Of a DNA stretch of 64,000 nucleotides, positions 1 through 64,000 are shown piece by piece (the first letter of the stretch is position 1; each line of letters starts with the position of its first letter). Under the pieces are notes generated by a model, which saw only the letters and a list, made by a program, of their open reading frames with translations, had not been told where the DNA came from and did not search any database. Location of the stretch: positions 372,001-436,000 of the forward strand of contig NC_088296.1 of NCBI RefSeq assembly GCF_032854445.1. Reading direction: 5' to 3'. The stretch comes from Liolophura sinensis (Eukaryota; Mollusca; Polyplacophora; Chitonida; Chitonidae). Position numbers and translations under genes: made by a program.

Positions 1-604
1 GAGAACGGTCTTGCGAGATTTTCAAGCCCAACACTTCACATCGGCTCTTCTTTAGAGACTGAAGATCGGGTTGGCCCAGTTTGGCTAATCGGTTGGAGCA
101 GATATGCTCCGAACTAAAATCACAAGGGTGTGTAGATGTCAAGCGATACGCAACATATAAAAAACGATGATACTTATCTCCATCTGATAACCCCTCTTTT
201 CCTCAGTCGATCTCTACACCGCCGAAGTAGATCTGTACAAACCTAATATGCTTTGCCTGTATTAAGACAATAAAACGTTAAAATTGCGACGAAGCGTATA
301 TGATCTCCTCTATGGACTGTCTTCTCTTTATAAAAGAGAAACAGGTCATTACCTCAAAAGAAACAATTCAAAAAGCACGTCACCTTATCTCTTCCGCGAA
401 CAGTGTCCTGAAAACTTCATTCGCCAGAGTGGAGAGTATCAACATGTGTTGACACTCAAATATCACTGACTTGCCAATGATTGGTTACGGTAAACCTAAA
501 ACAATATCTGTGAAAGAATTAACTAACTTGTCAATAAATCTACGTCTGCATCTGACTGTATACTCAGTCAAGGCATCGCTGGACTGAAGTTTTTATAATA
601 TCTC

Positions 605-860
605 GGGGCCGAGGTGGTTAGTGTGTCAGCGCGACGCCTTGGCCCAGGGGGATCTCACCAACGCGTCGGCTGTGAGTCCAAATCCAGCCTAGGCTGTCTT
701 CCTTTCTGCTCATACGTGAGAGGGTCTGACTGCAACCTGCGGATGGTCGTGGTTTCCCCCGGGATCTGCGCAGTTTCCTCCCACCATAATGCTGGCGGTC
801 GTCATATAAGTGAAATATTCTTGTGTCCGGAGTAAAACACCAACAAAATAAATAAATAAA
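605..860 (+). mobile_element. SINE S1, copy 1
   Basis: tRNA-like head with gaggtggttagtgtgtcagc (A box) and gtgagtccaaatcc (B box), core gtttcctcccaccataatgc, tail aaataaataaataaa. Family as at 43879. Confidence 0.85.
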
Positions 861-1079
861 TTCATTAAACATCTCCGGCGCAATTATCAAAAGCTTTACC
901 TAGAGCAATAACACTGTTTTGCTGCAGGACGTCCTAAATCTTTAGTTGTCAGCACTGAAAATGCTGACCAATTCTCCACTTTAAGATCAAAGTCTAAAAC
1001 TTCATTTTCCCTGTTCTTTATACCCAGGGTGGGCTTTATTATGTAGATTTGTGGTCGTAACAACGTATAGAACGTGTGG

Positions 1080-2640
1080 TCAGTAATATTTATTATAAGT
1101 TTCTAACCCATTTGTCATCTGAGCCACTGGAGACTCTGTTGGGCTTGTTTAATCATGATATTTGGATTAGTATTAAGTTTTCCACCCTCATGGACGGGGA
1201 GGGTGTATTATTCCGGTTCTAAAACCGGGTAAGGGTCATAATGAACCGCCTAATTAACGTCCAATAGCTCTTATCAGCGTGGTTAAGAGTATGGAACGAA
1301 TAATAAATGATAGACTTCTTTGGTATTTAGAAACCAACACTTTACTGTCTAATATTAAATGTGGTTTTCCTCAAAGTCGATCTAAAGTTTGTCGAATTGA
1401 AACTTTTATTCGTAATGATAAAAAAAATAATGAACAAAACGTGTCACTATTTTTCGACCTTGAAAACGTCACCGAACTACGACGCCGCATGGAAATAAGG
1501 TGTTTTAAAAGGCCTCTTTGATATTGGACTTATCGCTTATAATTATTTATCAGAGCTTTTATCTTATCGTCAGCTATCGTCAGTTTAGGTTTTTTCAAAG
1601 GCAAAAATTACCGTATTCCAGAGTAGCATACTGTCACCAACACTTTTTTATCTTCAAACTTAATAGCTTGTGAAAAACTTAAACATGTGGTACAGAAGGT
1701 TCTTTTTATGTACAGTTGATGATTTCCATATATGCTACCGTTCTAAAATATGAATAACATCGGCAAGACTGCTGCAGTTTTCTCTCAATGACCAAGAAAT
1801 GGACATGATTTTAGATTTTCTACATCTAAGACCATCGATATGCATTTTTATTGTAAACAGATCTTCATTTCGACTTCAAAATTTTATGGTAAACCTGTGA
1901 AAATTGACATCTGAAAACAGATTTTCAGGAGTCATAGATGATAGCAAATTCCTCATTTCCCTCCATGTTAAAATGCTTAAAGCTAAATGAAAAAATCTAT
2001 GCGTCGAAACAGACATTTGTATGCCAGCCGTCCACCAAGATGGACATTCGAGGTCAACAATCGTAAGGCCAATTCCCAAAACGACGTATAAGTAAGGATC
2101 TGAATATAATTGAGGTCGTATATAGCAAAGTCTAGTCTTGACTTATGTACTGAGCGGTCAATTTTATTAAATTTACATCGATCTTTTGTGAGGCCTAAAT
2201 TGACCTTGGTTCCATCATTTACGGTTCCGCCAGGAAATCGTGTCTAAAAATTGGCGATCTTGTCCATGACCAGGGTTTGAGGATCAGCCTTGGTGCCTTT
2301 AGAACCTCAGCAGTGGAGAGTTTATACGTTGTAGCTAACCAATCTTTAGTATACAACAGGTGTGTACAGTATACAGTCCATGTGCTACAAAGCTTACAGC
2401 ACATCCAAGAAGCCTTGCCTACGACTACAATGTGTAAATATATGCAGATAGATGATTTGATACTCGTGTGCAGTAATTTATTTAGAAGCTAACGTCAAAC
2501 AAGAGGATATAGTTCGTGTGTCTTTTCCGGAATTTCCTCCTCAGCTTCTTCCAAAACTTAAATAAATATCTGATCCAGGTAAACGGAAGGAAATCAGATA
2601 CAAATCCTCTTATAATTCAGTTTTTGAGGGACAGCTAATT
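1080..2640 (+). pseudogene. Jockey/CR1-like LINE ORF2 fragment (reverse transcriptase), copy 1
   Basis: Broken reading frames give, in order, YYKFLTHLSSEPLETLLGLF, then KSMERIINDRLLWYLETN, CGFPQSRS (RT block with CGFRQGRS in relatives), a remnant of ILSPTLF, a degraded VDD box (VDDFHICYR), SKFLISLHVKMLKAK and GAFRTSAVESLYVVANQSL. These are the linker, RT and post-RT parts of a non-LTR retrotransposon with many stops and frameshifts; it is dead. The same family is read on the minus strand at 33900-35640. Confidence 0.85.
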
Positions 2641-2760
2641 CTAGACCAGTAACGTCTAATATATAACAGTTAACATCACTGCAGTGTTGTATTTTTATGC
2701 TTCCAAAAGTTTGCAAAACCTATTGTTATTAGCGGTTTAAGCCATACAAGCTTGATGTAC

Positions 2761-2925
2761 TTATTTATTTATTTGATTGGTGTTTTACGCCGTACTCAAA
2801 AATATTTCATTTATACGACGCCGGCCCGCTTTATGGTGGACGCAAACCGGGTCAAGCCCGTGAAACCCACGACCATCTGCAGACATACAGGTTTGAATCT
2901 CTAGGCTTCAACCTCTATTATATCT
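2761..2925 (-). mobile_element. truncated SINE S2, copy 1
   Basis: Reverse orientation: ttatttatttatttgattgg, then tgttttacgccgtactcaa and a degraded core. The tRNA head is gone. Confidence 0.8.
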
Positions 2926-2929
2926 ATTC

Positions 2930-4090
2930 GAATTATTATTATTCCCGACAGTTATGTGATACATTTTATGAGAAAACAACAACTGGTACATTCCCGAAAC
3001 TTTAGAATGTTTTAGGAAAGTATCTGAAGTTGTGCATTTTGACATTTGGTGACATTTGGTCGACTGACTTAGCGGTCATATTGGATTTCTGTTAACCTAA
3101 ACAAATCTTCCTCTCCAGAACCACTGATTCGATAGAGCTGAAAATTAAACTGCATTTACACAAAGCCTAGGCACATTCAGGGTGATAACGCAAACTTTCT
3201 CGTTTGACAATTGTACAAGCTCGCTGTTGGGTGAAAATGTCTTGTGACACAAAACCAGAGAGAACGTGAAATGAATCAGAAGTTCAGGAAACCCACAAAG
3301 AGCTCAAAATGTAGTAGATGTACGTACAAGAAACCCATAGTGAAGACAAAACACATCTGACATACATGTACAAAAAACCCCAAAGGGAGTACAAGATGAA
3401 TACTATTGTTTGTTGTTTTACTGCTTATTAATATTGTAACAAACAAAAAAAGGCACATGGCCATTTGTGTTGAAGTGATCATGTAATATCTGTAATAACC
3501 TAAGGGCCTTACATGTTCAGTTACTCAGGTTCCCCCAGAACAGTTTCCACCCGTTAGCATAATTTTGTACCCAGTTTTATGAGGTAATCACCAAAAGTCT
3601 TCAGATAAGAAGTATCAATCTAACCGGAAAAGATTTATTTCTTTTAAAAGCTAATTTGTTTTAGTTCACCCATATAATTGCATTTTTTATTTTGTGTCAT
3701 AAAGCCACCCTTCAAATGATGATAAAGTATTACAGCGTCTGCTAACACAGTATCCCTTTCTCCAAGAAACAGCTGATTCATGTGATGTAAGTTTGTACGG
3801 CGAGGAGGTTCAACATATAATCGTTAACTTTCAGTTATTTATACCATTTTCCAACTTATGTATCTTATAAAAGCGACATACATCCTTCAGTAATCCATTA
3901 AAGGTAGTGCCCATTTTTTAGAGTGAGTTATCTCCCAAAACATTTCCAACCATATATGTAGGGTAACATATAATACTTTTTGTCACTATTGCAATGTTCC
4001 TTCAAAAAGCATTGTAAGACCTATATCAGTGTGTGTGCCTCGCCTCCCTTGTAGGTCATCCCTTCTGCTCAGTTAGAAATATGGTGATTT
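2930..4090. other. unrecognised monomer DNA
   Basis: No coding signal, known transposon or RNA gene is seen. Counterparts lie at 13838-14999, 24730-25890 and 55375-56550. Copy 4 has a small expansion of an aactaaata-type motif near 55537-55570. Confidence 0.6.
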
Positions 4091-4094
4091 TTAC

Positions 4095-4990
4095 TATTGT
4101 CATGCCATAAAGAGGAGTGTATGAAAAAGAATCTCGCGATATTAAAGCAGGGGAAAAATATCCACCAGAAGGAATGTTGGAACTTGACCATTTTGATAAT
4201 GAAGTTATATATATGGTCTACAGTGTTGTTACCGGTTTGAAGACACCCCAAAATCCTGATTGGAGATATACCACCTCAGGTAGACTGTATAAGCAGGTCA
4301 TCTTCAGCTGTATCTTCCCAAAGACAACCCTAGATAATCCATAAGCAAACTTACACGGTTAATGGAGGGTGTCAGGACGACAGTATACATACATGCATGC
4401 CTTTTTATAGCTTAGCTAGAGCTGTCTGTGTGAAGAGTGTAGAATTATTAATACATGTAGTCTCTTAAATATAGATACATATATATCAGCTAAGTTAGAA
4501 AGTAAGCAAATTTTGCTTTTGTCATACCATAAAACGATATAAAAGAAAGGGGCGGGGGGGGGGGAGGGCAACCCAGAAGCAATGCTGGATCTTGACCGTT
4601 TTGATCATGGAAACAAACGTATGTCTACAGTGTTGTAAGGGGGAGAATTTAAAGACACCTCAAAATCATGATTGGAGAGATGTTACCTCAGGAAGACTAT
4701 AGAAGTTTGACAGCGCCAGTTGTATCTAGGTCATATATAAGCAATGGAGATATACATGTATGTATTTGGCTATCCTGACGGGATAAGCTGTGTTAGCAGG
4801 CCCTATATATGTACCCTCGCGCAGTGATCACGGATCATGGAGGGTGTAACATATTGGACAATGATGACGGCAGTATACATACATGTAGGCCTTTCTATAG
4901 ATTAGCTAGAGCTGTCTGTGTTAAGAGTATGCAGTTAACAATACATGTAGCCGCTTAGTTATGGATACATATACATCTGGGTCTTAAAAT
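4095..4990. repeat. ancient tandem duplication of ~400-490 bp, copy 1
   Basis: 4095-4500 and 4515-4990 share catgccataaa/cataccataaa, gtctacagtgttgt, agacacc(c)caaaatc, cagtatacatacatg and ttagctagagctgtctgtgt, clearly diverged from each other. The second half has a poly-G run. Counterparts: 15004-15899, 25895-26790 and, with a deletion in the first half, 56550-57300. Confidence 0.8.
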
Positions 4991-5921
4991 TGTAAAATAG
5001 ACAGCATTACCGGGACGTTATCTGTATACATTCTAGTAAAGCTGGAAATAATCTGTGCAAATCCGTACATAATTTTAAGACTCGATTTACTTTTAGCACC
5101 ATTTACGTATACAGACATTCTTTAGCTTTGACGTCACGGGCATTTGATATAGGCTATCATATAACAAACGGGCTGACGTACATGGAAAAGGGGAACTGTA
5201 TACCCTATTCATCAAAGTTTGACTACCACAGTTTTATACTTGGAGCGGACAGCCGAACGTTGTTAAGTAAACAATAAATAGCGATACATGATCAGGGCAA
5301 TATTTTCGAGCTTTGTGTACCACAGGCGACACGTCAGCGCCAGTAATCTACCTTCAACATAACTCTGCATAAGGCCTTTCAAGGTCAAAGCTTCAGAATC
5401 TTGATAACGTAGAGGCATACCATCGTCCTGTATATATACATGTAGTGACAAGATCGGCATAATTAAACAGTATGAACGTGGACCAAGTCTAGTCGTTTTC
5501 CTTGACGTAACTATTCAGACTGTTCATCGACAGTGTTACAGGTTCACACACAAAATGATGGTCTATACATTGACACGCCCCAGTCGTCATTCTGCAATTC
5601 ACATCACTGCCTTTTTTGCCTGATTCTGCAGAAACCATGGTGCTAGGGGGCGTGGAATTTTTGCTACTATACAAGCATTTACTTGAACAGTTAGAATAAA
5701 GCCCTGACTGAGGTAAATTGACAAAGGGTCGTATTTCACCATTTGCATGTGACCATTTGCCAGCTATCACATTGTCGTCGCTGCTCTGGTTTTTCTCTCT
5801 ATACTGTACGTCCTACCTGTACCGGTACTGTGTAGATGTAAGGACGACTCGACCAACTAAACAGTGTCTGACAGTCGAACAAGTAAAGACATCTTCCTAA
5901 CTTGACAAATATTTCCACCCT

Positions 5922-6409
5922 AAATACACCTATCCCGTCTTGAATGACTTACCTGTCGAGACAAATACCACCTGGCTTCACAAGTATATAAAATTGAACA
6001 CATTGAAATAAAAAATACTTAGTTCTGAGAATTGGACATGATCTATTCAGGGGAGGTAAATCCCTCATGATGTTTGTTCACATTTATACTCTGTGATATC
6101 TCAACAATGGTTTGCACAGCTCGCCTTCAAGTTTATATGCGAATGTCATATTTCAACAAACAATCAAATACACCTACCCGTCCTAAATTACTTACCTGTC
6201 GACACAAATACCCCCGTGCTTCACAAGTTGATAAAATTGAGCAGATTGAAACAGAAAAGGCTTAGTTGTGAGAATTGAGCGTGTTCTATGCAGGGGAGGT
6301 AAATCCCTCATGATGTTTGTTCACATTCATACTCTGTAATATCTCAACAATGGTTTCCACAGCTCGCCTTCAAGTTTATATGCGAATGTCATATTTCAAC
6401 AAACAATCA
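5922..6409. repeat. 244-bp tandem duplication inside module A, copy 1
   Basis: aaatacaccta begins at 5922 and again at 6166, and both repeats run through catatttcaacaaacaatca. Copies 3 and 4 have a single version, so this arose before the copy 1/copy 2 duplication but after those lineages split. Confidence 0.85.
6196..6311 (-). other. exon-like open segment ending in a splice donor, module A of copy 1
   Basis: Minus strand: ATG AGG GAT TTA CCT CCC CTG, open for 38 codons to GGTATTTGTGTCGACAG|GTAAGT, phase 2. The peptide starts MRDLPPLHR and ends VKHGGICVD. The same peptide frame and donor recur in module C (10319-10449). Not matched to any family; may be a relic first exon or a conserved transposon segment. 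Identical at 17105-17220. Confidence 0.3.
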
Positions 6410-7049
6410 ATTTCCTACAAAATTACCTCAGTAGATGTGTTCAAATCGTGTGTAGATTGAAAGTGTTATCACTTTCGGCTCCAAAAGGAATACGTTGAAA
6501 ATATAGTTGAGAAATGTAGGATAAATATTCTGAATCCTGTACCGGTATTAGGAGATTAGGCTATAGCTACGACAATTGCCCATTAAATTTAAGTGGCATT
6601 ACCCTCGTGGGGTCACTAAGGTGAAATCAGGCCTCTAGGCAACCTTGTCGTACTAGTCAACTAACCTTAAGCTCCCCCATGTGGCCCCTGTGAATATAGG
6701 CCTATAGACCGATATCTCCTCGAGTGGTGGAGTAGCCTACCTGTTGATCATGGAGTACCTGTTTGCTGTGGACTGCGAACCTATTGGAAGAGAACGTGCT
6801 CCCAGTGGCCGAAGGGAGGTTAGACCTGTAAGATTTTCAAGCCCAACACCACACATGGCCCTTGTTTAGGTAGAGGTGGGAGGTTGGATTGGTCCTATTC
6901 GACCAATAGGCTGGAGTAGATATACTCCGAACTAAAATCTCAAGGGGTTGTAAATGTCAGGTGATTCACAAATCAAAAAAAAGAAAAACAAAAACATGAC
7001 GGTAACGACGTTTAATAAACCTTAGTCGATCTCAGTTTGCCGCACAGTG

Positions 7050-7275
7050 TCCAAGTAGACATGCATATACCTAATCCGACTAGGTGCGTTACATGCCACA
7101 AACTTGGACAAGGCAATGACCAGTATACATATAAATTGGTTTACTTTCCTTGTGCAGGTGATGTTCGACGAAGGCGCTACACAGTAAAGTCTATGTATGC
7201 TTTGTTTGACAGCGTCACTGGCGATGCCATCATAAAATACTTCAGGGCCATTGGCCTATATCATAAAATATGAAT
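7050..7275 (+). pseudogene. internally deleted LINE: ORF1 zinc-knuckle piece joined to the ORF2 C-terminus, copy 1
   Basis: Open frame with IPNPTRCVTCHKLGQG, like the gag-type knuckle of LINE ORF1 (NPxRCxxCxxxGHG in relatives; the His is Gln here). It runs straight into VRRRRYTVKSMYALFDSVTG and YFRAIGLYHKI plus stop, the LINE 3' end. The same ending occurs at 35800-35940. Most of the element is missing. Confidence 0.65.
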
Positions 7276-7282
7276 TCTAATT

Positions 7283-7377
7283 ATCAGTAGTAGTAGTAAT
7301 AATAATTATAATAATAATAATAGTAATAAAAACAATCATTATCATCACCACCACCACCATCGTCGTCGTCGTCGTCG

Positions 7378-7408
<31 letters not shown>

Positions 7409-7409
7409 A
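7283..7409. repeat. compound trinucleotide repeat, copy 1
   Basis: Follows the LINE stop: AGT and AAT units, then (CAC)n, (CGT)n of about 7 and (CAT)n of about 11. May have grown from the LINE's own 3' repeat tail. The Met- and Asp-rich frames over it are artefacts. Confidence 0.9.
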
Positions 7410-7499
7410 CATATGGTGCATTTTATTAAATATAATACGCCCGTATCCAAAATATCTTTCACTGCTTCTAATAATTATCACTAAAATGTTCCTTTAAAA

Positions 7500-8014
7500 A
7501 TTTGGGCTAATTTTGGCAGAGGTGTTTTATAGTGATATTCGATAGATATATAGCTCCCATCCATAATTAGCAAGTCTGTGTGCAAAAACGACATTGTCGC
7601 TATTTAAATGTATATTGTCTAGCCAAGCCTGTTGACTACAGTGTCTATGATGGTAACTTGACTCTATATACTGTATGATAATTGGGCCAAACCTCTGGAA
7701 TATCTCTATCTGCAGAAGTTTATACAATATATAAAAGATATAATAAACACATTACTAATAACGACACGAGCATTTCTTACTTATATTAAAACAGTTATAA
7801 ACCAAGGTCAAATTTTGTATTCCAGCTCCCAGTGTTTTTTTATGTTATTGTCAGAAAGCACAGAAGTAAAGACTACAATACACCTGCTTATCAATCAAAA
7901 CGATTAAACCGTAAAATGTTGACATCGTTCCAACGTGTGAAGTACATGACCGATTAGATACAGCGCTATAACAGGGACAGCCTGTCATAGCACCGTATCA
8001 ACTCAAAGCCTGGA
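7500..8014. other. unrecognised monomer DNA
   Basis: Starts at the inferred monomer boundary; counterparts 18409-18923 and 49103-49613. No coding or RNA signal is seen. Confidence 0.6.
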
Positions 8015-8026
8015 TTGGAGATATGT

Positions 8027-8306
8027 TTATTTTTTTAATTGGTGTTTTACGCCGTGCTCAAGAATATTTCACTTTTACGACGGCGAGCAGCAATATATTG
8101 AGAGGAAACCCACCACCATCCGCAGGTTGCTTCCAGGCACGTACGGCTGGGGGGGAGGGGGGGGGGGGGGGGGGGGGGAAAGCCGGCATGAGCTGGACTT
8201 GAACTGACAGCAATCGCATTGGTGAGAGGAAACTGGGTCATTGCGCTGCGCTAGCGCGCAAACCGACTGAGCCACGGAGCCCCCCCCTCCCCCCCCCCCC
8301 ATCCCT
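8027..8306 (-). mobile_element. full-length SINE S3 with target-site duplication, copy 1
   Basis: Flanked by the 12-bp direct repeat ttggagatatgt (8015-8026 and 8307-8318). Reverse orientation: AATA-type tail, ggtgttttacgccgtgctca, core, then the tRNA-like head ending cgactgagccacggagcccc. Interrupted by a ~28-nt G run at 8151-8178 and preceded by a long C run at the head end. Confidence 0.9.
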
Positions 8307-8318
8307 TTGGAGATATGT

Positions 8319-8679
8319 AACCCATGTACACTGTGGAAGTAGGTTAGCGTCCATTCTATCTGCACACAAACAACTCCAGCTAATATACATGGAGTATACG
8401 GCTGTCCTGACTGGCTTAGGTGTGTCCAGTTACACACCCCATTATTGGTAAACAATGGGCGAGGTTGTAATGCTTGCTGAGTGGCACGTTAATAATCCAT
8501 GTAGCCTTTCAGTTCTGTTACATTGAAAGTCCTATCTGCAGTTCAGTGCATACCTTAGGTTTGAGCTCGCCTCCAAGTCGGGAGGCCTTAGACCTGAGTC
8601 GCGTCATACCAAAGACTTTGAAAATGGTATTTCTTACTCTTCAGCTTGGGATATGAGAACATGTACATCCCAACCATGA
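8319..8679. other. unrecognised monomer DNA between SINE S3 and module B
   Basis: Counterparts 19222-19582 and 49895-50254. Nothing recognisable is seen. Confidence 0.5.
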
Positions 8680-9500
8680 CTTTTTTACTGTTACAATTTT
8701 TATATTTGGAGAAGAAAGGCGAACGTTGTAAGTAAACACACAGCGTTCCATACATGTCGGTTGCTCTGGTTATCTACATGAATGTAGGCCCAACCTAAGA
8801 CAACACGTCAGTGGCAAGCAACGACCTTCAGCAAAACCCTACATAATGCTTCTCAAGTTCAAAGCTTCAGAAAAATATATTAATAACGTACTATCGCCCT
8901 GTTTATATTGTGAAAAGATCGACATAACTGGACAGTATGAACTTGCCCCTAATTCAATTAGTCGTTTTTCTTGAGAAGAAAATATTCCAACTGTTTATAG
9001 ACAGTGTCAGAGTTTCACACACAGATCGAGAGTGGAGTCTGTACAGAGACACACACCATTAATCGTACGTCGACTTCGTGAGGATGAGCAGACCATTTAC
9101 ATTCTGTATGAGAGCTGGTCACACGATCAAGTAAAGACAACTCCCTCACCTGATAGAAATATCCCGATATAACAACAGGCCTACCCCATCTTACAAGACT
9201 TACCTGTCGACACTATTCCCACCGTGTTTCACTACTTGATAAAACTGCGCAGATTGAAACAGAAACTACTTGGTTCCGAGAAATAGGTCATCCGAGCAGG
9301 GGAGGTAAATCCCTCAGTATGCTTGTACACATTTATACTACATGACATTTCCACAATTGTAGCACAGTTCCCTCAACAACTCAAGAATGTGCACATAATC
9401 TTTAAAATTATGGCCATTGCAATGGCCGTTATTTACATAGTACGGCTTTAACTGCAACTGATCGGATGGCTCACAGATCAACGGTCATAACAGTTTACTT
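8680..9500. repeat. module B, copy 1 (counterparts 19583-20403 and 50255-51060)
   Basis: Shares with A and C the order gttgtaagtaaac, cgaccttcagcaaaaccctac, gatcaagtaaagacaactcc, acttacctgtcgacac and aggggaggtaaatccctcag, then diverges after about 9380 into the segment also found at 62147. Confidence 0.75.
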
Positions 9501-9510
9501 TAACAATATT

Positions 9511-9750
9511 ATTTACTTATTTGGTTAGTGTTTTACGCCACACTCAAGAATATTTCACTTATACGACGGCCGCCAGCATTATAGTGGGAGGAAACCGGGG
9601 CCCGGTGGAAGCCCGGGACCATCCGCATGATGCTTGCAGACTTTCCCACATACGTCTGGAGAGGAAGCTAGCATGGACTGGACTTGGGCGGTAGGCTTCT
9701 TCGCCATTGCTCCGTGCTCGTGTGCTAACAATCTCGGCCACTGAAGCCCC
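9511..9750 (-). mobile_element. SINE S4, copy 1
   Basis: Reverse orientation: atttacttatttggttagtg, gttttacgccacactcaag, core ccgccagcattatagtggga, head ending cggccactgaagcccc. No clean TSD. Confidence 0.85.
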
Positions 9751-9759
9751 TTTGAGCAA

Positions 9760-11390
9760 CTGATATAGGCTATCACAAAACAGACGGACTGGCGTACAGG
9801 AATTAGGTGAACGATTATACACGTATAACATGACTTTTTTTTACTGTCACAGTTTTTTTTTTAATATTTACACGTTGTAAGTAAATGAACAGCGATCCAT
9901 ACAGGCATGATATCCGCGCTATGTGTGCCATAGGCAGCACGTCACCGCCAGTAATCGAACTTCAGCACAACTGCAACATGCTTTTCAAGGTTAAAGTTTT
10001 ACGACCTCAAATTAATAACGTAATATCGCCTTGTAAGAAGATCGACACAGTCAAACAGTATAAACCTGAACAAAAATACGTCGTTTTCCTTGATACGCAA
10101 ATATCGACGGTTCTAGGCTAACACGCAGGCTGGCATGCCTGATGTTAAAGTCTGTGAAAGAAAGCGTCCCATTAGTATATCTACGCTGTGTCGATTTGAG
10201 GACGAGCAGACCAATTAAACTGTGTCTGACAGTGGGTGACACGATCAAGTAAAGACAACTCCTTAACCTGACAGATCGTTTCCATCCAAACTACATATAA
10301 TCGTCTCACAGAGCTTACCTGTCCACACAAATCCCACCTGGCTTCACAGCTTGGTGAAACTGAGCAGATTGGGATAGAAAATACTTAGTTCTGAGAAATG
10401 CACCTGATCTGTACAGGGGAGGTAAATCCCTCAGTATGTTTGTACACATTTATACTCTGTGACATCTCAAGAATGGTTTCCACAACTCGCCATTAACTTA
10501 AGGCCCAACCGTGAATGTCACATTTCAACGAACAATCAGTTTCCCACAAAATTACTTCAGAAAATGGGTTCAAATCATTTATATTTGCTATCCCGTTTAG
10601 GTTCAAACAGAATACATTGGAAGTATAGTTGAGAAATGTCAGATGGATTTTCTCAAACCAGTATAATGAGGATAGGCAATAGCTACAATAGTTGCCCACT
10701 TGATTCAAGCGGCATTACCCTCGTGGGGTCTCCAGGCTGAAAAGAATACGACCTCAGTCTTCTTGGCAAGCTTGTCGTAAAAAGCGCCTAACGTAGAGCT
10801 CTACCGTGAGGCCTCGGTGAAATATACACTCACATCTCCTATATTTGTGTGAGGGACCATAGAGGAATAAGCCTACCTGCTTGCCCTGGGTTGCGACCCT
10901 TACTTGAAGAGAACGGTCTTGCGAGATTTTCAAGCCCAACACTTCACATCGGCTCTTCTTTAGAGACTGAAGATCGGGTTGGCCCAGTTTGGCTAATCGG
11001 TTGGAGCAGATATGCTCCGAACTAAAATCACAAGGGTGTGTAGATGTCAAGCGATACGCAACATATAAAAAACGATGATACTTATCTCCATCTGATAACC
11101 CCTCTTTTCCTCAGTCGATCTCTACACCGCCGAAGTAGATCTGTACAAACCTAATATGCTTTGCCTGTATTAAGACAATAAAACGTTAAAATTGCGACGA
11201 AGCGTATATGATCTCCTCTATGGACTGTCTTCTCTTTATAAAAGAGAAACAGGTCATTACCTCAAAAGAAACAATTCAAAAAGCACGTCACCTTATCTCT
11301 TCCGCGAACAGTGTCCTGAAAACTTCATTCGCCAGAGTGGAGAGTATCAACATGTGTTGACACTCAAATATCACTGACTTGCCAATGATT
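9760..11390. repeat. module C spanning the copy 1/copy 2 border
   Basis: Same landmark order as module A. Its right part covers 10909-11390 (and 1-480 for the preceding copy). Counterparts: 20663-22290 and 51315-52950. Separate from A by clear sequence divergence, so the modules predate the 10.9-kb duplications. Confidence 0.75.
10319..10449 (-). other. exon-like open segment ending in a splice donor, module C of copy 1
   Basis: Minus strand ATG to AG|GTAAGC, 43 codons plus 2 nt. It contains LRDLPPLYRSGAFLRTKYFL and VKPGGICVD. TATAAATG overlaps the start, so the TATAAA could instead be a promoter element. Repeated at 21222-21352 (identical) and 51876-52006 (open, three replacement changes). 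Confidence 0.3.
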
Positions 11391-11512
11391 GGTTACGGTA
11401 AACCTAAAACAATATCTGTGAAAGAATTAACTAACTTGTCAATAAATCTACGTCTGCATCTGACTGTATACTCAGTCAAGGCATCGCTGGACTGAAGTTT
11501 TTATAATATCTC

Positions 11513-11768
11513 GGGGCCGAGGTGGTTAGTGTGTCAGCGCGACGCCTTGGCCCAGGGGGATCTCACCAACGCGTCGGCTGTGAGTCCAAATCCAGCCTAG
11601 GCTGTCTTCCTTTCTGCTCATACGTGAGAGGGTCTGACTGCAACCTGCGGATGGTCGTGGTTTCCCCCGGGATCTGCGCAGTTTCCTCCCACCATAATGC
11701 TGGCGGTCGTCATATAAGTGAAATATTCTTGTGTCCGGAGTAAAACACCAACAAAATAAATAAATAAA
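11513..11768 (+). mobile_element. SINE S1, copy 2
   Basis: Identical to the element at 605-860. Confidence 0.85.
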
Positions 11769-11987
11769 TTCATTAAACATCTCCGGCGCAATTATCAAAA
11801 GCTTTACCTAGAGCAATAACACTGTTTTGCTGCAGGACGTCCTAAATCTTTAGTTGTCAGCACTGAAAATGCTGACCAATTCTCCACTTTAAGATCAAAG
11901 TCTAAAACTTCATTTTCCCTGTTCTTTATACCCAGGGTGGGCTTTATTATGTAGATTTGTGGTCGTAACAACGTATAGAACGTGTGG

Positions 11988-13548
11988 TCAGTAATATTTA
12001 TTATAAGTTTCTAACCCATTTGTCATCTGAGCCACTGGAGACTCTGTTGGGCTTGTTTAATCATGATATTTGGATTAGTATTAAGTTTTCCACCCTCATG
12101 GACGGGGAGGGTGTATTATTCCGGTTCTAAAACCGGGTAAGGGTCATAATGAACCGCCTAATTAACGTCCAATAGCTCTTATCAGCGTGGTTAAGAGTAT
12201 GGAACGAATAATAAATGATAGACTTCTTTGGTATTTAGAAACCAACACTTTACTGTCTAATATTAAATGTGGTTTTCCTCAAAGTCGATCTAAAGTTTGT
12301 CGAATTGAAACTTTTATTCGTAATGATAAAAAAAATAATGAACAAAACGTGTCACTATTTTTCGACCTTGAAAACGTCACCGAACTACGACGCCGCATGG
12401 AAATAAGGTGTTTTAAAAGGCCTCTTTGATATTGGACTTATCGCTTATAATTATTTATCAGAGCTTTTATCTTATCGTCAGCTATCGTCAGTTTAGGTTT
12501 TTTCAAAGGCAAAAATTACCGTATTCCAGAGTAGCATACTGTCACCAACACTTTTTTATCTTCAAACTTAATAGCTTGTGAAAAACTTAAACATGTGGTA
12601 CAGAAGGTTCTTTTTATGTACAGTTGATGATTTCCATATATGCTACCGTTCTAAAATATGAATAACATCGGCAAGACTGCTGCAGTTTTCTCTCAATGAC
12701 CAAGAAATGGACATGATTTTAGATTTTCTACATCTAAGACCATCGATATGCATTTTTATTGTAAACAGATCTTCATTTCGACTTCAAAATTTTATGGTAA
12801 ACCTGTGAAAATTGACATCTGAAAACAGATTTTCAGGAGTCATAGATGATAGCAAATTCCTCATTTCCCTCCATGTTAAAATGCTTAAAGCTAAATGAAA
12901 AAATCTATGCGTCGAAACAGACATTTGTATGCCAGCCGTCCACCAAGATGGACATTCGAGGTCAACAATCGTAAGGCCAATTCCCAAAACGACGTATAAG
13001 TAAGGATCTGAATATAATTGAGGTCGTATATAGCAAAGTCTAGTCTTGACTTATGTACTGAGCGGTCAATTTTATTAAATTTACATCGATCTTTTGTGAG
13101 GCCTAAATTGACCTTGGTTCCATCATTTACGGTTCCGCCAGGAAATCGTGTCTAAAAATTGGCGATCTTGTCCATGACCAGGGTTTGAGGATCAGCCTTG
13201 GTGCCTTTAGAACCTCAGCAGTGGAGAGTTTATACGTTGTAGCTAACCAATCTTTAGTATACAACAGGTGTGTACAGTATACAGTCCATGTGCTACAAAG
13301 CTTACAGCACATCCAAGAAGCCTTGCCTACGACTACAATGTGTAAATATATGCAGATAGATGATTTGATACTCGTGTGCAGTAATTTATTTAGAAGCTAA
13401 CGTCAAACAAGAGGATATAGTTCGTGTGTCTTTTCCGGAATTTCCTCCTCAGCTTCTTCCAAAACTTAAATAAATATCTGATCCAGGTAAACGGAAGGAA
13501 ATCAGATACAAATCCTCTTATAATTCAGTTTTTGAGGGACAGCTAATT
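11988..13548 (+). pseudogene. LINE ORF2 fragment, copy 2
   Basis: Identical counterpart of 1080-2640. Confidence 0.85.
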
Positions 13549-13668
13549 CTAGACCAGTAACGTCTAATATATAACAGTTAACATCACTGCAGTGTTGTAT
13601 TTTTATGCTTCCAAAAGTTTGCAAAACCTATTGTTATTAGCGGTTTAAGCCATACAAGCTTGATGTAC

Positions 13669-13833
13669 TTATTTATTTATTTGATTGGTGTTTTACGCCG
13701 TACTCAAAAATATTTCATTTATACGACGCCGGCCCGCTTTATGGTGGACGCAAACCGGGTCAAGCCCGGGAAACCCACGACCATCTGCAGACATACAGGT
13801 TTGAATCTCTAGGCTTCAACCTCTATTATATCT
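13669..13833 (-). mobile_element. truncated SINE S2, copy 2
   Basis: Same as 2761-2925 except for one substitution (cccggg versus cccgtg). Confidence 0.8.
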
Positions 13834-16073
13834 ATTCGAATTATTATTATTCCCGACAGTTATGTGATACATTTTATGAGAAAACAACAACTGGTACATT
13901 CCCGAAACTTTAGAATGTTTTAGGAAAGTATCTGAAGTTGTGCATTTTGACATTTGGTGACATTTGGTCGACTGACTTAGCGGTCATATTGGATTTCTGT
14001 TAACCTAAACAAATCTTCCTCTCCAGAACCACTGATTCGATAGAGCTGAAAATTAAACTGCATTTACACAAAGCCTAGGCACATTCAGGGTGATAACGCA
14101 AACTTTCTCGTTTGACAATTGTACAAGCTCGCTGTTGGGTGAAAATGTCTTGTGACACAAAACCAGAGAGAACGTGAAATGAATCAGAAGTTCAGGAAAC
14201 CCACAAAGAGCTCAAAATGTAGTAGATGTACGTACAAGAAACCCATAGTGAAGACAAAACACATCTGACATACATGTACAAAAAACCCCAAAGGGAGTAC
14301 AAGATGAATACTATTGTTTGTTGTTTTACTGCTTATTAATATTGTAACAAACAAAAAAAGGCACATGGCCATTTGTGTTGAAGTGATCATGTAATATCTG
14401 TAATAACCTAAGGGCCTTACATGTTCAGTTACTCAGGTTCCCCCAGAACAGGTTTCCACCCGTTAGCATAATTTTGTACCCAGTTTTATGAGGTAATCAC
14501 CAAAAGTCTTCAGATAAGAAGTATCAATCTAACCGGAAAAGATTTATTTCTTTTAAAAGCTAATTTGTTTTAGTTCACCCATATAATTGCATTTTTTATT
14601 TTCTGTCATAAAGCCACCCTTCAAATGATGATAAAGTATTACAGCGTCTGCTAACACAGTATCCCTTTCTCCAAGAAACAGCTGATTCATGTGATGTAAG
14701 TTTGTACGGCGAGGAGGTTCAACATATAATCGTTAACTTTCAGTTATTTATACCATTTTCCAACTTATGTATCTTATAAAAGCGACATACATCCTTCAGT
14801 AATCCATTAAAGGTAGTGCCCATTTTTTAGAGTGAGTTATCTCCCAAAACATTTCCAACCATATATGTAGGGTAACATATAATACTTTTTGTCACTATTG
14901 CAATGTTCCTTCAAAAAGCATTGTAAGACCTATATCAGTGTGTGTGCCTCGCCTCCCTTGTAGGTCATCCCTTCTGCTCAGTTAGAAATATGGTGATTTT
15001 TACTATTGTCATGCCATAAAGAGGAGTGTATGAAAAAGAATCTCGCGATATTAAAGCAGGGGAAAAATATCCACCAGAAGGAATGTTGGAACTTGACCAT
15101 TTTGATAATGAAGTTATATATATGGTCTACAGTGTTGTTACCGGTTTGAAGACACCCCAAAATCCTGATTGGAGATATACCACCTCAGGTAGACTGTATA
15201 AGCAGGTCATCTTCAGCTGTATCTTCCCAAAGACAACCCTAGATAATCCATAAGCAAACTTACACGGTTAATGGAGGGTGTCAGGACGACAGTATACATA
15301 CATGCATGCCTTTTTATAGCTTAGCTAGAGCTGTCTGTGTGAAGAGTGTAGAATTATTAATACATGTAGTCTCTTAAATATAGATACATATATATCAGCT
15401 AAGTTAGAAAGTAAGCAAATTTTGCTTTTGTCATACCATAAAACGATATAAAAGAAAGGGGCGGGGGGGGGGGAGGGCAACCCAGAAGCAATGCTGGATC
15501 TTGACCGTTTTGATCATGGAAACAAACGTATGTCTACAGTGTTGTAAGGGGGAGAATTTAAAGACACCTCAAAATCATGATTGGAGAGATGTTACCTCAG
15601 GAAGACTATAGAAGTTTGACAGCGCCAGTTGTATCTAGGTCATATATAAGCAATGGAGATATACATGTATGTATTTGGCTATCCTGACGGGATAAGCTGT
15701 GTTAGCAGGCCCTATATATGTACCCTCGCGCAGTGATCACGGATCATGGAGGGTGTAACATATTGGACAATGATGACGGCAGTATACATACATGTAGGCC
15801 TTTCTATAGATTAGCTAGAGCTGTCTGTGTTAAGAGTATGCAGTTAACAATACATGTAGCCGCTTAGTTATGGATACATATACATCTGGGTCTTAAAATT
15901 GTAAAATAGACAGCATTACCGGGACGTTATCTGTATACATTCTAGTAAAGCTGGAAATAATCTGTGCAAATCCGTACATAATTTTAAGACTCGATTTACT
16001 TTTAGCACCATTTACGTATACAGACATTCTTTAGCTTTGACGTCACGGGCATTTGATATAGGCTATCATATAA

Positions 16074-17959
16074 CAAACGGGCTGACGTACATGGAAAAGG
16101 GGAACTGTATACCCTATTCATCAAAGTTTGACTACCACAGTTTTATACTTGGAGCGGACAGCCGAACGTTGTTAAGTAAACAATAAATAGCGATACATGA
16201 TCAGGGCAATATTTTCGAGCTTTGTGTACCACAGGCGACACGTCAGCGCCAGTAATCTACCTTCAACATAACTCTGCATAAGGCCTTTCAAGGTCAAAGC
16301 TTCAGAATCTTGATAACGTAGAGGCATACCATCGTCCTGTATATATACATGTAGTGACAAGATCGGCATAATTAAACAGTATGAACGTGGACCAAGTCTA
16401 GTCGTTTTCCTTGACGTAACTATTCAGACTGTTCATCGACAGTGTTACAGGTTCACACACAAAATGATGGTCTATACATTGACACGCCCCAGTCGTCATT
16501 CTGCAATTCACATCACTGCCTTTTTTGCCTGATTCTGCAGAAACCATGGTGCTAGGGGGCGTGGAATTTTTGCTACTATACAAGCATTTACTTGAACAGT
16601 TAGAATAAAGCCCTGACTGAGGTAAATTGACAAAGGGTCGTATTTCACCATTTGCATGTGACCATTTGCCAGCTATCACATTGTCGTCGCTGCTCTGGTT
16701 TTTCTCTCTATACTGTACGTCCTACCTGTACCGGTACTGTGTAGATGTAAGGACGACTCGACCAACTAAACAGTGTCTGACAGTCGAACAAGTAAAGACA
16801 TCTTCCTAACTTGACAAATATTTCCACCCTAAATACACCTATCCCGTCTTGAATGACTTACCTGTCGAGACAAATACCACCTGGCTTCACAAGTATATAA
16901 AATTGAACACATTGAAATAAAAAATACTTAGTTCTGAGAATTGGACATGATCTATTCAGGGGAGGTAAATCCCTCATGATGTTTGTTCACATTTATACTC
17001 TGTGATATCTCAACAATGGTTTGCACAGCTCGCCTTCAAGTTTATATGCGAATGTCATATTTCAACAAACAATCAAATACACCTACCCGTCCTAAATTAC
17101 TTACCTGTCGACACAAATACCCCCGTGCTTCACAAGTTGATAAAATTGAGCAGATTGAAACAGAAAAGGCTTAGTTGTGAGAATTGAGCGTGTTCTATGC
17201 AGGGGAGGTAAATCCCTCATGATGTTTGTTCACATTCATACTCTGTAATATCTCAACAATGGTTTCCACAGCTCGCCTTCAAGTTTATATGCGAATGTCA
17301 TATTTCAACAAACAATCAATTTCCTACAAAATTACCTCAGTAGATGTGTTCAAATCGTGTGTAGATTGAAAGTGTTATCACTTTCGGCTCCAAAAGGAAT
17401 ACGTTGAAAATATAGTTGAGAAATGTAGGATAAATATTCTGAATCCTGTACCGGTATTAGGAGATTAGGCTATAGCTACGACAATTGCCCATTAAATTTA
17501 AGTGGCATTACCCTCGTGGGGTCACTAAGGTGAAATCAGGCCTCTAGGCAACCTTGTCGTACTAGTCAACTAACCTTAAGCTCCCCCATGTGGCCCCTGT
17601 GAATATAGGCCTATAGACCGATATCTCCTCGAGTGGTGGAGTAGCCTACCTGTTGATCATGGAGTACCTGTTTGCTGTGGACTGCGAACCTATTGGAAGA
17701 GAACGTGCTCCCAGTGGCCGAAGGGAGGTTAGACCTGTAAGATTTTCAAGCCCAACACCACACATGGCCCTTGTTTAGGTAGAGGTGGGAGGTTGGATTG
17801 GTCCTATTCGACCAATAGGCTGGAGTAGATATACTCCGAACTAAAATCTCAAGGGGTTGTAAATGTCAGGTGATTCACAAATCAAAAAAAAGAAAAACAA
17901 AAACATGACGGTAACGACGTTTAATAAACCTTAGTCGATCTCAGTTTGCCGCACAGTGT
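16074..17959. repeat. module A, copy 2
   Basis: Same as 5165-7050, including the 244-bp duplication (16831-17318). Confidence 0.8.
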
Positions 17960-18184
17960 CCAAGTAGACATGCATATACCTAATCCGACTAGGTGCGTTA
18001 CATGCCACAAACTTGGACAAGGCAATGACCAGTATACATATAAATTGGTTTACTTTCCTTGTGCAGGTGATGTTCGACGAAGGCGCTACACAGTAAAGTC
18101 TATGTATGCTTTGTTTGACAGCGTCACTGGCGATGCCATCATAAAATACTTCAGGGCCATTGGCCTATATCATAAAATATGAAT
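17959..18184 (+). pseudogene. deleted LINE, copy 2
   Basis: Identical to 7050-7275. Confidence 0.65.
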
Positions 18185-18191
18185 TCTAATT

Positions 18192-18286
18192 ATCAGTAGT
18201 AGTAGTAATAATAATTATAATAATAATAATAGTAATAAAAACAATCATTATCATCACCACCACCACCATCGTCGTCGTCGTCGTCG

Positions 18287-18317
<31 letters not shown>

Positions 18318-18318
18318 A
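18192..18318. repeat. compound trinucleotide repeat, copy 2
   Basis: Same unit order and length as at 7283. Confidence 0.9.
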
Positions 18319-18935
18319 CATATGGTGCATTTTATTAAATATAATACGCCCGTATCCAAAATATCTTTCACTGCTTCTAATAATTATCACTAAAATGTTC
18401 CTTTAAAAATTTGGGCTAATTTTGGCAGAGGTGTTTTATAGTGATATTCGATAGATATATAGCTCCCATCCATAATTAGCAAGTCTGTGTGCAAAAACGA
18501 CATTGTCGCTATTTAAATGTATATTGTCTAGCCAAGCCTGTTGACTACAGTGTCTATGATGGTAACTTGACTCTATATACTGTATGATAATTGGGCCAAA
18601 CCTCTGGAATATCTCTATCTGCAGAAGTTTATACAATATATAAAAGATATAATAAACACATTACTAATAACGACACGAGCATTTCTTACTTATATTAAAA
18701 CAGTTATAAACCAAGGTCAAATTTTGTATTCCAGCTCCCAGTGTTTTTTTATGTTATTGTCAGAAAGCACAGAAGTAAAGACTACAATACACCTGCTTAT
18801 CAATCAAAACGATTAAACCGTAAAATGTTGACATCGTTCCAACGTGTGAAGTACATGACCGATTAGATACAGCGCTATAACAGGGACAGCCTGTCATAGC
18901 ACCGTATCAACTCAAAGCCTGGATTGGAGATATGT

Positions 18936-19209
18936 TTATTTTTTTAATTGGTGTTTTACGCCGTGCTCAAGAATATTTCACTTTTACGACGGCGAGCAGC
19001 AATATATTGAGAGGAAACCCACCACCATCCGCAGGTTGCTTCCAGGCACGTACGGCTGGGGGGGAGGGGGGGGGGGGGGGAAAGCCGGCATGAGCTGGAC
19101 TTGAACTGACAGCAATCGCATTGGTGAGAGGAAACTGGGTCATTGCGCTGCGCTAGCGCGCAAACCGACTGAGCCACGGAGCCCCCCCTCCCCCCCCCCC
19201 CCCATCCCT
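18936..19209 (-). mobile_element. full-length SINE S3 with target-site duplication, copy 2
   Basis: Same insertion and TSD (18924-18935, 19210-19221). The G run is shorter than in copy 1 and the C run longer, which explains most of the 6-bp change in offset. Confidence 0.9.
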
Positions 19210-20413
19210 TTGGAGATATGTAACCCATGTACACTGTGGAAGTAGGTTAGCGTCCATTCTATCTGCACACAAACAACTCCAGCTAATATACATGGAGTAT
19301 ACGGCTGTCCTGACTGGCTTAGGTGTGTCCAGTTACACACCCCATTATTGGTAAACAATGGGCGAGGTTGTAATGCTTGCTGAGTGGCACGTTAATAATC
19401 CATGTAGCCTTTCAGTTCTGTTACATTGAAAGTCCTATCTGCAGTTCAGTGCATACCTTAGGTTTGAGCTCGCCTCCAAGTCGGGAGGCCTTAGACCTGA
19501 GTCGCGTCATACCAAAGACTTTGAAAATGGTATTTCTTACTCTTCAGCTTGGGATATGAGAACATGTACATCCCAACCATGACTTTTTTACTGTTACAAT
19601 TTTTATATTTGGAGAAGAAAGGCGAACGTTGTAAGTAAACACACAGCGTTCCATACATGTCGGTTGCTCTGGTTATCTACATGAATGTAGGCCCAACCTA
19701 AGACAACACGTCAGTGGCAAGCAACGACCTTCAGCAAAACCCTACATAATGCTTCTCAAGTTCAAAGCTTCAGAAAAATATATTAATAACGTACTATCGC
19801 CCTGTTTATATTGTGAAAAGATCGACATAACTGGACAGTATGAACTTGCCCCTAATTCAATTAGTCGTTTTTCTTGAGAAGAAAATATTCCAACTGTTTA
19901 TAGACAGTGTCAGAGTTTCACACACAGATCGAGAGTGGAGTCTGTACAGAGACACACACCATTAATCGTACGTCGACTTCGTGAGGATGAGCAGACCATT
20001 TACATTCTGTATGAGAGCTGGTCACACGATCAAGTAAAGACAACTCCCTCACCTGATAGAAATATCCCGATATAACAACAGGCCTACCCCATCTTACAAG
20101 ACTTACCTGTCGACACTATTCCCACCGTGTTTCACTACTTGATAAAACTGCGCAGATTGAAACAGAAACTACTTGGTTCCGAGAAATAGGTCATCCGAGC
20201 AGGGGAGGTAAATCCCTCAGTATGCTTGTACACATTTATACTACATGACATTTCCACAATTGTAGCACAGTTCCCTCAACAACTCAAGAATGTGCACATA
20301 ATCTTTAAAATTATGGCCATTGCAATGGCCGTTATTTACATAGTACGGCTTTAACTGCAACTGATCGGATGGCTCACAGATCAACGGTCATAACAGTTTA
20401 CTTTAACAATATT

Positions 20414-20653
20414 ATTTACTTATTTGGTTAGTGTTTTACGCCACACTCAAGAATATTTCACTTATACGACGGCCGCCAGCATTATAGTGGGAGGAAACCG
20501 GGGCCCGGTGGAAGCCCGGGACCATCCGCATGATGCTTGCAGACTTTCCCACATACGTCTGGAGAGGAAGCTAGCATGGACTGGACTTGGGCGGTAGGCT
20601 TCTTCGCCATTGCTCCGTGCTCGTGTGCTAACAATCTCGGCCACTGAAGCCCC
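20414..20653 (-). mobile_element. SINE S4, copy 2
   Basis: Identical to 9511-9750. Confidence 0.85.
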
Positions 20654-21221
20654 TTTGAGCAACTGATATAGGCTATCACAAAACAGACGGACTGGCGTAC
20701 AGGAATTAGGTGAACGATTATACACGTATAACATGACTTTTTTTTACTGTCACAGTTTTTTTTTTAATATTTACACGTTGTAAGTAAATGAACAGCGATC
20801 CATACAGGCATGATATCCGCGCTATGTGTGCCATAGGCAGCACGTCACCGCCAGTAATCGAACTTCAGCACAACTGCAACATGCTTTTCAAGGTTAAAGT
20901 TTTACGACCTCAAATTAATAACGTAATATCGCCTTGTAAGAAGATCGACACAGTCAAACAGTATAAACCTGAACAAAAATACGTCGTTTTCCTTGATACG
21001 CAAATATCGACGGTTCTAGGCTAACACGCAGGCTGGCATGCCTGATGTTAAAGTCTGTGAAAGAAAGCGTCCCATTAGTATATCTACGCTGTGTCGATTT
21101 GAGGACGAGCAGACCAATTAAACTGTGTCTGACAGTGGGTGACACGATCAAGTAAAGACAACTCCTTAACCTGACAGATCGTTTCCATCCAAACTACATA
21201 TAATCGTCTCACAGAGCTTAC

Positions 21222-21352
21222 CTGTCCACACAAATCCCACCTGGCTTCACAGCTTGGTGAAACTGAGCAGATTGGGATAGAAAATACTTAGTTCTGAGAA
21301 ATGCACCTGATCTGTACAGGGGAGGTAAATCCCTCAGTATGTTTGTACACAT
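21222..21352 (-). other. exon-like open segment, module C of copy 2
   Basis: Identical to 10319-10449. Confidence 0.3.
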
Positions 21353-22415
21353 TTATACTCTGTGACATCTCAAGAATGGTTTCCACAACTCGCCATTAAC
21401 TTTAGGCCAATATGTGAATGTCACACTTCAACTAACAATCAGTTTCCCACAAAATTACTTCAGTAAATGGGTTCAAATCATTTATATTTGTTATCCCGTT
21501 TAGGTTCAAACAGAATACATTGGAAGTATAGTTGAGAAATGTCGGATGGATGTTCTCAAACCAGTATAATGACAATAGGCAAAAGCTACAACAGTTGCCC
21601 ACGGGATTCAAGCGGCATTACCCTCGTGGGGTCTCCAGGCCGAAAAGAATACGACCTCAGTCTTCTTGGAAAGCTTGTCGTAAAGGGTGCCTAACCTAGA
21701 GCTCTACCGTGAGGCCTCGGTGAAATATACACTCACATCTCCTATATTTGTGTGAGGGACCACAGAGGAATAAGCCTACCTGTTTACCCTGGGTTGCGAC
21801 CCTTACTTGAAGAGAACGGTCTTGCGAGATTTTCAAGCCCAACACTTCACATCGGCTCTTCTGTAGAGACTGAAGATCGGGTTGGCCTAGTTTGGCTAAC
21901 CGGTTGGAGCAGATATGCTCCGAACTAAAATCACAAGGGTGTGTAAATGTCAAGCGATACGCAACATAAAAAAGACGATGATACTTATCGCCATTTGATA
22001 ACCCCTCTTTTCCTCAGTCGATCTCTACACCGCCAACGTAGATCTGTACCAACCTAATATCCTTTCCCTGTATTAAGACAATAAAACGTTAAAATTGCGA
22101 CGAAGCGTATATGACCTCCTCTATGGACTGTCTTCTCTTTATAAAAGAGAAACAGGTCATTAATTCGAAAGAAACTTTTCAAAAAGCACGTCACCTTATC
22201 TCTTCCGCGAGCAGTGTCCTGAAAACTTCATTCGCCAGTGTGGAGAGTATCAACATGTGTTGACACTCAAATATCACTGACTTGCCGATGATTGGTTACG
22301 GTAAACCTAAAACAATATCTGTGAAAGAATTAACTAACTTGTCAATAAATCTACGTCTGCATCTGACTGTATACTCGGTCAAGGCATCGCTGGACTGAAG
22401 TTTTTATAATATCTC

Positions 22416-22671
22416 GAGGCCGAGGTGGTTAGTGTGTCAGCGCGACGCCTTGGCCCAGGGGGATCTAACCAACGCGGCCGCTGTGAGTACAAATCCAGCC
22501 CAGAGTGTCTTACTTTCGGCCCATACGTGAGAGGGTCTGACTGCAACCTGCGGATGGTCGTGGTTTCCCCCGGGATCTGCCCAGTTTCCTCCCACCATAA
22601 TGCTGGCGGTCGTCATATAAGTGAAATATTCTTGTGTCCGGAGTAAATTGCCAATCAAATAAATAAATAAA
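22416..22671 (+). mobile_element. SINE S1, copy 3
   Basis: Orthologous position to 605-860, with substitutions in the head (gcggccgctgtgagtacaaa). Confidence 0.85.
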
Positions 22672-22889
22672 TTCATTAAACATCTCCAGCGCAATTATCA
22701 AAAGCTTTACCTAGAGCAATAACATTGTTTTGCTGCACGACGTCCTAAATCTTTAGTTGTCAGCGCTGAAAATGCTGACCAATTCTCCACATTATGATCA
22801 AAGTCTAAAACTTCATTTTCCCTGTTCTTTACCCCCAGGGTGGGCTTTATTATGTAGATTTGTGGTCGTAACAACGTATAGAACGTGTG

Positions 22890-24450
22890 GTCATAGTAAT
22901 ATTTATTATAAGTTTCTAACCCATTTCTCATCTGAGCCACTGGAGACTCTTTTGGGCTTGTTTAATCATGATATTTGGATTAGTGGCAAATTTTCCACCC
23001 TCATGGAGGGAGGCGTGTATTATCCCGGTTCTAAAACCGGGTAAGGATCATAATGAACCGCCTAAGTAACGTCCCATAGCTCTTATCAGCGTGGTTAAGA
23101 GTATGGGACGAATAATAAATGATAGATTTCTTTGGTGTTTAGAAACCAACACTTTACTATCTAATATTAAATGTGGTTTTCCTCAAAGTCGATCTAAAGT
23201 TTGTCGAATTGAAACTTTTATTCGTAATGATCAAAAAAAAAATATGAACAAAACGTGTCACTATTTTTCGACCTTGAAAACGTCACCGAACTACGACGCC
23301 GCATGGAAATAAGGTGTTTTAAAAAGCCTCTCAGATATGGGACTGATCGCTCATGATTATTTATCAGAGCTTTTATCTTATCGTTAGTTGTCGTCAGTTT
23401 AGTTTTTGTGATGAGCAAAAATTACCGTATACCAGGGTAGCATACTGTCACCAACACTGTTTGCCTTCAAACTTAATAGCTTGTGAAAAACTTAAACATG
23501 TGGTACAGAAGGTTCTTTATATGTACAGTTGATGATTTCCGTATATGCTACCGTTCTAAAATATGAATAACATCGGCAAGACTGCTGCAGTTTTCTCTCA
23601 ATAAGACCAAGAAATGGGAAGTTGAATATGATTTTATATTTTCTACATCTAAAATTATCGATATGCATTTTTATTGTAAACGGATCTTCATTTCAACTTA
23701 AAAAGATTTTATGGTAAACCAGTGAAAATTGAGATCTGAAAACAGATTTTCAGGGGTCATAGTTGATAGCAAATTCATCATTTCCCTCCATGTTAAAATG
23801 CTTAAAGCCAAATGAAAAAATCTATGCGTCGAAAAAGACATTTGTATGCCAGTCGTCAACCAAGATGGACATTCGAGGTCAACAATCGTAAGGCCAATTC
23901 CCAAAACGACGTATAAGTATATAGCAAAGTCTAGTCTTGACTTATGTACTGAGCGGTCAGTTTTATTAAATTTACATCGATCTTTTGTGAGGTCTAAATT
24001 GACCTTGGTTCCATCATTTACGGTTCCGCCAGGAAATCGTATCTAAAAATGTGCGATCCTGTCCATGACCAGGGTTTGAGGCTCAGCCTTGGTGCATTTA
24101 GAACCCCACCCGTAGAGAGTTTATACGCTGTGGCTAACCAATCTTAAGTATACAACAGGTGTGTACAGTATACAGTCCATGTGCTACAAAGCTTACAGCA
24201 CATCCAAGAAGCCTTGCCTACGACTGCAATGTGTAAATATATGCAGATAGATGATTTGATACTCGTGTGCAGTAATTTATTTAGAAGCTAACGTCAAACA
24301 AGATGATATAGGTCGTGTGTCTTTTCCGGAATTTCCTCCCCGGCTTCTTCAAAAGCCTAAATAAATATCTGATCCAGGTAAACGGAAGGAAATCAGACAC
24401 AAATCCTCTTATAATCCAGTTTTTGAGGGACAGCTAATTCTAGACCAGTA
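22890..24450 (+). pseudogene. LINE ORF2 fragment, copy 3
   Basis: Diverged counterpart. Its linker part is open as SNIYYKFLTHFSSEPLETLL and onward to MEGGVYYPGSKTG, showing the ancestral frame more clearly than copies 1 and 2. Confidence 0.85.
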
Positions 24451-24558
24451 ACGTCTAATATATAACAGTTAACATCACTGCAGTGTTGTATTTTTATGCT
24501 TCCAAAAGTTTGCAAAACCTATTGTTATTAGCTGTTCAAGCCATACAAGCTTGATGTA

Positions 24559-24725
24559 CTTATTTATTTATTTAATTGGTGTTTTACGCCGTACTCAAGA
24601 ATATTTTATTTATACGACGCCGGCCCGCTTTATGGTGGACGCAAACCGGGTCAAGCCCGGGAATCCCACGACCATCTGCAGACATACAGGCTTGAATCCC
24701 TAGGCTTCAACCTCTATTATATCTG
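24559..24725 (-). mobile_element. truncated SINE S2, copy 3
   Basis: Orthologous to 2761-2925. Confidence 0.8.
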
Positions 24726-26929
24726 TTCGAATTATTATTATTCCCGACAGTTATGTGATACATTTTATGAGAAAACGACCAATGGTACATTCCTGAAACT
24801 TTAGAATGTTTTAGGAAAGTATGTGAAGTTGTGCTTTTTGACATTTGGTGACATTTGGTCGACTGACTTAGCGGCCATATTGGATTTCTGTTAACCTAAA
24901 CAAATCTTCCTCTCCAGAACCACTGATTCGATAGAGCTGAAAATTAAACTGCATTTGCACAAAGCCTAGGCACATTCAGGGTGATAACGAAAACCCTCTC
25001 GTTTGACAACTGTACAAGCTCGCTGTTGGGTGAAAATACCTTGTGACACAAAACCAGAGAGAACGTGAAATGAATCAGACGTTCAGGAAACCCACAAAGA
25101 GCTCAAAATGTAGTAGATGTACGTACAAGAAACCCATAGTGAAGACAAAACACATCCGACATACATGTACAAAAAACCCAAAAGGGAATACAAGATGAAT
25201 ACTATTGTTTGTTTTTTTACTGTTTATTAATATGGAAACAAACAAAAAAAGGCACATGGCCATTTGTGTTGAAGTGATCATGTAATATCTGTAATAACCT
25301 AAGGGCCTTACATGTTCAGTTACTCAGGTTCCCCCAGAACAGGTTTCCACCCGTTAGCATAATTTTGTACCCAGTTTTATGAGGTAATCACCAAAAGTCT
25401 TCAGATAAGAAGTATCAATCTAACCGGAAAAGATTTATTTCTTTTAAAAGCTAATTTGTTTTAGTTCACCCATATAATTGCATTTTTTATTTTCTGTCAT
25501 AAAACCACCCTTCAAATGATGATAAAGTATTACAGCGTCTGCTAACGCAGTATCCCTTTCTTCAAGAAACAGTTGATTCATGTGATATAAGTTTGCACAG
25601 CGAGGAGGTTCAATATATAATCATTAACTTTAAGTTATTTATACAATTCTCCAACTTATGTATCTTATAAAAGCGACATACATTCTTCAGTAATCCATTA
25701 AAGGTAGTGCCCATTTTTCAGAGTGAGTTATCTCCCAAAACATTTCCAACCATATATGTAGGATAACATATAATACTTTTTGTCACTATTGCAATGTTCC
25801 TTCAAAAAGCATTGTAAGACCTATATCAGTGTGTGTGCCTCGCCTCCCTTGTAGGTCATCCCTTCTGCTCAGTTAGAAATATGGTGATTTTTACTATTGT
25901 CATGCCAAAAAGAGCAGTGTATGAAAAAGAATCTCGAGAGGTTAAAACAGGGGAAAAGATATCCAACAGGAGGAATGTTGGAACTTAACCATTTTGATAA
26001 TGAAGTTATATATATGGTCTACAGTGTTGTTACGGGGACACTTTGAAGACACCCCAAAATCCTTATTGGAGATATACAACCTCAGGTAGACTGTATAAGT
26101 AGGTCGGCGTCAGTTATATCTTTACAAAGATAGATAATCCATAAGCAAACTTACACGGTTAATGGAGGGTGTCAGGACGACAGTATACATACATGCAGGC
26201 CTCTTTATAGCTTAGCTAGAGCTGTCTGTGTGAAGAGTGCAGAATTATTAATACATGTAGTCTATTAAATATAGATACATATATATCAGCTAAGTTAGAA
26301 AGTAGGCAAATTTTGCTTTTGTCATACCATAAAACGACTCTCGCGATATAAAAGGGGGGGGGGTGGCGGGGGACCAACCAATGCTGGATCTTGATCGTTT
26401 TCATCATGGAAACAAACGTATGTCTACAGTGTTGTAAGGGGGAGAATTTAAAGACACCTCAAAATCATGATTGGAGAGATGTTACCTCAGGAGGACTATA
26501 GAAATTTGTCAGCGCCAGTTGTATCTAGGTCATATATAAGCAATGGAGATATACATGTGTGTATTCGGCCATCCTGACGGGATAAGCTGTGTTAGCAGGC
26601 CCTATATATGTACCCTCGCGCAGTGATCACGGATCATGGAGGGTGTAACATATTGGACAATGATGACGGCAGTATACATACATGTAGGCCTTTCTATAGA
26701 TTAGCTAGAGCTGTCTGTGTTAAGAGTGTGGAGTTAACAATACATGTAGCCGCTTAGTTATGGATACATATACATCTGGGTCTTCAAGTTGTAAAATAGA
26801 CAGCATTACCGGGACGTTATCTGCACTCATCACAGTAAGGCTGAAAATATTCTGTGCAAATTCGTACATAATTTTAAGACTCGATTTACCTTTAGCACCA
26901 TTACGTAAACCCTCATTCCTTAGCTTATA

Positions 26930-28930
26930 GGCTATCATATAACAAACGGGCTGACTTACATGGAAAAGGGGAACTGTATACCCTATTCATCAATTTTTGA
27001 CTACCACAGTTTTATATTTGGAGCCGACAGTCGAACTTTGTTAAGACAGCAATAAACCACAATACGTGATCAAGCTAATATGTTCGGGCTTTGTGTACCA
27101 CAGGCGACACGTCACCGCCCGTTACTGACCTTTAACATAACTCTGCATAAGGCCTTTCAAGGTCAAAGCTTCATAAACAATAACGTAGAGGCCTCCCATC
27201 AACCTGTATACATGTGGTGACAAGATCGACATAATTAAACAGTATGAGCCTGAACCCAATCCAGTCGTTTTCCGTCAGAAGGAAATATCCAGACTGTCTA
27301 TCGACGGTGATACAGGTTCATACACAGGCTGATGGTAGAGTCTGTACGAGGACACGCACCAGTTGTCAGACTGTAACTAACATCACTGCTTTATATTACC
27401 TATTGCTGCTTAAGACATGGTGTTAGGGGCGTGTAATTGGTTACTATATACGTATTTACATAAACAGTTAGAAGCAAACCTTGACTGAGATAAATGGACA
27501 TGGGGTCGTATTTCACAGGTTACCTGTGACCATTTGTCAGCTAAAACACTGTCGTTGCTGCTCTGGTTTTTCATTCTATGGCGTACGTCTTGACTATATT
27601 GTGGCAGTGTGAGGACGATACGACCAACTAAGCAGTGTCTGATAGTCGGTAAAACGATCAAGTAAAGACAACTACCTAGCTGAATAAATATTTCCACCCC
27701 AAATATATGTATACCCCGTTTTATAAGACTTACCTGTCGACACAAATACCACCGTGCTTTACAATTCAATACAAACGAACAGATTGATATGGTAGATACT
27801 TAGTTCTCAGAACTGTACGTTATCCATGCAGGGGAGGTAACTCCCACATGGTTTTTGTACACATTTGTACTATGTGACATCCCAACAATGGTTTGCACAG
27901 CTCGCCTTTAACTTTACATCCAAAATTTCAAACAAATCAGTTTCCTACAAAATGACCTCAAGAGACAGGTTCATATCATATGTAAGCGTTATCACAAACA
28001 GAAAATATAACTGAGAACCGTTGGGTGGATTTTCTGAAACCATTATAATGAGATCACATCTACAACAGTTGCCCACTGAATTCAAGCGGCATTACTCCCA
28101 TGGAGTCTCCGAGGTGAAATTCGGCCTCTGGGTAACATTGTCGTCAAAAAGGCAACTAACCTAAGGCTCTCCCGTATGGACCCTGTAATTGTAATAGACC
28201 CATATCGTGGAGTACCTGCTCCCTGGGTTGCGACCCTTAATGGAGCAGAGCGGGATCCCAGTGTCTGAGGGCAGGCTGGATTTACAAGATTTTTAATACC
28301 AACATTGAACATGGCTCTTACAGAGATAGAGACAGGAGGTCGGATTGGCCCAGTTCGACCAACCGGCTGGAGCAAATATGCCCCGAACTGAAATCTCAAG
28401 GGGTTGTAAATGTCAATTGATTCACAAAGCAAAAAACTGACAGTAACAGCAAACACAGTAAGTACATATTAACATTTAATAAACCTTGTGTTTCTTACTT
28501 GATCTCAGTTTGCCAGCACAGTGTTCAAGTACATTTTATCTGGTCCAAACATGTGCTACCATTTTGGTTCATTTTGATTGTTTTCCTTACCATATCAAAA
28601 ACCATTAAGCGGCTCTTGTGTTCAACTTATTCCAGCCACGATGTTCCCATGTGCAGGAAAGGGACATGAGGGTTTGACAGTACTAAAGCAAACAAATGTT
28701 TCAACTGTTGCCTCTTCTGCAGTCTGCTCTCTATTTATATAAGTGATTCATGTCATTTGCCTATAAACTCAAAACAATGTTACTTTGAAGGTAGCACGTA
28801 GCCCCATCTGTTCCTCAGGTACTCTTCTGAAAACCTAATTTGCCAATGTGGTACGACATTATCCACATCAAAAATTCCACAAAAAGGATCTAATCAGCAT
28901 AGTAGTAAACCTAGTGGCCCTTCAGACCAG
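26930..28930. repeat. module A, copy 3, with its ancestral tail
   Basis: Diverged from the other A modules and without the 244-bp duplication. From 28440 it continues through tttaataaaccttgtgttt to sequence (near 28700-28880) similar to monomer 290-450, such as tactcttctgaaaacctaat versus cagtgtcctgaaaacttcat. Confidence 0.7.
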
Positions 28931-30813
28931 CTGAGGCCACCAGATCCTGTGTGAATTGTCCCCTAAACTGCTCTTACGGTTTGTTTTTGAATAGGGTTTG
29001 ACAAGCTGGGTCGGAATGGCAAACTGTTGAGTATGGGGGAGAGAGAAATGATTGCAAAACATCATTTCATACACCAGGTAAATCAGAACTGGCAGGTATG
29101 GACTGTGGATAAAAATCAAAGTACCGCCAATCAAATAGCGCATGCAGACCCTCACACGGTCTCTGTCTTGCCCATAAAGTTTCAGGAAAATGCCAAATGC
29201 TCTCTTAAAAGGTATGTGCTATATTTAACACTGCAAAGATCAGGAGGTTTGACTGTACAAGAGTTACTTGTATCTGACCAGTTTTATTACGTGTTAATGT
29301 TTTAACACGTTTTATAGGTATTAACATTCCCCCTCCTTTAAAACTGCTAACTTCTGTAAAACTCTGTTCCAACAGTTGGTTCAAGGTATTGATTAGCCAA
29401 CTTTGTTATTGGAGTTGTGATGTGAACACTCCCACCAGCGGTAACACATGAACACTTCATAAAGTGGTCAGACACACTCTTATGTGCTGGGACATTTACA
29501 ATGTTAAATGTAAGACTATAGTGTTTAGAGTGTGAACGTCCTTCCACCGTGGGCCGCCTTACCAGCTGCATGTCTCCTCGATTCGAGGCACAGGATTTCA
29601 TAAACGTTCATTACATACAGTAAGTCAACTGACCATGAGATGAGAGTGGGCATAGCTCATAAACAAAAGGCTCTAAGCCGAAATTATCACGCTTTATGGT
29701 TGAACGAAAAGATAAATATGCAAAAAAAAAATTTCCAAGAAATATATGGCAGAAAACGCGCCCGGGATATTTGTAGGATTAGAGCTTCCAGAGCCAAGTC
29801 GGTTCCTGGACACTCGCCAGGTGTTGTACCGGATAATTGTAGAAAAGCTTTACTCAGCAGAGCAAATTATTTTGTTCATCACGCATTACACAAAATATGT
29901 CTCAGACAAGTCTGTCTATAACGTGTAAACTTCCTGGAGCATACCTTGTGCCTTTTCATCACTGAAAACTGTTGACTGCTTCTTTTGTATGATTCTTCTC
30001 TAATTTTATACATCACTTACTTTCTTAGTTCTTTGTTTGTGTTAAGCATCGTTATGTGAACTGGATTTGTCATTATTGACTTGGAACATCCATATTGGCT
30101 ATGGCTGGTATACGACCTTGTTTCTATGTTTCCACGCATGGATACAATCAGCAAACTTTATGAATATTTATAAAACAACAAAAAAAAAGGACTCAACTCT
30201 TTCTTCTGCTGCTTTCATATTTTAAATTTATTTCCCAGAAATCACATAAAAAGAGTCCCCGGTTGTGTGAAATACGCCTGGCTTGTTAACATGCAGGAGT
30301 TCTGCTAATGTAGATTCCCATCACAGATGCTAAGAGGTTTCGTCATCCTTGAATGTTTCATCATCTCGCGAGCTTACTTAAGCCAGAACTGCCGGGGCCA
30401 AGGGGGATCAGGAACCCTCGAATGTTGCACCAGGATAAACGACCCCTACAGGGAGTGTGTAGTGATGTCCATGAGCATAAACTCAGAAATGTTATACATT
30501 ATGGACAAATAAGATTTTGATTTAAAAGCAGTTTTATTAACAGCCAATGAGAAAAGCCAATCCGAACACCTATGATACTTTGGCAGCGTTGGCGGTGATG
30601 GGGGACTGGCCGTATATAACGATCATGTCAAGCGTGTGTGCTATAGCACGATCTAAACAGGACGACACAAGCAAGGTTTTGGGTGATGATGTTCAACGGT
30701 TGGTGACTCAGCGCATGCGCCTGTAAAACTCACATCGCATTGAGCCAAATACAATGGTACGTATAATAAGGTCTATGAGCTTCAAACATATTTAACATAT
30801 TCAACAATTAATA
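28931..30813. other. gene-poor unique DNA
   Basis: Only short unsupported frames, the longest about 90 codons (29027-29305, 29640-29921 plus; 29347-29601 minus). None resembles a known family or has supporting splice context. Confidence 0.5.
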
Positions 30814-30954
30814 TTATAGTTTTATCTGAATGATGCCTTTAATCATGTCCTCTGCCTTCTCAGCGATCATGACGGTCGCAGCGTTGGTGTTTCTGGACGT
30901 TATTTCCGGTATCACAGAAGCGACGGGACACGCAGACGACCGATCCCTTTTATC
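30814..30954 (-). pseudogene. GMC oxidoreductase C-terminal exon relic
   Basis: After a TTTCAG acceptor, one frame reads IKGIGRLRV. A one-base loss shifts to VASVIPEITSRNTNAATVMI and AEKAEDMIKG, followed by a stop. SGNTNAPTIMIAEKAxDMI is the C-terminal signature of GMC flavoproteins (choline/glucose dehydrogenase family); here the Gly before Asn-Thr-Asn is Arg. The frameshift argues for a dead copy unless it is a sequence error. Confidence 0.8.
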
Positions 30955-31711
30955 CTGAAACACAAACCAAAACTAAGATATATTTCACAAGCAGGCGATG
31001 TTATCTGAGTAGTGTATATTACAGCGCCCCCAGTAAACCAACCCCGAAACTATCGCAATCTCCTGAGAGAGAATGACGTAATAAATATTTGGTGTGACCA
31101 TCTGGTTATTGTGATATCGTAACTGTAAGACGCGATGGAAAGCAAATTCCAGCAGGCTCCTTGGACCGAGGTTGTAAACAAAAACCGGTGCAGGGCAAAA
31201 GCAGCCATATCTTTGGCTGCTGGCAGAGTGTCAGTAGATAAGAACACATTATCAGTTTTGTGTCTTGATTAAAAATAGTCATATTTGTTCAAGTCATCGG
31301 TTAGCAGGAGATTCAAACTCTACACTGTATAGGGGATGACGTCATGACTGGTTGACAAGGACACCATGGATCTAATGTTTGTTATAATGTAGAAAGATCT
31401 CGTCTTAATTCACCGTCGGTACCGAGTGACAACTGTGGAGTTGCTCACCGCTTTTCAATCCCTTACACCGCCCCACAAGTTCCCAGTACTTATTTTAAAA
31501 CCAGTTCATCATATTTAATGGGTAGCTCCTTTATGTCCGTATCAAGACGGCCTAAAGCTGAGAACTCATTTGCTCTGTCCCCTAATACGTCACAATTATC
31601 GGTGACGTGTGATCATAAAAAATATATGAAGTACACACTCACAGCAGCGTCAGAAGAAACGGTAGCGCTCAACTGTCATTTGAACCTTCTGCGCAGCTCG
31701 TTCGCCGGTTA

Positions 31712-31760
31712 AATGAATAATTACGGCTTAACGCCACATCGGCAAAATACTTCGAACTTG
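31712..31760 (+). repeat. second short interspersed repeat (fragment)
   Basis: aatgaataattacggcttaacgccacatcggc, here abbreviated to its landmarks gaataattacggct and aacgccacatcggc. The same landmarks occur at 33425-33510 (+) and 36055-36115 (-). Confidence 0.55.
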
Positions 31761-32358
31761 TTTTTTTTTTTGTTTTTTTTTTAGAACGGTTCATCATGTT
31801 GAGTTAGAAGTCACCGTGGTAAAGTGGCCAAAGGCGTTGTTTTACCTTTCTGGGTTAAGTAAGTGCTGCAAGTAACTGAGGTAAATTGGTCATAGGTCTA
31901 TTTCACCTTCCTGAGTTTAAACAACTGTAACAAGTACATAAGGTACATAATAAATAAGGCGACCAAAGGCCTTATTTGACCGTCTATGTGTGACCCTATG
32001 TCAGCTACCATATTGTTGAATGAAGGAAGTTTAAGAATTCATATGAATTGTTGGATTTCAATTTGACTGTTGTTCAACACCACATTTAACTACCATCCAC
32101 CTACATGACGGCAAGTATGATATCTAGCCCTTTAAGACACACCACATGAGAATTAGAAATGCCGATGAAAGCTGTGTCCAAAATGTCGATTGCAGGCAAA
32201 ACTACTGTGATTTTTCACGGAACACTGTTGTATAGGAACGGGAAGGTGTAATAGAATACAGTATGACCAGATGACTGTGTTAGTTTTAACTCGTATTAAC
32301 CCATGTGCACAGATATAGCGGAAGTCTGATTAAATCAAGTCCCAGGATTATATTCAGA

Positions 32359-32557
32359 TATGGGGCCGTGGATCAGTTGGTTAGCGCGCTAGAGTAGCGT
32401 AATGACCGAGTAGCCTCTCGCCAATGCGGCCGCGATGAGTTTAAGTTCAGCTCATGCTGGCTTCCTCTCCGGCCGTAGGAGGGAAGGTCTGTGGGTTTCC
32501 CCCGGCTCTGCCCGGTTTCCTCCATAATGCTTGCCGCCGTCATAAAAGTGAAATAAA
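32359..32557 (+). mobile_element. SINE inserted in the GMC relic, with TSD
   Basis: Flanked by tatattcaga (32349-32358 and 32558-32567). Head ggggccgtggatcagttggt, core ggtttcctccataatgcttg; the 3' part after cataaaagtgaaataaata is missing. Confidence 0.85.
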
Positions 32558-32567
32558 TATATTCAGA

Positions 32568-32800
32568 CAGACCCGATTTTTGCTGCCTGAGAACGAATGC
32601 TTCAGGGGCACGGAACTATTGGATCAGGCTAGAAAGCTTCTGATCAATGTCCCGCACTGCGCCGGAATTTGCACATCCGGGAACTCTCCGTCGTCATTTT
32701 CCGCCTCAAGCAGCAGAACGGTCCGTGCCTCGTTTTCAGGGAATCGATTGGCCAGAACGGCGAATATTACCGCTACCATAAAGCATATGTTTTATCGGCA
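32568..32800 (-). pseudogene. GMC oxidoreductase N-terminal (FAD-binding) exon relic
   Basis: Minus-strand pieces: YGSGNIR, a shift, then AVLANRFPENEARTVLLLEA, DDGEFPDVQIPAQCGTL, a stop in place of the expected Trp, and SVPLKHSFSGSKNR. This matches the GMC N-terminal order (GGGSAGxVLANRL, LLLEAG, FPxVQIPAxC). Two or more disabling changes and a SINE at its edge mark it as decayed; with 30814-30954 it outlines one minus-strand gene. Confidence 0.85.
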
Positions 32801-33424
32801 CGTGGCGATTTGCGACCACAGCCCTTCTTTGCGACTACTTGTTACTAATACAACACTTACGACACTTTACATGAGAAAGTTTTTTTCATACCAGGGGAGA
32901 CTAAGTTTGCAGCACGAGTTGGAGAACTAAGAGGGATGTACTCAGTGGTTTTAGAATACTTTGGAAAATTGACTGACTTAATTTACTTGTAAACCATATG
33001 TGTCACATTCATCTAGGTATCAAAATTTAGTCCAGTACCTAGACCCTTGTTACCTCCCCTGTTCCAACAATATAATGTCCATTATTGACTACCTGCATTC
33101 CACAACTTGCAACTAAAGATATTTTCTAGGCAGTGACGCTACATTTAAAATTAAAGGCATCTAGGACAGCGCAATCGCTTGGGAATTCTCCTGTCAGAAG
33201 CAATACTGTGCTAAGACAGCACATGTGCTCGTATCGTTTTCGCTGTGGGGGAATCCCGTCTAGGTTTGACACGAGACGGATATGTAGGCCTACGTGGACA
33301 TGGTTGGCAACACAACTGTGACAACCCCATGAAATGTTATTGAAGATATTTTCCTTCTTCGGGTAGGAAATAATTCCCAAAATGAGAGATTGTCCGTGTT
33401 AATTTGGCAAATTAATACAGAATG

Positions 33425-33510
33425 AAAGAATGAATGCATGAATGATTATGGCTTAGCGCCACATCGGCAATATCTTAGCCATATCGCGGGGAGAGCTACC
33501 TAAAAACACG
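33425..33510 (+). repeat. second short interspersed repeat
   Basis: gaatgattatggcttagcgc followed by cacatcggcaatatcttagc. The best copy of this family in the window. Confidence 0.6.
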
Positions 33511-33770
33511 AGGAGGTGCAACTCTTAGATATAGTAGTGAAAACATCCAACATGAAAGAAAAATGTTTGGACAAGTTTAAAATCAGATCCAACATTTTTA
33601 TATACGACTTCCTAGCAGAACTTTTTTAGACCTCACCACAATCTAATTTAGACCTCACCATAGAACGATAAAAATTTAATAAAATAGATCTTCAGCACTC
33701 CACTCGGTGCTAGACACGACCTTGATTATATTGAGAGCCTTTGTACATTTAGCTTTAAGTATTTTTATAT

Positions 33771-33895
33771 TTATTTATTTATTTAATTGGTGTTTTACGC
33801 CATACCCTAGAATATTTCACTTATACGACGGCGAGCAGCAATGTAGTGGGTGAAAACCGGGCAAAACTCTGGGGAAACCCACGGCCATCCGCGGG
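33771..33895 (-). mobile_element. 5'-truncated SINE abutting the LINE
   Basis: ttatttatttatttaattgg, gttttacgccataccctaga, core to ggccatccgcgggttaag. ttaagtat flanks it on both sides (a possible short TSD). Confidence 0.8.
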
Positions 33896-33899
33896 TTAA

Positions 33900-35640
33900 G
33901 TATATTTATATGTGGTCTACAAGATAATTTATTATCCAATATTATACTCCAAAATTTACTTTCACCAACAATTTTAATCTGTTTACCACAAAATTTAAAT
34001 CGGGTTCAAGATGAAATTTCCGTTTGTTAAAAAAATGCATACCAACGATTTTAATCTAAAACAGTCTTCAATTGGCCATTTCTCGATTTTATTTAGACAA
34101 AGCCAGAACTGACGTTCAATATTATTCATATTTTTAGCTCGGTAGCATATAAGGATGTCATCAACATATAAACAACCCTCTGTGCCCGATATTAAGGTTT
34201 TTCCTAAGCTAGTTATTTTTATGCTAAACAGAGTTGGTGATAAAATACTGCCCTAGGGTACACCATTTCCTGCTTATTCGAGTCGGAAAGAGTAGACTCA
34301 CCTGAACCTGAAACTGACGATCAGATAAAAATTCTGATATGAACATCGGTTATCGACATTTAAGACCCATATCAGCAAGGTCTTTTAAAATACCATATTT
34401 CCATGTGGTGTCGTAGGCCTTGTTCAAGGTCGGAAAATATCGACACCACATGTTCGTTATTGATAAAACCACGAAAAAAGGTTTCGAATCGAACAAGGTG
34501 ATCCATAGTAGATCTACCTTGCCGAAAACCACACTGTATATTAGATATTAAATTGTTGGTTTCAAGAAACCAAACAAGCCTATCATTAATCATCCGTTCC
34601 ATAGTCTTACAGACACAGCTGGTAAGAGGTATGGGACGGTAATTAGACGGATCAGTATGATCCTTACCCGGTTTGGGAACCAGGATGATACACGCCTCCC
34701 TCGATGGGGGTTGAAAATTATTAGTTATCCAAATATCATAAGACAGTCCAAGAGAGTCTCCAGTGGATCAGGCGGTAAATGGTTCAGAAACTTATAATAT
34801 ACGTTAGCAGGGCCACGCGCAGTATCGTGTGCCAGTAATTCAATTTTAAATTCAGCGATAGTAAAAGGACGATTATAATTTCTAAATTTTTAGCAGAAAT
34901 TTTCTCCTTCTGGTTTTTAATATGCTGGAATTCTGCAGTATAATTCTCAGAAAAAGATTTGTTGGAAATTGTCTCTGCTAATTTATTTGCTATATCAGAT
35001 GGAAAGGTAAATATATTATCTTCATCTTTTATAAGCTAGAGTTTTGCTTTATTATGTTTGCCCTTAAGTTTCTGAACCTTGTTCCAGACCTTACGCATGG
35101 GTGTTTTTGACGTAGTGTCCGAAAGAAAGTTCCGGCAAAAAGATCGTCATTTGGACTTGAGGAATCGACGAGCTTTAGCTCTAAAACTACAAACCTGGTT
35201 TAAATTATCATCAGTAGAATAATGATTAAATCTGCGTTCAGCCTTTTTCCGGCCCTGGAGGACTTCACGACATTCATTGTGGTACGAGGGTTTACTTTTG
35301 GACTTGGATTTGTCGAGGTCTTAGATATACTTCTATCGGCAGCTCGTAAAACAAGCTCATTACATTTTATGGTAGGGTCATCTGCTGCACTGAGAATCTC
35401 TGGAGTGATATTAGCCTCGCAGATCATGTCAAAATGTGATCCAATCTGCTTTATCGAACGTCCTCCTATCTACGTGTTCTAAAGAAGTAGAAGTGATATG
35501 TTTTAGGGTAAGAGGAAAATGGTCGCTACCACGAAGCTCACTAGTACTTTCTCAGAAAAATCAAGGAAAAGTGATTAAATTAATTAAAGGAGGTAATATA
35601 ATAAATTGCACGCTATTCGCCCTGTCATTGGCTATAATTC
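33900..35640 (-). pseudogene. LINE ORF2 segment (endonuclease end, linker, RT), inverted
   Basis: Read 5'->3' on the minus strand: SSELRGSDHFPLTL (endonuclease SDH motif, near 35540-35500), a basic linker, NVYYKFLNHLPPDPLETLL, KTMERMINDRLVWFLETNN, CGFRQGRSTMDHL, LNKAYDTTWKYGILKDLADM, GSILSPTLFSIKI and a YVDD box (CLYVDDILICYR). Frameshifts and stops break it. Jockey/CR1-like; same family as the monomer LINE fragments. Confidence 0.88.
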
Positions 35641-35654
35641 TTATACACATGGTA

Positions 35655-35945
35655 AGTTTCGTAGAGATCAAGTAGTTTCAACCAGATGCCGTATTGGACC
35701 TTCTCGTTTGACACACAGTTATAGTCTTGATAGGAGCAGTGCTCCCGAGTGTCTTGATGTGATGCTCAATACGGCATGAAACATATCTTAGTTGACTGTG
35801 TAGACTTAGCTCATGTTCGGGAAAAGTTCTGCACAGTCAACACTATATTCAATTTATTTGACAGAATTGCGGGTGATGCTAGCATTAAAAATTTGAAGGC
35901 CATTGACCTATATCGCAAAATATATTTTTTATTCTAAAGCATCTT
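35655..35945 (+). pseudogene. LINE 3' end (ORF2 C-terminus), sense
   Basis: STRCRIGPSRLTHSY, then after a shift DLAHVREKFCTVNTIFNLFD and AIDLYRKI plus stop. It lies just right of the inverted ORF2 segment. Confidence 0.75.
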
Positions 35946-36054
35946 GTGGTTTCCTAGTTTTAACGAGGTTTGGTTCTTTTTGTTTCTATTTTGAATCTTC
36001 CCATAATCTTGAAAACCATTTATTGCCTCCGAGTGTAAACATGCCATCGCCATG

Positions 36055-36115
36055 GTATTTCTGAAATATTGCAGAAGTGCCGTTAAGTCATAATCACTCC
36101 CTCATTCATTTAGTG
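36055..36115 (-). repeat. second short interspersed repeat, reverse copy
   Basis: The reverse complement carries gattatgacttaacggcac and the GAATGAGG-type 5' flank. Confidence 0.5.
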
Positions 36116-36242
36116 TGGTCTTTTTGTAATAATAGAAAACGCCCCGTTGTTGACACTATAAACCCTCACAGTTAACATCATACCCCCTCGTAGCAAAAAT
36201 CATAGTCTTACAAAGACACCAAAAACCTTTTCAATAATCACC

Positions 36243-36310
36243 TGGCCCCCCCCCACCCCACCCCCCCCCCCCCCCCCCACACACACACCACCACCACCCC
36301 CCACCCCACT
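36243..36310. repeat. C-rich low-complexity tract
   Basis: Cccacccc and poly-C with a short (CA)n. Glycine-type frames over it are artefacts. Confidence 0.85.
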
Positions 36311-36464
36311 CCATAAACATCACACACCCTTTTTATAAATAATCGCATTGGTACTGGTAAAATGTGCACAAATGTTGATAGTACAAATCGCGCTAACGTG
36401 ATTGCGCATTTTGTAACAAACTCGTTCTTAAATGAATTAAGCGTCATTGATACCATTTATGATA

Positions 36465-36850
36465 TCTGTCAGGTTAGCTTTGTTCATCATTAGATGGAAT
36501 TTTCCAGTGTCTTCTTGAATGAAATAAGTTATCAAAAAAACACACCCTGAGAGTTGCAATTTGTAATAATTTATTACAAAAAAGTTTCAAATTTTAATAA
36601 TTCTTAGAAATTGCTTTTTCTTACAAATTGCGTTAATGTCTGAAACGCAAATTGTAACAACGGAATATGTAACAATTATTCCTAAAGGAAGTTATCTATT
36701 CCTAAAGGAAGTTATCGTCACTACTCTCAGTCATGACATCTGACAGGATAGGCTTGGTCATCTTTAGGTTCTCCAGTGTCTTCTTGAAACAAATAAGTTA
36801 TTATAAAAACCCACACTAGGAGTTGCAATTTGTAATAATTTATTATTAAA
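36465..36850. repeat. direct repeat of ~120 bp, spaced ~250 bp
   Basis: tccagtgtcttcttgaa, aataagttat and gagttgcaatttgtaataat occur in the same order at about 36470-36585 and 36735-36850. Between them cctaaaggaagttatc is itself doubled. Confidence 0.7.
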
Positions 36851-36889
36851 TTAAAATTTAAATGACTTATTCAGAAGAAAGCAGATAGG

Positions 36890-37880
36890 GAAACCAGGAA
36901 TAAGATGGAGAAGAAACAAAGTGCACCCGAGAAGATACAACTCATGTAATATTTGACCCCAGAGATAAGAAGAAACGAAACTGTCCACAACTGAGGTTAC
37001 ACAAATCAGGTAGCCTAACATTTGAATAAGGTGTAAGAGAGGAAACGCACCACAGCAGAGAAGATGGGTAGGCCTACTTGTACCATGTAATGTGTGAATC
37101 AGGGGTCATCCAGAGAAGAAACCCATCACACGGGAAAACCATCTCTCCTGAGAAGATATACATCAGGTAATGTGTGAACCCGGTATTAGAGAGACAGGAA
37201 AACCAGCCGTCCTTAAAAAAGTCACACATCAGGTAATTTCTGGGCTCTATATTACAGAGAGAGGGAAACCATCTCCCCTGAGAAAATACACATTAGGTAA
37301 TGTGTGGACCCGGTATTATAGAGAGAGGGGGAAACCAGCTCTCCAGAGAAAATACACATCAGTTAATGTGTGGGCCCGGTGATAGAAAGAGAGGAAAACC
37401 AGCTCCCCTGAGAAGACAGACATGAGTTAATGTGTGAACCCGGTATTAGAGAGGAAAACCGGCTCTCCAGAGAAAATACACACCAGTTATTGTGTTGACC
37501 AGGTATTACAGAGAGAGGAAAACCAGCTCTCCAGAGAAGATACACATCAGTTAATGTGTGGACCCGGTGAAAGAAAGAGAGGATTACCAGCTCCCTCGAG
37601 AAGATACACATCAGTTAATGTGTCAACCCGGTATTAGAGAGGAAAACCAGCCCTCCTAAGAAAATACACATCAAGTAATGTGTTGACCAGCTATTATAGA
37701 GAGAGGAAAACCAGCTCTCCAGAGAAGATACACATCAGTTCATGTGTGGGCCGGGTGACAAAACGAGATGACAACCAGCTCCCCTAAGAAGATACGCATC
37801 AGTTAATGTCAGGGCTCGGTATTAGAAAGAGAGGAAACCCAGCACTACTGATAACATACCCATGAGGTAACTTGAATATG
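36890..37880. repeat. ~65-bp tandem array
   Basis: About 15 units of 60-66 bp with the phrases gaggaaaaccagctc, agagaagatacacatcagtt and aatgtgtggacccggtatta. Units are cleanest at 37150-37800. The unit length varies, so frames drift and the short ORFs over it are not credible genes. Confidence 0.9.
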
Positions 37881-38625
37881 CTGAATATGAAATTGGTATA
37901 CGTAAAAAACTTGTGTAACAATACTACATACGGTTCATGATTTTAAGTGTGTTTTATTACCTTTCACTGAGACTAAATCAACCAACCATTTAAACGAGAA
38001 TTATATATTACATAACCATTCATTTTTATTTAGCGTATATCTCTGAAGTTGGAACACAAAGGACAGAAAGTTACAAAGTATCACATAACCATACATGTAG
38101 ACGAATACAAATACAACCGACATAAAAATAGCAGCAAGCAGATGAAATGGCGCAATGCGCTAATAGATGACCTCATAATCTATTATATAGGTTGCCATAG
38201 CTACATCAGGGCCTACTAGTGATGACGCCGCTTCTTAAGGTAAATCAGGTACAATATAATTAAAGACGTACGGTATGGAGAGTAAAACCAGAACAGCGAC
38301 AACACTGTGATAGCTGCCAAATAGTCACACGTAACCGGCGGAATACGGTCTCTTGTCGATTTACCTTAGTTAGGGTTTTTTAGATGGACACATTGTTGTG
38401 GGTTTGAACATACATGTATGGGGACTTTGAACCAAAAACACACTGACAAAGTCACACAGTGTAACATATCAAGCGTTTGGATACATGAGCTTCATATCAA
38501 GTTGGAGATGAATGGTGGTTTTTGAGGTTAACTTAAAATGCAACTATCTACCCATTCTGTACAGCACATATACGTGCCATTACAAGCTGGCTGTGAATGT
38601 CTTACAAGCCGAAAATGTCAATGCG

Positions 38626-38671
<46 letters not shown>

Positions 38672-39660
38672 TTACTTTAAGCATATGGAGATCTACAGCT
38701 CTGGGTGATGCTACTTAAACACAAGAAGGAGATAGCTCATGTTGTAGCTATTCATACATGTATGCAATAAAAGAGAATCAACGTTAATACATGTACAACA
38801 CAATTGATCAGGTTTATCACTGAAAAATTCTGCACAGGCTTATTTACATCAAATTTGAAAACAAAAACCAAAGAAAACCAGTGTAACAACTTTACACCAA
38901 TCAGTTCGCCAAATTAAGCACATCCATGTCAAACACAATCTATGTTCTGAACAAAATCCTTAAACAACTGACACACAGCATATATGTAATCAACATATAT
39001 AAATGTATTAATACAAGCATATAATACAGCTAAAACATATGATTTGAACTGGGCGAAATCATCACAATGTCATCATATGTAATCACCAGACACGGTGTAT
39101 TACTTACATGATATGGATCTACCTGGACAGTGAATACAATGTGCAGTAATGCGTATTATCTTACATCACAGCAATTACATGGAAATTCTTTTAAAGGAAA
39201 TATTTATAATTGATAATATAAATACTTAGCATCCTTCCTCACATTGCTTACATACTAAAAAAAGAGTTTAGTTTTTAAACACATTTATGTTAGAGTTTTG
39301 AAACAAGTATTGGTTTTCATTCATGAAAGAAACATGTTAAGCAACTAAGAGATGTGTTTATTATGGTAAACACATCAGATATTTACTTAATTATGAGGTG
39401 GATATATTCGAAAAAAGACATTTATTTCTATATTTTTTTAATAAACACATGTTTATACTGTGTGTTGACAGCTGATAAACATCATAAAATGTTTGATATT
39501 GTGAACATGTGACATGTTTATAATACTCCAATGCAAAATACTGTTGATGTATTTACTCAAACTATGGCCAGGTACATGTAGTGACAATTTGTTAGTAAAG
39601 GCAAAGTTTCAATAAACAAATTAAAAAAAAGCTAAACATACAGGAAACAATGATATCAAG
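37881..39660. other. AT-rich DNA without recognisable genes
   Basis: Only a (TA)n tract and short frames are seen. 38900-39650 is particularly AT-rich. Confidence 0.5.
38626..38667. repeat. (TA)n microsatellite
   Basis: About 21 uninterrupted TA units. Confidence 0.95.
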
Positions 39661-39666
39661 ATTTGA

Positions 39667-39740
39667 GTTATTTAACTGGTGTTTTAGGCCATACATACTT
39701 ATACGACAGCTGCCAGCATTATGGTGGGAAGAAACTTTTT
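39667..39740 (-). mobile_element. SINE 3' fragment
   Basis: ttaactggtgttttaggcca and gctgccagcattatggtggg: the conserved 3' core in reverse orientation. Confidence 0.65.
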
Positions 39741-40249
39741 AAAGTTTTCAAACTAGAGATCAGATTCAGGCATTTTACCTCAAACAAAATGATGACTACA
39801 AAATTACAATTTTTTGTCCAAAAAAAAAAAGGTTTACAAAATAAATATAAGATAAGAGCATGGATAAATGTAGCTTTTTCCTTGATTATTCAAAGATTAC
39901 TGCCCATCAGAATGTCCTTTTCCAGGCTGTGGGAAAGGAACCCAAATGTGCACTGACTGATACTTCTTGGGGCTGAATTTGTGAAGTGTGAGCACATACA
40001 AAAATCAGCTGAAAATTACTCAAACTGTAAACAAAATACTGCATGCACTTACAAATTTACAACTTTAATTTATCTATAATTGATACAGCCATTAGCTTAG
40101 GGTTTTGAGTACCATAGTACCTCAGGTTCACCTTCAATACACCTCACATACATGTTGGCCTACAACCCCAAGTACATGTATACCTCAGACACACCATCAG
40201 ATATGTCCTACCTCAAGGGTACAGCTAAGATGTGCCTCAAGTATACTCC

Positions 40250-40680
40250 CAGTACACCTTATGGGTTATACATGCGCCATTCGGGCAATTGTGTCCAAGA
40301 TATGCCTCCGAAATGAAGTGTGAACAAGCGCTGATAAAACTGGATAAAACTGCCACAAAGACACACTTTGAATTTCTGCACTGCATCCTGTTAAATTATA
40401 TCAGAATCTGCTTTGGATAGAACGAAAAACCCTCTGCCCGGTGTTATTACCCACCCCATGAATGTTATCAAGGTAAGAAGATGTCATGACTTCACCTCCA
40501 GCAACCACAGCTCAAACACATGGCGTTAATGCCAGGTTGATTTTTGATATGTTGTAGAGAAAAGTGCAAACTGCATGCGCAGGTATGCCATGGTACCACA
40601 TGGAAGTTTAATAGGGGATATATATTTTTGAGGTTGAATTTGACAAATTTACTACATAGATAGTGAAGGAAAATCAAAAA
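40250..40680. repeat. old ~430-bp duplication, left copy
   Basis: Shares with 41575-42005 the order gggcaattgtgtccaaga / gaaattgggtccaaga, ctggataaaactg, tttggatagaa, ttattaccca, aagtgcaaactgcatg and tatatatatttttg. Divergence is high, so the event is old. Unrecognised otherwise. Confidence 0.75.
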
Positions 40681-41574
40681 AAAAAAATAATAAAAAATCC
40701 CAATTTTGCCTGATCACCTTTATTGTGATAAGGTCAAGTTGTGCGTGTCTTAACTGGACTACTTTTTGGTATTTACCATGGGTTATCCCCAACCATTACA
40801 ACCCCAACCCTATCTACCCCCCCCCCCCCCCCATTCCCACCCTGTTAATTATGCAAAATTTCACCCTTACACTTATCAGGCTTGTACTTCCAAATTTTAT
40901 TTACACAGGTGAGTGTAATATTGCATTTATTTGATCAGGACTGTATCAGGTCACAGCCATGTGTATATATTTAGACGTAGCAAGTTATTTTTATCACATA
41001 TTCTGAAACACCTACATACTTGTATGACACATAGTGTACAATGCACGATTATGTGTTTCAATTTTGTTATGTGCAAAGTGACTTTACAACATTAAATATG
41101 CTAATGCTGTGTTTCAAATAGGTCTGAAAGTTGATCTGCTTCTCACGTTTGATGAAATTTGATTAAATGTGCTGTCTGGGAAACAATAATAATAAAAAAT
41201 TGTTTAGTTTTTGTAATTCATTTCTACAGGTACAAGTGGGGATAGGCTTAGTAATTCCTACATGACTTCTGCGCAGCTGAGTAGAGGTTGTAATATTTTA
41301 CAATCTAAGGACAACACTTGTTGCATTTTAATGTAATACAGGGTAAATGTTTATTTCTGCAAATTTTCTTTTTGACAGGAAAGAAATATAAACCCCATTC
41401 TCCACAAAACATCCTATCCCAAACTCTTATGTGTAGAGTATCAACCCAGGTGGGCTACTACAGACAGCCCTGAACTTTGACTTTTGTCATTGGACATGTA
41501 AGATTTTGGTTACAGTGCCAAATTCATATAAAGATATTACTAACAAAAAATTTTAAAACTTGTCCTTTTTATAG
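40681..41574. other. AT-rich spacer between the two ~430-bp copies
   Basis: A C run near 40818-40832 and no gene signal. Confidence 0.4.
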
Positions 41575-42005
41575 GTTAAAAATGCGCAATTCAGGAAATT
41601 GGGTCCAAGACTTGTCTCCGAACTGAAGAAGGAGGACTGATTGGATAAAACTGACACAGAGGCATATAAGTTATTCATACACTATCAATTTCTGCTGTTC
41701 TAATTTGCATCTAACATGTCAAAATAAAATACATCAGAGGTTTAATTGTTTTGGATAGAATTGAAAACTTCCCCCCCCCTGCCACAGTTATTACCCACCT
41801 CACTGGAGGTTACCAAGACAAGAAAATGTTATGATTTCACTTTCAACCACTACAGCTGAAAAAAGTGGTAGCTGAGAATATTGTAGACAAAAGTACAAGC
41901 TGCATGTAGAGGATTTGGCAAGGTACCATGCGAAAGTTAGGGTATATATATATATTTTTCACGTTAAAGATTTAATACATAATCATAAAGGAAAATCAAT
42001 GCTCC
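41575..42005. repeat. old ~430-bp duplication, right copy
   Basis: Partner of 40250-40680. Its right end lies next to the TRIM 3' UTR, near the candidate poly(A) signal. Confidence 0.75.
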
Positions 42006-42045
42006 GGTCTAAGCTAAAAGGGTAAGGCATATTTCTCTCATTTAG

Positions 42046-42051
42046 TTTATT
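42046..42051 (-). promoter_or_regulatory. candidate poly(A) signal for the TRIM gene
   Basis: AATAAA on the minus strand about 445 nt past the TRIM stop codon. Position and motif fit a polyadenylation signal, but such hexamers are frequent in AT-rich DNA. Confidence 0.35.
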
Positions 42052-42494
42052 TCTTAGGAATTAAAGTTACACAACACAACAAAAATTACTACATGTATCA
42101 TGTTGACAATATGTATTGTCATGTATAAAGTGTGAACTGTTTTGCTCAGTGACATTCCTGATTATGCTGATTTACAAGTCGCCATCACTAAAAAATATAA
42201 CTACCCAGCCATTATCCACATGTATTTTGTTTGGAAGAAAACTGACACTGATGTTCAGGACAAGTGAAACAGACTGTGTATAACTACACCAAGCTGTAAG
42301 CTTGTGACAGATCACTGACCACTTTGCAGAAGAAGCTATACATACTGAATTAGCCACACTGCTGACATTAACTAAAACAGCAATGCACAAACTGGTCTTT
42401 CTGTTTTGTTTTTTTTTTTAAAAAACTAACAAAACAGTCTCCTTCAACACATGATAATATGATGGAAAAGATGTAATAAATAATTACCGGATGG

Positions 42495-43075
42495 TCAGGG
42501 AGTGCTTATCATATCACAGAGAACTTGAGGCAGAGTCACAGAGTCACCCGTTACCAGACGAGCAGACACAGACACAGACACAGGTCCAGACCAGACAAAC
42601 CCAACCCATGGCACGAGAGGCTCTGTGACGATAACATCACTGACAGTGTACATTACCTGGTTGTTGTCACAGTCCAGGACTGTCAGTGTGTGGTCATCAC
42701 AGTCCAGGTACACACCCAGGTGATGAGGTCGTGTGTAACGTCTGTACTGTAGATAGCCAGGTTTGATCTCACCACCACCACGGTGTCTATAACACTTGAC
42801 CTCATCACCACGGTAGCCCATCCCAGTGTACCAGGTGTTAAGGCCAGGGTCTGTCTCCTCACTCACATTACAGCTCTCCTGTGTCACTCCTATATAACAG
42901 TCAGAGCCATTTGAACAGGTGATGTGTATCTCCCAGTAGTACCTGCCCGTCTGGTAACACCCGTCTGTCACAGCTCTCCTCCACACATAGGACAAGCCTT
43001 CACCCTTTACCACACAGCCGCTGTCAGTGATTCTCAGCTCACTGCCGTCTGTCTCTGTAAATCTCAGCGTCGGCT
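42495..43075 (-). CDS. TRIM coding exon 6: SPRY domain and stop
   Basis: Acceptor TTTTTGCAG; two bases complete the split Lys codon, then 192 codons and a stop. SPRY landmarks: the LRFTETDG start, YYWEIHI, CYIGVTQE, a GVYLDCDDHTLTV-like strand and VPWVGFVWSG near the end. The single large SPRY exon is typical of class IV TRIM proteins. Confidence 0.93.
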
Positions 43076-46000
43076 CTGCAAAAACACAACAGAAGCAGCA
43101 TAAACAACAGCAAACCATAAACACACGCTGTAAGACTGAGGTGTAAATACCTGTACACATACCGTGGTTTTACTTGCTCAACACAATCTCTTGAAATAAA
43201 ATGACATATATTTTTGACATGAATGTAATTTATATACAGATCTCTGTCATTTTCAGCCAGTTTAAAAGAGTTGAGCTTAGACAAGAACTGTATCCATGAC
43301 TAAATAACTGGTACGACATAGACATAGACTAAGTACTGGGTTAAAATACAGGCTTTTAGCAATCTAATTTGTTTAAAACTTATCACTTACAACAAGAATA
43401 ATACCTTTCTCTATCCAGATATTGGTTTTAGTTGTCAGTTATGGCACATTTGAACACTCAATTGACTATCAAGCTGCAGTAGGCCTGTTGTGGATTCATT
43501 CGTGGAGTATCGAAGCTGTCTGTGTAATAAGGGAGGTAACTCGCCACACATAACTTACCAAGTGACTTTCATTGTCACAATACCCCCAAAGACTATTTAA
43601 TCCACCAGAAGTAGTCAGCTAAATTTTCTTCAATTTGCCATTTTTTTTTTAAAGATACCTAAATATTTAAATATTAACAACAAACTTATATTGAGGGAGG
43701 AAGGACATGTAAACCTCATACTCTTATACATGGAATCTATATCCTTGAACATTAATAATGAAACAGATATGAGGGTATTTTTTCTCTTTTTCTCCCCTTT
43801 GAAATAAGTGTTTGACTACATTTGAATCTAGGAAATAATGGCGAATTTTTACTTGAATACATGTGTCAGTAATAATTAGGGGGCCTCCGTGGTTCAGTTG
43901 GTTAGCGCGCTAGCGCAGCGTAATGAAACAGAAGGCTCTTACCATGCAATGCGGTCGCTGTGAGTTCAAGTCCAGCTCATGCTGGCCTCCTCTTCCGCCC
44001 TTCGTATAAAGGTCTTTCAGCAGCCTGCAGATGGTCGTGGGTTTCCACCGGGCTATGCCCAGTTTCCTCCCACCATAATGCTTGCCACCGTCGTCTAAGT
44101 GAACTATTCTTGAGTACCGCGTAAAGCACAAAAAATTGAGTGCAACGTGTTATCTGTCCTGCTCTAAGAGTGTAGACCTGCTCTTGTACACATGGAGTAA
44201 ACATCACCCAGACACCACAGAATACACAAACACCACTCCTGATCTAACATTACACGCGCTGATTTGCAAATATACAAGGTAGACACCGATGGCTTCACTA
44301 CCATCTGTTCTGATCTAATTTTGCAGCTGCTGATATATAATTCTGCTATGTACCTTCCTCTTTTTGTGACTTCTGGGCCAACTGTACATTAATCTGAATC
44401 TCCTGTGCACATCCTACTGTGTACCTCACATTAGTCTGTGTCGTCTGTGCCCACCCTACTGTGTACCTCACATTAGCCTGTGTCTTCTGTGCCCACCCTA
44501 CTGTGTACCTCACATTAGTCTGTGTCGTCTGTGCCACCCTACTGTATACCTCACATTAGCCTGTGTCGTCTGTGCCCACCCTACTGTATAGCCTACCTCA
44601 CATATTAGCCTGTGTCTTCTGTGCACATCCTACTGTATAACTCACATTAGCCTTTGTCTTCTGTGCACATCCTACTGTATAACTCACATTAGCCTGTGTC
44701 TTATGTGCACACCCTACTGTATAACTCACATTAGCCTGTGTCTTATGTGCATACACTACTGTATAACTCACATTAGCCTGTGTCTTCTGTGCACATCCTG
44801 CTGTATACCTCACATTAGCCTGTGTCTTCTGTGCACACCCTACTGTATAACTCACATTAACCTGTGTCTTCTGTGCACACCCTACTGTATATCTCACATT
44901 AGCCTGTGTCTTCTGTGCACATCCTACTGTATAACTCACATTAGCCTGTGTCTAATATGCACACCTTACTGTATACCTCACATTAGCCTGTGTCTTCTGT
45001 GCATATCCTAGTGTACACCTCGCATTAGCCTGTGTCTTCTGTGCATACACTACTGTATAACTCACATTAGCCTGTGTCTTCTGTGCACATCCTGCTGTAT
45101 ACCTCACATTAGCCTGTGTCTTCTGTGCACACCCTACTGTATAACTCACATTAGCCTGTGTCTTATGTGCATACACTACTGTATAACTCACATTAGCCTG
45201 TGTCTTCTGTGCACATCCTGCTGTATACCTCACATTAGCCTGTGTCTTCTGTGCACACCCTACTGTATAACTCACATTAACCTGTGTCTTCTGTGCACAC
45301 CCTACTGTATAACTCACATTAGCCTGTGTCTTCTGTGCACATGCTTCTGTATATCTCACATTAGCCTCTGTCATCTGGGCAAACCATACTGTATATCTGA
45401 CAATAATTTGTATATTCCGGGCACACACTACTGTATACCTCGCATTAGTTAGCATCATTTTACCTGCCCTATCTCTTGCCAAACATTAATGTGTATGGTT
45501 TATACTATCTGTACTTTTTGCAAACTCTTCTCACTTTCGTCTCTCTTGGAATACTGTTCATTTTCTTGGCACGCCACGGACATATCGGTTTTGTTTTCTT
45601 AACAGAGTCTATCGTGTGTTTTGCAGGTACACAGCCGTTCGCCCTCTCCATTTTTGTCTGTGTCTTCGATGCACACACTAATGTAAACCCTTCAGTCCTT
45701 TATGTCGTCTAAGCACACCCTACTGTATGCCTTTTATACATAAGAACTTACTTGTAACACGTAGGGGAGATATTTGTCCACCGACTGCTGCTTCTAAGTC
45801 CTGACATTCTAGCACTGTTTCTTTCACAGTCACCTGTCTAGGAACAACTTGGTCATGATGGACAGAAGCTAGAAGCTTCTGTCTGCTGACATCATGTTTC
45901 TCCAGATCTGCTCTTATCCCATTCAGCTGGTCATCAGTTCTGCGAGAAGAGGAGAGAAAACAAAGAGACACAGTCGTGTAGTGATCTTGTGTCCGCGCAG

Positions 46001-48802
46001 TTATAAGAATGACATGATGTACTATTCCTAGTAGGTTAGATCTAATTTGTCTGGACAAACGTAAGATTGAACATTAGATATATCTCACACTTGAGTCATG
46101 TTTTGGACAACTACAGCTTACAGAAACACATCTGCTGACAATAGTCACGTGCGCATGTATAACAAACATGGGGAGGTATAACACATTTATACATACGTTT
46201 TGGTGAAGTCCGTGGAACCCTGTCAACAAACAGAATTGAGCCTACATATAAAATCACGTAAAGAAGAAACAGATACCTCTCCAGAGACACACAGTACACA
46301 AGCACCCTTGGCTTTTACCTCCAACATCTAGACCATTCCCTGATCTATTACATAGCCCACATCAGTTCTCAATTCCGCTTAATAAATTCCATTGTGCTTC
46401 ATACAATACAATTTCCCCTTATTTGCAAATCTGTTTACATACAAACCTTGTTTTATTTCTTTTTTTAAAAAACAGCATACAATATGTTCTTTTTGACATT
46501 ACATGTTGCTACTTTATTGCTTTAATCGGACCGAGGGGTACCACTGAGCATAATAAAGCTGTTGAACTCAGGATCTAAAACTTTAGCAGATCTGGCAGCA
46601 TGAGGTGGATTTGAACACGTGATCACAGTTCCTAAGGGTGGTTTGGGTCTTAGGTAACGTCTGTAGTAGAGGCAGCTGAACTACTGTTAGAGATTGTGAC
46701 TTATATGCTTGACTTACCTGCAAAAACTCCACGTCCATTGATGCTAATAAATCATTGGAAGCCTGTACCATCCTCTCCATTTCCTGAGCCTGTAGCTGTA
46801 AATGTTTGAGTATGGCGCTGCACTCGACACTCCACTGTGAATAGCGGGTTCTTATGCCATCTAAGGAGTGTTGTCTCCAGGCTTGTAAAGCTTCCAGGGC
46901 TGCACAATAAGCCTTTTCCACTTCCTGAGTGTGAAGTTCCTGGTTTTCCTGCCAAACAGAAAATTCGTTTATTACCTCATCCACACCTTTAGAACTGCGT
47001 GTTCAAGAAATTATATATGTATGTGTAAAAGGGTGAACTATACGCGCCACATAACAATGTGTCTCCGGGGTGGAGGGGATTTCCCTTTAATCCAGTGATG
47101 TACATGCAAGTCTCCACTCAAAACCCCAAAGGTACGTCGGTCAACCTCTAAAAGGGTCGTGCCATCAAAACTGATGCTCCGAGCATGGTGAAGCCTTAGA
47201 TGCTTCCAACCTCAGACACCTGGGACTGGTTCAAACCCGAACGTTGTCGCCCCATCAGATCAAATGGTGACGTGTATATATTATAGATTATATTATGACA
47301 GCGCATGATCGGAGATGATATATCAAATGAAGTTGTCTGAGGTGGGCATATCGCGTGTGTGTCACTGAGAAGAAAGTCATAATAATGATACGATAGTCTG
47401 ATGAGACAAGCCAGAAACAAGTAAATAGACTCGTCCTTCACACAAATACATCACCGCATCAGTCCGTGTATTCCCCTGTTTAAGTTCTGATAAAAAGTCG
47501 TCAATATTCGGGTTTAACTCTTTAATTGTAATCTACATATATAATATGTGACAGAATCAGCTTTAATAGCAATATTCTACATAGTCAAAATGAGCCACAA
47601 CAACATGAGACTGAACGGGTGTCATGGAAAATACCAACCTGTATCTTACTGTGCAGCCTCAGAACTCCGGACAGTGATTCCTTAGTTTCGCCTAAGACTT
47701 TCTCCAGTTCATTAGTCCTGCTCAAAACAGCTGGCTGTAATGGAAAAAAAACGCTACATTAAAAAATCCGCCTTTCAAATGACTCACTACGGTACAGGAC
47801 AAAATGTCCCATTCTTCACTACACATCATAAATTTTAGGTCAGTAAACAGTTCCAAATCATGCCATATTTATTTTGATTATCGACTTATATACTAGCATG
47901 GTACACGATTTAGATAGTGATTTAAGTTATGCGACCAGAACATTCCTTGTTTCTTTCTAACATCATTGAAAACTGTTTATCACTTTTCTTTGCATGATTC
48001 CAAAGTAATTTTGAACTTACACAATTTCTTAGTTTTTCGTGGTTTGTGTTAATAGTCGTTTTGGGAAATGACCACACGAGTATTGACTCCATTTCGGTTG
48101 ATGTCTGATATACGAATATCTTTTTCACATTACCTTGTCATTCTCAGCTGCTGATGGTATATCCCGCATAGCGTGTCCCTGATGCTCAACCACACACCCC
48201 ACACAGATCACCATTCGACACGGTTCACAGTACAAGTCGAATGACCGACCGTGTCTGGGGCATGACGGCTGCTGGGTTGATTGGTGGTCCCTACTGACTT
48301 GGCCCTGTGAGGTTTCCTGAGAGAGGTACTCCAGGGGCGAAATCAGTTCGTGACGTTTCAGAGGACCCCTCATTGGGTGACAAATAACAAGACATTCCTC
48401 ACAGTAGAACACACCACAGTTGGTACAAAACTTGACAGCTTTGACGTGATTACCTTCCTCACACAGAGAACAATATGGGATGTCATCCTCAACCTTTACA
48501 CCAGATGAGAACCTCTCCACAATTTCTGCTAGATGAAAGTTAGGAGGTAGACCAGCCACACCTTCTCTCCCCAGACTGGTCGGTGCCCGACACACAGGGC
48601 ATGCTATCAGCTGATGAACGTCCTCATACCCAGTGCTGCCGGAGTTCTCGTCTGTCTGTACATGTTTGAACTTGTCAGCGTACGAATCAATGCATTCCCT
48701 ACAAAAACTGTGCTGACAGGGTAGCATTACTGGTTTCCGGAATGTTTCCATGCATATCGAACAGATGAGAACATCATCCCGCTCTTGCATACTTTCGGCC
48801 AT
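42495..48802 (-). CDS. TRIM-family RING E3 ubiquitin ligase (RING, two B-boxes, coiled coil, SPRY), six coding exons
   Basis: Splicing 48802-48134, 47734-47639, 46948-46718, 46219-46197, 45939-45752 and 43075-42495 on the minus strand gives one open frame of 595 codons ending in a stop. Every junction has GT/AG and the phases match (0,0,0,2,1). Seen: a C3HC4 RING (C14, C17, C29, H31, C34, C37, C68, C71), B-box 1 (about 111-151), B-box 2 (C181, H184, C192, C195, C200, C203, H207, H210), a helical coiled-coil region (about 224-400) and a C-terminal SPRY domain (about 404-590). Family knowledge: TRIM proteins dimerise through the coiled coil, conjugate ubiquitin through the RING and recognise targets through SPRY, often in innate immunity. 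The substrate cannot be inferred. An acceptor-like TTGCAG just upstream of the ATG (near 48821) suggests a 5' UTR exon. A candidate AATAAA lies at 42051-42046. No frame damage is visible. Confidence 0.93.
43879..44136 (+). mobile_element. tRNA-derived SINE, near full length, in the last TRIM intron
   Basis: Begins with a tRNA-like head (A box TGGTTCAGTTGG, B box near GAGTTCAAGTCC), then the conserved core (cagtttcctcccaccataat) and the 3' motif ttcttgagtaccgcgtaaag. This is the best example in the window of the family found in all monomer copies. It is antisense to TRIM. Confidence 0.85.
44350..45735. repeat. 42-bp minisatellite in the last TRIM intron
   Basis: About 30 tandem units of 42 bp, each with the phrases cctactgtataactcacatt and agcctgtgtcttctgtgcac. 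Units are cleanest at 44,600-45,360 and degenerate at both ends, with traces up to 13-15 bp from TRIM exon 5. Because 42 is a multiple of three, frames stay open on both strands. The minus (sense) frame reads AQKTQANVSYTVGC per unit, with only a few stops over 1.1 kb. It has no splice phasing with the TRIM exons, so I treat it as intronic. Confidence 0.92.
45752..45939 (-). CDS. TRIM coding exon 5 (linker between coiled coil and SPRY)
   Basis: 188 nt between acceptor CTCGCAG and donor GTAAGT. It starts with one base completing a Thr codon, reads TDDQLNGIRADLEKHDVSRQ and onward, and ends one base into a Lys codon completed by the SPRY exon. Confidence 0.85.
46197..46219 (-). CDS. TRIM coding exon 4 (23-nt microexon)
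   Basis: 23 bases between acceptor TTGACAG and donor GTATGT, encoding GSTDFTK plus two bases of the next codon. The length is the family standard, and the 2-nt remainder is exactly what exon 5 needs to stay in frame. Confidence 0.88.
46718..46948 (-). CDS. TRIM coding exon 3 (231 nt, coiled coil)
   Basis: Acceptor TTTGGCAG, donor GTAAGT, 77 codons in phase 0, with long helical heptad-like sequence (for example ILKHLQLQAQEMERM). 231 nt is the classic third-exon length of TRIM genes. Confidence 0.92.
47639..47734 (-). CDS. TRIM coding exon 2 (96 nt, coiled coil)
   Basis: Acceptor TTACAG, donor GTTGGT, 32 codons in phase 0. The peptide is charged and leucine-rich (SRTNELEKVLGETK is part of it). 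96 nt is the classic length of the second TRIM exon. Confidence 0.9.
48134..48802 (-). CDS. TRIM coding exon 1: RING and both B-boxes
   Basis: 223 codons, ATG at 48802, ending in codons for NDK followed by the donor GTAATG. It encodes the RING and both B-boxes in one exon, as is usual for TRIM genes. The start is chosen because the RING begins at residue 14 and the frame carries no earlier conserved domain. Confidence 0.93.
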
Positions 48803-49625
48803 TATTAGTTTTTTTTTCCTGCAACAAAAACGGCAAATCGCTCAGATGGGCACCTATAAGAATGTTCCTATTTACAAAATCATTAACGTTCAAGACAGCA
48901 CACAACCTCCATCTGTTCCCGTGTTCCCACAACACACTGAGTACAGTACTTTTTATCGCTATTCTCCAATTCTCGTTTAAGAAGCATTAAAGTGTCTATA
49001 CATGCACGAGGAGAGTAAACCTCGCTTTCCTGAGAAAGAATCCATTCTGTTCAGTTAGAAATTTGGCCATTCTTCCTTTTATTGCGCTTTTTGGCAAAAA
49101 TCTGGTCAGGCTAATTTGGGCAGAGGTGTTTTATAGTGATATTCGATAGATATATAGCTCCAATCCATAATTAGCAAGTCTGTGTGCAAAAACGAGATTA
49201 TCGCTATTTAAATGTATATTGTCTAGCCAAGCCTGTTGAATACAGTGTCTATGATGGTAACTTGACCCTATATACTGTATGATAATTGGGCCAAACCTCT
49301 GGAATATCTCTATCTGCAGAAGTTTATACAATATATAACAGATATAATAAACACGACATTACTAATAGTGACACAAGCATTTCTTACTTATATTAAAACA
49401 GTTATAAACCAAGGTCAAATTTTGTATTCCAGCTTCCAGTGTTTTTTTTTTAGAAAGCACAGAAGTAAAGACTACAATACACCAGCTTATCAATCAAAAC
49501 GATTAAACCGTAAAATGTTGACTTCGTTCCAATGTGTGAAGTACACGACCGATTAGATACAGCGCCATAACAGGGACAGCCTGTCATAGCACCGTATCAA
49601 CTCAAAGCCTGGATTGGAGATATGT

Positions 49626-49882
49626 TTATTTATTTATTTATTTGATTGGTGTTTTACGCCGTGCTCAAGAATATTTCACTTTTACGACGGCGAGCAGCAA
49701 TATAGTGAGAGGAAACCCACCACCATCCGCAGGTTGCCTCCAGACCTTCCCACATCCGGCCGGGGGGAAGCCGGCATGAGCTGGACTTGAACTCACAGCA
49801 ACCGCATTGGTGAGAGGAAACTGGGTCATTACGCTGCGCTAGCGCGCAGACAGACTGAGCCACGGAGCCCCCCAACCCCCCT
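49626..49882 (-). mobile_element. full-length SINE S3, copy 4
   Basis: Same insertion site; the second TSD reads ccggagatatgt. It lacks the poly-G run (gccggggggaagccgg instead), so the homopolymer grew in the copy 1/2 lineage. Confidence 0.9.
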
Positions 49883-51065
49883 CCGGAGATATGTAACCCA
49901 TGTACACTGTGGAAGTAGGTCAGCGTCCATTCAAACAACTCCAGCTAATATATAAGCCGACCTACATGGAGTATACGGCTGTCCTATACGGCTTAGGTGT
50001 GTCAAGTTACACACCCCATTATTGGTAATCAATGGGCGAGGTTGTAGTGTTTGCTGAGTGGCACGTTAATAATCCATGTAGCCTTTCAGTTCTGTTAAAT
50101 TGAAAACCCTGTCTGCAGTTCAGTGCATACCTTAGGTTTGAGCTCGCCTCCAAGTGGGGAGACCTGAGACCTGAGTCGCGTCATACCAAAGACGTCGAAA
50201 ATGGTATTTCTTACTGTTCAGCTTGGGATATGAGAACATGTACATCCTAACCATAATTTTTTTACTGTTACAATGTTTATATTTGGAGCAGAAAGGCGAA
50301 CGTTGTAAGTGAACACACAGCGTTCCATACATGTCGGTTGCTCCGGTTATCTACATGTATGTAGGCCCAACCCGAGACAACACGTCAGTGGCAAGCAACG
50401 ACCTTCAGCAAAACCCTACATAATGCTTCTCAAGTTCAAAGCTTCAGAAAAATACATTAATAACGTACTATCGCCCTGTTTATATTGTGAAAAGATCGAC
50501 ATAATTGGACAGTGTGAACTTGCCCCTGATTCAATTAGTCGTTTTTCTTGAGAAGAAAATATTCCAACTGTTTATAGACAGTGTCAGAGTTTCACACACA
50601 GATCGAGAGTAGAGTCTATACAGAGACACACACCATTAATCGTACGTCGACTTCGTGAGGATGAGCAGACCATTTACATTCTGTATGAGAGCTGGTCACA
50701 CGATCAAGTAAAGACAACTCCCTCACCTGATAGAAATATCCCGATATAACAATAGGCCTACCCCATCTTACAAGACTTACCTGTCGCCACTATTCCCTTC
50801 GTGTTTCACTACTTGGTAAAACTGCGCAGATTGAAACAGAAACTACTTGGTTCCGAGAAATAGGTCATCCGAACAGGGGAGTTAAATTCCTCAGTATGCT
50901 TGTACACATTTTTGTGGCACAGTTCCTTCAACAACTCAAGAATATGCACATAATCTTTAAAATTATGGGCATGGCAATGGCCGTTATTTACATAGTACGG
51001 CTTTAACTGCAACTGATCGGATGGCTCACAGATCAACGGTCATAACAGTTTACTTTAACAATATT

Positions 51066-51305
51066 ATTTACTTATTTGGTTAGCGTTTTACGCCACGCTT
51101 AAGAATATTTCACTTATACGACGGCCGCCAGCATTATAGTGGGAAAAAACCGGGGCCCGGTGGACGCCCGGGACCATCCGCATGATGCAGCCAGACTTTC
51201 CCACATACGGCTGGAGAGGAAGCTAGCATGGACTGGAACTGGGCGGTAGGCTTCTTCGCCATTGCTCCGTGCTCGTGTGCTAATAATCTCGGAAACTGAA
51301 GCCCC
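51066..51305 (-). mobile_element. SINE S4, copy 4
   Basis: Orthologous to 9511-9750 with scattered substitutions. Confidence 0.85.
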
Positions 51306-51875
51306 TTTGAGCAACTGATATAGGCTATCACACAGCAGACGGACTGGCGTATGGGGATTAGGTGAACGATTATACACGTATAACATGACCTTTTTTTACT
51401 GTCACAGTTTTTTTTTTTTAATATTTACACGTTGTAAGTAAATGAACAGCGAACCATACAGGCATGATATCCGCGCTATGTGTGCCATAGGCAGCACGTC
51501 ACCGCCAGTAATCGACCTTCAGCACAACTGCATAATGCTTTTCAAGGTTAAAGCTTCACGACCTCAAATTAATAACGTAATATCGCCCTGTTAGAAGATC
51601 GACACAGTCAAACAGTATAAACCTGAACAAAAATAAGTCGTTTTCCTTTATACGCAAATATCGACGGTTCTAGGCTCACACATAGGCTGGCATGGCCGAT
51701 GTTAAAGTCTATAAAAGAAAGCGTCCCATTCGTATATCTACGTTGTGTCGATTTGAGGACGAGCAGACCAATTAAACTGTGTCTGACAGTGGGTGACACG
51801 ATCAAGTAAAGACAACTCCTTAACCTGACAGATCGTTTCCATCCAGACTACATATAATCGTCTCACAGAGCTTAC

Positions 51876-52006
51876 CTGTCCACACAAATCCCACCTGGCT
51901 TCACAACTTGGTGAAACTGAGCAGATTGGAATAGAAAATACTTAGTTCTGAGAAATGCACCTGATCTGTACAGGGGAGGTAAATCCCTCAGTATGTTTGC
52001 ACACAT
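51876..52006 (-). other. exon-like open segment, module C of copy 4
   Basis: Same frame and donor as 10319-10449. The three visible changes (Thr to Ala, Ser to Phe, Ala to Val) all alter residues, which does not suggest purifying selection. Confidence 0.3.
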
Positions 52007-53058
52007 TTATACTCTGTGACATCTCAAGAATGGTTTCCACAACTCGCCATTAACTTAAGGCCCATCCGTGAATGTCACATTTCAACGAACTATCAGTTTC
52101 CCACAAAATTACTTCAGAAAATGGGTTCAAATCATTTATATTTGTTATCCCGTTTAGGTTCAAACAGAATACATTGGAAGTATAGTTGAGAAATGTCGGA
52201 TGGATTTTCTCAAACCAGTATAATGAGAATAGGCAATAGCTACAATAGTTGCCCACTGGATTCAAGCGGCGTTACCCTCGTGGGGTCTCCGGGGCTGAAA
52301 AGAATACGACCTCAGTCTTCTTGGCAAGCTTGTCGTAAAGGGCGCCTAACCTAGAGCTCTACCGTGAGGCCTCGGTGAAATATACACTCACATCTCCTAT
52401 ATTTGTGTGAGGGACCATAGAGGAATAAGCCTACCTGTTTGCCCTGGATTGCAACCCTTACTTGAAGAGAACGGTCTTGCGGTCTTACTTCACTTCGGCT
52501 CTTCTGTAGAGACTGAAGATCGGGTTGGCCCAGTTTGGCTAACCGGTTGGAGCAGATATGCTCCGAACTAAAATCACAAGGGTGTGTAGATGTCAAGCGA
52601 TACGCAACATAAAAAAGACGATGATACTTATCGCCATTTGATAACCCCTCTTTTCCTCAGTCGATCTCTACACCGCCAAAGTAGATCTGTACAAACCTAA
52701 TATGCTTTGCCTGTATTAAGACAATAAAACGTTAAAATTGCGACGAAGCGTATATGATCTCCTCTGTGGACTGTCTTCTCTTTATAAAAGAGAAACAGCT
52801 CATTACCTCAAAAGAAACAATTCAAAAAGCACGTCACCGTATCTCTTCCGCGAACAGTGTCCTGAAAACTTCATTCGCCAGAGTGGAGAGTATCAACATG
52901 TGTTGACACTCAAATATCACTGACTTGCCGATGATTGGTTACGGTAAACCTAAAACAATATCTGTGAAAGAATTAACTAACTTGTCAATAAATCTACGTC
53001 TGCATCTGACTGTATACTCAGTCAAGGCATCGCTGGACTGAAGTTTTTATAATATCTC

Positions 53059-53314
53059 GGGGCCGAGGTGGTTAGTGTGTCAGCGCAACGCCTTGGCCCA
53101 GGGGGATCTCACCAACGCGTCGGCTGTGAGTCCAAATCCAGCCTAGGCTGTCTTCCTTTCTGCTCATACGTGAGAGGGTCTGACTGCAACCTGCGGATGG
53201 TCGTGGTTTCCCCCGGGATCTGCGCAGTTTCCTCCCACCATAATGCTGGCTGTCGTCATATAAGTGAAATATTTTTGTGTCCGGAGTAAAACACCAATCA
53301 AATAAATAAATAAA
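53059..53314 (+). mobile_element. SINE S1, copy 4
   Basis: Orthologous to 605-860; tail reads accaatcaaataaataaata. Confidence 0.85.
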
Positions 53315-53529
53315 TTCATTAAACATCTCCGGCGCAATTATCAAAAGCTTTACCTAGAGCAATAACACTGTTTTGCTGCAGGACGTCCTAAATCTTTAGT
53401 TGTCAGCACTGAAAATGCTGACCAATTCTCCACATTAAGATCAAAGTCTAAAACTTCATTTTCCCTGTTCTTTACCCCCAGGGTGGGCTTTATTATGTAG
53501 ATTTGTGGTCGTAACAACGTAGAGAATGT

Positions 53530-55085
53530 GTGGTCAGTAATATTTATTATAAGTTTCTAACCCATTTGTCATCTGAGCCACTGGAGACTCTATTGGGCTT
53601 GTTTAATCATGATATTTGGATTAGTGGTAAGGTTTCCACCCTCATGGAGGGAGGCGTGTATTATCCCGGTTCTAAAACCGGGTAAGGATCATAATGAACC
53701 CTCTAGTTAACGTCCCATAGCTCTTATCAGCGCGGTTAAGAGTATGGAACGAATAATAAATGATAGATTTCTTTGGTATTTAGAAACCAACACTTTACTG
53801 TCTAATATTAAATGTGGTTTTCCTTAAAGTCGATCTAAAGTTTGTTGAATTGAAACTTTTATTCGTAATGATAAAAAAAATAATGAACAAAACGTGTCAC
53901 TATTTTTCGACCTTGAAAACGTCACCGAACTACGACGCCGCATGGAAATAAGGTGTTTTAAATATGGGATTTATCGCTTATGATTACTTATCAGAGCTTT
54001 TATCTTATGGTCAGCTATCGTCAGTTTAGGTTTTTTCATGGGCAAGAATTACCGTATTCCAGGGTAGCATACTGTCACCAACACTGTTTGCCTTCAAACT
54101 TAATAGCTTGTGAAAAACTTAAACATGTGGTACAGAAGGTTCTTTATATGTACAGTTGATGATATCCGTATATGCTACCGTTCTAAAATATGAATAACAT
54201 CGGCAAGACTCCTGCAGTTTTCTCTCAATAAGACCAAGAAATGGGCAGTTGAACATGATTTTAGATTTTCTACATCTAAAACCACCGATATGCATTTTTA
54301 TTGTAAACGGATCTTCATTTCGACTTCAAGATTTTATGGTAAACTAGTAAAAACTGAGATCTGAAAACAGATTTTCAGGAGTCATAGATGATAGCAAATT
54401 CCTCATTTCCCTCCATGTTAAAATGCTTAAAGCTAAATGAAAAAATCTATGCCTCAAAACAGACATTTGTATGCCAGCCGTCAACCAAGATGGACATTCG
54501 AGGTCAACAATCGTAAGGCAAATTCCCACAACGACGTATAAGTAAGGGTCTGGATATAATTAAGGTCGTATATAGCAAAGTCTAGTCTTGACTTATGTAC
54601 TGAGCGGTCAGTTTTATTAAATTTACATCGATCTTTTGTGAGGCCTAAATTGACCTTGGTTCCATCATTTACGGTTCCGCCAGGAAATCGTATCTAAAAA
54701 TGTGGGATCCTGTCTATGATCAGGGTTTGAGGCTCAGCCTTGGTGCCTTTAGAACCTCACCCGTACAGAGATTATACGTTGCGGCTAACCAATCTTTAGT
54801 ATACAGCAGGTGTGTACAGTATACAGTCCATGTGCTACAAAGCTTACAGCACATCCAAGAAGCCTTGCCTACGACTGCAATGTGTAAATATATGCAGATA
54901 GATGATTTGGTACTCGTGTGCAGTAATTTATTTAGAAGCTAACGTCAAACAAGAGGATATAGTTCGTGTGTCTTTTCCGGAATTTCCTCCTCAGCTTCTT
55001 CCAAAACCTAAATAAATATCTGATCCAGGTAAACATAGGAAATCAGATACAAATCCTCTTATAATTCAGTTTTTGAATGACAGCT
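53530..55085 (+). pseudogene. LINE ORF2 fragment, copy 4
   Basis: Diverged counterpart. It preserves DQGLRLSLGAFRTSPVQRLY near 54715-54780 but has an extra stop in the RT block (tccttaaagtcg, near 53822). Confidence 0.85.
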
Positions 55086-55205
55086 AATTCTAGACCAGTA
55101 ACGTCTAATATATAATAGTTAACATCACTGCAGTGTTGTATTTTTATGCTTCCAAAAGTTTGCAAAACCTATTGTTATTAGCGCTTCAAGACATACAAGG
55201 TTGAT

Positions 55206-55372
55206 GTATTTATTTATTTATTTGATTGGTGTTTTACGCCGTACTCAAGAATATTTCATTTATACGACGCCGGCCCGCTTTATGGTGGACGCAAACCGGG
55301 TCAAGCCCGGGAAACCCGCGACCATCTGCAGACATACAGGCTTGAATCCCTAGGCTTCAACCTCTATTATAT
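55206..55372 (-). mobile_element. truncated SINE S2, copy 4
   Basis: Orthologous to 2761-2925. Confidence 0.8.
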
Positions 55373-57459
55373 CTGTTCGAATTATTATTATTCCCGACAG
55401 TTATGTGATACATTTTATGAGAAAACGACAACAGGTACACTCCCAAAACTTTAGAATGTTTTAGGAAAGTGTCTGAAGTTTTGCATTTTGACATTCGGTG
55501 ACATTTGGTCGACTGACTTAGCAGCCATATTGGATTAAACTAAACTAAATAAAACTAAATAAACTAAATAAATCTTCCTCTTCAGAACCACTGTTTCGAT
55601 AGAGCTGAAAATTAAACTGCACTTGCACAAAGCCTAGGCACATTCAGGGTGATAACGAAAATTTTCTCGTTTGACAATTGTACAAGCTCGCTGTTGGGTG
55701 AAAATGTCTTGTGACACAAAACCAGAGAGAACGTGAAATGAATTAGACGTTCAGGAAACCCACAAAGAGCTCAAAATGTAGTAGATGTACTTACAAGAAA
55801 CCCATAGTGAAGACAAAACACATCTGACATACATGTACAAAAACCCAAAAGGGAATACAAGATGAATACTATTGTTTGTTGTTTTACTGCTTATTAATAT
55901 GGAAACAAACAAAAAAAGGCACATGGCCATTTGTGTTGAAGTGATCATGTAATATCTGTAACAACCTAAGGGCCTTACAAGTTCAGTTACTCAGTTTCCC
56001 CAGAACAGGTTTCCACCCGTCAGCATAATTTTGTACCCAGTTTTATGAGGTAATCACCAAAAGTCTTCAGATAAGAAGTATCAATTTAACCGGAAAAGAT
56101 TTATTTCTTTTAAAAGCTAACTTGTTTTAGTTCACCCATATAATTGCATTTTTTATTTTCTGTCATAAAACCACCCTTCAAATGATGATAAAGTATTACA
56201 GCGTCTGCTAACACAGTATCCCTTTCTCCAAGAAACAGCTGATTCATGTGAAGTAAGTTTGTACGGTGAGGAGGTTCAATATATAATCGTTAACTTTCAG
56301 TTATTTATTACCATTTTCCAACTTATGTATCTTATAAAAGCGACATACATTCTTCAGTAATCCATTAAAGGTAGTGCCCATTTTTCAGAGTGAGTTCTCT
56401 CCCAAAACATTTCCAACCATATATGTAGGGTAACATATAATACCTGTTGTCACTATTGCAATGTTCCTTCAAAAAGCATTGTAAGACCTATATCAGTGTG
56501 TGTGCCTCGCCTCCCTTGTAGGTCATCCCTTCTGTTCAGTTGGAAATATGGTGATTTGGAGATATACAACCTCAGGTAGACTGTATAAGTAGGTCATCTT
56601 CAGCTGTATCTTCACAAAGACAACCCTAGATAATCCAAAAGCAAACTTACACGGTTAATGGAGGGTGTCAGGACGACAGTATACATACATGCAGGCCTTT
56701 TTATAGCTTAGCTAGAGCTGTCTGTGTGAAGAGTGTAGAATTATTAATACATGTAGTCTCTTAAATATAGATAAATATATATCAACTAGTTAGAAAGTAG
56801 GCAAATTTTGCTTTTGTCATACCATAAAACGACTCTTGCGATATAAAAGAAAGGGTGGAGGGGGGAAACCAACCCAGAAGCAATGTTGGATCTTGATCGT
56901 TTTGATCATGGAAACAAACGTATGTCTACAGTGTTGTAAGGGGGGAGAATTTAAAGACACCTCAAAATCATGATTGGAGAGATGTTACCTCAGGGGGACT
57001 ATAGAAGTTTGTCAGCGCCAGTTGTATCTAGGTCATATATAAGCAATGGAGATATACATGTGTGTATTCGGCTATCCTGACGGGATAAGCTGTGTTAGCA
57101 GGCCCTATATATGTATCCTCGCGCAGTGATCACAGATAATGGAGGGTGTAACATATTGGACAATGATGACGGCAGTATACATACATGTAGGCCCTTCTAT
57201 AGATTAGCTAGAGCTGTCTGTGTGAAGAGTGTGAAGTTGATAATACATGCAGCCGCTTAGTCATGGATAGGCCTACATATACATCTGGGTCTTAAAATTG
57301 TAAAATAGACAGCATTACCGGGACGTTATCTGTATACATTATAGTAAAGCTGAAATATTCTGTGCAAATCCGTACATAATTTTAAGACTCGATTACTTTT
57401 AGCACCATTTACGTATACAGACATTCTTTAGCTTTGACGTCACGGGCATTTGATATAGG

Positions 57460-59145
57460 CTATCATATAACAAACGGGCTGACGTACATGGAAAAGGGGG
57501 AGTGTATACCCTATTCATCAATGTTTGACTACCACAGTTTATACTTGGAGCGGACAGTCGAACGTTGTTAAGTAAACAATAAATAGCGATACATGATCAG
57601 GGCAATATTTTCGAGCTTTGTGTACCACAGGCGACACGTCAGCGCCAGTAATCTCCTTCAACATAACTCTGCATAAGGCCTTTCAAGGTCAAAGCTTCAG
57701 AATCTTAATAACGTAGAGGCATACCATCGTCCTGTATATTTATATGTAGTGACAAGATCGGCATAGTTTAAACATTATGAACGTGGACCAAGTCTAGTCC
57801 TTTTCCTTGACGTAACTATTCAGACTGTTTATCGACAGTGTTACAAGTTCACACACAAAATGAGAGTCTATACATTGACACGCCCCAGTCGTCATTCTGC
57901 AATTCATATCACTGGCCTTTTATACCTGATTCTGCTGAAACCATGGTGCTAGGGACGTGTAATTTTTGCTACTATACTATTGAACAGTTAGAATAAAGCC
58001 CTGACTGAGGTAAATTGACAGAGGGGTCGTATTTCACCAGTTACATGTGACCATTTGCCAGCTATCACATTGTCGTCGCTGCTCTGGTTTTTCTCGCTAT
58101 ACTGTACGCCCTACTTGTACTGTGTAGATGTAAGGACGACTCGACCAACTAAACAGTGTCAGACGGTCGGTAAAACGATCAAGTAAAGACAACTCCCTAG
58201 CCTGACAAATATTTCCACCCCAAATACACCTACCTGTCCCTAAATTACCTTACCTGTCGACACAAATACCCCGTGCTTCACAAGTTGATAAATGGAGCAG
58301 ATTTAAAACAGAAAAGACTTAGTTGTGAGAATTGATCGTGTTCTATGCAGGGGAGGTAAATCCCTCATGATGTTTGTTCACATTCATACTCTGTGATATC
58401 TCAACAATGGTTTGCACAGCTCGCCTTCAAGTTTATATGCGAATGTCATATTTCAACAAACAATCAATTTCCTACAAAATTACCTCAGTAGATGTGTTCA
58501 AATCGTGTGTAGACTGAAAATGTTATCACTTTTGGCTCCAAACAGAATACGTTGAAAATATAGTTGAGAAATGTAGGATAGATATTCTGAATCCTGTACC
58601 GGTATTAGGAGATTAGGCTATAGCTACGACAATTGCCCATTAAATTTAAGTGGCATTACCCTCGTGGGGTCACTAAGGTGAAATCAGGCCTCTGGGCAAC
58701 CTTGTCGTACTAGGCAACTAACCTTAAGCTCCACCATGTGGCCCCTGTGAATATATAGACCGATATCTCCTCGAGTGGTGGAGTAGCCTACCTGTTGATC
58801 ATGGAGTACCTGTTTGCTGTGGACTGCGAACCTATTGGAAGAGAACGTGCTCCCAGTGGACGAAGGGAGGTTAGACCTGTAAGATTTTCAAGCCCAACAC
58901 CACACATGGCCCTTGTTTAGGTAGAGGTGGGAGGTTGGATTGGTCCTATTCGACCAATAGGCTGGAGTAGATATACTCCGAACTAAAATCTCAAGGGGTT
59001 GTAAATGTCAGGTGATTCACAAATCAAAAAAAACAAAAAACAAAACAAAAAAACAAAAAAAACATGACAGTAACAGCAAACTCAGCAAGTACTTATCGAC
59101 GTTTAATAAACCTTAGTCGATCTCAATTTGCCCACACAGTGTCCA
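57460..59145. repeat. module A, copy 4
   Basis: Orthologous to 5165-7050, single version of the 244-bp segment, with an expanded A-rich tract near 59026-59062. Confidence 0.8.
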
Positions 59146-59360
59146 AGTAGACATCCACATACCTAATCCGACTAGGTGCGTTACATGCACTTGGACAAGG
59201 CAATGACCAGTATGGCTATAAATTGGTTTACTTTCCTTGTGCAGGTGATGTTCGACGAAGACTCTACACAGTGAACTCTATGTATGCTTTGTTTGACAGC
59301 ATCACTGGCGATGCCATCATAAAATACTTCAGGGCCATTGGCCTATATCATAAAATATGA
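59145..59360 (+). pseudogene. deleted LINE, copy 4
   Basis: Orthologous. A short deletion (catgcacttgg versus catgccacaaacttgg) further damages the knuckle. Absent from copy 3. Confidence 0.65.
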
Positions 59361-59366
59361 ATTCTA

Positions 59367-59487
59367 ATTATCAGTAGTAGTAGTAATAATAATTATTATA
59401 ATAATAATAGTAATAAAAACAATCATTATCATCACCACCACCACCACCACCACCACCACCACCACCACCACCACCACCATCATCACC

Positions 59488-59521
<34 letters not shown>

Positions 59522-59530
59522 TCATCATAA
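59367..59530. repeat. compound trinucleotide repeat, copy 4
   Basis: The (CGT) block is missing and the (CAC) blocks are much longer (about 18 and 6 units) than in copies 1 and 2. Confidence 0.9.
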
Positions 59531-59622
59531 TACATATGGTGCATTTTATTAAATATAATACGCCCGTATCCAAAATATCTTTCACTGCTTCTAATAATTA
59601 TAACTAAATTGTTCCTTTGAAA

Positions 59623-60033
59623 ACTGCTTGCATGTACGAAATACAACTGTATTGGCGTATAATGGCTAAATTACTGAATGACATTCACAGTCCGGGACTA
59701 GCACTAATGATGTATGGAAATACATGTACATCAATAGGATAGAAGTTTTTTTCTAAAAAAAAAATGAAAAAAATATCAGAAACCAACATTTTGTATATTC
59801 TTTTGCAACATGTTTCTGTTTAAGTTCAGATTTCACGAGTTCGTAGAGCTGATAGTGAACTATAAGTAGGCTACCGTCACTAACAAGGGAGACTTTTGGG
59901 AGCGAGAACCAACCGTTTTGCTCTTCTGGGTTATCTCCCTGTTGTGTTAAGATCTCGCCCCTTCGTCGAGATTTCAACGAGATTTCGAATCATCACTCGC
60001 TCATGTGGTAGAATTTTACCAAGATCTTTCAAA
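59623..60033 (+). other. unique DNA upstream of SEC11A, presumably promoter and 5' UTR
   Basis: Starts where monomer copy 4 ends and runs to the SEC11A ATG. It contains an A-rich stretch near 59750-59775 and a more GC-balanced segment from about 59880. No clear TATA box is seen. Confidence 0.4.
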
Positions 60034-60090
60034 ATGGGCATGATGGACTTCGACTTTTTGAACGATGTGAAGCGGATGAATAAAAGACAG
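60034..60090 (+). CDS. SEC11A: SEC11A coding exon 1
   Basis: 19 codons reading [19 protein letters not shown], followed by donor GTTTGT, phase 0. [13 protein letters not shown] matches the conserved SEC11A N-terminus. Confidence 0.95.
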
Positions 60091-63000
60091 GTTTGTGTGA
60101 CTTTTCACGTTTTTGTGCAGCTGTTCCAGCGGACTGAACGTTTTCTGTCAGCTTGAAACTGTCCGATTTACAGCGACAGCTGGCCGGCGTTACAACAACA
60201 ACACGTGTTAATTATGTTAGATATGCTGAAAAGTAAACGTTTTGAAGGGATTTGTTAAGCTGAGGTTGCTGTTTACATCACGTGGAAGACGGTGTAACAT
60301 CAGTTCATTTAACTAGATGAATCTGAATGAGCTTCTGAGAAGGAGGTCAGTGCCAACAATCTCAGATTGACTTGCCGCAACTATAGCCCTGATGACAACG
60401 CTTGCAGGGCCTGACGTAGTCATGGATCAGTCATCTTTAGCCCGGTAGGATGAATTGTAAAATTTCGGAAAACAGTCGATTACCAATGCACCTCGCCCAT
60501 CCAGGCACTCTTTTGATTTGCTTAGGGTCTTAGGGCACCAGACCGTTAAAATCCAGAGATGTCGATCATCCCAAAGGTAAATATCCATCCATTTTACCCT
60601 GACTTTGTCACCCTCATTTGCAAAATGGCCGCTATCTACACGCCTCGCATGCACAACCAGGCAGCTGGATATGAAACGGCTGACCCTTACTGGCTTCATT
60701 TGTGGAGGTATGGCATGTTAAAACAACAGCACATGCTCTAGTTTAGTTCCCTAACGCACTAATTGTTCCATGTAAAGTAAACGGGACTCAAACCAGCCTA
60801 CTCATGATCGCATAACAACAAAAGGATTTAATAACAAGCATAGTCGAAGGGGAGGATATTTTCGTATCCCGTTGCTGGGTCACCTTGTAGATCGTGGCCA
60901 TTTCAGAAATGAGAAAGTCTGCAGAGAGGGGGACTTCAATAAAAATGGATGGATATTTACCTTTGGAACAATCAACATCTTGGAATTTTAACTGTCAGGT
61001 GCCCTAAAACCCTAAGCGTTGTAAAGGGGTGGCTGGATGGGCGAGGTACATCAGTAATAGACACTTTTCGTACCAGAGTAAAGGGAACTGATCCATGACT
61101 ACACAGGGCCCTACGAGCGTTGTCATCTCGGGCTACTGCAACTACTGACCTAAAGTACCTAACCATCATCACTAATGCTATCCAGTTTAAGGTTGGAAGT
61201 TCGTCCCCACAAGTCTGGTCTCAATTTAACCCAGGCATACATTATACTGTCACCTTGGCAATTGAAATTCCATATGAAAGTAGGATGGATACCTACTCAC
61301 CTGCACCCCCCCCCCCCCCCCCCCCCCCGCAAATCCTGTTTCCCTAGACAGGTGGAAGTTACTATACCTGAGGTAGGGATTTCAACTCACCTGGTGTACG
61401 CCCTCCTGCATCTGAAGCTAGTTCAGTTGTAAGCCACCTGGCAGATGAAAATCCTAACCACCTGGTGTTTGCCATTGTAATTGATTGCTTATGTCACGGC
61501 TTTTTGGACATCAGAAAATCCTTGACCCTCATCTAACTCCCATTTCATTAAGCCTAGCGATAAAGTCAAAAGCCTGTGGTATGTCTCGGCTGCTCCATGC
61601 GTTGCTGCAGCTAAGATTTTGCACTCACATTCATCCAGTCCACAAGCCAGACAAAGTCTCCACCACTTAGGATTTTTTGCAAATGCGCATCATGGAGAAT
61701 AGCATTGGCGAGTCGTACTTTGATTTCATCGACTTTTCAAGAAACGTGTCACACTGCTAAACATGAAAAGAGATGTGGCAAAGCTTAGTGCGAATTTATG
61801 GTAAAATCATCCACAAATGTTTAGAGTCAAATGAACTATGACCTATGTGGTAGGTGTCCCAGTGTATATATTCGTCCATTATTGTTTAATTTGGTCCTTG
61901 TTTTGGTCACAAGTTAGACCAGCTAACAATACATGGGCTCCTGGTCACTTTTGCCACTGATACATATCTTAATGTTAACAGAAATTTATTGCTAGAGTAA
62001 CAGAATGGTGACCAGTTTATTTTCAGGTTAGCAAGTGGGAGATATTTCATTCCAAGTGAGTGACAGCAGTTATGTGAAATGTTCTTTACTACGGCGTAAA
62101 TCAAATAAATAAATAAATAAACATTCAGGCAAACATGTTTGTGAATGTGCACATAATCTTAAAATTTTGGCTTTAGCAATGGCCATTGTTTACATTGTAC
62201 GGTTTTACCTGCAACTTATCAGATTAGCTCGCAATGGCAGATGACGGATCGTAATAATTTACCTCTGGTAATAACAGCTGGCCGTAGGTTAGCTGTCCAG
62301 TAAGTAAATAACTATTTATGATGTGAGAAGATTAAAGTTGCATAAATGATTTTTATTTTACATTATACTAGGCCCACTACTTTCACTTTCACTTTTTTTT
62401 TTTTACTTTTCACTTTCACTTTTGCAGCTGTATTACCAAGTGTTAAACTTTGGTATGATCGTGTCTTCAGCATTAATGATCTGGAAGGGATTGATGGTCG
62501 TCACAGGCAGCGAAAGTCCCATCGTTGTTGTACTAAGGTAATTGGCAAAATCAGATTTTTTTTTGCTCTGCATTTCTATTATGGTTATTCTGTGAACAAA
62601 ATTAGTAAAAGGAATCCTCACTGGAAAATTCACCAAAGGTGTCACTCTCATGCCAGAGTGTTGTCCTTACAGCAATGCTGTCGTATTCTCGAATCTGGAT
62701 CTTGACGGTTTCACCGAGGCTTTATGTTGTTTAGTTTAGACGTGACTATTCTTATGTACTGTAATTCTGCAACCTTTTCGCATGTTTGGCAGGTGTTTAT
62801 TCAAGTATATTCTGAAGGCATTATGCTATGTAGACTGATAAAATTATGCTATTTTTGAAGCCAGCAAATTGGCCAATCCAACTAATATGGCTTTGTCTCC
62901 AAAATCAAATTTAGAATGTGGATAAATTGCACTGAAAGTTGGTCTTACAGATATGAAAAAGTTGAGGGATTTGATTATTGTTTTAGAATTTATCATGTAT

Positions 63001-63555
63001 AGGATGGTGGTAGTATTATGTGAGGATGCCCGGACCATGCGGTAGTCGTGGAGACCGTGCACGTTGGATTCGCCCAAGCTCTGCTTGGTTTTCTCCTACT
63101 ATAATGCTGAGTGAAACGCTGTACCCAAAAATAAACAAACAGATATTAGATTAAGCAAACTAGCCTGTGGCTGCTGTAAACAGTTTATTATCATTAAGGC
63201 TCCCAGAACTGGAGAAAGCAAGGATGTACAAAGCCCATGTTCAGGGCTGGAATTGAACCCTTGCCATGTAAACCGACACATTACTCTAATGGTTTAATGG
63301 TCAGTGTCCTAATAATTGGCCCCTGCCCCGCTGCCCCACTGAACATAGAAGTGAAATGTTCATGAGTACAGTGTGAATCAATTAAAAACTTTTTGTTTGT
63401 TGCAGTGGCAGCATGGAGCCAGCATTTCACAGAGGGGATCTTTTGTTTCTCACAAACTACAAAGAAGAGCCGATCAGAGTTGGGGAGATTGTCGTATTCA
63501 AAGTCGAGGGCAGGGATATACCCATAGTACACAGAGTGCTCAAAATTCATGAAAA
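60034..63555 (+). CDS. SEC11A: signal peptidase complex catalytic subunit SEC11 (first three coding exons; 3' part beyond the window)
   Basis: Joining 60034-60090, 62428-62537 and 63406-63555 gives 105 codons plus 2 nt, colinear with the N-terminal part of SEC11A. Seen: a cytosolic start ending MNKRQ, a single membrane segment ([17 protein letters not shown]), [20 protein letters not shown] with the catalytic serine at S58, and [14 protein letters not shown] with the catalytic histidine at H98. Family knowledge: SEC11 is the ER-membrane subunit of the signal peptidase complex that cleaves signal peptides, using a Ser-His(-Asp) arrangement. The exon with the conserved GDNN region is not in the window. 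The frame is open upstream to an ATG at 59896, but similarity starts at 60034. Introns 1 and 3 are crowded with repeats. Confidence 0.95.
60370..61148. repeat. imperfect inverted repeat (foldback/MITE-like) in SEC11A intron 1
   Basis: The left arm (about 60370-60640) and the reverse complement of the right arm (about 60890-61148) share long matches: gtagtcatggatcag, cctcgcccatcca, ttagggcacc and aaaggtaaatatccatccat. The loop is about 250 bp. No transposase is seen. It may be a non-autonomous foldback element or an inverted local duplication; the transcript could form a hairpin. Confidence 0.8.
61306..61328. repeat. poly-C run in SEC11A intron 1
   Basis: An uninterrupted run of about 23 C. 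Homopolymer length is prone to sequencing error. Confidence 0.9.
62030..62121 (+). mobile_element. 3' relic of the SINE in SEC11A intron 1
   Basis: Only the tail is recognisable: a degraded gtgaaat...ttctttactacggcgtaaa followed by tcaaataaataaataaataa. Confidence 0.6.
62147..62265 (+). repeat. dispersed copy of a segment of the 10.9-kb monomer
   Basis: gaatgtgcacataatcttaa and the following ~110 bases (gcaatggcc, tttacattgtacggtttta, cctgcaact) match monomer position 9386-9500 and its counterpart at 50939-51057. So part of the monomer is an interspersed repeat. Confidence 0.75.
62428..62537 (+). CDS. SEC11A: SEC11A coding exon 2 (membrane segment)
   Basis: Preceded by a long pyrimidine tract and TTTGCAG; 36 codons plus AG, donor GTAATT. 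It encodes [20 protein letters not shown] and onward to SESPIVVVL; the split Ser codon is completed by the first base of exon 3. Confidence 0.96.
62998..63140 (+). mobile_element. degraded SINE in SEC11A intron 2
   Basis: Core traces (ggtagtcgtggagaccgtgc, gctctgcttggttttctcct, actataatgctgagtgaaac) end in a diverged tail, acccaaaaataaacaaac. The tRNA-like head is missing. Confidence 0.6.
63230..63300 (-). mobile_element. tRNA-like sequence, probably a SINE head
   Basis: The minus strand carries a B-box-like GGGTTCAATTCCAGCCC, with an A-box-like segment upstream around 63290. It lacks a clean cloverleaf and sits in SEC11A intron 2, so it is more likely a SINE remnant than a tRNA gene. Confidence 0.35.
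63406..63555 (+). CDS. SEC11A: SEC11A coding exon 3 (catalytic Ser and His)
   Basis: 150 nt between acceptor TTGTTGCAG and donor GTAAGT. It encodes [37 protein letters not shown] and LKIHE. Its last ~45 nt plus the donor form the unit of the tandem array that follows. Confidence 0.96.
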
Positions 63556-64000
63556 GTAAGTCCGAAGCAGGGATGTACCCATAGTACATAGTGCTCAAAA
63601 TTCATGAAAAGTAAATCTGAAACTGGGATATACCCATAATACATAGAGTGCTCAAAATTCATCATGAGTAAGTCTGAAACTGGGATATACCCATAGTACA
63701 TAGAGTGCTCAAAATTCATGAAAAGTAAGTCTCAAGCAGGGATATACCCATAGTACACAGAGTGCTCAAAATTCATGAAAAGTCTCAAGCAGGGATATAC
63801 CCATAGTACACAGAGTGCTCAAAATTCATAAAAAGTAAGTCTGAAGCAGGGATATACCCATAGTACATAGAGTGCTCAAAACTTATGAAAAGTAAGTCTG
63901 AAACTGCGTTGTACCCATAGTACATAGAGTGCTCAAAACTTATGAAAAGTAAGTCTGAAACTAAGATATACCCATAGTACATAGAGTGCTCAAAACTTAT
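63511..64000 (+). repeat. 57-bp minisatellite derived from the SEC11A exon 3 end and donor
   Basis: Nine units (most 57 bp, some 53-55) run from inside exon 3 to the window end. The first unit is the exon end itself (agggatatacccatagtaca ... gtgctcaaaattcatgaaaa) plus gtaagtc. Later units differ at a few bases, and most keep the AAAAGTAAGT donor context. Reading past the true donor meets TAA at once, so use of a downstream copy would truncate the protein. Confidence 0.95.

Follow-up and report, generated by a model that had tools for sequence, protein, structure and literature searches.

Near the right-hand edge of the DNA analyzed here, a 64,000-nucleotide stretch (referred to as the window; G+C content, 39.9%), an intron of a SEC11 gene opens with a ladder of splice donors, raising the question of how the ladder arose and which of its donors is used. 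SEC11 is an essential protease. The locus offers a natural test of donor choice among near-identical donors about 57 nt apart, in an essential gene in which use of any of the seven decoys in view is predicted to lead to the same truncated product.

We set the exon borders by homology and consensus, including the end of exon 3 at position 63555, and numbered the exons from the one that carries the start codon. The coding part of exon 1 (60040 to 60090, plus strand), which is followed by GTTTGT, was found by tblastn with the N-terminus of human SEC11A as the query (E = 8e-6) and joins in frame to exon 2 (62428 to 62537, plus strand, 110 nt), which ends in the donor AAG/GTAATT (the slash marks the splice site). 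Exon 3 (63406 to 63555, plus strand, 150 nt) contains the motifs GSMEP and IVHRV, which we take to hold the catalytic Ser and the catalytic His, respectively. Joined, exons 1, 2, and 3 make up a single 311-nt open frame that ends two bases into a codon. The product of exons 2 and 3 matched the Pfam domains Peptidase_S24 and Peptidase_S26 and aligned over its whole length with human SEC11A (79/86 residues identical, E = 2.8e-48) and human SEC11C (77/86 identical, E = 3.9e-48). Judged by these matches, the gene is an animal-type SEC11, which encodes the catalytic subunit of the signal peptidase complex. An earlier note on this DNA had assigned the array to exon 3 of SEC11A; the gene and the exon number hold, but the letter A is too specific, because the scores of 79 and 77 of 86 residues make "SEC11" the safer name.

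A minisatellite takes up the final 500 bases of the window. Tandem Repeats Finder placed it at 63510 to 63995, with a period of 57, 8.6 copies, and 89% matches, and an anchor search resolved nine head-to-tail units with anchor spacings of 57, 55, 57, 57, 53, 57, 57, and 57. The ninth unit ends at the window edge after 50 nt, so the array has at least nine units, at least eight of them beyond the original. When the whole window was searched with a 27-base unit probe and up to three mismatches, eight matches were found, all in the array, compared with none in 100 shuffles; unit 2 was missed because it carries a 2-base deletion. These three approaches confirm the nine-unit minisatellite that had been placed at 63511 to 64000, with its start moved to 63501 or 63510. 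An in-register start can be traced to 63501, where the sequence AAGTC is found that recurs one period later, at 63558, and the repeated piece takes in 46 nt of the exon and 11 nt of the intron or, alternatively, 55 and 2 nt. The earlier description of the unit as some 45 nt of exon end followed by GTAAGT was correct about its origin from an exon end and its donor and went too far in giving every unit a GTAAGT, which stands at only six of the eight visible unit ends. A search of the window against Rfam gave no matches.

All units lie on the plus strand. Unit 1 (63501 to 63557) comprises the end of exon 3 and the real donor, AAA/GTAAGT, with the G of its GT at 63556. The decoy donor of unit 2 (63558 to 63612, 55 nt), the unit with the 2-base deletion, is weakened to GTAAAT (63611), and that of unit 5 (63727 to 63779, 53 nt) has been destroyed by a 4-base deletion (GTCTCA, 63782). 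Unit 3 (63613 to 63669) has the decoy donor TGA/GTAAGT (63668). The decoy donors of unit 4 (63670 to 63726; donor at 63725), unit 6 (63780 to 63836; 63835), unit 7 (63837 to 63893; 63892), and unit 8 (63894 to 63950; 63949) match the real donor at all nine consensus positions, −3 to +6; like unit 3, each of these units is 57 nt long. Unit 9 (63951 to 64000) supplies the 50 nt up to the window edge. Among the decoys alone, GTAAGT is kept in five of seven.

We computed the pairing of these donors, unit 5 left out, with the end of U1 and scored donors with a donor matrix. The donors of units 1, 3, 4, 6, 7, and 8 all gave −5.6 kcal/mol, that of unit 2 gave −3.2 kcal/mol, and the donor of exon 2 gave −6.6 kcal/mol. 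On the donor matrix, the real donor ranked among the best 1.4% of the window's 3922 scored GT sites on the plus strand. When we simulated use of the seven decoys one by one, every product stopped at codon 105; the cause is the real donor itself, which is read in frame as AAG TAA. The predicted decoy product would lack everything encoded after exon 3, so that, among the visible donors, only the first can yield full-length SEC11. Older minigene work is reported to have found that, when two equal donors lie close together, the intron-proximal one is usually preferred; such a preference would favor the decoys and counts against use of the first donor, which makes the SEC11 locus a useful test case. 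The excerpts of PMC8724738 available to us do not contain this rule; they state that a downstream donor can raise factor recruitment to the upstream acceptor and help to define the exon. The RNA of 63501 to 64000 folded with a z score of −2.5, and none of 100 shuffles folded as well, a result that we do not take as a sign of selection because the repeats are lost in the shuffled controls. A palindrome, TTCATGAA, lies directly before the donor in units 1, 2, 4, and 5 of the nine, within 63501 to 63783; it is self-complementary, and units could pair with each other through it in RNA.

The units differ pairwise by 2 to 22%, with a mean of 12%. The first break may have been at 63501, with AAGTC serving as a 5-base microhomology, and a break at GCAGGG, at 63510, is as likely because columns 6 to 9 of the unit alignment separate the exon from the copies. 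In their exon part, units 2 to 9 showed 21 distinct substitutions relative to unit 1, of which 18 changed the residue and 3 were silent, compared with a silent share of 21.6% among all possible single changes; when columns 6 to 9 were excluded, 15 substitutions were left, 2 of them silent by hand count. Together with the two frameshifting deletions in units 2 and 5, these numbers, although small, fit copies that carry no sign of protein constraint, while the 15 residues encoded by unit 1 are almost identical to human SEC11A and SEC11C, as expected from the earlier claim that unit 1 is constrained and the others are free to drift.

Several features of the units bear on how the copies have behaved since. 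Between the linked pairs of sites at columns 10/12 and 46/48, each of the four possible combinations is present, which points to exchange between units. Column 18 is in conflict with both pairs; as it is a single site, its pattern may reflect recurrent mutation. The neighboring units 5 and 6, with a single difference in 53 bases, resemble the result of a recent local duplication. Tandem Repeats Finder also proposed a higher-order repeat of four units (224 bases), which we rejected because pairs four units apart (units 1 and 5, 4/53 differences; 2 and 6, 5/55; 3 and 7, 9/57; 4 and 8, 5/57) were not consistently closer than other pairs.

By its anatomy, the array belongs to a class of structure that has already been described in amphioxus, a point absent from the earlier note. 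The passages available from a 2010 study of amphioxus globins (PMC3087553) describe minisatellite-like tandem duplications of exon-intron borders, called mirages after earlier work on Adh3. The globin mirages, in BflGb6 and BflGb9, have units of 150 to 160 bp, and in BflGb9 it is the 3′ border of exon 2 that is duplicated; the Adh3 mirage units are given in the same passages as 10 to 72 bp (Canestro et al. 2002). According to the excerpts of a 2013 study of lancelet PGBD5 (PMC3902484), repeats of 60 bp and 108 bp abut 5′ splice sites, and TnC is cited as another case. In the text available from both papers, the authors report or suggest that mirages leave splicing undisturbed, as RT-PCR suggested for the globins (PMC3087553).

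As far as these excerpts go, the amphioxus mirages share with the SEC11 array units that are tens of bases long (as many as about 160 in the mirages), that lie across an exon-intron border, that in many cases keep their splice signals, and that are imperfect and show signs of exchange with one another. The SEC11 array consists of nine tandem units of 53 to 57 nt; it spans the exon-intron border of a real gene, since exon 3, its border placed by homology and consensus, ends in unit 1; and many of its units, though not all, keep the splice signal, GTAAGT being present at six of eight visible ends. It differs from the amphioxus cases in the gene concerned and in being known here from one DNA sequence alone. 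The mirages in these excerpts all come from cephalochordates. For the present DNA, SEC11 and the TRIM-type domains described below fit an animal source and no narrower group; these genes, the G+C content of 39.9%, and the mirage would each suit a lancelet, but to count the mirage in favor of that host would be circular. Human IFI6 (6-16), in which a minisatellite provides several donors (Turri et al. 1995, as cited in the portion of PMC4526556 available), likewise carries, at the end of an exon, tandem repeats that supply more than one donor site. According to that portion, however, the downstream repeats of IFI6 are donors in use that give rise to protein isoforms, whereas none of the seven SEC11 decoys gives a coding isoform and all can only truncate the protein at codon 105. 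Cases in which tandem duplication gave rise to an intron or to new splicing (Rogers; Zhuo 2007; Gao and Lynch 2009; all as cited in the excerpts of PMC3087553) are similar, as far as described there, in that the duplicated segment contains splice signals; the SEC11 array differs in lying within an existing intron, with no new intron position. In the text retrieved from the open-licence literature, the amphioxus and IFI6 cases were the only minisatellites found at borders or donors, and a search for SEC11 together with minisatellite matched a keyword index alone. SEC11 would be an added gene on the published list of border-spanning minisatellites.

We consider it likely that the SEC11 array is a mirage, that is, a tandem-duplicated exon-intron border, and that splicing most probably still takes place at the original donor. 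A segment made up of the exon 3 end (46 nt) and 11 nt of intron, or of 55 plus 2 nt, would first have been duplicated, and the array, whose anatomy is observed directly, would then have grown through slippage or unequal exchange until it had nine units or more. The first, original donor (63556) is most likely the one used, because a full-length product is needed and because published mirages are reported to be normally spliced, and the array would be a passenger in the intron, its intronic copies drifting and exchanging with one another. Transcripts arising from any use of a decoy would be expected to be destroyed by nonsense-mediated decay. This account assumes an intact SEC11 beyond exon 3, as the window ends inside the array.

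Two alternatives concern the origin of the array. That a preexisting repeat captured the exon is extremely improbable. The repeated exon part encodes residues common to human SEC11A and SEC11C, which indicates that the exon gave rise to the array, exon 3 being the older source and the array the product. The earlier note had named an equivalent array elsewhere as the sign of such a capture, and within the 64-kb window the 27-base probe found no second array of the unit; similarly, blastn of unit 4 against the window returned the array and four short matches with E values of 1.2 or more, and we found no related unit elsewhere in the window. It is also very unlikely that the array is an assembly artifact or a merger of haplotypes. 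One published amphioxus mirage was misassembled in a draft, according to the excerpts of PMC3087553, and a direct duplication within the window, with one mismatch, could be an uncollapsed haplotype, but the unit differences of 2 to 22% (mean, 12%) and the unit-specific deletions are unlike a stuttering assembly of one sequence.

Two further alternatives would give the decoys a function. The array could act as a copy-number-dependent poison switch, in which some transcripts would use decoys, acquire the codon 105 stop, and be degraded, with array length tuning SEC11 output. The identical early stop from seven of seven decoys and the GTAAGT kept in five of them, four of which match the real donor at nine positions, would suit such a switch; nevertheless, units 2 and 5 no longer have an intact donor, retention of the others is expected anyway because the units differ by only 12% on average, and the published mirages are reported, in the excerpts available, to be normally spliced, so we regard the switch as unlikely. 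Still less probable, in our estimate, is that the extra donors are uncut U1-binding sites that strengthen the definition of exon 3, like intronic U1 enhancers. Downstream of exon 3 there is indeed a series of donors whose computed U1 pairing is equal, and a downstream donor can raise factor recruitment to an upstream acceptor (excerpts of PMC8724738), but the sequence bears no sign of selection that keeps the decoys, and the real donor already ranks in the top 1.4% of 3922 GT sites on the donor matrix.

We tried 10 acceptor-donor pairs in the array as possible micro-exons, using GCAGG acceptors only. Six contained stops; the 4 free of stops were those of unit 1 itself, of unit 5 with its lost donor, and of units 6 and 7. 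Units 6 (63793 to 63834) and 7 (63850 to 63891) are potential micro-exons of 42 nt, stop free and bounded as GCAG/.../GTAAGT, which could extend the frame of exon 3 by 14 residues; neither is preceded by a good pyrimidine tract.

The window holds a second array near a likely donor. On the minus strand, Pfam identified a RING/B-box reading frame (48125 to 48841) and a SPRY reading frame (42495 to 43169), which may be parts of one TRIM-like gene. Between them lies an open frame (45720 to 46073, minus strand) with no Pfam match, which runs into a likely donor, CAA/GTAAGT, at 45751. An array of 25 copies of a 42-bp unit (44399 to 45448, minus strand), with 22 GTGAG sites, occupies a likely intron of this TRIM-like gene, and degenerate units of the same array (45658 to 45728, minus strand) begin 24 nt behind the likely donor, with a local alignment score of 59 compared with 29 for the best of 500 shuffles. 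The 42-bp array does not cross an exon-intron border and so is not a mirage as defined. That one 64-kb window has two arrays, each at a likely intron start, is suggestive, and together the arrays hint that array formation may have begun at donors repeatedly in this genome. The bolder reading, that splice donors are hotspots that seed tandem arrays here and feed gene evolution, with the SEC11 array as a stock of near-ready exons or as a length-set control of SEC11 output, seems unlikely to us.

Other repeats were seen elsewhere in the window. The direct duplication mentioned above spans about 4.6 kb (3543 to 8171 and 14452 to 19080, 10,909 bases apart, with its one mismatch at 3694) and could be either a recent duplication or an uncollapsed haplotype. 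It includes two 243-bp tandem copies at 5922 to 6410, copied at 16831 to 17319, each with CGACAG/GTAAGT on the minus strand; we identified no exon beside the donors of the repeat at 5922 to 6410. A 64-bp minisatellite (37133 to 37870, 11.6 copies) has acceptor-like stretches, TTCTCAGG, on the minus strand in several units. A reverse transcriptase fragment at 34372 to 34767 on the minus strand (RVT_1, E = 7e-10) is likely to be the remnant of a retrotransposon.
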